Counted from the first letter of the stretch, positions 1-36,449 are shown. The stretch is DNA of 36,449 nucleotides from an uncultured Deferribacteres bacterium (GCA_913009825.1 CAJVYQ010000055.1:1-36449), one strand, 5' to 3'. Notes: generated by a model not told the origin, from the sequence alone. Numbers and translations are program-made.

Positions 1-374
1 TGCCGTGAACGACAAGGCTAAGAAATAAAAGGGCGCTAAAGCGTCCTATTTACGATAGCATCCTTCAGGATGCTTTCATGTCTTAGCCTGAGGGGTTCAC
101 TCTCAGGCGACCTGAATAGTTACGATTCATTTCTTATGCCGAAGTGATATCTGTGCGGAAACTTTGTAGCTGCTTTCCTGATGACATCTATTTTACCCCG
201 GTAAAGGTTCTGAAAATAAAACTAATATGTTGTCAGAACTGCTTCGTTGCCGGGCCCGGTGCAAAAAAAATGCAGCAACTATTCAGAGCCTGAAAATAAA
301 CTCATAGATTGAAAAGCAGCAGTTTTCATCCAGGCACTATTTATTTAACAAAACAGGATGTAATAAAACTTTTT
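1..374. other. Non-coding stretch with small hairpins and a repeat relic
   Basis: No credible gene is seen. Two short perfect hairpins are visible: AGCATCC/GGATGCT near 56-73 and GCCTGAG/CTCAGGC near 86-108. Positions about 123-301 are a degenerate inverted copy of the sequence at about 30905-31108 and are listed separately. The stretch lies downstream of the minus-strand HEAT operon. I found no clear intrinsic terminator after the stop codon at 375. Confidence 0.5.
123..301 (-). repeat. Degenerate inverted copy of the 30905-31108 repeat
   Basis: Read on the plus strand, this segment matches the reverse complement of about 30905-31108 over most of its length. Shared blocks include TTCTTATGCCGAAGTGAT, CCTGATGACATCTAT, GTTGCCGGGCCCGGTGCAAA and ACTATTCAGAG. 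The copy at the far end carries a small ORF. Here that ORF is disrupted by small indels (ISYAEVI, RKLCS and FPDDIY survive), so this looks like a decayed partial copy. The plus strand here corresponds to the minus strand of the other copy. Confidence 0.7.
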
Positions 375-1718
375 CTACTTCCCCTTCACAATACTCACAA
401 TGGCGTCCACTGCACGTTTATCCCCGCTTTGGCCCAACCAGAAAATCGCTTTTTTTCTAATTCCCGGATTTTTGTGGGTTTTGGCTATTTCAATTAATGC
501 AGGCACACTTTTATCGTTTGGCAGTTGAGAAATAGCAAATACTGCTTTTTCCTGAATTTTTGTGTCCGAATCATTTTGCACAACTTCATCCAATGCTTGC
601 GCAGCTTTTTTTGAGGCTTTTTGTCCTAACCAAAAAATCGCTTTCTCCCTGATTTTCCGGCTTTTGGAATTTTTAGCTAAATCGATCAATTCATTTATCG
701 CTTCTTCCGAATTAATCTGCTGGATTGCGAAGACTGCTTTCTCACGAATTTTGTAAGAATCATCTGATCTTACAATTTTTTTCAGCACAGACAATGCTTT
801 TTTCTCATTTTTCTGACCAAGCCAAAATACCGCTTTTCCCTGAACCGCCGGATCATTTGAATTTTGTGCCAAATCGATAAGCTTGTCCGTAGACTCATCC
901 AAATCCATCTGACTAATCGCAAAAACAATCTGTTCTCTAACTTTCACCGACTTATCTTCTTTTACTGCTTTTGCTAATATCTGCAGGGCTTCTTTTTCAT
1001 CCCTTTGCCCCAGCCAGAAAGCTGCTTTTTTTCGAATGTCGGCCGGTTCATTTCCGGCCAGCTTTTCCTGCAAAAACGGAATTACTAATTTTGAATCTTC
1101 GTGGGCTGAAACAGCAAAAATTATTCTTTCTCTGTTTTTTTGTGTTCCGTCCTGCGAATATATTTTCTGTAAGAACGCGATGCTTTCCCGGTCTTCTGCT
1201 CCACCAAGCCAAATTAAAGGAAGTTCATCCAAATCCACAACAAGAGAAAGATTGCTGAATTTCATTCCTTTAATTGCACTGTAACCTTCTTTATTCGATG
1301 AAAATTGAAATAAAAACGCCACGTCCTTCCAGACTTTTTTTTCAGGTTTCTTTTTATTTTTGATTCTTTCCAGGGCTTTTTCCGCTTCTTTTTTTATCAC
1401 TTCCACATCTGAAACATTTTCATATCTGTTTTTTCCCGGGTTCGTTGCCAAAATTTCCCGTAATGTTTTTAAATCTTTCCTGGGTGGATCATAGGAACTG
1501 CCGGTAAATGAATTTTTCCCCATTAACCGTTTTATGCTGTAACCAACCCAAAAACCATCTTTGAAATGTTTGTTTTTTGCCTGATCAAATGCCCAATTCC
1601 AGCGGCTTTTCAGCTTTTCATCAGGATTTGGGTGCTTAAGTACTGTTTGGGAAAATGCCGGGAATACCCAGACAAATGTTATGAAAATGACAGGTAAAAT
1701 TTGCTTAAATTTTTTCAT
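375..1718 (-). CDS. Exported HEAT-repeat protein with 64-residue supermodules
   Basis: The 447-residue protein starts with a signal peptide (basic MKKFK, hydrophobic core to about residue 21, cleavage near FSQ). A unique region follows to about residue 160, then HEAT/PBS-lyase-type repeats to the C-terminus. Two helix-pair types alternate. One carries FWLGQ, starting at residues 234, 298, 362 and 426, exactly 64 apart. The other carries VFAIxQ, with its Phe at 266, 330 and 394. Such solenoids bind proteins, so a periplasmic scaffold role is likely but the partner is unknown. The start is supported by an AGAGG ribosome site. It is the last gene of an ECF sigma/anti-sigma operon, which suggests it belongs to that sigma regulon. 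Confidence 0.85.
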   Translation of the reverse strand: MKKFKQILPVIFITFVWVFPAFSQTVLKHPNPDEKLKSRWNWAFDQAKNKHFKDGFWVGYSIKRLMGKNSFTGSSYDPPRKDLKTLREILATNPGKNRYENVSDVEVIKKEAEKALERIKNKKKPEKKVWKDVAFLFQFSSNKEGYSAIKGMKFSNLSLVVDLDELPLIWLGGAEDRESIAFLQKIYSQDGTQKNRERIIFAVSAHEDSKLVIPFLQEKLAGNEPADIRKKAAFWLGQRDEKEALQILAKAVKEDKSVKVREQIVFAISQMDLDESTDKLIDLAQNSNDPAVQGKAVFWLGQKNEKKALSVLKKIVRSDDSYKIREKAVFAIQQINSEEAINELIDLAKNSKSRKIREKAIFWLGQKASKKAAQALDEVVQNDSDTKIQEKAVFAISQLPNDKSVPALIEIAKTHKNPGIRKKAIFWLGQSGDKRAVDAIVSIVKGK

Positions 1719-1856
1719 GTCAGGCCTCTTTATTTTTGATCGATTTTTTTTTCATTGCAAATCTCATTTTTTTAATGGAAGTAATCTCTATTAAATCTCA
1801 GGTTGTAAATGTTATTCCCTGCCCGCACAGACAGAGAATGATAAATTGTTTCATGC

Positions 1857-3617
1857 TTATTTTTTCCCACTCACAATTTCCATCAAAGCTTCCTGCGCTT
1901 TCGGGGAACCAATTTGGCTTAAAGCCGAAACTGCCGTTGTTCTTATTCTGATATGCGGATCATTTTTAATGATATCAACCAAAATGGGAACAGCTTTATC
2001 ACTCTCGGTGCTTCCTAAAGCCCGCACCGCAATTTGTCTGATTTCCGGATCTTCTTCATCTTTTAAAATCCGGTTTAAAATTTCAATGGATTGTTCATCC
2101 GCATCACCGGCGAGACTGTACAGGGCGGCCTTTTTCACTTCCAAATATTTTGATTCCTGCAATATCTTGTAAAGAAAATTTGTGCCGCTTTGTTTCCGAA
2201 AATTTGCCAAACTATAAGTTGCCGCTTTCGCCAAATCTTTATCTGCATGCCCAATGGCTGTTTTCATCAGAAATTGTTTTGCTTCGGCGCTGTTTTCATA
2301 ATTTCCAATTTGATAAAGGGCTGCTTTTTGCGCACCTTTATGAATTGCAGAAGTAACAATTTCTTCCAAAATCTTCAACGCCTCATTGCTTTCATTATTT
2401 GCGATAGCATAAACAGCCATTTTACTGAGCCTGGATTCCTGATCGTTTAAGGCAATACTTCTTAAAAGTGAGAGAGATTCTTTATCTTTACGATTGCCCA
2501 ATGAATGCAGAGCAGCTTCCTTTGCTTGTACCGATTTTGCTTCTTTCAAAATTCGATTTAATTCTTTGGTAGCTGCCTGCGTGTCAATATTACCGAGTGA
2601 ATATGTAGCTGCTCTGGCCAGGGATTCGTCAGCTTCAGTTCGGGCAATATCACCCAAAAACGGAACGAGGTCGTCAATTTCCTTATTGCCCAAAGCATAA
2701 AGAGCTGTTTTCCTCAGGTCTGCATTACTTTTAGATTTGACAATTTGTTTCAATGCTGCAATCGATTCTTTTGTATCATTATTACCAATAGCATATACAG
2801 CTTTTTTTCTTACCGATTCAGACGGATCATTTTGGGCAATATCAATTAATTTGGGCAATACTCGAGGAGCCTCAAAATTGCCGAGAATATAAACAATTTT
2901 ACCACGAATTCTTTCATTTTTTGCACGATCGTACAATTCAATCGCCGCTTGCAGGGCTTTTTCATCACCAATGTTTTGCAGTGCATAGAGAGCGGAGAGC
3001 AGCACTTCCTCATCACCACGCTGTCGCAACGATTGAACCTTTGCTTCGTATTCGACCTTACCGGATTTGGCCAATTGGTAACCGATGCGAATCATATTGG
3101 TTTTAGCGTCATCCGACCATTTGCTTCGGGGATAAGCTTTGATGAATTGATCATACAGATCGAACGTTTTTTCCGGAGATTTCCCTGCTTTTTCGTAGCT
3201 GTAACAGTACCAAAATCTGGCGTCATCCGTGTACTTGTTTTTAGGAAACTTTTTCACAAAGGCGTCGAAGGCGTTTTGAGCTAACTGCCATTTTTCATCA
3301 AGAATCAGGTTGTAGGCTTCCCGGTAAGCTCTGCTGACTTTATCCTGTTCGGGCGAACCGTTCCATGAAAATTGGGCGGCCGGTTCAGGCAGACCGGGGT
3401 TTTTTCCCATTACTGTCAGTGCCGGATTTGCCGACAATTGAAATAGATTTCTGTTCAGCGCCGCCATTCCAAGCGCAAGTTTCTCCATCTCTACATGAAG
3501 GTGGATCCGTTCCGATTGGAGCCCGCTCTTTTCGCTACCCGGTTGTTGTCCGTAAAGCAGGATCGGCAATACGAAGAAAAACGCCACGAGAAAAAAGTTC
3601 ATTTTCCTACTACTCAT
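1857..3617 (-). CDS. Exported TPR plus HEAT-repeat protein
   Basis: The 586-residue protein has an N-terminal signal peptide (hydrophobic residues about 8-22). Residues about 95-200 look like the TPR-type YbgF/CpoB outer-membrane-assembly fold, with FxxFxKxFPxxKYxDDARFWY followed by a second FIKAYPRSKW unit. From about 205 to the end there are some twelve HEAT repeats, many with a YALGN or YAIGN signature, in 31-32 residue steps. It probably acts as a periplasmic protein-interaction scaffold. It sits 18 bp after the anti-sigma gene, and an AGAGG site seven bases before ATG supports the start. It resembles the next gene in its repeats but uses GN where that one uses GQ, so the two are probably diverged relatives. 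Confidence 0.85.
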   Translation of the reverse strand: MSSRKMNFFLVAFFFVLPILLYGQQPGSEKSGLQSERIHLHVEMEKLALGMAALNRNLFQLSANPALTVMGKNPGLPEPAAQFSWNGSPEQDKVSRAYREAYNLILDEKWQLAQNAFDAFVKKFPKNKYTDDARFWYCYSYEKAGKSPEKTFDLYDQFIKAYPRSKWSDDAKTNMIRIGYQLAKSGKVEYEAKVQSLRQRGDEEVLLSALYALQNIGDEKALQAAIELYDRAKNERIRGKIVYILGNFEAPRVLPKLIDIAQNDPSESVRKKAVYAIGNNDTKESIAALKQIVKSKSNADLRKTALYALGNKEIDDLVPFLGDIARTEADESLARAATYSLGNIDTQAATKELNRILKEAKSVQAKEAALHSLGNRKDKESLSLLRSIALNDQESRLSKMAVYAIANNESNEALKILEEIVTSAIHKGAQKAALYQIGNYENSAEAKQFLMKTAIGHADKDLAKAATYSLANFRKQSGTNFLYKILQESKYLEVKKAALYSLAGDADEQSIEILNRILKDEEDPEIRQIAVRALGSTESDKAVPILVDIIKNDPHIRIRTTAVSALSQIGSPKAQEALMEIVSGKK

Positions 3618-3634
3618 AAGAAGACCTCTTTTGT

Positions 3635-4459
3635 TTAGATTTTATTTTTTGAGTTTTTCGGAATATTTTTTTCAGATTCCATCTGCTGTTTCTGATTTTT
3701 CTCCATCTCTTCAATATTAATTTTCAGGAATATTCCTCTTCGTTCCACTCCGCTCTTTACCATTTCGATAGCCGGTAAGTCATAATCCGATTCCAGATTG
3801 GCAATTTGCATCAATATCACTTCCAGATCGGAAACCAACCGGCATAATTGCTCTTGATGCGACTGTCTCAATTGTCGCTTCAGAACAAAGGCTTCTTTTA
3901 CTAATTTCCGTGATATTTTTTTTTGCTCCGGGAAATTAAGCACATACGGGTCATCTTTTTGCGGATCAAAATTAACCAACCCCAACAGCACCACTTTACT
4001 GCGCTGCAGATAAGCGGAAGTAGTGCCCGCCAATTCCGCATTCATACTAAAAGCGGGAGAGGTTGTCTTTATTCCGGTTGGTTCGGCGCCAAAATAGAAA
4101 CGGCCGATCAGAATGCCGATGAACAAAATACCGGCCATACCCGCTATTTGCACGGCCCATTTCGGTTCAAATTGAAAGATTGCTTTTATTTTTCCCAACC
4201 AGGATGTAAAAGCTTTTGCGTCCACTTTTCGGGTTTCAATTTTGTCGCTCAATTTCTGCCAAAATTGATCCCAATCCGTTTCGGACAATTGCGGCCGCTC
4301 TTTTTCATCCATAATACCCAGCGTTAATTTCAATTCGTCATATTGCCGGCGGCAGGATTCGCATTCATGCAGATGAGCATGAAACGCAGGTCTTTTTTTC
4401 TCCGGTAATTCATTGTAAACCGCATCAGGAAACAGGGTGCGACATGCTTTACATTTCAC
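3635..4459 (-). CDS. Anti-sigma factor with zinc-finger (zf-HC2) domain
   Basis: The 274-residue protein has an N-terminal anti-sigma zinc-binding domain: Cys3, Cys6 and the hallmark HxxxCxxC (His29, Cys33, Cys36). One membrane helix follows at about residues 101-123, then an extracytoplasmic C-terminal part with a predicted coiled region rich in Glu, Gln and Lys. It is expected to hold the partner sigma factor at the membrane and release it on a signal from the periplasm. Translation starts at GTG, whose GTGA overlaps the sigma gene stop by 4 bases, so the two are translationally coupled. Downstream are two exported HEAT proteins that may sense or transmit the signal (inference). Confidence 0.9.
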   Translation of the reverse strand: MKCKACRTLFPDAVYNELPEKKRPAFHAHLHECESCRRQYDELKLTLGIMDEKERPQLSETDWDQFWQKLSDKIETRKVDAKAFTSWLGKIKAIFQFEPKWAVQIAGMAGILFIGILIGRFYFGAEPTGIKTTSPAFSMNAELAGTTSAYLQRSKVVLLGLVNFDPQKDDPYVLNFPEQKKISRKLVKEAFVLKRQLRQSHQEQLCRLVSDLEVILMQIANLESDYDLPAIEMVKSGVERRGIFLKINIEEMEKNQKQQMESEKNIPKNSKNKI

Positions 4460-5052
4460 TTTTGCACCTCCCGGCCAAAATCATTTCTATAAAACGATAA
4501 CTGAGTTTGCAATTTTTTGAACGCGCGATGAATCTGACTTTTCACAGTACCCGGTGAAATATCCAGTATTTTAGCGATTTCTCCCAACGGCAGATCGTGG
4601 TAATGTCGCAAAATAAAAACCGTTCTCTCCCCGGGTGAGAGTTTCTGCAATGCGTTTTGAATATGCCGCTGCATCATGCTTTTTTCCGCCTGCTTTTCAG
4701 GATTATCACCGTAACTGACCGGCCAGTATTTTGGGGGAACAGAGTTAGTGTCATTAAATTCTTCCGAATGATCGTAAATTTCTTCCTTTTTTTTCCTCGC
4801 TTTATCGATGCAGGTATTCACGGTAATACGATAAAGCCAGGAACCAATTTTCGCATCGCCGCGAAAATGCTGCATGGCATAAAAAGCTTTGATAAACACC
4901 TCCTGCGATAAATCCTCCGCATCCTGCCGGTTCCCGGTCATATCATAGGCCAGATTGAATACATCCCGCTGATGCAACTCCATAATTTTTCTGAAGGCGA
5001 TAAGATTCCCGTCACGCACCCGGGCAATCAATCGTGATTGTTCGCTGCTCAT
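4456..5052 (-). CDS. ECF-type RNA polymerase sigma factor
   Basis: This 198-residue protein has the two-domain layout of group IV sigma factors. Region 2 spans roughly residues 10-95, with YDMTGNRQDAEDLSQEVF followed by the GSWLYRITVNTCID DNA-melting segment. Region 4 spans roughly 130-190, with LSPGERTVFILRHYHDLP and the helix-turn-helix EIAKILDISPGTVKSQI. It directs RNA polymerase to stress or envelope promoters, and its partner is the overlapping anti-sigma gene. It heads a four-gene minus-strand operon with the HEAT-repeat genes. A purine-rich AAGGAC site precedes ATG. The exact target promoters cannot be read here; autoregulation is common in this family. Confidence 0.93.
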   Translation of the reverse strand: MSSEQSRLIARVRDGNLIAFRKIMELHQRDVFNLAYDMTGNRQDAEDLSQEVFIKAFYAMQHFRGDAKIGSWLYRITVNTCIDKARKKKEEIYDHSEEFNDTNSVPPKYWPVSYGDNPEKQAEKSMMQRHIQNALQKLSPGERTVFILRHYHDLPLGEIAKILDISPGTVKSQIHRAFKKLQTQLSFYRNDFGREVQK

Positions 5053-5223
5053 CCGTCCTTTTTTTCCCTTTTGAATAGTAAGACGAGTCCGGTTAGAATT
5101 AGGTTTACAAGATTTTTATTTAATAAAGAGAGGTGGGAAAAATATATCCCCTGCAGTATCGTTAAAAGAGCAGTAGCACGTTGGCTTTTTGAAAAAGAAA
5201 CCTGTCATAAAAAAAATCAAAAT

Positions 5224-5391
5224 TCAGGACGATTCTTTTTCTTTTTCTCTTCTCAATCTGTCTAAAATTTCTTTTCGTTTTGCCCGGGTTTGCTTCGTTT
5301 TGGTTTTCATGAAACGGAGAGAAAGCGCGAGAAGGAGTACTAAAAAAATAATGAGGAGAAATTTACCGTTGAACAGATTGAATTCAAACAT
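5224..5391 (-). CDS. Small single-helix membrane protein (55 aa)
   Basis: Reading the minus strand from the ATG at 5391 gives 55 codons and a TGA stop. The product starts MFEFNLFNGK, has one hydrophobic helix (FLLIIFLVLLLALSL, about residues 11-26), and ends in a strongly basic and charged tail (KTKTKQTRAKRKE, then DRLRREKEKE). The ATG lies 6 bases after the racemase stop, and an AAAGGA site overlaps the end of that gene, so the two are probably cotranscribed. No family is recognised. The topology (helix then charged cytoplasmic coil) is credible for a small membrane-tethered protein, but a chance ORF is not excluded. Confidence 0.55.
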   Translation of the reverse strand: MFEFNLFNGKFLLIIFLVLLLALSLRFMKTKTKQTRAKRKEILDRLRREKEKESS

Positions 5392-5397
5392 GCTACA

Positions 5398-6099
5398 TTA
5401 TCCTTTTTTAATTATTTTCACCACCTTTTCAGCCAATACCTGTGAGGAGTTATAGGAGATTGTCCGAAAATGAATACGTCCGGCGATAACGGACAACTCT
5501 GTGCAGCCTATGATCAGCGCTTCGGCCCGGTTGTCCGTTAGAAAATTGGCTGCCTCCTGCACGTACCGCATATCGTCCCTGCCGTATGCGTCCGCTTTTA
5601 CTTTTTTGATGGTCTGCAACACCCGGCTCTGCATCTTTTCCGGCGGATACAGAATGGCAACACCCTTTTCCGCTAAAGCCTGTTTGTAAAGACCGGTGAT
5701 CAAAACCGCAGAAGAAGCCAACAGACCAACCTTTTTTATACCGGGATTTTCTGCAATAATTTTCTGCACGGTAAGTTCTATCATGTCCAAAACAGGAATT
5801 TTAACGGCCGCCCGGATTTCCGGCAAGTAAAAATGAGCGGTATTACAGGGGATGGACAGAAAATCCGCGCCGCTCTTTTGCAAACCTTCAGCCATTTCAA
5901 CAAGAACCGGCAACGGATCGGCGTTGCTTTTTTCAATGATCGCTGCAATGCGCGACGGTATTTTAGGATTATTGTCCACAAGCATGTGAATGTGATCGCC
6001 GTCATCTTTTGCCGGTGTTAAACGGATAATTCGCTGCATAAAATCCACCGTCGCTTCCGGTCCCATACCGCCGAGAATGCCGACAATCTTTTCCCGCAT
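5398..6099 (-). CDS. Aspartate/glutamate racemase family protein
   Basis: At 233 residues this matches the usual length of the Asp/Glu racemase superfamily. It opens with the family glycine motif GILGGMGPEAT and carries both catalytic cysteines in context: Cys85 in PCNTAHF and Cys199 in GCTELS. The expected activity is cofactor-independent racemisation of an acidic amino acid, with D-aspartate or D-glutamate as product. The conserved segment after the second cysteine is altered to SYNSSQVLAE where relatives usually have an Asp-Ser, so substrate preference may differ. It is followed directly by a small membrane protein gene and is not linked to murein genes here, so a role outside cell-wall glutamate supply is possible. 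Confidence 0.88.
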   Translation of the reverse strand: MREKIVGILGGMGPEATVDFMQRIIRLTPAKDDGDHIHMLVDNNPKIPSRIAAIIEKSNADPLPVLVEMAEGLQKSGADFLSIPCNTAHFYLPEIRAAVKIPVLDMIELTVQKIIAENPGIKKVGLLASSAVLITGLYKQALAEKGVAILYPPEKMQSRVLQTIKKVKADAYGRDDMRYVQEAANFLTDNRAEALIIGCTELSVIAGRIHFRTISYNSSQVLAEKVVKIIKKG

Positions 6100-6214
6100 A
6101 TTGAATTCCTCTGTTTTCAGTTCAGGTTAGTTCGTTCTTGTTGCCATTTATTGGTCATTTATTTTCACCGTCATTTTGCTGTGCGGCCATTTATTTGTCC
6201 TTGATTTGTAATTA

Positions 6215-6333
6215 CCTGAATTGAGCGATTCTTTTGTTTTTAAGTTTGTTCCTGTCACCAAACGGGTTTATATATTTTTAGTGTAAATTCTGTTGGCGAT
6301 TCAGCGAATCGCTCTACAATCGCTCAATTCAGG
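6215..6333. repeat. MITE-like element, copy A (119 bp, with 5-bp target duplication)
   Basis: The element begins CCTGAATTGAGCGATT and ends with its exact reverse complement AATCGCTCAATTCAGG. It is flanked on both sides by AATTA, consistent with a 5-bp target-site duplication. The interior matches, in inverted orientation, the element at 10691-10795 (shared TTGGCGATTCAGCGAATCGC core). It codes for nothing, so movement would depend on a transposase elsewhere. The internal palindrome GCGATTCAGCGAATCGC could also fold in RNA. Confidence 0.8.
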
Positions 6334-6357
6334 AATTATTCAAGCAGATTCAAAGAA

Positions 6358-6393
6358 CATTCCCCGTACCCCCCTTGGGGGGTACGGGGAATG
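6358..6393. repeat. Perfect 17-bp-arm palindrome
   Basis: CATTCCCCGTACCCCCC is followed by TT and then its exact reverse complement, giving a very stable hairpin or cruciform. A related, less perfect arrangement occurs at 28199-28330, with CATTCCTCTACCCCCTC on the left, GGGTGCGGGGGGTG on the right, and the same ACAACTT downstream. It is therefore a dispersed element rather than a gene-specific terminator. There is no T-run directly after either arm. Confidence 0.75.
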
Positions 6394-6544
6394 TAACACA
6401 ACTTCCAATATAATCGTACTGTATTCTATCAGTTACTCTTATTTCTATATTTCAGGAACATTTTGAATTACCAAAATAATCTTTCCCAATATAATCCGGT
6501 CGCAAATCCAATACAAAAAAATTCTGTGGCAACTCTTTTCTGTA

Positions 6545-6676
6545 CCTAAATTGAGCGCTTCTCATGTCATTCAGGAGGAATCTTTTTGAATATTAGCAAA
6601 AAATTAACAAGATTCTTACTGAATGACATTTCACTCTTTGGGTGGTTGTCTTAAGTATAGAATCGCTCAATTTAGG
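6545..6676. repeat. MITE-like element, copy B (132 bp, different interior)
   Basis: The ends are CCTAAATTGAGCG and AATCGCTCAATTTAGG, the same terminal inverted repeat family as copies A and C. The interior is unrelated to copy A and holds its own inverted repeat (TGTCATTCAGGAGGAATCTT against AAGATTCTTACTGAATGACA). It lies 35 bp beyond the stop codon of the GH105 fusion gene and may double as its transcription end. The flanks CTGTA and CTGAA are only a near-match for a target duplication. Confidence 0.75.
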
Positions 6677-6710
6677 CTGAAGTTAGAAACAAAAATCCAA
6701 AAACTTTATT

Positions 6711-9098
6711 TCACTTGGACATCTTAAATATCTCCGAGCCCGCCAGCAAAAATGCGCCCACACCGTACACTTCCGTCATATTTTGCGTCACTGTTTTCGG
6801 ATCGGCGCCGATGGGTTGAACCCAGCCCAACTTACCATCGGGATAGACCGCAGTTACCAGCGCCTGCCAGGCTTTTTTCAGCGCAGGAAAGTACTTTGCC
6901 CGGTCGAGTAATCCGGTATTCACCCCGTAAGTCAGTGCATAACAGTAAAACCCGCCGGCGCTGGTCTCCGGATTAGGATAGCTAACCGGATCCGGCAGAC
7001 TGGCATGCCAGTAGCCGTCGTTATCCTGCAGCGTCACAATTTTTTCGGCCATTTTCCGGAACAATTTTTCGTAAAACCCGCGGTATTTACTTTTTGCCGG
7101 CAATTCTTGGAGGATAGTTACCAGTCCGGCCATCACCCAGCCGTTTCCCCGGCCCCAGAATATTTTTTGACCATTTGCTTCCCGCTGTTCAAAATAACGA
7201 TGATCCCGGTAAAAAAGATGTTCCTGTTTATCGTAGAGAAATTCATACGTGGCTTTGTACTCTTTGTTCATGAACTTGAGATATTTTTCCTCCCCTGTGA
7301 TAGCCGATAATTTTGCATATACCGGCGGCGCCATAAACAGGGCATCACACCAGGACCAACGGTCGAGTGTGTGCGGATCTTTGTAATCCAGTGCAAGGCT
7401 GGCATGGGACGGATGTTTCATTACCCAGTCGATCCGGGCTTTGGTGGGAATCAGGATGTCTTCATTCTTTTTCAGGCGGTACATATCCAGATACATCTGC
7501 ATCACTACAAAATCATCCGCATGATACATTCTGAAATAGGGCTGCCAACCGTATTTTTTGCCAATGCGGTACAACCAGTCCAGGTATTTTTCATCCCCGG
7601 CCATTTTCGCCCACGCCATCATACCGGCGTAAAGCGCGCCGTTTGTCCAGTCCGGCAGATGATGTTTCACCTGTGCAAAATGATCGATCTGCCAGTCCGC
7701 AACTTTACCCATCACTCGTTTTACATCCGCTTTTGCAAATCCGGTGGAAAACCCGGCAGCCGGTTTGTCCCCTTTTATTTCCGATTCAAACTGAGTATAA
7801 TGGCGGTAATTTTTATTGTACATCCAGAGTACCCGGGGAGATTTTTCCGCCGGTGCATGCCGAACCACAAAAGGTCGTACGTTATCGTATCCCGATTGGG
7901 CGGTTAGCAGCGTATGCGTCCAGTTTTCACCGCCATCCGCAGTCTGCCAGCGCTCGATCTCAAAAATATCATTGTGCGGCACGGAAAGATAAACAAGCCC
8001 GGTATTTTCATGATCCAGATAAATCCCGCCGGAGTAGTGCGGTTCCGGCTCCCGTTCTTCTTTCTTTTTTTTGAACCGCGGGAACCAACTGCCGCCCCGG
8101 CATAGTGTTACATTTTTCCACTCAGCGCCGTTCCACCTGGCATAATGGTAGAAATGTTTCGATTCCTCCGGGAAAGTGGCGTAAACCAGCGCCGGATTAC
8201 CCTGTGCATCAGGCGCAATGTCCCAGATCCACGCCCGTGTCAGTGTCTTTGTACCGTCGTACACTTTGGGCACCGTATTCTGATCGATGGGCAGCGAAGT
8301 GGTGTCACCCAAAATATTTCCGGCGGCGTCATAAAATTTGCCGTATTCATATTTTAGATAGTAGATGGAATTGTAAGCCTCGTTTCGCGGGTGCCCGTCG
8401 GTAATGGCAAAATGGATGGCCGATTTTCCGTCCGAAGCAACCTTCGTATACGGCCTATTGTATTTGGAAGCCCCCGGTTTGGCCACCACAATTCCCGGTT
8501 GTGACCAGGTTTCACCCAGATCGTCGGAATAAATGTATGATGGTTTCCAGTTGTACCCGCCGCGGGAAAAAATATAAATCCGGTTGTTTTCCGCAGATAG
8601 TATAACCGGATTGGTGTAACACAACATGCTGCCAAGGTCTAACTGCTTTACCGGCTCAAATTCAGCAATGTCCTCCGGCCGGAAAGAACGGGTATAGTAA
8701 AAACCGCCGTTATGTCCGGTGAAGAACAGCATTAAACGGCCGTCCGGCAGGAACAGCAGAGAAGGCGCCGTATGGTCGTCTTTCTGAAATTCCGGCCGGA
8801 TAATTTTACCGGTCATTTCTCCGCTTTCGTAATTATACTTGCCAACAACGATGTCTCCCTTCGAGCTGGTCCAGCCAATATACATTTTTCCATGATGATA
8901 AACCGCGCGCGGATCGGAAAACCAGCACCAGGCTCCGTCTTTGGTAATGGAGATAAAATTTTCCGCACGTTGGGGAGTTATTTCGACACCGCTCTTTTTG
9001 GGGATTCGATCTGTATCGTTTCCGTAAAGATAGCTAACATTTACAAAAAACAAACTGAGGCAAATCATTGAAATCGCAACTAATTTTTCCGGCTTCAT
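6711..9098 (-). CDS. Exported BNR_4 beta-propeller fused to GH105 glycosidase
   Basis: The 795-residue protein starts at the ATG at 9098, chosen because an AAAAGGA site precedes it and a signal peptide follows; an upstream ATG at 9158 would add 20 charged residues. Residues about 45-455 form a BNR_4-type propeller (ENFISITKDGAWCWFSDPRA, DDHTAPSLLFLPDGRL), a fold used by some uronate lyases and rhamnosidases. Residues about 470-790 form a GH88/GH105 barrel with HADDF (Asp528/529), WCDALFM (Asp585) and WGRGNGW. GH105 enzymes remove the unsaturated uronic acid that lyases leave. The fusion may therefore cut a rhamnose/uronate polysaccharide and trim the product. A sulfatase remnant lies upstream. 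The substrate is inferred only. Confidence 0.85.
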   Translation of the reverse strand: MKPEKLVAISMICLSLFFVNVSYLYGNDTDRIPKKSGVEITPQRAENFISITKDGAWCWFSDPRAVYHHGKMYIGWTSSKGDIVVGKYNYESGEMTGKIIRPEFQKDDHTAPSLLFLPDGRLMLFFTGHNGGFYYTRSFRPEDIAEFEPVKQLDLGSMLCYTNPVILSAENNRIYIFSRGGYNWKPSYIYSDDLGETWSQPGIVVAKPGASKYNRPYTKVASDGKSAIHFAITDGHPRNEAYNSIYYLKYEYGKFYDAAGNILGDTTSLPIDQNTVPKVYDGTKTLTRAWIWDIAPDAQGNPALVYATFPEESKHFYHYARWNGAEWKNVTLCRGGSWFPRFKKKKEEREPEPHYSGGIYLDHENTGLVYLSVPHNDIFEIERWQTADGGENWTHTLLTAQSGYDNVRPFVVRHAPAEKSPRVLWMYNKNYRHYTQFESEIKGDKPAAGFSTGFAKADVKRVMGKVADWQIDHFAQVKHHLPDWTNGALYAGMMAWAKMAGDEKYLDWLYRIGKKYGWQPYFRMYHADDFVVMQMYLDMYRLKKNEDILIPTKARIDWVMKHPSHASLALDYKDPHTLDRWSWCDALFMAPPVYAKLSAITGEEKYLKFMNKEYKATYEFLYDKQEHLFYRDHRYFEQREANGQKIFWGRGNGWVMAGLVTILQELPAKSKYRGFYEKLFRKMAEKIVTLQDNDGYWHASLPDPVSYPNPETSAGGFYCYALTYGVNTGLLDRAKYFPALKKAWQALVTAVYPDGKLGWVQPIGADPKTVTQNMTEVYGVGAFLLAGSEIFKMSK

Positions 9099-9178
9099 TT
9101 TTTTCCTTTTACTTTCGGATTCTTTCATTTCTACACAATTTTTCAAAACACGAAACATCCTGCAAAAATTGTAACAAT

Positions 9179-9532
9179 TTACTTTTTGATCACCGCCGGC
9201 CAGCGGGCAATCAGCGGTGTGGAGATGCCGCCTTCATGAACCCAGTGCTTATGCAAGCGAAACGGTGTATTGCCGGCATTCGACCAGGACCGGCCGTAAC
9301 TCATGTAGGAATCGACTCCGCCGGCAGGCAACCCGTTCTTGCGCCGGTCGAATCCCAGCGGGCCGCCTTCATAACAGGCACCGTTATCAGACAGAAGAAG
9401 CACCAGCGTATTCTCTTCCTGTCCCATCTCTTTCAGCTTGGCCATGATTTTCCCCGCGCCGATATCCATGCGATGAATCTGCGCCGCATAGACGGCCATG
9501 CGACGGGACAGATCAGCCTTTCCGTTTAAACT
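9179..9532 (-). pseudogene. Sulfatase (S1 family) fragment
   Basis: About 106-118 codons encode only the middle-to-late part of a formylglycine-type sulfatase: MAVYAAQIHRMD, LVLLLSDNGACYEGG, NTPFRLHKHWVHEGGIS and PLIARWPAVIKK, then a stop. Full family members are about 450-550 residues. The catalytic CxPSR region near the N-terminus and the C-terminal region after PLIAxWP are both missing, and neither was found in the flanks. The reading frame is open upstream of the first ATG (SLNGKADLSRR) until a stop near 9564. It is best read as a truncated relic of a sulfated-polysaccharide locus shared with the GH105 fusion just downstream. Confidence 0.8.
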
Positions 9533-10037
9533 CCTTTTATGATAAATAACTGCAATTTTTTATTCATCTTCAAGAATAAAAAACAGTCAACAATCGTTTC
9601 TTGTAGTTTTGTAGAAAAAATTCTCGATAAGTGTTTTAGATATCATTGAATAGAGATTCTATTTCTTTTTTGTCGTAAGAATTGCTTGTTATTTCTCAGG
9701 AATGTTACTGATTGACAGTGTTGTCTATATTTTAAGCAGTGATAAATACCGAGGCAGCAGATTTAGAAACATAGTTCTTTGAAAAATGTGATATTACCTC
9801 TCCTGATCTTTTCTTTTGGTAAGCCCGGGACAGGCATCGATAATGGGAGATATTTTCTGACGGTTTGTCTTTTGGTTTTACTTACAAAAATATAGGTCTG
9901 TTCAAATTAATTTTTAATAAATTATTCGGTTTTTATATTAAACCTATCGTCCGTACTTCCTGAGGCTGCCCCCATTGACGATTTCGGGGGACAGATAAAA
10001 ACAATCAAAAATCGTAACACTTTAGTTTTTACTGATA

Positions 10038-10115
10038 TCTGCGTCCTTTGCACTCTCTGCGTCTCTGCGTTTTAGAACGTCTGTTTTTTAACGCAGAGGC
10101 GCAGAGGACGCAGAG
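10038..10115. repeat. REP-like inverted repeat (CTCTGCGTCTCTGCGTT type)
   Basis: The left arm CTCTGCGTCTCTGCGTT (10055-10071), extended leftward by CTGCGTCCTTTGCA, faces the right arm AACGCAGAGGCGCAGAGG plus ACGCAGAG (10090-10115). The arms are imperfect reverse complements around a short AT-rich loop. From general knowledge, this kind of low-complexity CTCTGCGT repeat is scattered through many environmental bacterial genomes. It does not code for protein. Confidence 0.65.
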
Positions 10116-10215
10116 AAATTGAAAAAATTGAGAACTGAAAATTGTCGGCAACTATTTAGTTCCCTACCGGAAACTCTGTTTTTTTATCCTTTCCGTATGG
10201 CCTGTTGCAGACAGG

Positions 10216-10265
10216 CCGATAAAAGCATTCGGGATGGACAGGTTTCCTGATAATTGTCGTTTTTC
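10216..10265 (-). repeat. Dispersed repeat, copy 1 (second copy at 28637-28687)
   Basis: On the minus strand this reads GAAAAACGACAATTATCAGG, then AAACCTGTCC and CCCGAATGCTTTTATCGG. The plus strand at 28637-28687 reads GAAAAACTGCAATTATCCGG, then AGACCTG and CCCGAATGCTTTTATCGG. The two share about 50 bp with few differences. The function is unknown; it is probably part of a larger non-autonomous element. Confidence 0.6.
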
Positions 10266-10317
10266 AAAGAACTAATGTGTTACCAAAAATCTTTTTAAAC
10301 AGAGATTTCACAAAATC

Positions 10318-10354
10318 AAAAAAGCCCTGCAATCTAATATGACTGCAGGGCTTT
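10318..10354 (-). terminator. Intrinsic terminator of tRNA-Phe
   Basis: AAAGCCCTGCA (10321-10331) and TGCAGGGCTTT (10344-10354) form a perfect 11-bp stem. On the minus strand the stem is followed by a T-rich tail. It begins 5 bases beyond the 3' end of the tRNA gene, the expected place for its terminator. Confidence 0.85.
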
Positions 10355-10359
10355 CGGTG

Positions 10360-10432
<73 letters not shown>

Positions 10433-10452
10433 ACTTGCATAATGCGGTCAAA

Positions 10453-10481
10453 AATATAACAAAATTAATGCTGCATGTCAA
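10453..10481 (-). promoter_or_regulatory. Sigma-70-type promoter of tRNA-Phe
   Basis: On the minus strand TTGACA (10481-10476) and TATATT (10458-10453) are separated by exactly 17 bases. Transcription would start about 14 bases before the tRNA 5' end at 10432. This is the best consensus promoter seen in the window. Confidence 0.85.
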
Positions 10482-10690
10482 GATTAAAATCCAAATAATG
10501 GGGATATTTACTGAAAATGCGCAAGAAGCTTCGATATTCCACAAGCACACTTCTGCACCGATAATCAGGTAATCTTTGGAATAACACAATGCCGTCGAGA
10601 GTTGGTTGGGCAAAACAACGATCCCATCAAATTCAAGAAATAACCGCCTTTTGCCGATAAATAATCAGGAGAACAAAATAGTTACACTAA

Positions 10691-10795
10691 CTTGAATCGA
10701 GCGATTGTATGGCGATTCGCTGAATCGCCAACCGGATTTACATTAAAAATGAAAATCTGTTTAGTAACAAAAACAAGAGAATCGCTCAATTTAGG
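10691..10795. repeat. MITE-like element, copy C (about 105 bp)
   Basis: It runs from CTTGAATCGAGCGATTG to ATCGCTCAATTTAGG, degenerate versions of the ends of copy A, and its interior is the inverted equivalent of copy A (GGCGATTCGCTGAATCGCC core; TTACATTAAAAAT). It ends about 30 bp before the start of the pel operon, so it may affect the promoter or leader of that operon. Confidence 0.75.
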
Positions 10796-10827
10796 ACCAA
10801 ATAATTTGGACGGATCGGGAGGCATGG

Positions 10828-11712
10828 ATTAAAAATAGAACGGTCATAAAATATGTTGTATCAGGCCTGTTTCTAACCCTGATGCTGTTGTCCGGTTGCA
10901 GCATCGTCAAAGAAGGGATCAAAAAGCGGAAACCCGGCCTGATGGGATTGGAGCGGGCAGGTTCTTTTGCTGTAGTTTATGCTCCGGTGAAAACGGAACA
11001 GCTCATGCCGTTCGATTTGTTAATTCTTGAAAGTGATGCGTTCACAAAAGGTGAAGTTACGACATTGAAAAAGCAACATAAACTTGTATTAGCCTATCTG
11101 AACGTGGGTGAATTGGAGACGTACCGGAAATACGGGTGCAAAATTCCGCCACAGTGGCTGGTGAGTAAAAATCCCCGCTGGCAGGATCATTATTTCATTA
11201 ATCCGGGAGAGAAGGGTTGGCAGGATCTGCTGATCCATAAAATTATCCCCCCTCTTTTGCGCCGGGGATATCAGGGGTTTTTGTTTGATTCGGTGGACAT
11301 GGCATCTCCCGCCCGGTTTCCCGAGTACAAAGATGACATGGCTCACCTGATCAACCGGATTCGCCGGGCATTTCCGCACATTCTGATTATTCTCAACAAC
11401 GGAGATTTTCTCCTGGATCAAATTGCCGGGGATATTCAGGGACTTCTGGTCGAAGAAGTTTTTTCAGATATAACCGACGATGGAAGCGTAACGGTTCGAC
11501 CCGATATGGAAAGACTGGCCATATTATCCCGTTGGGAAAGGATAAAATCAAAATGGAATTTGCCGGTTTTTTTTGTGGATTATATTCCCGGCGATGATAG
11601 GTTGCCGCTTACGGCGATCCGGGATATTTACCGGAAAGCAAAACTAATCCCATACATCACGGACAAAAATGCACAAGCAATTCATAAGGAATATTTAATA
11701 CGGAAGGAGTAA
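10828..11712 (+). CDS. PelA hydrolase-like lipoprotein (GH114/GH166-type)
   Basis: The product resembles the TM1410/GH114 family and the N-terminal hydrolase domain of PelA, which cut alpha-1,4-galactosamine polymers. Visible motifs are AYLNVGELETYR, RGYQGFLFDSVDM and LVEEVFSD, with acidic residues where this TIM-barrel family places its catalytic groups. LLSGCS is a lipobox, so it should be an envelope lipoprotein. The start is a problem. The first in-frame ATG, at 10882, leaves only four residues before the lipobox Cys. A full signal peptide appears only if translation begins at ATT 10828, five bases after a GGGAGG site, or if the ATG at 10824 is restored to frame by removing one T. It heads the pel operon and probably trims or releases the polymer. 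Confidence 0.8.
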   Translation: MKNRTVIKYVVSGLFLTLMLLSGCSIVKEGIKKRKPGLMGLERAGSFAVVYAPVKTEQLMPFDLLILESDAFTKGEVTTLKKQHKLVLAYLNVGELETYRKYGCKIPPQWLVSKNPRWQDHYFINPGEKGWQDLLIHKIIPPLLRRGYQGFLFDSVDMASPARFPEYKDDMAHLINRIRRAFPHILIILNNGDFLLDQIAGDIQGLLVEEVFSDITDDGSVTVRPDMERLAILSRWERIKSKWNLPVFFVDYIPGDDRLPLTAIRDIYRKAKLIPYITDKNAQAIHKEYLIRKE

Positions 11713-11758
11713 TTGCCGGAAAGTGATGAAACGGTGATAAGCAGTAACGGAGAAAAAA

Positions 11759-12595
11759 ATGCAGATAGAAGTTCGACAGGAAAAACAGTTCATTTATGTG
11801 AAATTCATCCGAACCTGTAATTTGAATTTCGGCAATACTGAAGATTTCAAAACTCAGGTTCTGGAAAAATACAAACCGACACAAACGCTTATTCTGGATT
11901 TTAAAAATCTGGATTTCATTGACAGCGCCGGACTAACCGTGCTCATTCATCTCCGCAGAAAGATATCGGAAACAAAAGGGCAGTTAAAACTGGTAAATAT
12001 TAGCGACAAGATCAGTAAACTTTTACAAATAACCCGGCTGCACCGTATTTTTGATATCTACGAAAACTTCGAAGCGGCATTCAAATCGATTGAACAGAAA
12101 GAGCAAACAAAAGACAAAACGGCCCCCTATGCCATTCACCTGCAAGTGAAACATACACTCTCTTATTCCTGGGTGAAAATCAAACAGCCGGATTCATTGA
12201 TCAAAGCAAACACGGCACAATTCAGGACAAAAATCCGGGAATATCTGAAAAAGGCGCCGACCGTTATTCTTAACTTCGATAATATTCGCAACATCGACAG
12301 TTCCGGGATCGCTTCACTCATCCATTTGAAACGCCTGTCACGGGAGCAGAAGAAAAAAATCCTGTTGGTTTATAACAATCGTGTTCTGAACCGTTTGTTC
12401 AAACTCTATTCATTGGATGATCTGTTCGCACAATTTGAAACGGACAAGGAAGCCATTGCCACCGTGAAACCGGTTGTCATCAAAAGGAAAGCAAAAGCGC
12501 CGGCACCCAAGGTGGAAGTAAAACCAAAACCGGCCATAGCAGGTATGGATTTGCAATTCAGTGACATCCTTTTTCTAACTTCGTTCAATAAATAA
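11759..12595 (+). CDS. Tandem STAS-domain protein in the pel operon
   Basis: The 278-residue protein has two STAS (anti-sigma-factor-antagonist) domains, at about residues 1-115 and 120-235. Each keeps the phosphorylatable-serine motif: DFIDSAGL (Ser56) and NIDSSGI (Ser181 or 182). A basic, Pro/Ala/Lys-rich linker (PVVIKRKAKAPAPK) and a short hydrophobic tail follow. STAS proteins act as switches when their serine is phosphorylated by an HPK-type kinase. No kinase or phosphatase lies in the window. It sits 14 bp before pelD, with a GGAG site before its ATG, so it is likely coexpressed and may act on PelD or another Pel protein. STAS proteins are not part of the classical PelA-G set. Confidence 0.88.
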   Translation: MQIEVRQEKQFIYVKFIRTCNLNFGNTEDFKTQVLEKYKPTQTLILDFKNLDFIDSAGLTVLIHLRRKISETKGQLKLVNISDKISKLLQITRLHRIFDIYENFEAAFKSIEQKEQTKDKTAPYAIHLQVKHTLSYSWVKIKQPDSLIKANTAQFRTKIREYLKKAPTVILNFDNIRNIDSSGIASLIHLKRLSREQKKKILLVYNNRVLNRLFKLYSLDDLFAQFETDKEAIATVKPVVIKRKAKAPAPKVEVKPKPAIAGMDLQFSDILFLTSFNK

Positions 12596-12608
12596 TGCTG
12601 AGGCAACG

Positions 12609-14069
12609 ATGAAAGATAAATATTTTCGCGATATTTTATTTAGTTTAGCTGCTTTTTTCCTCCTGGTCATTGCGGTTAACATCTTTCTGTTTCCGGAAAC
12701 ACCGGGATTCATCGGTTTGAATCCTCATCCATACCTGGTGGTGATCCTGCTCATGTCCGGCCGGTTCGGATTAAAAGAAGGCTTGCTTGCTGCTGTGGTT
12801 TCGGTACTTATTTTGAGTATTTATGTTTATCTGGACACGCAGCCTTATTTTACCTGGAGTATACTGTCGCAGAAAACCATGCTGCTTTCCTTTGCTTCCT
12901 TTTTCCTGGCCGCAGCTATTGTCGGTGAAATGCGCGGGTTCAATAAAAGTTATGAACGAAGTTTGCTGCGCGAGAATGATGAGCTGAAGGGAGAGAGAAG
13001 CCGTCTGCATGAACAATTGGACATCGTTACGCAGATAAAAGAGGAACTGGAAAACCGCATCATCGGTCAGGAAGAAACCATTCATTCACTTTATCAAGCT
13101 ACAAAAGCTTTGGAAACTTTGGAAGAAGAACAATTTTTCCAGGCTTTGCCGCAATTGACCTCCAGATTCACCGGCGCGACAAAAGTATCCCTCTACATGA
13201 TCGATTATTCAAATGATTGTATTTTTCAGGTTGCCCGTTACGGTTGGGGGAAAAACGGAAAATCACAAAAAAAACTGCCTTTGTACGAGGGAATGTTTGG
13301 CCAGGTACTCAAGAACAACTTAATACTTACCATCAAAGAGATTTCCGACCAACCGGAACAGTTGAATATTTGGGAAAAATGTCCCAACAAAGCGTATGCA
13401 TACGTGCCCATCTCCATGGCATCTGTCATCGTAGGTATTTTAACGATCGATGATATCCCATTTCTCAAACTGAATGTTTCCACAGTACGCATCCTTTCCC
13501 TAATTGCCGAACTGGCCGTTCCAACGCTGAAAAACATCATCACTTATCAGGATCTGCAGGAGATGATCAAAACCGATCCGGTCACCGAACTGTTGAAATA
13601 TGATTCATTTGTAAATGTGACTGAAATTGAATTCAAAAAATCCATGCGCTATAATCTGAATTTTTCGCTGGTGGCTGTCGAGATAGAAGGAATGATGGAA
13701 ATTGAAGAAATTTACGGTCACGATGCGAGAATTGAAGTTCTTAAATGGATCAGCGCCCGTATTAAAGAACTCATCCGTAATGTGGATGTCGCCGGCCTGG
13801 GAGAAAGAGAGAATCAATTTTTACTGGCATTACCGGTAACTGATACCGAAGGTGTTCTGGCCGTTATCGATCGATTCAAAGAAAAGGAAAGACGAGCCGG
13901 GGAACAACCCAAATGGCACAGTCACCTGCAATATTATTTCGGGGCAGCATCCTATCATCCTTCCGTCAAATCGTTGGCTGCGCTTTTAAAGATGATGAAC
14001 GAATCGTTGACCATCAACAAATCTTCAAAAAGGCAAATTTCAGCCATGCAGAGAAGGAAAGCGGTCTGA
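12609..14069 (+). CDS. pelD: PelD-like c-di-GMP receptor of Pel synthesis
   Basis: The 486-residue layout matches PelD: about four membrane helices within residues 8-107, a helical linker to about 165, a GAF domain about 165-310, and a GGDEF-like domain about 320-475 opening with DPVTELLKYDSF. The GGDEF signature is replaced by ERENQF, so it should not make c-di-GMP. The upstream inhibitory-site motif RxxD is intact (Arg390-Asn-Val-Asp393), and a further Arg at 422 or 428-429 could complete the pocket. In Pseudomonas PelD, c-di-GMP binding at this site turns on polymer synthesis. The stop overlaps the next start by one base (TGATG). Confidence 0.88.
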   Translation: MKDKYFRDILFSLAAFFLLVIAVNIFLFPETPGFIGLNPHPYLVVILLMSGRFGLKEGLLAAVVSVLILSIYVYLDTQPYFTWSILSQKTMLLSFASFFLAAAIVGEMRGFNKSYERSLLRENDELKGERSRLHEQLDIVTQIKEELENRIIGQEETIHSLYQATKALETLEEEQFFQALPQLTSRFTGATKVSLYMIDYSNDCIFQVARYGWGKNGKSQKKLPLYEGMFGQVLKNNLILTIKEISDQPEQLNIWEKCPNKAYAYVPISMASVIVGILTIDDIPFLKLNVSTVRILSLIAELAVPTLKNIITYQDLQEMIKTDPVTELLKYDSFVNVTEIEFKKSMRYNLNFSLVAVEIEGMMEIEEIYGHDARIEVLKWISARIKELIRNVDVAGLGERENQFLLALPVTDTEGVLAVIDRFKEKERRAGEQPKWHSHLQYYFGAASYHPSVKSLAALLKMMNESLTINKSSKRQISAMQRRKAV

Positions 14070-14839
14070 TGAACTGGAAACGATATTTAGAGATAAAACA
14101 GAACCATCTCCGGGAAGAAAGATATTTTATACCGGAGAATCAAAAGGAAGCCAAGCAGGCGCTGGCTTTGGGCATTATCGACATTAGCCGGTATGTTGAA
14201 TTTTCTTTGACCACCGAACCGCTTCTGGACAGTATTCACGACCCGGATCCAAACGCCCGTAAAGAAGCTATACGCAAGATTGCCGGGAAGAAATCTCCTT
14301 TTTCCGTGCGAATGCTGCATCAGATGCTTGCCGACACCGATGAAGAGGTGCGCCTTTACGCCGCCTCGGAAATTGACCGGTTAGAGGCAGAGCAACAAAA
14401 ACGGATTCATAAATTGAGGAAAAAGCTGAATTCAAACCAGGCCAACCCTGATTCACGGTTCGAACTGGCGAAGCAATATATCGATTATGCGCGTATTTTG
14501 TTGATCAGTCCGAATCTGCGTTCCTTTTTTCTGAACCTTGCTATCGACCTGCTCAATGCAAATTTGCGCGAACGGAAAAATGACCCGGCTTATCTGTTTT
14601 ATCGCGGGCTGGCGTATAAAACCTCCGGAGATAAACAGAATGCGCTGAAAGATCTGAAACAGGTGGTACGCGCGGATAAAAATTATCTACCGGCTTTTGT
14701 AGAACTGGCCGACGTCTATTACTCGGTTAAACGGTTCGATTACGTAAAAAAAATAATGAACATTATTTCCATTGAAAAACAGAACGTTGAGGAGTTTCAT
14801 GCCCAACTTTTTTGGCAGGATAAAAAATCCGTACATTAG
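14069..14839 (+). CDS. PelE-like HEAT/TPR protein without membrane helices
   Basis: The start is taken as the ATG at 14069, which overlaps the pelD stop in TGATG and follows an AAGGA site; a longer frame from 13913 would lie inside pelD. The 256-residue product has HEAT-like units at about 55-110 (DPDPNARKEAIRKIAG, DTDEEVRLYAASEI), a basic helix, then TPRs at about 130-245 (YLFYRGLAYKTSGDKQNALKDL). Classical PelE has two membrane helices plus TPRs and links PelD to the synthase. Here the position and TPRs agree but the helices are missing, so the function is inferred from context. It overlaps the next gene by 41 bases. Confidence 0.75.
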   Translation: MNWKRYLEIKQNHLREERYFIPENQKEAKQALALGIIDISRYVEFSLTTEPLLDSIHDPDPNARKEAIRKIAGKKSPFSVRMLHQMLADTDEEVRLYAASEIDRLEAEQQKRIHKLRKKLNSNQANPDSRFELAKQYIDYARILLISPNLRSFFLNLAIDLLNANLRERKNDPAYLFYRGLAYKTSGDKQNALKDLKQVVRADKNYLPAFVELADVYYSVKRFDYVKKIMNIISIEKQNVEEFHAQLFWQDKKSVH

Positions 14840-17048
14840 TCTGCTCACAATCATCTTCATGATCTGCGCCTGGGCAACGTTTTCGGCAGGTCAGAATTTG
14901 GTACCGAGAAAAATACTGGCATTGTATAAAAGCAGCGAAAACCGCACCGAAGAAGTGAACGAAATCTACCAGCGCGCACAGATATTCCTGAACAATTTAG
15001 GCCTGATGGTTGAGTATGCCGATGCGGAAAAGCCTCTTCCTGATCCATTAAAAATGACTGAATACCGCGGCGTATTAACCTGGTTTGTTAGTGAACAGAT
15101 GAAAAATGTTCATCGTTATCGTCGCTGGTTACAAAGGATCATTACAGAGGATCATCTCCCTGTAGCAATTTTAGGACAGATGGGCGCCTATCGTGAATTT
15201 GGCCGGGATATAAACGGTTCGGACCAAGTGGAAACCGGCGCTATTTTTTCCGACCTGGGATTGAAATCATCCGGTGAAATCTGGGAAAGTGACCAAATTC
15301 TGATCACAACCAAAGATACAGCATTTTTCGACTATGAATGTGTCCTTAATTCCGGCGACATCCGCAGTATCGAAGACGTTGTTTCAATCGATTCCCGCAA
15401 CCGGGTTCTGCTTGAATTGAGTCTGAATGAGGTCCGTAACAGCGCCGCTGTGTTAAGTCCCCATGGTGCTTATCTGCAGGATGAGGTGATTTTCCGGCAA
15501 TACGATGACGGCTACACGCAGTGGTATATCAACCCAACCAAAATTTTTGCCCGGGTTTTCTCCTGCGACCGTATGCCCCGTATCGACATCAACACACTGG
15601 GCGGGAAACGATTAGCTTTCATCCATGTAGACGGCGACGGATTCAGCACCATTTCAAAGATCGACCGTTGGCACCTCTGTGCCCAATTGATGCAGACACG
15701 GATTTTTAATAAATATCCCCTGCCCTACTCTGTTTCGGTCATCGCCGCCGAAATCGATTCCGCTTATATGGGCAATGAAGAAACGGTGCAAACGGCACAG
15801 AAGCTGTACCGCTCGCCCAATGTGGAACCGGCCAGCCACGGTTTTGCTCACCCGTTCAATTGGCGCACCGGCAAGCTGGAGTTGGATTCCATTCCGGATT
15901 ACACATTTGATCCGCGCATGGAAATTAACGGATCGCTTCACTACATCCAAAACAATTTGTTGCCACAAGGTAAAAGCATCAACCTGTTCTTCTGGTCGGG
16001 CATGTGCAACCCCACTTCTGAACAGATTGGATTGACGCAGCGATCGCATGTTCTACAGATCAACGGCGGCGCCGGGCGACTGAATACCGAAAAAGCTTCA
16101 CTCAGTTCGTTTGCACCTCCGTACGCCCAGACAGGAGATCAATTTCGCATCAACGCCAGAATCAGCAACGAATTCGAGTTTACCAACCTGTGGCGCGGTC
16201 CTTTCAACGGCTACCAGGATGTGATTCATTCTATCCGTTACACCGAAAAGAACCGGTTCATTCCTGTGGACCTTTATTTTCATTTTTACAGCATGGAATT
16301 CAACGAAAGCGCCAAAGCGTTGCAAAAAGTGTTGCGATTTGCAGCACATCAGGATTGGAATTTTTTGTACACTTCTCAGTACGTGCAACTGGTAAAAGAT
16401 TTTCTGAGTGCGGAGATCGATTCCACCGGCGATCGGGAATATGTGGTAAAAGGCAGCGGCTTTGTCCGAACCGTGTTTTTGCCGGGCGAAACCGAAAATA
16501 TCAATCTGCGGGAATCCCAAAACATTCTGGGCTACACACACCGTAACGGCCATTTGCTGGTGCATCTGAATGACCAGCCGCAACACCGGATTGTATTGAG
16601 CGAATATCCGGCGCAAGAGCCGTTTTTGCAAATCTTCAATCGTATGGTAGATTCTTACACCAACCAGGCCGACACGGTAAAAATGCGGATTTTCGGCTAC
16701 GGTAATTTTGAGGTGAAATTGCAGAATCTACTGCCACAGCGGAATTACGAGATTAAACAGTTCACCAATTTATCACAGGATGAATATGCAAAGAGAACCT
16801 ATTCACCCCGCCGTTTTGATCGCCTTTTGGGAGAGAAAAACAGCTTTGCGAAAAGCAAAAAGAATGGTTCTATGTTGGTAAAAACATTTATTAAAAATCG
16901 AACCGTTCTGCACATCTATCCGGTGCCGGAGACAAAAAGACTGTTCGCCAATTTCAAACTCATTTTTCTGGGTCTTATTCTGGCCGGATTTTTCGGCGGA
17001 CAGATTGTATTGTTCAAAAGGAAGGGAAATAAACCTGCCACAGACTAA
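14799..17048 (+). CDS. PelA-type deacetylase, exported and membrane-anchored
   Basis: The 749-residue protein starts at the ATG at 14799, five bases after GAGGAG, and has a signal peptide ending near FSAGQ. Residues about 35-200 resemble the reductase-like or amidotransferase-like middle domain of PelA. A polysaccharide-deacetylase barrel follows, with metal/catalytic residues in FIHVDGDGF (Asp278, Asp280) and SHGFAHPFNW (His347, His351). The C-terminal part is beta-rich, and a last hydrophobic helix near residues 712-736 plus a basic tail should anchor it. Partial de-N-acetylation of the polymer is the expected role. The hydrolase half of PelA is a separate gene at 10828. Catch-all annotation might call it DUF2194. 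Confidence 0.8.
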   Translation: MPNFFGRIKNPYISLLTIIFMICAWATFSAGQNLVPRKILALYKSSENRTEEVNEIYQRAQIFLNNLGLMVEYADAEKPLPDPLKMTEYRGVLTWFVSEQMKNVHRYRRWLQRIITEDHLPVAILGQMGAYREFGRDINGSDQVETGAIFSDLGLKSSGEIWESDQILITTKDTAFFDYECVLNSGDIRSIEDVVSIDSRNRVLLELSLNEVRNSAAVLSPHGAYLQDEVIFRQYDDGYTQWYINPTKIFARVFSCDRMPRIDINTLGGKRLAFIHVDGDGFSTISKIDRWHLCAQLMQTRIFNKYPLPYSVSVIAAEIDSAYMGNEETVQTAQKLYRSPNVEPASHGFAHPFNWRTGKLELDSIPDYTFDPRMEINGSLHYIQNNLLPQGKSINLFFWSGMCNPTSEQIGLTQRSHVLQINGGAGRLNTEKASLSSFAPPYAQTGDQFRINARISNEFEFTNLWRGPFNGYQDVIHSIRYTEKNRFIPVDLYFHFYSMEFNESAKALQKVLRFAAHQDWNFLYTSQYVQLVKDFLSAEIDSTGDREYVVKGSGFVRTVFLPGETENINLRESQNILGYTHRNGHLLVHLNDQPQHRIVLSEYPAQEPFLQIFNRMVDSYTNQADTVKMRIFGYGNFEVKLQNLLPQRNYEIKQFTNLSQDEYAKRTYSPRRFDRLLGEKNSFAKSKKNGSMLVKTFIKNRTVLHIYPVPETKRLFANFKLIFLGLILAGFFGGQIVLFKRKGNKPATD

Positions 17049-17049
17049 T

Positions 17050-17082
17050 AAACCTGCCGGGTTTTTAAAACCCGGCAGGTTT
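17050..17082. repeat. Perfect 16-bp inverted repeat between pel genes
   Basis: AAACCTGCCGGGTTTT and AAAACCCGGCAGGTTT flank a single T. In RNA it would form a very stable hairpin with a short T-tract next to it, between the deacetylase stop and pelF. It may cause partial termination or stabilise the upstream message. Similar AAACCTGCCGGGTTTT palindromes are scattered in some environmental genomes, so it may simply be an inserted repeat. Confidence 0.7.
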
Positions 17083-17105
17083 TAGGAAACCGGCAGATTT
17101 AATAG

Positions 17106-18578
17106 ATGTCAAAGACAAAAGGGAACCTGATGGCACTCATCGGCAATAACAGCAGCCACGTAAATAAAATCCGCATTTGCCTGATAGTTGAAGGCGCATA
17201 CCCATATATCGTGGGCGGTGTTTCTATCTGGCTTCATCAACTGATAGAAAATCTGCCGGATATCGAATTTGTTATCTGGACGATTGTGCCGGAAAAGGGA
17301 CAAAAATACAAATTTAAATTACCGGACAATGTGGTTGATTTGGTTGAGATCGCATTATCGGATAAACTGCATGGCGGCAAGCGAAAACATAAAACTCAGT
17401 CACAGTGGAACATCATCCATGATTTTCACGACCGGATGAACCGCGGAGATTTTTCCAAATTCGAGCGGTTCCATGCACAGTTTTCGCCGGATGAGCTCCA
17501 AGCGCTCACACCGGAAAATATATTTAAAGATTTTCAGGGATGGGAGTTGATCACAAAAAAATACAACTTGAATCATCCCATCTCGCCTTTCATCGATTAC
17601 TACTGGGCATGGCGCGCCATTCATATCCCCATAATCCAGATGATGCAGACCACCATTCCGGAGGCGGATATTTACCACGCCATCTCAACGGGATACGCCG
17701 GCCTGCTCGGTGTAATTGCCAAGCTGGGAAAAAACCGGCCACTTTTACTGACCGAGCACGGTATTTATGCCAAAGAGCGGGAGATTGAAATCAATCAATC
17801 CGAAATATTTAAAGGGTATCAAAAACGGATGTGGAAAAAGAGCTACCAGGGTTTAGCCAACATCGCTTATCAATATGCCGACTCCATCATCGCTCTGTTC
17901 AGACGTAATCAGGAAATCCAGATCCAAATGGGCGCACCCCGGGAAAAATGCCGGATAATCCCGAATGGAATTCATATTCAGGATTTTGAGAATCTGCCCC
18001 GAAAGCCGCATAAAGGCTGCAATGTCGGCTTCATCGGCCGTATGGTTGCCATCAAAGATGTGAAAAACTTTTTAATGGCTGCACGCATTATCAAAGATAA
18101 AATCCCTGATGCGGTTTTTTACCTGATCGGCCCGCGTAAAGAGCAGAAAGAGTACTACGCTGAACTTGAAATTCTGGCAGACAATCTATATTTGATCCAA
18201 TCCTTGAAATTTACCGGTCGGGTGGATGTAAAAGACTACTTCCCCATACTGGATGTGATGTGTCTGACCAGCATCAAGGAAGCGCAGCCGTTATCGGTTA
18301 TCGAAGCCATGATGGCCGGTGTTGCAGTTGTTGCTACAGATGTTGGCGACGTTTCCGACTTGCTGCGGAATGACGGCATTGTCGTTCCGCCTAAAAGTCC
18401 GGACAAGCTGGCCGAGGGCGTCATCGAATTTGTCCGGAATCCCGGATTCAGAGAAACCTGCACAAACAGAGCCAGAAAACGGGCGCTAAGAGAATATAAT
18501 CTTAACAAGCTGATCAAAAAATATGATGACATTTATCATCGGTACAGCGGCAGAGAGGAGCAAAAATGGCGGGCGTAG
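17106..18578 (+). CDS. pelF: PelF glycosyltransferase (GT4 family)
   Basis: The 490-residue protein matches the PelF/EpsE type of cytosolic GT-B glycosyltransferase. Near the N-terminus it has the characteristic EGAYPYIVGGVSIWLHQLI, then LTEHGIYAKERE and IPNGIHIQDFE. The GT4 EX7E motif is SIKEAQPLSVIEAM (Glu392 and Glu400). PelF polymerises sugar from UDP-GalNAc/GlcNAc-type donors into the Pel chain. The start at 17106 lacks a close ribosome site; the ATG at 17130, after AGGGAACC, is an alternative that would remove eight residues. The end overlaps pelG by 13 bases. Confidence 0.93.
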   Translation: MSKTKGNLMALIGNNSSHVNKIRICLIVEGAYPYIVGGVSIWLHQLIENLPDIEFVIWTIVPEKGQKYKFKLPDNVVDLVEIALSDKLHGGKRKHKTQSQWNIIHDFHDRMNRGDFSKFERFHAQFSPDELQALTPENIFKDFQGWELITKKYNLNHPISPFIDYYWAWRAIHIPIIQMMQTTIPEADIYHAISTGYAGLLGVIAKLGKNRPLLLTEHGIYAKEREIEINQSEIFKGYQKRMWKKSYQGLANIAYQYADSIIALFRRNQEIQIQMGAPREKCRIIPNGIHIQDFENLPRKPHKGCNVGFIGRMVAIKDVKNFLMAARIIKDKIPDAVFYLIGPRKEQKEYYAELEILADNLYLIQSLKFTGRVDVKDYFPILDVMCLTSIKEAQPLSVIEAMMAGVAVVATDVGDVSDLLRNDGIVVPPKSPDKLAEGVIEFVRNPGFRETCTNRARKRALREYNLNKLIKKYDDIYHRYSGREEQKWRA

Positions 18579-20068
18579 GTTTTGAGCTGCAAAAACTGGT
18601 TAAAAAAGGAACCCTGTTTTCCACGGTGAAAGCTTTTTTTTACGGTTCCGTTTTGGCAGCGGGACCACTTATTTTAACGGTGCTGACGGTGGGCATTATC
18701 GGCTGGATGAGCTATGGCCTGTTCAAAATCGGCGTTTTAAACTTGTTCACCGTCACCCTGGTTTACACCTTCGCTTTTTCTCTGATCCTCACCGGGCCCA
18801 CACAAATTGTGTTTACGCGTTTTGTCGCCGACAAACATTTCAGCAAAGAGGATGAACCGATTTTTCCGGCTTTCATGACCTCCATGATATTTGTCGGTTT
18901 TTTGGCATTGGCCATTTCAATCCCTTTTTACATTTTCCTGGAAATTTACTCACCGGTCGGCAATCCGTTTTTATACAAACTGTTTGGTGTGCTCACCTTT
19001 CTGGCGGTCAGTCTGGTGTGGCAGATTATGGGTTTCATCAGTACCACTAAAGAATATCAAAAAGTAGTTTGGATATATCTGGGAGGAACCATTTTCAGCA
19101 TTTTCCTGGCCTATCTACTGGTGCCAAGAATTTCCGTTTCCGGAGGTTTGGCCGGCTTTTGTGGCGGACAGTGGCTCATTATTTTCTTTTTGGTTCGTAT
19201 CACCACCAAAGAACTGCCGCGGGAAAAATTCTGGAACAAAGAATATTTTGCCTATTTTCGCCGTTATTCTACCATTTCCCTGACCGGCTTATTTTACAAT
19301 ATCGGCTTATGGTCGGATAAATTTATTTTCTGGGGCCATTTCAAACAACAGCAGGGCGCTTCTTTTTTTTACACTTTTAATTTTTACGATGTGCCCAATT
19401 TCCTGGCTTTTTTAACCATCATTCCGGCGCTGGCTTATTTTCTCATTCTCACCGAAACCAATTTTTTCAAAGATTACAAAGGTTTTATAGATGATGTTCT
19501 GACACAGCCGCTTTTGATTATTGAACGTAAAAAAAGCGACATGATTGAGACGCTGAAAGAAGGGATGAGGGGGATGACCAAACTACAAGGAATTGTCACG
19601 CTGCTTCTCATTGTCTTCGCCGAGCCGTTGTTGGTTTTTCTGGGTTACCGGGGCATTTCTATCTGGTTGTTTCGTGTTCTTCTGGTCGGCATTTTTTTTC
19701 ATGTGATCAATTTGAACATAAGTATTATTTTCCTTTATTACGAAATGCGCAAAGAAGCACTGATGCTAACCATTTTATTCGCCTTTTTAAATGCGGCATT
19801 GACCTACTTTTCCATCCTTTTGGGTACGCCTTTTTACGGCTTCGGATTTCTGCTGGCTGCCGGAATAACCTGTGCCATCTCGTGGCCCCTGCTCATACGC
19901 GCCATGAAACGCATCGATTTCATCATCTTTTCCTCACAGCCTGTCGATGCCGTGGTGAAAGTAAAAAAGAAGAGATTCCGGGAAAGAATTTTACAGCCGT
20001 TTGCCGCTTTCCGCAACCGCAGAGCCAACGGCAACGGCGCAAAGGTTCAGGCTGAATATTACAGTTAA
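18566..20068 (+). CDS. pelG: PelG inner-membrane polysaccharide transporter
   Basis: The 500-residue protein opens with MAGVGFELQKLVKKG, a segment typical of PelG, and carries about twelve hydrophobic helices across residues 20-465, as in the MATE/MOP flippase-like PelG family. It moves the growing polymer across the inner membrane together with PelD, PelE and PelF. A GAGGAG site lies inside the end of pelF, and the 13-base overlap suggests translational coupling. The C-terminal tail (about 465-500) is basic and probably cytosolic. The match in length, N-terminal motif and position leaves little doubt. Confidence 0.93.
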   Translation: MAGVGFELQKLVKKGTLFSTVKAFFYGSVLAAGPLILTVLTVGIIGWMSYGLFKIGVLNLFTVTLVYTFAFSLILTGPTQIVFTRFVADKHFSKEDEPIFPAFMTSMIFVGFLALAISIPFYIFLEIYSPVGNPFLYKLFGVLTFLAVSLVWQIMGFISTTKEYQKVVWIYLGGTIFSIFLAYLLVPRISVSGGLAGFCGGQWLIIFFLVRITTKELPREKFWNKEYFAYFRRYSTISLTGLFYNIGLWSDKFIFWGHFKQQQGASFFYTFNFYDVPNFLAFLTIIPALAYFLILTETNFFKDYKGFIDDVLTQPLLIIERKKSDMIETLKEGMRGMTKLQGIVTLLLIVFAEPLLVFLGYRGISIWLFRVLLVGIFFHVINLNISIIFLYYEMRKEALMLTILFAFLNAALTYFSILLGTPFYGFGFLLAAGITCAISWPLLIRAMKRIDFIIFSSQPVDAVVKVKKKRFRERILQPFAAFRNRRANGNGAKVQAEYYS

Positions 20069-20082
20069 AAGGACAAAAAACG

Positions 20083-21834
20083 ATGAAAAAAATAAACGGA
20101 TCGATCCGATTCATTTTGTTGTTTTCCCTGGTGCAGGCTTTCACGCTTCGTCCAGACCTGCCGGCCCAGGAAAGAATGACTGTAAATTACGCCACAAAAA
20201 TGAGATCGGAACAGGAAGTTCTCACACTCTGCGATCAGTACGTGGAACAGGATAAAATCCCTGCCGCTATTGAATTTCTGGAAAGTGAAAAGGAGAATTT
20301 CCCATATTCAATCAGATTGAGAAAAAGATTGGCTGATTACTACCAACAGAGCGAACAACTTTCCGCTTCCATTGCCACGTACAAAGAGATCATCAAAATC
20401 GACCGGAAAAACCCGGCTTATTGGCGCGAATTGGCAAAATTATACACCTGGAACGATAAACAACCGGAGGCTATTTTGGCTTATCGGGAAGCACTGGTTC
20501 TGCAGCCAAACGATGTGCAGACCATGAAGCAGCTCAGCCGGTTGTACATCTGGAACGACCGGCAGGAAGATGCGTATGCTCTGCAAAAAGAAATTTTACG
20601 GCTCGAGCCGGACAACATTGCACTGTGGCGTGAACATGGTATCCAGGCACGCTGGCTCAAAAAAAATGAAGAAGCCATCGATTCGTTTAAAAATATCATT
20701 CGCCGGGACCATGAAAATGTGGAAGCCTATTATCTGTTGGGCGAAACATATTTGTGGATGGATAAAACAGATGAAGCAAAAATTTGTTTCGATCAGGTTC
20801 TGAAAATGCAGCCCAACCATATCCAGGCGACTTTCTACTCCGCCCAGTTGCAGCAGTGGCAGCCTTCCGGTTGGTGGGAAGCACGAAAAAAATATCGCAG
20901 AATTCTGCAGCAGCAACCGGATCATGAAGGCAGCAAAAAATACTATGGTATAATCCGAAAAGAATACGGCCCGTTCTGGCAAAACGAGGGACAGTACATT
21001 CACGATTCCAACAATTTAAAAAAGAGGGAAGTTACGTCTTCGTACGAGCAGTACCTGTCGCCGCGATGGAAAATCAGCGGCGCTGTGCTGTACAGAAACC
21101 TGGAGGAACAAAAACCGGCAGGACATTTTTTAGCCTACGGTCAAGGTGGAAATCTGGGCAGCACCTGGTACCTAAGCGCGAAAACACGGGTCGTTGCTTC
21201 GGCCGGTTACATTAATTTCAATGAGCGGGAGAATTTCTTTCTCTCCAAACTGCAATGGCAGCAAACTCTTTCTTCCGGCGAAAATTGGCCGGGACAGCTT
21301 TTTTCGACACTGTCCTTTAAGTATGATCAAGTACTGGACGGCGTTTTGGCCATTAAAAACAGATACACTGCCGGAATTTTGCAGCATCAATTTTATTGGA
21401 AGCCGGTTACAAAAGCAAAGTTTGGCAGTGATTTTCAATACGGCTGGTATTCGGATCAGAACCGGAAGACCCAATTGTATGTAACCGGTGAGTATCAATT
21501 TTATGCCGGCAAACCCGTTCTGTTTTTTGAATCGGTTTATTCTTACCAAGACATGAAAATCATGTACCCGGATGCCGTTCCGTACTGGACGCCAAACAAT
21601 TTCTGGACAATTTCAACTGGGCTGGACGCAGTTTTTCCGGTTCGTTACAATTTATTGTTCCGCGTCGGTTACGCATTAACTCAGCAAACCGGCAACGAAT
21701 TAGCCAACAATTACAAAGCGGAATTTAACTGGCATCCCAATGATTATTCCTACCTGTTCGTTCACTATTACGATTTCGGCTCGCAGTATTATGCGTTCAA
21801 AAGTTTTATGGCGGGATTTTTGTACCGGTGGTGA
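20083..21834 (+). CDS. PelB-like TPR protein with C-terminal outer-membrane barrel
   Basis: The 583-residue protein has a signal peptide (to about residue 28), TPR repeats about 40-290 with a recurring LYxWND signature (YTWNDKQ, YIWNDRQ, YLWMDKT), then a beta-barrel region about 300-583 of alternating aromatic strands ending in YRW (a C-terminal aromatic is typical of barrels). This is the PelB architecture in miniature: Pseudomonas PelB is about 1190 residues with many more TPRs. The barrel also resembles the YaiO family. It should be the outer-membrane export pore, and the TPRs may bind the deacetylase. No PelC lipoprotein partner is seen. It begins 14 bp after pelG and ends the operon. Confidence 0.82.
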   Translation: MKKINGSIRFILLFSLVQAFTLRPDLPAQERMTVNYATKMRSEQEVLTLCDQYVEQDKIPAAIEFLESEKENFPYSIRLRKRLADYYQQSEQLSASIATYKEIIKIDRKNPAYWRELAKLYTWNDKQPEAILAYREALVLQPNDVQTMKQLSRLYIWNDRQEDAYALQKEILRLEPDNIALWREHGIQARWLKKNEEAIDSFKNIIRRDHENVEAYYLLGETYLWMDKTDEAKICFDQVLKMQPNHIQATFYSAQLQQWQPSGWWEARKKYRRILQQQPDHEGSKKYYGIIRKEYGPFWQNEGQYIHDSNNLKKREVTSSYEQYLSPRWKISGAVLYRNLEEQKPAGHFLAYGQGGNLGSTWYLSAKTRVVASAGYINFNERENFFLSKLQWQQTLSSGENWPGQLFSTLSFKYDQVLDGVLAIKNRYTAGILQHQFYWKPVTKAKFGSDFQYGWYSDQNRKTQLYVTGEYQFYAGKPVLFFESVYSYQDMKIMYPDAVPYWTPNNFWTISTGLDAVFPVRYNLLFRVGYALTQQTGNELANNYKAEFNWHPNDYSYLFVHYYDFGSQYYAFKSFMAGFLYRW

Positions 21835-22033
21835 AAGAATGAATTTTTGCAATGAGTGAATAGGAATACAATTTCTGCCCAAGCCATGAAATCCACTTGC
21901 TTACTCTCTCTATTCTGTTACCCATAATAATTCTACAACGATACTTACCGCAAAATTGTTATTTTGAATTCCCGCTTTTCAGGGTGAAATAACTTGTCTG
22001 TAGTTGAACTCAAATAGATCCTTCGTCTCTTTT

Positions 22034-23092
22034 TCACCCCGTCTTTTTAAACATTTCCATATTATGAGCGAATAAAGCTGCCTGATCGCGGGTAATTTTT
22101 CTGTTTTTAATATGCTGCATCAGGCTTTGATCCATGGTTTGCATGTTGTATTTACCGCTGGTTTGGATAATGGACGTAATCTGGTGGGTCTTTCCTTCAC
22201 GGATTAAATTTCTGATTGCCGGTGTTGCCACCATCACCTCCATGGCCGCAACCCGGCCTCTGCCGTCCTGTGTGGGCAGCAGCCGCTGGGAAATGATACC
22301 GATGACGGCATCGGAAAACTGTGCCCGGATCTGATCCTGCTGATCGGCGGGAAAAACATCGACCACACGGTTGATTGTTTCCGCCGCACTGTTCGTATGC
22401 AGTGTGCCAAATACCAGGTGACCCGTTTCTGCAGCGGTTAACGCCAGCGCTATCGTTTCCAGATCGCGCATTTCACCGATCAGGATCACATCGGGGTCCT
22501 CGCGCAATGCGGCACGCAAAGCGTTGGCAAACGATTTTGTGTGCGGACCTAATTCCCGCTGGTTAATCAGGCATTTATTACCGCAGTAAATATATTCGAT
22601 AGGATCTTCAATGGTTAACACATGTAAATATTTTTCGTTATCGATCAGATCGATCATGGCCGCCAACGTGGTTGATTTACCGGAACCGGTTGGTCCTGTA
22701 ACCAGCACCAGCCCCTCCTGCTCCCGGGCTAATTGATACACCCCCTGCGGCGCGCCTAATTTCTGCATAGAACGAATTTTTTCCGGAATTACCCGAAAGG
22801 CGATGGAGATGCCATACAATTGATTGTAAACATTGGTCCGGAACCGGGCTACATTTTTAATTGGATAAGCAAAATCCAGCTCCTTTTGCTGCTCAAAATG
22901 GCGCAGTTGCTCTTCGGAAAGAAGTTCTCTGACAAGTTGCTGCAATTGAGCCGCCGTCAATTTGTTTGAATCAAATCTTTTTAATTGCCCGTGCACTCGA
23001 ATGGTTGGCGGCGTTCCGGCCACGATATGAATATCCGAAGCTTCTTTTTGCACCGCAAAAGTGAGGATTTTATTCAGAGTTTCTACATTCAT
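22034..23092 (-). CDS. pilT: PilT retraction ATPase of type IV pili
   Basis: The 352-residue length is typical. Walker A is GPTGSGKST (133-141), Walker B is in DVILIGEMRD (201-210) with the catalytic Glu, and the His box is HLVFGTLHTN. The PilT-specific AIRNLIRE motif, needed for retraction, is present after about residue 275. It powers pilus disassembly and twitching from the cytoplasmic side. The gene is the last of the minus-strand pilus cluster, starting 6 bases after the pilQ stop. It is convergent with the pel operon, with about 200 bp between the stop codons and no clear hairpin there. Confidence 0.97.
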   Translation of the reverse strand: MNVETLNKILTFAVQKEASDIHIVAGTPPTIRVHGQLKRFDSNKLTAAQLQQLVRELLSEEQLRHFEQQKELDFAYPIKNVARFRTNVYNQLYGISIAFRVIPEKIRSMQKLGAPQGVYQLAREQEGLVLVTGPTGSGKSTTLAAMIDLIDNEKYLHVLTIEDPIEYIYCGNKCLINQRELGPHTKSFANALRAALREDPDVILIGEMRDLETIALALTAAETGHLVFGTLHTNSAAETINRVVDVFPADQQDQIRAQFSDAVIGIISQRLLPTQDGRGRVAAMEVMVATPAIRNLIREGKTHQITSIIQTSGKYNMQTMDQSLMQHIKNRKITRDQAALFAHNMEMFKKTG

Positions 23093-23098
23093 GGAATA

Positions 23099-24784
23099 TC
23101 AACGCAAAATATGCGGCGTAATGAATATTACCAGGTCTCTCTGCTGCTTTTTATAAGAAGAGTGGCGAAACAGGTTGCCAATCAGTGGAATATCACCCAG
23201 CAAAAAAACTTTACTTACCGTTTTCTTGCGATCCTCCTTGATCATGCCGCCGATAACGATAGTTTCTCCGTCCTTCACCGTTACCACTGTATTCACCGTT
23301 CTCTTCGATGTGATCGGCGCCCGGTTGACATCGATCACCACTTCACCGGTGATTTCTTCGATGATGGGATTTACATACATGATGATTTCATTCTCATTCA
23401 CCACGTGAGCCGTAACATTCAATTCGATATCCACATCTTTATAATTGAATGTAACAATATCTCCCTGTCCGGCTACACCGCGGTTAATCTGTGGCACCGG
23501 AAAAGTAGTGCCCACACTAATCCGGGAAGTGACATTGTCTGTGGCAATTACACGGGGGTTGGAAATCAACTTGGTTTCAGTCGTTTCTTTTAAAAAATCC
23601 AGCACCACTGAAAACTGGCTTGCGGTCAAATGACCTAATTTCCAGGAACTGTTTCGCTGCAGGCCGTCATTCATGGCGCTGTATTTGATATTGTCGCCGG
23701 ATGGCAGCACGTCGTCGGATACCAGCGAAGCAGTCAGGGTTTTGTCCCAGTCGATACCAATGGTTTCTTTTTGCAGGGGTGCCAGCTCAAGTAATTTGGA
23801 TTCGATAACAATTTGCGGCGACGGAAGATCCAACTGCGCGACAATCTCATCGATCTTGGCAATCACATCGGGACGTTCTGTTACAATTAAAGTGCTCGAT
23901 CTTTTTTTTAGCCCATTCTTATCTACCACCGCATTTTTTGTCCCTGTCTCTAATTGATTGTAAAATTCCGGTGAAAGAACCTGGATTTTGCTTTTTTCCG
24001 GCAGCATATCCCGGATAATTTTTTTCAGGTTTTCCGCATTGATATATTTCAGATGATACACTTTGGTCTGCGATAATGATGGGAAAAAAGTGTCATTTTT
24101 TTTCACCAAAATTACATCTTTATTGATCACATAATCGAAACCGCCGGCGTACAGAATATTGTCCAGCGCTTCTTTTAAGGTTACATTGCGCAAGCTCAGG
24201 GTTACATTTCCGGTCACATCATTGCCGGCAACAATATTCACCTTATTTTGATCCGCTAACAGACGCAGCACATTGGCTAAATCGGCGCCCCGGTAATCCA
24301 TTGTGATTTTATTGTTGGCGTACAACGGCCCCTTTCTTTCAATGCGATTCTTCTGATCCCTGCCATCCCTGCCGCCGGCAGACGATTCTTTGCTCAAAGG
24401 TGCGTCACCTTCGATGTAAGTGACAATATCCAGTCCGTCATAATCGATGGCGTATTTGCGGCTCACTTTAAAATCAACAATAAATTCAACCACGCCGGCA
24501 TCCCCTTCGGATTGGCGAATGAACATTTTTTTCACCGGCCCTTTTTTCGGAACGATAGTATCTTTATCTCCGCCCCAGACAGAGCCACGAATATAGACAA
24601 CCAGCCGTTTATTTTCCGGCAGCCAGATACTGCCAAACGGAACTTTATGGCTGGAAATTACCCTGCATTGGTATTCAAACTCGCTTTTCGCATAAGAAAT
24701 CTGGGTAAGATAATTTGTTTGGCCAAAAAGTTGTGTAAACCAGAGCAGCATAACGATTGTTGCACTTATTTTTTTCAATATCAT
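23099..24784 (-). CDS. pilQ: PilQ secretin of type IV pili
   Basis: The ATG at 24784 is preferred over an upstream TTG at 24796, which lies inside pilP. This gives 561 residues with a signal peptide ending near FGQ. An AMIN-like beta region is followed by a short STN/N0 domain (about 165-230: ITMDYRGADLANVLRLLADQ), an N1 domain (VYHLKYINAENLKKII) and the secretin barrel, ending in VTVKDGETIVIGGMI, IPLIGNLF and DLVIFITPHIL. It forms the outer-membrane pore for the pilus. It is short for PilQ because it seems to have a reduced AMIN region. Confidence 0.95.
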   Translation of the reverse strand: MILKKISATIVMLLWFTQLFGQTNYLTQISYAKSEFEYQCRVISSHKVPFGSIWLPENKRLVVYIRGSVWGGDKDTIVPKKGPVKKMFIRQSEGDAGVVEFIVDFKVSRKYAIDYDGLDIVTYIEGDAPLSKESSAGGRDGRDQKNRIERKGPLYANNKITMDYRGADLANVLRLLADQNKVNIVAGNDVTGNVTLSLRNVTLKEALDNILYAGGFDYVINKDVILVKKNDTFFPSLSQTKVYHLKYINAENLKKIIRDMLPEKSKIQVLSPEFYNQLETGTKNAVVDKNGLKKRSSTLIVTERPDVIAKIDEIVAQLDLPSPQIVIESKLLELAPLQKETIGIDWDKTLTASLVSDDVLPSGDNIKYSAMNDGLQRNSSWKLGHLTASQFSVVLDFLKETTETKLISNPRVIATDNVTSRISVGTTFPVPQINRGVAGQGDIVTFNYKDVDIELNVTAHVVNENEIIMYVNPIIEEITGEVVIDVNRAPITSKRTVNTVVTVKDGETIVIGGMIKEDRKKTVSKVFLLGDIPLIGNLFRHSSYKKQQRDLVIFITPHILR

Positions 24785-24785
24785 G

Positions 24786-25286
24786 TTATTCACCAAATCT
24801 TAAGATAGATTTTTTCCCATTGAATGAATAAATTACTTTGTTTCCTATCACATCAATGACATGAATGCCGTTTTTCTGCTCCCCTTCCCGGTAGACATCA
24901 TCATTGATAATGACATACGCCACACTATCGCGCCAGGAAATAGCCTTCAGTACAAACGGTTCAACCTTTTCTCTTTTCTGCAGCGAATCCAGAATATCCG
25001 GAGTAAATGATCCCAAAAACGGATCTCTTTTCCATTTGGTTAAAAATTCAGAATTTACCATAGAATTCATATTAACCCGTCTGATTGCCGATTTAACGGG
25101 GAAATCAAGCAACGGTGTTTCTTGTACTCCCGGTTTTAGCGTTTGATCTCCGATCACCTGAATTTTATTTTTTTTAGCTGGAGCCGGTTTTTTGTCATCA
25201 GATAAAATAAACGTATTGAAGACATAAAAGGTAACCGAAATAGTCAACATGCTAAGCAATCTTTTTTCATTTTTTTTCAATGCCAT
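24786..25286 (-). CDS. PilP-like pilus alignment protein
   Basis: The 166-residue protein has an N-terminal membrane helix (about residues 11-28) instead of the lipoprotein signal typical of PilP, a linker rich in Lys and Pro, and a small beta domain (about 85-166) with FVLKAISWRDSVAYVIINDD and VYREGEQKNGIHVIDVIGNKV, which resembles the PilP HR-type beta-sandwich that binds PilQ. Position between pilO and pilQ supports this. It ends one base before the pilQ ATG. Similarity to PilP is structural and positional rather than by strong motif. Confidence 0.75.
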   Translation of the reverse strand: MALKKNEKRLLSMLTISVTFYVFNTFILSDDKKPAPAKKNKIQVIGDQTLKPGVQETPLLDFPVKSAIRRVNMNSMVNSEFLTKWKRDPFLGSFTPDILDSLQKREKVEPFVLKAISWRDSVAYVIINDDVYREGEQKNGIHVIDVIGNKVIYSFNGKKSILRFGE

Positions 25287-25295
25287 AATTTAAAA

Positions 25296-25949
25296 TCATC
25301 CTTTTTTTGCTGGCGGCGCTTTTTTCCCTGCAACCGTCCGGGCTTTTTCCTCGTTCAGCAGAAAAAGAAAGCCTTTCACCGTGATTCTCAATTTGGGATA
25401 GATTTTCGCATCCGCTTCCAGATAAACTTCATCGGGGGAAAATACAAACGGTAATTTATCGGTGTCGGCAATAAATTTTCCCAGAGAAACATAGCGCCCG
25501 GTCAATCTTATTTCCAACGGCACTTTTACCAGCGGCTGTCCCTTTTTATTCATCGAACCTACGGGAAACAGGACATCGTAATTAGGCAGCATGGATTGAA
25601 CCGATAACCGGTGCGCCGAGGCAAACCGGATGATCTGTTTGGCAATACCCGGCATATCATCCAGATAATATATCCGCTCTTCAATCTTTTTTATTTGCAC
25701 ATTCAGTGTATCTACATCCTGCGCCAATTTATCAATGGCATCTTCCGAAACGGTAGCCATTCTGATTTTCTGTGTCCATTGGGAAATATTATGAGAAAAA
25801 CCACTTATTTTAACCTGGGTCGGTTGATAATAAATTAGAAACCAGACGACGATCAACCCGGATAAAATCAGAGTTCCAATGATAATTTTTTGAAAAAAAC
25901 TTTGCTGAATTCTGCCCGGCAAGTTTTTATTTTTTTTTGCCAACAACAT
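25296..25949 (-). CDS. pilO: PilO pilus alignment protein
   Basis: The 217-residue protein has the PilO layout: a short basic cytosolic start, one membrane helix (about 22-41), a coiled coil (about 55-95: DTLNVQIKKIEERIYYL) and a ferredoxin-like C-terminal domain with PLEIRLTGRYVSLGKFIADT, the family signature. It pairs with the PilN part of the upstream fusion to bridge the inner-membrane platform and the secretin. It lies 10 bases after pilMN and 9 bases before pilP. The tail (about 195-217) is Lys/Ala/Pro-rich. Confidence 0.9.
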   Translation of the reverse strand: MLLAKKNKNLPGRIQQSFFQKIIIGTLILSGLIVVWFLIYYQPTQVKISGFSHNISQWTQKIRMATVSEDAIDKLAQDVDTLNVQIKKIEERIYYLDDMPGIAKQIIRFASAHRLSVQSMLPNYDVLFPVGSMNKKGQPLVKVPLEIRLTGRYVSLGKFIADTDKLPFVFSPDEVYLEADAKIYPKLRITVKGFLFLLNEEKARTVAGKKAPPAKKG

Positions 25950-25959
25950 AGAATGCCTG

Positions 25960-28164
25960 TCAATTCATTTTGCCAACGATTTCAAATTTAAGCTGATCAA
26001 ACTCTTCCAGGTAATGCTGGCTGACTACCGTCAGCGAAGAAAAAAGACCGGTGCTGTTTAATTTTCGTAAATAATCCGCAATTTGAATTCCTGCATCAGG
26101 CCTGGGATGATAGCAAACCCCAAATAATTTAATGGTTCTTCCTCCCACAACTTTTTCCGGTGCTTTTTTCTTTTCTTTTCCGGATATCTGCCCCGCATTG
26201 GCATTTACAACGGTTACATTTGTTACTGCCATTCCCCTGGGAAACAGGTTTGCTATTACTTTTAATGCAGCCGGAAACGGATTTTGCAATTTTAATTCTT
26301 TGGTGTAAATATCTTTTTTATTTTTCAGATAGACGTGTTGTTTCTGCAAAGTATCATATTTTTGCTTCAGAGGAGCCAATTTTTCGTATTTATGCTTCAA
26401 ATAGTCAAATTGGCTGTTCAGGTTAATCGCATTCATAAATGAAAAACCGGTCAACATGGCAAGAAGCAGCAATCCTATCAGCGCAGAATAAAGCGAAAAT
26501 CGTTGGATTAATTTTATCTTCTCAATTTTTTTAACCGGGTTTGGCAAAAGATTGAGTTTTTTGTTATAATCGGTTGCCGAACTGTAAGCCACGGCAAGCT
26601 CGCCGAACCGGTTCCGGAATTCGTCGTAATCATCTTCACTTAATTTGTGCGGGGTCTCATCGGCCAGGGGGAAAACGCCCATATCGGTATCGATAAACCC
26701 GGAAAGAAACGGGATGATATTCTTAAATTGTGATGTACCGCCTGTCAGATAAACATGGTGTAACGAATCGGCTGAATATTTTTCCCGGAAATAATCGATG
26801 GAACGCTGAATCTCACTGCCCATCCGTTCGAGGATCGGCCGCATCAATACGGAATATTCTGCGACCGGGACATCCTGAGTGGTTCTGTCTTCCAATTCTT
26901 CATCGGGAAAACCATATTCAAGCTTCAACGATTCCGCTTCGACCTGATCAAACTGATACGGCTTGCCATCATAAAAAATGGTACCGGTGAGAGATTCCGT
27001 GATATCTCTGCCGCCGGTAGGAATTTCCCTGGTAAACTCAAGCACCCCGTTACGAATAAAAACAATGATGGTTTTTTTCGCACCCAGGTCAATCAGTGCA
27101 ACCGTTTTATCTTTATGGTAAACATGGGAATTTTTATACAGATCCCAAAGAGAGACAGCCAGAGGCGCGGCTTTAAAAGGGATTAATTTTCTTGCTAAGA
27201 AGGGTTCTACCATTTGGTTTATCATTTGTTCTTCACAAGCGATAAGCAAACAGTCTTCATGTTCAACTCCCTTTTTCTCGGTCTTACCGATCGAAATGGA
27301 ATCGAAAAGTGCCGGCGTATCTTCAAAGCCAAATTCCTTTTTTGCCGTCCAGAAAATAGCATCCTTCATCAACTTTGCACTCATCTTGGGAAAAGCATGG
27401 CGTTTGACGCCCACATTGCGGCCATGTACCGTAAATGCGCAGCGGATACCCGGATAATTTGATTTGATATTAAGTTCATCGATCAGATAGTCGACGATTT
27501 TGTCGATCTCGCCACTTTCCTTAAAAGGATTGAGCAAAAAACCGAACGCCTGAATTTGTCCACCGTTTTTCTGCTTTTTAGCGATTACATATTTTATTTT
27601 GTATGAACCGATATCTAAACCGATTTGGTAGGTACTTTTTCCTTTCAAAAATTGCATTTTCTGCTTGATACTATGCGAATGGAATGAGTTGGTAACAATC
27701 CCTGCGTTGTTCAAATCTATGTTCTCTTCCCTGTCATCCTGATCGACATTATTTTCTATTTCTGGAGCCGTAATGTTTTCTTCCGGCTGAACAGGGATTT
27801 GACTTGCAGGCTGATCATCCGTATCGTATTTAGTCATTAGATCGATAAACTCATCCTGTAACTGGGAAAATTCCTGGGGAATATTGTTGTTCTGATTTTC
27901 ATTTTCTTCAACAGAGAGAGGAATCATCTCCCTTTCTTCTGCGGCTGTCGCGGCAAATTCCGGATATAAATCACTTTCCCCAAACTCATTTTCGTTGGAA
28001 AAATTTGCTTCCATCTCATCCAGGACATGATTCATTAAAAAAGAAATATCGCTGAGTTCCAAAATATCGATATCCTGGGGAGCATCCCGGCTAATATCAA
28101 CCTTCACCCGGTTTTCTTCTATCTCGTCTTCAGAATGCTTATATTGTAATATTTTATTTTCCAT
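25960..28164 (-). CDS. pilMN: PilM-PilN fusion with long acidic N-terminal extension
   Basis: The 734-residue protein has three parts. Residues 1-170 are acidic, low-complexity and rich in Glu, Asp and Asn. Residues about 178-530 are PilM, an actin/FtsA-like ATP-binding protein (YQIGLDIGSYKIKYVI, ALIDLGAKKTIIVFIRNG, VYLTGGTSQFKNI). Residues about 533-734 are PilN: the PilM-binding motif KKLNLLPNPVKK (about 535-546), a membrane helix about 556-580, a coiled coil and a ferredoxin-like domain. Normally PilN's NLLP peptide inserts into separate PilM; here the two are joined in one chain, fixing 1:1 ratio. It heads pilMN-O-P-Q-T. The acidic extension is unusual and its role is unknown. Confidence 0.9.
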   Translation of the reverse strand: MENKILQYKHSEDEIEENRVKVDISRDAPQDIDILELSDISFLMNHVLDEMEANFSNENEFGESDLYPEFAATAAEEREMIPLSVEENENQNNNIPQEFSQLQDEFIDLMTKYDTDDQPASQIPVQPEENITAPEIENNVDQDDREENIDLNNAGIVTNSFHSHSIKQKMQFLKGKSTYQIGLDIGSYKIKYVIAKKQKNGGQIQAFGFLLNPFKESGEIDKIVDYLIDELNIKSNYPGIRCAFTVHGRNVGVKRHAFPKMSAKLMKDAIFWTAKKEFGFEDTPALFDSISIGKTEKKGVEHEDCLLIACEEQMINQMVEPFLARKLIPFKAAPLAVSLWDLYKNSHVYHKDKTVALIDLGAKKTIIVFIRNGVLEFTREIPTGGRDITESLTGTIFYDGKPYQFDQVEAESLKLEYGFPDEELEDRTTQDVPVAEYSVLMRPILERMGSEIQRSIDYFREKYSADSLHHVYLTGGTSQFKNIIPFLSGFIDTDMGVFPLADETPHKLSEDDYDEFRNRFGELAVAYSSATDYNKKLNLLPNPVKKIEKIKLIQRFSLYSALIGLLLLAMLTGFSFMNAINLNSQFDYLKHKYEKLAPLKQKYDTLQKQHVYLKNKKDIYTKELKLQNPFPAALKVIANLFPRGMAVTNVTVVNANAGQISGKEKKKAPEKVVGGRTIKLFGVCYHPRPDAGIQIADYLRKLNSTGLFSSLTVVSQHYLEEFDQLKFEIVGKMN

Positions 28165-28198
28165 ATACTTACTATCTTATCTAAGTAAAACAATTTGC

Positions 28199-28330
28199 TG
28201 TAACTATTCAGGTTGAGGTAGTAAACATTCCTCTACCCCCTCAAAGGGGGAATCCATAAGTCTCCCCTTAAGAGGGTGCGGGGGGTGTAAAACAACTTTT
28301 ACCATAACCAAATCTTATCCTAAAAGTTAC
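28199..28330. repeat. MITE-like element with C/G-rich inner arms
   Basis: It begins GTAACTATTCAGG and ends near AAAAGTTAC. Inside are CATTCCTCTACCCCCTC and GAGGGTGCGGGGGGTG arms that can pair, followed by TGTAAAACAACTT. The segment around 6330-6436 has the same order (ATTATTCA, CATTCCCCGTACCCC, GTAACACAACTT, CAGTTAC), so the two appear to be one family. It lies just upstream of pilMN. Confidence 0.6.
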
Positions 28331-28636
28331 GATCTGCTTATATATTTTTGATCCTATAATTAAGTCGACAATTTTAAACAATTCCTTTAATCATATTTAA
28401 CCGGACAATTCTATGAGTTAAACATACTTTTTCAGTTGAATTGAATTGATTTAAAATTGAGGAATAAACGTGAAATGGGTATAAATTGAACATTTTTGCG
28501 TACGTTTTTAGCCACAAAAAAGAAATGCCACAGATTTTTGTTTTGATATCATTTCTGCAACATTTATAATTCTGTGGCCGAATATTATTGAGGAAATATT
28601 TGAGATGGTGAACATTTTATGACACTTTTGTTTTTC

Positions 28637-28768
28637 GAAAAACTGCAATTATCCGGAGACCTGCCGTTCCCGAATGCTTTTATCGGGAATCCATTTTTTA
28701 AATTGATGTGGATTCCCGCTTAAACCATGCGGGAATAACAGAAAAGTGGGGTTTTCGTTCAGACACTA
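28637..28768. repeat. Composite dispersed repeat
   Basis: The left 50 bp match the reverse complement of 10216-10265 (ending CCCGAATGCTTTTATCGG). The middle has GTGGATTCCCGC and GCGGGAATAAC arms of the common GGGAATCC type. The right end, GTTTTCGTTCAGACACTA, is the inverse of TAGTGTCTGTCCGAAAAC found at the left end of the element at 32070-32188. The element is probably a mosaic of two repeat families. Confidence 0.55.
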
Positions 28769-28975
28769 ATTATCAAATGATGCGAAGAATCGTTTTAGCA
28801 AAAAATGTTTTGCCAAACTTTTTTGAGAGAAACTTGATATGGTGACAATTTTTAATTCGATCCTAATAAAAGCCGGCGGAAGTACAATGGGACCGGTTCT
28901 GTTTTGCTGGCCGGCAACCGTTAAAAAAAAACAGTATAATTTAACCGGATGTGCGGCAAAAATAACGGCAGATCC

Positions 28976-29009
28976 ATAAAAAAGGCACAACCTACAAAAA
29001 TATTGTGCC
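28976..29009 (-). terminator. Intrinsic terminator after the HU gene
   Basis: On the minus strand AGGCACAA and TTGTGCCT form a perfect 8-bp stem around a 12-base loop, followed directly by a run of T. It lies about 48 bp after the HU stop codon at 29057, so HU transcription should end here before reaching the repeats upstream of pilMN. Confidence 0.85.
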
Positions 29010-29056
29010 TGAAAATAAAATATTTGATATTGGTTTCGGCAAAGAGGAATATGCAC

Positions 29057-29365
29057 TTATTCCAGAGGTTTTTTCAACTCTTCCTTGAGTAACTTACCAG
29101 GTTTAAAATGAGTCTTTCGCCGTGGAGGAACATACACAATTTCACCTGTTTTTGGATTCCTGGCTTTGGGTTTTGCTTTTGTTGTTTTCACTTCAAAAAC
29201 ACCAAAGTCCCGAATCTCAATCCGCACTTCCGGATTGGCTTCTGCCATAACTTCCCGTAAAGAGGTAAAAAGAGCAGAAACGACTTTTTCTGTAATCGGC
29301 AATTTTTCTTCAATTTTTTTTGCCACTCTTTTTGCGATATCTCTTTTAGTCACAGTTCTTTTCAT
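29057..29365 (-). CDS. HU-family DNA-binding protein
   Basis: The 102-residue protein has the HU/IHF fold. A helical N-terminal half includes TKRDIAKRVAKKIEEKLPIT. The DNA-embracing arm and signature follow: IEIRDFGVFEV, KARNPKTGEIVYVPPR and THFKPGKLLKEEL. It bends and compacts DNA non-specifically as a dimer. The start is well supported by GGAGG nine bases upstream. A possible promoter (29402-29430) and a clear terminator (28976-29009) suggest its own transcript, separate from the MATE gene 100 bp upstream. Nothing in the sequence tells HU from an IHF-like paralogue; HU is the simpler reading. Confidence 0.93.
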   Translation of the reverse strand: MKRTVTKRDIAKRVAKKIEEKLPITEKVVSALFTSLREVMAEANPEVRIEIRDFGVFEVKTTKAKPKARNPKTGEIVYVPPRRKTHFKPGKLLKEELKKPLE

Positions 29366-29401
29366 ATGAGCAGACCTCCCTCTTAGTTTTTAATTGCGTA
29401 A

Positions 29402-29430
29402 AAATTAAACATAATCATAAAAAAAATCAA
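29402..29430 (-). promoter_or_regulatory. Possible sigma-70-type promoter of the HU gene
   Basis: On the minus strand TTGATT (29430-29425) and TAATTT (29407-29402) are 17 bases apart, about 37 bases before the HU start codon. The region is very AT-rich, so chance matches are easy and the call is tentative. Confidence 0.4.
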
Positions 29431-29465
29431 GTAAAAAATTCAATAAAATCAAATATTTTCGAAAT

Positions 29466-30830
29466 TCAAATTTTTTTCTGTCTCCATGCGCCAAAATGAA
29501 ATACGATAGCCATCAGAATGCCTTGCAAAATATAAGATGAACAGATTGCCAGCCAGATTCCGCTCAAACCCAAGTTCCCTAAAGTCGGTAGATAGATAGC
29601 AACAGAAATTTGGAACAGCAGCAGGGAAAATCCGATGACATACATCGTTGATTTGGTATCTCCGGCGCCGCCCAAACTCATCCCGGGCACAATCCCCAGT
29701 GCGATAAACGGAAAACTGACGGAAATGATGCGCAGATAAGTTGCTCCGGTTTTCACCACTTCCGGTTCGGTATTAAAAATACTGATCACCGGTTTGGCAA
29801 AAATAAAGAGAAGCAAACCGGTCGCTGTGAGAAACGCACCGTAAAGGAACGTAGCCAGCCAGCCGCTTTTTTCCGCCCGCTCCGGTTTACGGGCGCCCAG
29901 ATTTTGTCCGACCAGCGTTGCCGCTGCGCTGCCGATTGCCCAACCCGGCATCATCACCATCAAAAGCAAACGCAAACCGATCCCGTATGCTGCGATGGCG
30001 ATGGTACCGTAAACCGCCACAAATCGCATCAGAATAAGGCTGCTTACACTGCGAAAGAATCCGTTCATGGACCCCGGCACTGCAATTTTGACAATACGCC
30101 AGACCATATTAAAATCAAGCCGAAACTTTCGCCATTCGATGCGGATGTAGCTCATCCCTTTCAGCAATGCATAAATGGCAATCAACAGGCCGATCCCCTG
30201 TCCGAAAACGGTGGCAATGGCGGCACCCAGTACTCCTAAACGGGGAAACGGACCAAGGCCAAAAATAAGCAGCGGATCGAGAATAATATTCAATACGGTA
30301 GCGATTGTCCAAATTTTTACCGGTGTCACCGCATCGCCGATACCCCGGAATATGGCGCAAATTAAAAATGTGATGATCAGCGTAAATGTGCCGCCAAAAA
30401 CAACCCGGATGTAAGGCACACTGAGGTGAATCACTTCTTTGGAAGCGCCTAACAGAACCAACGGCGGTTCGGGCCAGAATATCCCCAAAATTCCTAACAC
30501 AACAGAGGTGATCAATCCTAAAAACAGCGTCTGGTTGGCCATTATTTTTGTCTGCCGATAATCTTTTGCGCCGAAAAACCGGGAAACCATGGCAGTTGTC
30601 CCGATGGAAAGACCGCTGATCGCCGTCCAGACAACCATCATCAGAATACCGCTGAGGGAAACGGCAGCAATGGCGTCCGGGCCCAATCTACCGACAAAAA
30701 TCATGTCCACCAGATTGAAAAAATTTTGTAAAAGGTTGCCCAGGATCATCGGCCAGGCTAATTTAAGGAGATTGCGGGAGATTTTCCCTTGTGTCAGATC
30801 AATATGGTTTTTTACGCTTCCCTTTTCCAT
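29466..30830 (-). CDS. MATE-family multidrug/sodium antiporter
   Basis: The 454-residue protein has twelve predicted membrane helices in two homologous halves, the MATE (NorM/DinF-like) pattern. It opens with ISRNLLKLAWPMILGNLLQN and FNLVDMIFVGRLGPDAIAAV, the conserved first-helix segment of the family, and the second half repeats it as KIAVPGSMNGFFRSVSSLIL. It is expected to export cationic or organic compounds using a sodium or proton gradient; the substrate cannot be told. It stands alone, with HU 100 bp downstream on the same strand. The region upstream (after 30830) is repeat-rich. Confidence 0.93.
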   Translation of the reverse strand: MEKGSVKNHIDLTQGKISRNLLKLAWPMILGNLLQNFFNLVDMIFVGRLGPDAIAAVSLSGILMMVVWTAISGLSIGTTAMVSRFFGAKDYRQTKIMANQTLFLGLITSVVLGILGIFWPEPPLVLLGASKEVIHLSVPYIRVVFGGTFTLIITFLICAIFRGIGDAVTPVKIWTIATVLNIILDPLLIFGLGPFPRLGVLGAAIATVFGQGIGLLIAIYALLKGMSYIRIEWRKFRLDFNMVWRIVKIAVPGSMNGFFRSVSSLILMRFVAVYGTIAIAAYGIGLRLLLMVMMPGWAIGSAAATLVGQNLGARKPERAEKSGWLATFLYGAFLTATGLLLFIFAKPVISIFNTEPEVVKTGATYLRIISVSFPFIALGIVPGMSLGGAGDTKSTMYVIGFSLLLFQISVAIYLPTLGNLGLSGIWLAICSSYILQGILMAIVFHFGAWRQKKI

Positions 30831-30904
30831 CGAATAGTTTACCGGTACCGTTTTCTGGCTGATAGACTGATGTACGAATTGAAAAAATCATTTTAAACTG
30901 AGGG

Positions 30905-31108
30905 TTTATTCTCAGACTCTGAATAGTCGCTGCATTTTTTTGCACCGGGCCCGGCAACAAAGCAGTTCTGATAACATATTATTTTCGATGGATTAAAACC
31001 AATTTATTTTTCAGAACTTTTGCCGGAGTAAATATAGATGTCATCAGGAAGATGGCTACAAAGTTTCCGAAAGATCACTTCGGCATAAGAAATGAATCCT
31101 TCATCGAG
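30905..31108 (+). repeat. Repeat copy paired with the inverted relic at 123-301
   Basis: This about 200-bp segment matches the reverse complement of 123-301, with shared blocks such as GCACCGGGCCCGGCAAC, GATGTCATCAGGAAG and ATCACTTCGGCATAAGAAAT. It overlaps most of the 43-codon minus-strand ORF at 31004-31135 and extends about 100 bp beyond its stop. Since one copy keeps an open frame and the other does not, this copy is closer to the ancestral sequence. Confidence 0.7.
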
Positions 31109-31135
31109 CAAAATGGAATGCCATTCTGTCAACAT
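31004..31135 (-). CDS. Small ORF of unknown function (43 aa), partly duplicated at 123-301
   Basis: From the ATG at 31135 the minus strand encodes 43 residues (MLTEWHSILLDEGF, ISYAEVIFRKLCSHLPDD, then IYIYSGKSSEK) and a TAA. A GGGAGA site lies seven bases upstream. The start is 14 bases after the stop of another degenerate frame, so the two look like a small two-gene cassette. The family is not recognised. A broken copy at the other end of the window shows that the sequence has been duplicated and is decaying. It may be a relic rather than a live gene. Confidence 0.4.
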   Translation of the reverse strand: MLTEWHSILLDEGFISYAEVIFRKLCSHLPDDIYIYSGKSSEK

Positions 31136-31149
31136 CAGTTAGTCTCCCA

Positions 31150-31348
31150 CTATTGATCCGCCGGTTCGGGATTCATGACAAAATCGATCTTTTTTGCTTG
31201 ATGAACGGTTCGGGAAAAAACAGCGCGATTCTCAGTTACATAGTAATCGGAAAAGGTTTCATCTAATAATTTTGTTGATAAAATCCACAATACCCTCCCG
31301 CAGATTATTCTGAATTAACTGATCTGAACTGGTATATTCAAATTTCAT
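31150..31348 (-). pseudogene. Frameshifted small gene of unknown function
   Basis: From the ATG at 31348 the minus strand reads MKFEYTSSDQLIQNN, LREGIVDFINKIIR and then a stop. A shift of one base at about 31262-31266 continues in protein-like sequence (LLDETFSDYYVTENRAVFS, then VHQAKKIDFVMNPEPADQ) to a TAG at 31150. The whole would be about 65 residues. No family is recognised. Its sister ORF starts 14 bases downstream. The codons for Asn-Leu-Arg-Glu-Gly-Ile are exactly complementary to the sequence 8-25 bases before its ATG (see the 31289-31375 repeat). Confidence 0.45.
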
Positions 31349-31375
31349 GTCAGGAAAAATCTGCGGGAGGGTATT
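31289..31375. repeat. 87-bp segment with perfect 18-bp inverted ends
   Basis: AATACCCTCCCGCAGATT (31289-31306) and its exact reverse complement AATCTGCGGGAGGGTATT (31358-31375) enclose 51 bases. It overlaps the start of the frameshifted small gene on the minus strand, so in that transcript the leader could pair with codons 15-20. It may be a tiny non-autonomous element or a translation-control hairpin. Confidence 0.65.
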
Positions 31376-31388
31376 AAAACAACGAACA

Positions 31389-31540
31389 CATAAATGACTC
31401 TGTTGATTTAATAAACTTCCAAAGTTTTCCGCCTAGTTAGTATCAACATATTGTATGATTTGAAATTTAATACTACAATTTTACGCCCCATTTATAAACT
31501 TTGGAAGTTTTATGGGAGTTAATCAACAGAATCATAAATG
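31389..31540. repeat. 152-bp inverted-repeat element (MITE-like)
   Basis: The left arm CATAAATGACTCTGTTGATT with AAACTTCCAAAGTTT is mirrored by a right arm whose reverse complement reads CATTTATGATTCTGTTGATT with AAACTTCCAAAGTTT. The arms are about 45 bp and imperfect. The middle is AT-rich and non-coding. No second copy was seen in the window. Confidence 0.65.
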
Positions 31541-31770
31541 TATTACCGGTTTGATACTTGGCGGGAAGTTTGTATATTATTACATTGTAAAACTTTGTTT
31601 TAAACAGACTTTTTCAAATAGTAACTGTTCTTTTTTGACAGAATGAACAAAAGAGGTAAGACATTTTTGAATCATGATTATCCCTGCCTGCGGCCGGACA
31701 GTCTGTTGATCCTGACAAAAAAATGCAACACAGGCACGGATAATAAGACCGATCCAACAAGCAGCCGCAC

Positions 31771-31968
31771 TCAGACATGCTCCTTAAAGAAAAATATGGA
31801 GATGAAAACGATACCGGTGAAAACGATATAGAAAATCAGGATAAGCGATTCAGGCGGCTGCCGGAAAACAAGCTCATAAAACAAACCGGCAAAACCGAGT
31901 GCGGCATAAGCGACTCCCCGGGAAGTGAATTTATCTTTTGGCCATATTTTTGACAATCTGTTTTTCAT
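31771..31968 (-). CDS. Small two-helix membrane protein (65 aa)
   Basis: The ATG at 31968 has an AAAAGGTG site eight bases upstream; a GTG at 31977 would add three residues but lies inside that site. The product starts with a basic MKNRLSKIWPKDK, then has two hydrophobic segments: GVAYAALGFAGLFYELVF (about 18-35) and LILIFYIVFTGIVFISIFF (about 42-60). It ends KEHV. No family is recognised. The ribosome site, basic start and clean two-helix pattern make it more likely real than chance. It stands alone among repeats. Confidence 0.5.
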   Translation of the reverse strand: MKNRLSKIWPKDKFTSRGVAYAALGFAGLFYELVFRQPPESLILIFYIVFTGIVFISIFFFKEHV

Positions 31969-32350
31969 GGGTGGCACCTTTTATGGTTAGGTGTTTCAAA
32001 TGTCTGAATGATTATAAAATAAATTGTATCCGCTCAAAAATTAAGAGTAAAAATAAAATATTGGTTAAGTAGTGTCTGTCCGAAAACACCCTTTTTTTGT
32101 CATCCCCGCGAAAGCGGAAATCTACAAACTTTTATTTTTATTGGATTCCCTGCCTGCGGCGGGCAGGCTGCTTTCGCAGGAATGACACTTTTCCTTTCAG
32201 ATGCCTGTCAGGATTTTATCGTTTTACATGAACGGAAAATGTAACATACATCCCTGAAAGTTTTTATTCTTTACCTCAATTTGTGGTATCTACCCATAAT
32301 CCCCACAATTTCCTTGCTTTAAATTTTTCAAAACCCTATATTTTATTCCT
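31969..32350. other. Non-coding stretch between a small gene and a riboswitch
   Basis: About 380 bp with no gene. It contains the repeat at 32070-32188. The plus-strand promoter for the riboswitch transcript should lie just before 32351, in the AT-rich segment around 32300-32345 (TTGCTTTAAATTTTTC, then TATATT). The TTGCTT and TATATT boxes there are about 18 bases apart and are a possible promoter. Confidence 0.4.
32070..32188. repeat. REP/MITE-like element with GTCATCCCCGCGAAAGCGG arms
   Basis: It begins TAGTGTCTGTCCGAAAAC, shared in inverted form with the right end of the 28637-28768 element. The inner arms TGTCATCCCCGCGAAAGCGG and GCTTTCGCAGGAATGACA face each other around GGATTCCCTGCC. From general knowledge, sequences like GTCATTCCCGCGAAAGCGGG are widely scattered in environmental bacterial genomes. 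Confidence 0.65.
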
Positions 32351-32450
32351 GATATCTTCGGGGCAGGGTGAAATTCCGGAGCCGATGGTAACAGTCCGGA
32401 TGAGAGAGGATATCGGTTGTGATTGGAGTATATTTTAACCCCGAAGATAT
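32351..32450 (+). promoter_or_regulatory. FMN riboswitch (RFN element) with internal deletion
   Basis: The start TATCTTCGGGGCAGGGTG plus AAATTCC is the 5' part of an FMN riboswitch, and GGAGCCGATGGTAACAGTCC plus GGATGAGAGAGGAT is its 3' part. A full element is about 130-150 nt, with three more helices between these parts. Here they join directly inside GTGAAATTCC, a motif that normally occurs twice, once in each part. The middle (P3, P4 and halves of P2 and P5) is therefore missing. The P1 arms (32352-32363 and 32439-32450) still pair perfectly over 12 bp. It precedes a ribD fragment, as expected for this class. FMN binding is probably lost. Confidence 0.85.
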
Positions 32451-32473
32451 TTTTATATCCCGGGGTTTTTTTA
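32437..32473 (+). terminator. Terminator of the riboswitch expression platform
   Basis: AACCCCGAAGATAT pairs with ATATCCCGGGGTT, followed by a T-run (TTTTTTTATT). Its left arm is the same sequence as the right arm of the riboswitch P1 helix, so P1 and the terminator are mutually exclusive. With the aptamer damaged, which of the two forms cannot be predicted simply. Confidence 0.8.
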
Positions 32474-32481
32474 TTGTGAAT

Positions 32482-32779
<298 letters not shown>

Positions 32780-33215
32780 CGAAGAGTTTATAGAATCGCA
32801 GAGGGAAAAACTTAACTTTTTATCTCCGCCTAGAACCCGTTATCAATCAGAAAAAAACGATAAAAACGGATAATATCTCTCAGTGTATGAAAAACCTGCT
32901 TTTAGGTGAATCACTTTATATGTATCCCTTTTCAAGGGTAATTTTCTTTTTTGATTGTTGATACATCCTTATCCGCGAATGCAGGGGCGAATAAAAAAAT
33001 TAAGGTTAACCAATAGATTTTTATAGATATACACTTAATTTTAATTTTGATAAAAGTAAATTTAAAAAATTACAAAACGTTAATATTCTCTTGCATTTTA
33101 AAGGAAAATACTTATCTTTTAAAGAGAAAAATTGTTCTTTCCTTTTTTACTGATTTCGGGATTATATCGGGGTAGAATATTCTTGAGCGGGAACCCATTT
33201 GAGGCTGAATATATT
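32780..33215. other. AT-rich stretch without a gene
   Basis: No gene or recognisable relic is seen after the ribD break. TTGCAT (33091) and TATCTT (33113) with a 16-base spacer form a possible plus-strand promoter that could serve the exported-protein gene downstream, but a repeat (33216-33345) lies between them. The call on the promoter is weak. Confidence 0.35.
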
Positions 33216-33345
33216 TAATATTATAGTAGTTTGGCAAATTTTAGAGGGGAGTGTCATTCTGAGCTTGTCGAAGGATCTCCGGTGGGGGGAAATAGATTCT
33301 TCGCTACGCTCAGAATGACGTTTTTGCCAAACTACAGTAATATTA
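33216..33345. repeat. MITE-like element carrying GTCATTCTGAGC arms
   Basis: The ends TAATATTATAGTAGTTTGGC and, inverted, TAATATTACTGTAGTTTGGC differ at two positions. Inside, GTCATTCTGAGCTTGTCGAA and GATTCTTCGCTACGCTCAG plus AATGAC face each other, the well-known scattered GTCATTCTGAGCGAAGCGAAGAATC type. The minus strand gives a false ORF (HSERSEES, FDKLRMT) that is often misannotated. Confidence 0.75.
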
Positions 33346-33484
33346 ATTGACTGTTTTAGTATTACTAAAATGGTATATTGCAAATCAAATTTGTTTGAAT
33401 ATCCAAATGTTCGGTATCCGAATATAATATTAACTTTATTAAAAAATGGAAAATTTATTATCCATTATCAAAATGATTACTATT

Positions 33485-35098
33485 ATGAAGGGAAGCAAAT
33501 TATTCTTTATAATTTTTCTTGTTTCAATGATTTTTTCCCTGTCCATTTTTCAGATGAGCGCGAATCCTCTTTTTGCACATTTTGATAATTTAGACAGAAA
33601 TTATGATCCAATCATTCTTACCGGCAATAATTTCTTAAAATTTCTTCTTGTCTCTGATTCAAATTTGCTTGTTTATCGTTACATAGGAGTTACCGGAACC
33701 TGGGAACGGATACCATTCCAAATTGATGACATTGGTAATGATGGCAGCTATTTTAGTGAATCCGATGGTATATTGGATTCCAATGATGAACTGGTTTTTA
33801 TGGCAAAAGATATGGGGGATAAAGCGCCATATTATCAATGGATATCAGACAGTATTAACCATGATCAAATACGTTATGAAATTGAAGTAACGGATAGTCT
33901 GAATGAAGGTAAACATGCATGGGTTTATTTTTATCGCTCTGAGTCTATCCAACCTACAACGTCGGTTGATTATATTTCAGCTATTGCCGATTCGGATAAA
34001 ATAACTTCTCACTTTTATCTGATCGGCCATAATAGTGAAGGTATTATGGATGAATTAAGATTGCAGACGGGAACTAATGGTTTTAGTAATGATATTTTAG
34101 ATCGGCAGAAATTTCGGGTTAAAGGGAAATTATCAGGCATGCGGTATGAGTTTACTGATAATGCACTGCGTAAAAATAAGTTGTTTTATAAAGACGGTCC
34201 GGTCCGCGTTGTTCGTGAATTGACTGTTGGATTGTCCGGAATTTTGAGTTCCGTGAAAACCTCTTTTACAGAGCGTTTTTATGAAACTTTTTCAGTTACA
34301 GGGGGAGGAGCCGGAACACTTTCATCTGAATATGGCGTGCTTTATATGCGGCAGTCTTACGATTTAAATGGTGATGCGAAGGGGATGTATTTTTATAATA
34401 ATAATAACCAAAATGGCGTCCTGATTGATGGAATACCGGATAATATCGATTTGAAAGTACCTTCACCGGGTTTGTCCTGGGGGATGTTTTCAGGAATACA
34501 CGGCTCTTTTTTGCAGTTGCTGTATTTGCCGGATATTGGCAGGCCGCAACTACTCTATTACAGAGATGATTCAACCGGCGGAACAAGCGATGACACCTGG
34601 GATACCGGTGATAAAGTTTCTTATGGCGATGTTGGAATTCAATTTCTAAACCCTGTCACCGGTACCTATGCAATGGGATATACAACCATTTATCTACCGG
34701 CAAATCTCACTGTTGAAGATTGCAAAAGGTTAGTTGCAAAGTTTGAACATCCATTGGATGTTAACATTAAACTTCAACAGAAGCCGGCTATGTCTGAAAT
34801 ACGGAATATCGATGAATTGGAAAATTTTATTCTGCTGCAAAATTATCCTAACCCTTTTAATCGTTCGACAACAATTGAGTATAATCTACCCGAAGAATCA
34901 AAGGTCCAGTTACAAATCTTTAATTTGGAAGGTAAAGTGGTCAAAACACTAATTAATTCCAGACAGATTGCCTTTTTTTATTCTGTGATCTGGAGAGGGG
35001 TTTCTGATCAGAATCTGCCTATTCCTTCAGGGATATATTATTGTATTTTAAGGACTGAAAATTTTTGTGCTAAAAAGAAAATCATTCTTTTAAAATAG
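33485..35098 (+). CDS. Exported protein with type IX secretion C-terminal domain
   Basis: The start is taken at 33485 (MKGSK then a hydrophobic core), which makes a normal signal peptide ending near NPLFA; the ATG at 33446 would add 13 residues. The 537-residue product has a beta-rich body (about 30-445) and a C-terminal sorting domain (about 449-537): LLQNYPNPFNRSTTIEYNL, then KVQLQIFNLEGKVVKTL and GIYYCIL. Such domains direct export by the type IX secretion system and are then removed. The body contains DSNDELVFMAKDMGDKAP and is closely similar to the next gene, so it is a tandem duplicate. The function of the body is not recognised; a surface or secreted role is likely. Confidence 0.85.
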   Translation: MKGSKLFFIIFLVSMIFSLSIFQMSANPLFAHFDNLDRNYDPIILTGNNFLKFLLVSDSNLLVYRYIGVTGTWERIPFQIDDIGNDGSYFSESDGILDSNDELVFMAKDMGDKAPYYQWISDSINHDQIRYEIEVTDSLNEGKHAWVYFYRSESIQPTTSVDYISAIADSDKITSHFYLIGHNSEGIMDELRLQTGTNGFSNDILDRQKFRVKGKLSGMRYEFTDNALRKNKLFYKDGPVRVVRELTVGLSGILSSVKTSFTERFYETFSVTGGGAGTLSSEYGVLYMRQSYDLNGDAKGMYFYNNNNQNGVLIDGIPDNIDLKVPSPGLSWGMFSGIHGSFLQLLYLPDIGRPQLLYYRDDSTGGTSDDTWDTGDKVSYGDVGIQFLNPVTGTYAMGYTTIYLPANLTVEDCKRLVAKFEHPLDVNIKLQQKPAMSEIRNIDELENFILLQNYPNPFNRSTTIEYNLPEESKVQLQIFNLEGKVVKTLINSRQIAFFYSVIWRGVSDQNLPIPSGIYYCILRTENFCAKKKIILLK

Positions 35099-35175
35099 AT
35101 TGGACATTTTTAATAGAGGTCGATGAAATTCGTCTTCTGTATAATACAGAACAACATTTTAAAATTGGGGTCAAT

Positions 35176-36449
35176 ATGAAGAAATTAAATATTTTTAAAT
35201 CAACTGTTTTTTCACTAACTGTTTTATTTGTTCTTTTATCCGGTTGCAAATCTCTTTTTGCTCAGCAGGACAATCTTGATCGCGATTATGAACCGGTCGT
35301 CATTACAGGTAATAATCTTTCGGAGTTTCTTTCAGTCTCCACATCACAGCTCTTTGTTTATGAATATGATGAAATTGGCGACACCTGGACACAAATTCCG
35401 TTTCAGTTTGATGATGTTGGAGATGACGGCAGCTATTTTAGCGAAACGGATGGAACATTAGATTCGAATGACGAACTGGTTTTTATGGCAAAAGATATGG
35501 GCGATAAAGCGCCGAATTATAGTTGGATTGAAGATTCGGATTCCAGAAATTACAAACGCTATGAAATATTAGTAACCGATGGCACAGACGCCGGTAAAAA
35601 GGCCTGGGTTTATGTTTACAGATCATCTTCGTTAACGCATGCCGTAACTACTGATTATGTTACGGCAAACCAGGGTTCGGATGAAATAGTAACTGAAAAT
35701 TATTCTGCCGGGCACAATACTTCTATCGGTTTTCTTGAAAATATAAAAATTAAAACGGCCGGCGGGGGAACTGATGTGGATATTATTGACCGGCAAAAAG
35801 TGCGAATACAGGGAAGTATACTGGGAGTGCCCTATACAATTACGGAAGACGGTCTGGTAAAGAAAAGGCTGCAATTTAAAGATGGTCCGATAAGAGTGCT
35901 TAGGGAAATAACGGTTGAATTATCCGGTGCGGGAGAAACCACAGAGACAAGCATTTCGGAACGTTATTATGATCGTATGTCGGTTACCGGCGGCGGTTCG
36001 GGAACGCTTGAATCCTATTGGGGGGTAACTCATTTAAGACAATCAAATGATATGAATGCAAATGCCTCAGGAATGTTGTTTTATAATCCTTTGAATGATG
36101 GTGTGACAATTGATGGCAGCGGCGGGCATGAAGCGGCGGTGCAGCTTCCGGAAAGCGGCACAACCTGGGCAATGTGTACAGGCAGTCAGGGAACGATGGT
36201 GCAAATTGTAGATCTGCACAACCTTGGCAATCCGCAAATGCTTTATTATTATGATAATGCAGGCGGAGGCACAGCCGATGGCACAAGCGATACCGGTGAT
36301 GGTAAATCTTATGGCGATATAGGCATAAGATTCGAGGATCCAAACACCGGAACAATTTCCATCGGTAATACCACTTTTTATTTGCCGGCAAATCAATCAA
36401 GCAGTACCGGGAGTGAAATGGCGGATTATTTTGATAATCCGTTGGAAAT
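35176..36449 (+). CDS. Paralogue of the exported protein, cut by window end; predicted lipoprotein
   Basis: The frame is open from the ATG at 35176 to the window edge (424 codons). The N-terminus MKKLNIFKSTVF is followed by LFVLLSGCKS, a lipobox-like LSGC, so it may be a lipoprotein; cleavage after LFAQ is an alternative. From DNLDRDYEPVVITGNNLSEF onward it aligns with the preceding protein almost without gaps: IPFQFDDVGDDGSYFSE, DSNDELVFMAKDMGDKAP, DIIDRQKVRIQG, QFKDGPIRVLRE, and YGDIGIRFEDPNTG near the edge. The corresponding point in the paralogue is about 80 residues before its sorting domain, so one probably follows outside the window. The function is unknown. Confidence 0.88.
   Translation, partial: MKKLNIFKSTVFSLTVLFVLLSGCKSLFAQQDNLDRDYEPVVITGNNLSEFLSVSTSQLFVYEYDEIGDTWTQIPFQFDDVGDDGSYFSETDGTLDSNDELVFMAKDMGDKAPNYSWIEDSDSRNYKRYEILVTDGTDAGKKAWVYVYRSSSLTHAVTTDYVTANQGSDEIVTENYSAGHNTSIGFLENIKIKTAGGGTDVDIIDRQKVRIQGSILGVPYTITEDGLVKKRLQFKDGPIRVLREITVELSGAGETTETSISERYYDRMSVTGGGSGTLESYWGVTHLRQSNDMNANASGMLFYNPLNDGVTIDGSGGHEAAVQLPESGTTWAMCTGSQGTMVQIVDLHNLGNPQMLYYYDNAGGGTADGTSDTGDGKSYGDIGIRFEDPNTGTISIGNTTFYLPANQSSSTGSEMADYFDNPLE

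What the first reader, a model, noticed from the sequence alone, without database searches (positions are those of the whole stretch)
10828..21834. Divergent Pel operon with PelA split in two and no PelC
Seen: eight plus-strand genes with short gaps or overlaps, including clear PelD, PelF and PelG. The hydrolase and the deacetylase, normally one PelA chain, are separate genes at opposite sides of PelD/PelE. The deacetylase has its own signal peptide and C-terminal membrane anchor, and the hydrolase looks like a lipoprotein. PelB is about half the usual size, and no small PelC-like lipoprotein is found. Known: Pel export in Pseudomonas uses PelA with PelB and PelC. Inference: this lineage uses a different envelope arrangement, with hydrolase and deacetylase on different membranes.
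Basis: partly seen in the sequence, partly recalled or inferred. Interest (0 to 1): 0.75.

Follow-up and report, generated by a model that had tools for sequence, protein, structure and literature searches.

The report
Split, membrane-anchored Pel biofilm-sugar operon
An uncultured bacterium of the KSB1/Calditrichota group carries a rearranged version of the Pel biofilm-sugar machine in which the sugar-trimming enzyme PelA is two separate proteins, one of them fixed in the inner membrane, and the outer-membrane part is shortened and lacks its usual PelC ring, which gives a natural comparison for asking why other bacteria need that ring.

Summary
Window 10828-21834 is one pel operon: PelA-hydrolase-like lipoprotein, tandem-STAS protein, PelD, PelE, PelA-type deacetylase, PelF, PelG, short PelB. 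The deacetylase matches PelA by sequence (3e-48) and fold, the hydrolase more weakly (5e-9); catalytic residues are kept. No PelC and no second deacetylase were found in the genome (96% complete).

Split PelA is already known in Gram-positive pelDEADAFG clusters, and in a 61-row deacetylase tree split and fused types form two deep clades across many phyla: an old arrangement, not a local break. PelC mostly tracks the fused clade, with exceptions both ways.

New here: a Calditrichota subclade (9 rows, 100/100) in which, where sequence is complete, the deacetylase lies in the synthase block and has a C-terminal membrane helix, PelE lacks the membrane helices found in all 40 other PelE homologues scanned, and tandem-STAS precedes pelD. 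PelB is short (7 TPRs, 16-strand barrel) or not found.

Best reading: a diderm Pel machine with the deacetylase built into the inner-membrane synthase; a new variant of a known kind. Function is untested.

The parts
10828..11712 (+). PelA hydrolase-like lipoprotein (GH114 profile; cf. GH166 domain of PelA), 'PelAH'; lipobox LLSG|C; probable ATT start behind GGGAGG
   Evidence: Pfam GH114 4.8e-15; PelA 9cgy/5tcb 4.6e-9/6.5e-9; D154 and E209 invariant in A3 and aligned with the PelA LFLD/VES positions
11759..12595 (+). tandem-STAS protein; first domain keeps D-S-A-G with the phospho-acceptor-like Ser56
   Evidence: Pfam STAS 4.4e-29, two stretches; D55-S56-A57-G58 invariant in all 7 aligned proteins
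12609..14069 (+). PelD: N-terminal TM helices, GAF, degenerate GGDEF (GEREN) with I-site R390xxD393
14069..14839 (+). PelE: HEAT/TPR protein without the N-terminal TM helices of other PelE proteins (ORF opens at 13913, overlapping pelD; start 14069 preferred)
14772..17048 (+). PelA-type deacetylase (CE21-like), N-terminal signal/TM segment and C-terminal TM anchor; ATG 14799 with RBS GAGGAG is the likely start
   Evidence: PelA 9cgy 3.4e-48, profile 3.9e-120, fold E 2.9e-43, TM 0.71/0.66; D287, D289, H356, H360 invariant; TM 724-742, helix 729-752
17106..18578 (+). PelF glycosyltransferase
   Evidence: NF038011 1.5e-99, DUF3492 1.3e-80
18566..20068 (+). PelG polysaccharide exporter; only copy in the genome
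   Evidence: PF16933 8.3e-118
20083..21834 (+). short PelB: probable signal peptide, 7 TPRs, stalk helix, 16-strand beta-barrel
   Evidence: AF2 model pLDDT 88.3; Foldseek PelBC 9h80 4.5e-11, PgaA 4y25 TMt 0.80, BcsC 9b8a/6tzk

Best explanation
This is a Pel (partially de-N-acetylated alpha-1,4-GalNAc) synthesis and export operon of a diderm bacterium of the KSB1/Calditrichota group, of a 'split-PelA, inner-membrane-deacetylase' variant. Proposed working: c-di-GMP binds the PelD I-site and switches on PelF; the chain leaves through PelG. The deacetylase is a type-I membrane protein held next to PelG by its C-terminal helix, with PelE as a soluble adaptor on the cytoplasmic side, and it de-N-acetylates the chain as it emerges, as proposed for Bacillus cereus PelADA. 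The cationic polymer then passes to a short PelB porin. Because the deacetylase no longer needs to dock on PelB, PelB keeps only a few TPRs; no PelC ring is used. The hydrolase is a separate lipoprotein for trimming or release of Pel and is dispensable in relatives. The tandem-STAS protein is probably an added on/off regulator of the synthase. Shown by sequence: gene identities, catalytic residues, anchors, absence of PelC from the genome as held. Inferred: activity, polymer identity, PelE/PelG contacts, membrane of the lipoprotein, role of STAS, cause of PelB shortening.
For: PelF/PelG/PelD and deacetylase identities; conserved catalytic residues against the PelA residues named in PMC12022489. 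The Calditrichota subclade is monophyletic, 9 rows, 100/100; all its rows with intact ends have the deacetylase after PelE and/or before PelF and a C-terminal hydrophobic segment (KD maximum 1.57-2.44 versus at most 1.52, mostly below 1.1, in all other loci), and all its PelE proteins lack TM segments while 40 other PelE proteins of 312 aa or more have them. PelB frames in type-A genomes are 592-644 aa versus 1115-1133 in eight sister genomes; PelBC-like fold. No PelC in the genome or in any pel locus of the phylum. No strong hydrolase match in G002, G011, G013, G023 although these have the deacetylase. I-site RxxD kept.
Against: No expression or chemistry. The genomes are MAG-like assemblies, 72-100% complete, with contig breaks; absence of PelC rests on a profile search. 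The TM call of one member (L040) is borderline (1.57). Anchor, soluble PelE and short PelB coincide in one clade only, so they may be one evolutionary event and do not prove a functional link. No PelB barrel was found in three f9 genomes of the same clade, so export there is unexplained. Lipoprotein sorting in this phylum is unknown.
Confidence: 0.7

Rival explanations
1. The cluster makes a Pel-like but chemically different polymer; the parts are homologous but the sugar or the degree of deacetylation differs.
For: PelG is only 28-33% identical to the full-length matches on Pseudomonadota and Fusobacteriota plasmids (main group); no UDP-GalNAc epimerase gene was identified in the operon (not searched for in the genome); PMC7112194 cautions that divergent pel operons may give another composition.
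Against: PelF equivalog score far above cut-off (334 versus 100 bits); PelA-type deacetylase and hydrolase active sites conserved.
Confidence: 0.15
2. Hydrolase and deacetylase sit on the same (inner) membrane, or the hydrolase is surface-exposed, so the two-membrane picture is wrong while the rest of the model stands.
For: The Lol +2 rule is not established for this phylum; the deacetylase anchor is inner-membrane by topology.
Against: The +2 residue is Ser in the window, not Asp; hydrolases in related Calditrichota loci have Ala, Ser, Thr or Val.
Confidence: 0.3
3. A canonical PelA and a PelC are encoded in the missing 4% of the genome and the operon works in the ordinary way.
For: Genome 95.9% complete in 123 contigs.
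Against: No related genome of the phylum has a pel-linked PelC or a Pseudomonas-type fused PelA; the deacetylase active site is intact in this operon.
Confidence: 0.04
4. The operon is decaying and non-functional.
For: PelB shortened, PelC missing, no ordinary start codon for the hydrolase.
Against: All frames open, short gaps and overlaps, catalytic residues conserved over 41-53% identity with same-layout relatives.
Confidence: 0.04

Closest known systems
Pseudomonas aeruginosa pelABCDEFG
   Same: PelD with I-site, PelE core, PelF, PelG, PelB-type TPR porin, PelA-family deacetylase and hydrolase catalytic residues
   Different: PelA is two proteins; deacetylase has a C-terminal TM anchor; PelE lacks TM helices; PelB has 7 TPRs, whereas the P. 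aeruginosa model numbers PelB TPRs to at least 15 (PMC12022489); no PelC; extra tandem-STAS gene; hydrolase gene upstream of pelD
Gram-positive pelDEADAFG with separate pelAH (Bacillus cereus, Streptococcus)
   Same: Order D-E-deacetylase-F-G; membrane-anchored separate deacetylase; separate hydrolase gene
   Different: Anchor is C-terminal, not N-terminal; deacetylase is of the PelA/CE21 type (9cgy), while B. cereus PelADA founded CE26; hydrolase is in the operon as a lipoprotein; an outer-membrane PelB is present; PelE is soluble
Sister Calditrichota/KSB1 clusters: deacetylase-hydrolase-PelB(1110 aa)-PelD-PelE-PelF-PelG
   Same: Split PelA, lipoprotein hydrolase, no PelC
   Different: Deacetylase without C-terminal anchor, PelE with TM helices, full-length PelB, no STAS gene
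Fusobacteriota (Cetobacterium plasmid, L136): GH114-PelD-DUF2194-PelE-like-PelF-PelG
   Same: Diderm with separate hydrolase and deacetylase in one pel cluster
   Different: Deacetylase is DUF2194, with no detectable sequence relation to the window's (hhalign E 0.36)

Membership tests
Pel system (core PelDEFG synthase) | PelF GT4 glycosyltransferase | tested here: met
   NF038011 1.5e-99, 334 bits versus cut-off 100
Pel system (core PelDEFG synthase) | PelG exporter | tested here: met
   PF16933 8.3e-118
Pel system (core PelDEFG synthase) | PelD: TM + GAF + degenerate GGDEF with I-site RxxD | tested here: met
   R390-N-V-D393, GEREN in place of GGDEF, aligned with RGLD of Pseudomonas
Pel system (core PelDEFG synthase) | PelE with N-terminal TM helices | tested here: not met
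   TPR/HEAT part present, TM part missing
P. aeruginosa-type pelABCDEFG | hydrolase and deacetylase in one PelA chain | tested here: not met
   two genes with three genes between them; no other deacetylase in the genome
P. aeruginosa-type pelABCDEFG | PelC lipoprotein | tested here: not met
   none in window or genome; a PelC profile built without them still gives 77-101 bits to distant PelC proteins
P. aeruginosa-type pelABCDEFG | PelB: TPRs + 16-strand barrel | tested here: met
   shorter TPR part
Gram-positive pelDEADAFG type | gene order D-E-deacetylase-F-G and membrane-anchored deacetylase | tested here: met
Gram-positive pelDEADAFG type | deacetylase of CE26 (B. cereus PelADA, 9ZAU) | tested here: inconclusive
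   only PelA 9cgy found in PDB by profile and as the one close fold; whether 9ZAU is in the copies is not known; no sequence relation to a Fusobacterial DUF2194 deacetylase
Gram-positive pelDEADAFG type | no outer-membrane export parts | tested here: not met
   PelB porin in the operon
Pel polymer | partially de-N-acetylated alpha-1,4-GalNAc product | not testable with these tools
   needs chemistry

The most novel reading that the evidence does not exclude
In one Calditrichota subclade the membrane anchor of the synthase hub moved from PelE to the deacetylase, making de-N-acetylation an integral step of inner-membrane export in a diderm (convergent with Gram-positives), so that PelB lost its PelA-docking TPRs; and, more widely, PelC belongs functionally with the fused PelA rather than with Pel export as such.
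Probability: 0.35. Interest if true: 0.65.

Novelty: new variant of a known kind. Interest (0 to 1): 0.5.

Why it matters
Why Pel export needs the PelC ring is called 'puzzling' in the PelBC cryo-EM paper (PMC12141448), where one suggestion is that PelC holds the large two-domain PelA in place. Natural systems with PelB but with split PelA and no PelC suggest that the ring is not a requirement of Pel-type porins in general and give a direct comparison set. The subclade also gives a diderm example of a deacetylase apparently built into the inner-membrane synthase, so far modelled only for Gram-positive Pel.

Tried and rejected
PelC elsewhere in the genome: the one match is a CsgG-family protein of a kind also matched in relatives without Pel: rejected. 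Idea that the anchored deacetylase explains the lack of PelC: rejected, since sister families with an unanchored deacetylase also lack PelC. Idea of a strict rule 'fused PelA <-> PelC': rejected. Of 42 loci scored the counts were fused with PelC 21, fused without 4, split with PelC 4, split without 13; one 'split with' (L070) and one 'fused without' (L084) are contig cuts; real exceptions are Verrucomicrobia L073 and L075 and Planctomycetota L046 (fused, no PelC), and L043, L059, L066 and L054 (split, PelC; L054 not in the counts). The tree allows only 2-3 independent contrasts, so no significance can be claimed. Relation of the deacetylase to DUF2194: none by sequence. Viral contigs scan: nothing.

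Full report
What is there. The window is a whole contig (C55) of a 5.1 Mb, 95.9% complete genome. Named records of the closest deacetylase relatives are candidate division KSB1, Calditrichaeota/Caldithrix and similar MAGs, so the host is placed in the KSB1/Calditrichota group. A type IV pilus secretin next door (window 23102-24796) agrees with an outer membrane. Eight genes lie head to tail from 10828 to 21834 with gaps from -68 to 57 bases.

Identity of the parts. PelF and PelG are certain. PelD has GAF and a degenerate GGDEF domain with the c-di-GMP I-site R390xxD393. PelE is a HEAT/TPR protein. The 758-aa protein has no Pfam match but aligns with PelA (9cgy) at 3.4e-48, its family profile at 3.9e-120, and its AlphaFold model (pLDDT 86.6) has PelA as its one close PDB fold (E 2.9e-43). 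The PelA catalytic base and metal triad (D528, D530, H600, H604 in P. aeruginosa; PMC12022489) correspond to D287, D289, H356, H360, invariant in alignments of 15 and 20 proteins; H504, nearly invariant, corresponds to the putative catalytic acid H761. The first gene is a GH114-type hydrolase matching the PelA hydrolase domain (4.6e-9 and 6.5e-9) and slightly better TM1410 (4.7e-11), with the two acidic residues aligned. The last gene models as 7 TPRs, a stalk helix and 16 strands (pLDDT 88.3) and matches PelBC, PgaA and BcsC folds.

Anchors. The deacetylase has hydrophobic segments at 22-40 and 724-742, the latter followed by FKRKGNK, i.e. a periplasmic domain with the tail inside. The hydrolase has a lipobox; its start codon is probably ATT at 10828. 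In the related loci, C-terminal anchors occur only in one clade, and the same clade has PelE proteins of 251-299 aa without TM segments, while 40 other PelE proteins of 312-396 aa have one or more (duplicate loci of the same genome left out of that count). This combined change is the strongest new observation. TM calls are by hydropathy only.

Comparison of gene orders. Type A (window, L038, L024, L040, L041, with L039 partial): [hydrolase]-STAS-D-E-deacetylase-F-G-short PelB, as far as contigs reach. Type C (L027, L042, L053; family f9): STAS-D-E-deacetylase-F-G, with no hydrolase and no PelB barrel found in G011 or G023, 99-100% complete. Type B (other Calditrichota families): deacetylase-hydrolase-PelB of about 1110 aa-D-E-F-G. 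Types A and C are one clade of nine rows with 100/100 support. PelB frames are 592, 605, 614, 639 and 644 aa in five type-A genomes and 1115-1133 in eight type-B genomes.

Deep history. The deacetylase tree has two well-supported sides (100/99): 28 rows that are nearly all fused PelA (Pseudomonadota, Aquificota, Geobacter group, Verrucomicrobiota, some Elusimicrobia) and 33 rows nearly all split (Calditrichota, Myxococcota, Desulfo groups, Anammoxibacter, Elusimicrobia, Rokubacteria, Sericytochromatia). The root is unknown, so fusion and fission cannot be told apart. Apparent exceptions: L046 is fused on the split side; L087 is unfused on the fused side; L070 is cut by its contig.

PelC. A profile from 16 PelC proteins finds PelC in every locus of the 24-row fused subclade with enough sequence (22 loci including L070; L081 and L084 are short contigs), not in Verrucomicrobia L073 and L075, and on the split side only in L043, L054, L059 and L066. 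In 59 genomes of the phylum nothing PelC-like is linked to pel. The co-occurrence is striking but rests on 2-3 independent contrasts and is not significant.

Known before. Split PelA in Gram-positives (PMC7112168, PMC13254593, PMC12345266); rearrangements of pelA and fission of pelB (PMC7112194); pelADEFG in KSB1 clade IV, without comment on the split in the passages read (PMC9012183); full-length PelA across Gram-negative phyla (PMC12022489). In the papers read I found no description of split PelA in diderms with PelB, of the C-terminal anchor, of the soluble PelE or of the STAS gene; the library holds open-access papers only, so this is not proof of novelty.

Mechanism. In P. aeruginosa the polymer is thought to travel along PelB TPRs 1-9 to PelA docked on TPRs 9-15 (PMC12022489). 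Here PelB has seven TPRs and the deacetylase has its own inner-membrane anchor and sits in the synthase gene block. The simplest reading is that deacetylation is moved to the exit of PelG, as AlphaFold models suggest for B. cereus PelADA and PelG (PMC13254593). That step is inference. Lack of PelC cannot be due to the anchor, since type B lacks both.

Noticed in passing
window 14069-14839 and L038, L024, L040, L041, L042, L027: PelE in this clade has lost the N-terminal TM helices that all other PelE homologues scanned have.
   Followed up: yes
window 11759-12595: Tandem-STAS gene before pelD in all type A/C loci whose upstream sequence is held; first domain has an invariant DSAG. A kinase or phosphatase partner was not looked for.
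   Followed up: partly
G000:C12:76998-77342 (-): A second GH114-like stretch in the same genome carries two in-frame TGA stops, probably a broken gene.
   Followed up: no
window 22034-28164 (-): Type IV pilus block (T2SSE-type ATPase, secretin, 734-aa PilM-like protein) directly downstream, convergent with the pel operon.
   Followed up: partly
window 6711-9158 and 9179-9499 (-): BNR_4 + GH88 protein next to a short ORF that by eye looks like a fragment of a sulfatase.
   Followed up: no
window 33446-35098 (+): Protein with a Por_Secre_tail domain, a type IX secretion signal.
   Followed up: no
L136 3785-12112: Cetobacterium somerae megaplasmid carries GH114-PelD-DUF2194-PelE-like-PelF-PelG: another split arrangement in a diderm, with a different deacetylase family.
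   Followed up: partly
L042 4330-6216: Type C pel clusters lie beside a PIG-L deacetylase and a GT4 glycosyltransferase that resemble bacillithiol genes.
   Followed up: no
L054: Desulfacinum: PelC, hydrolase, deacetylase and PelB on one strand, PelD-E-F-G convergent on the other.
   Followed up: no
L035 9096-11195 (G034): Deacetylase interrupted by two in-frame TAA codons.
   Followed up: no
G069:C76 and C56 (L120, L124): Deacetylase frames of 1239-1251 aa with the N-terminal domain repeated.
   Followed up: no
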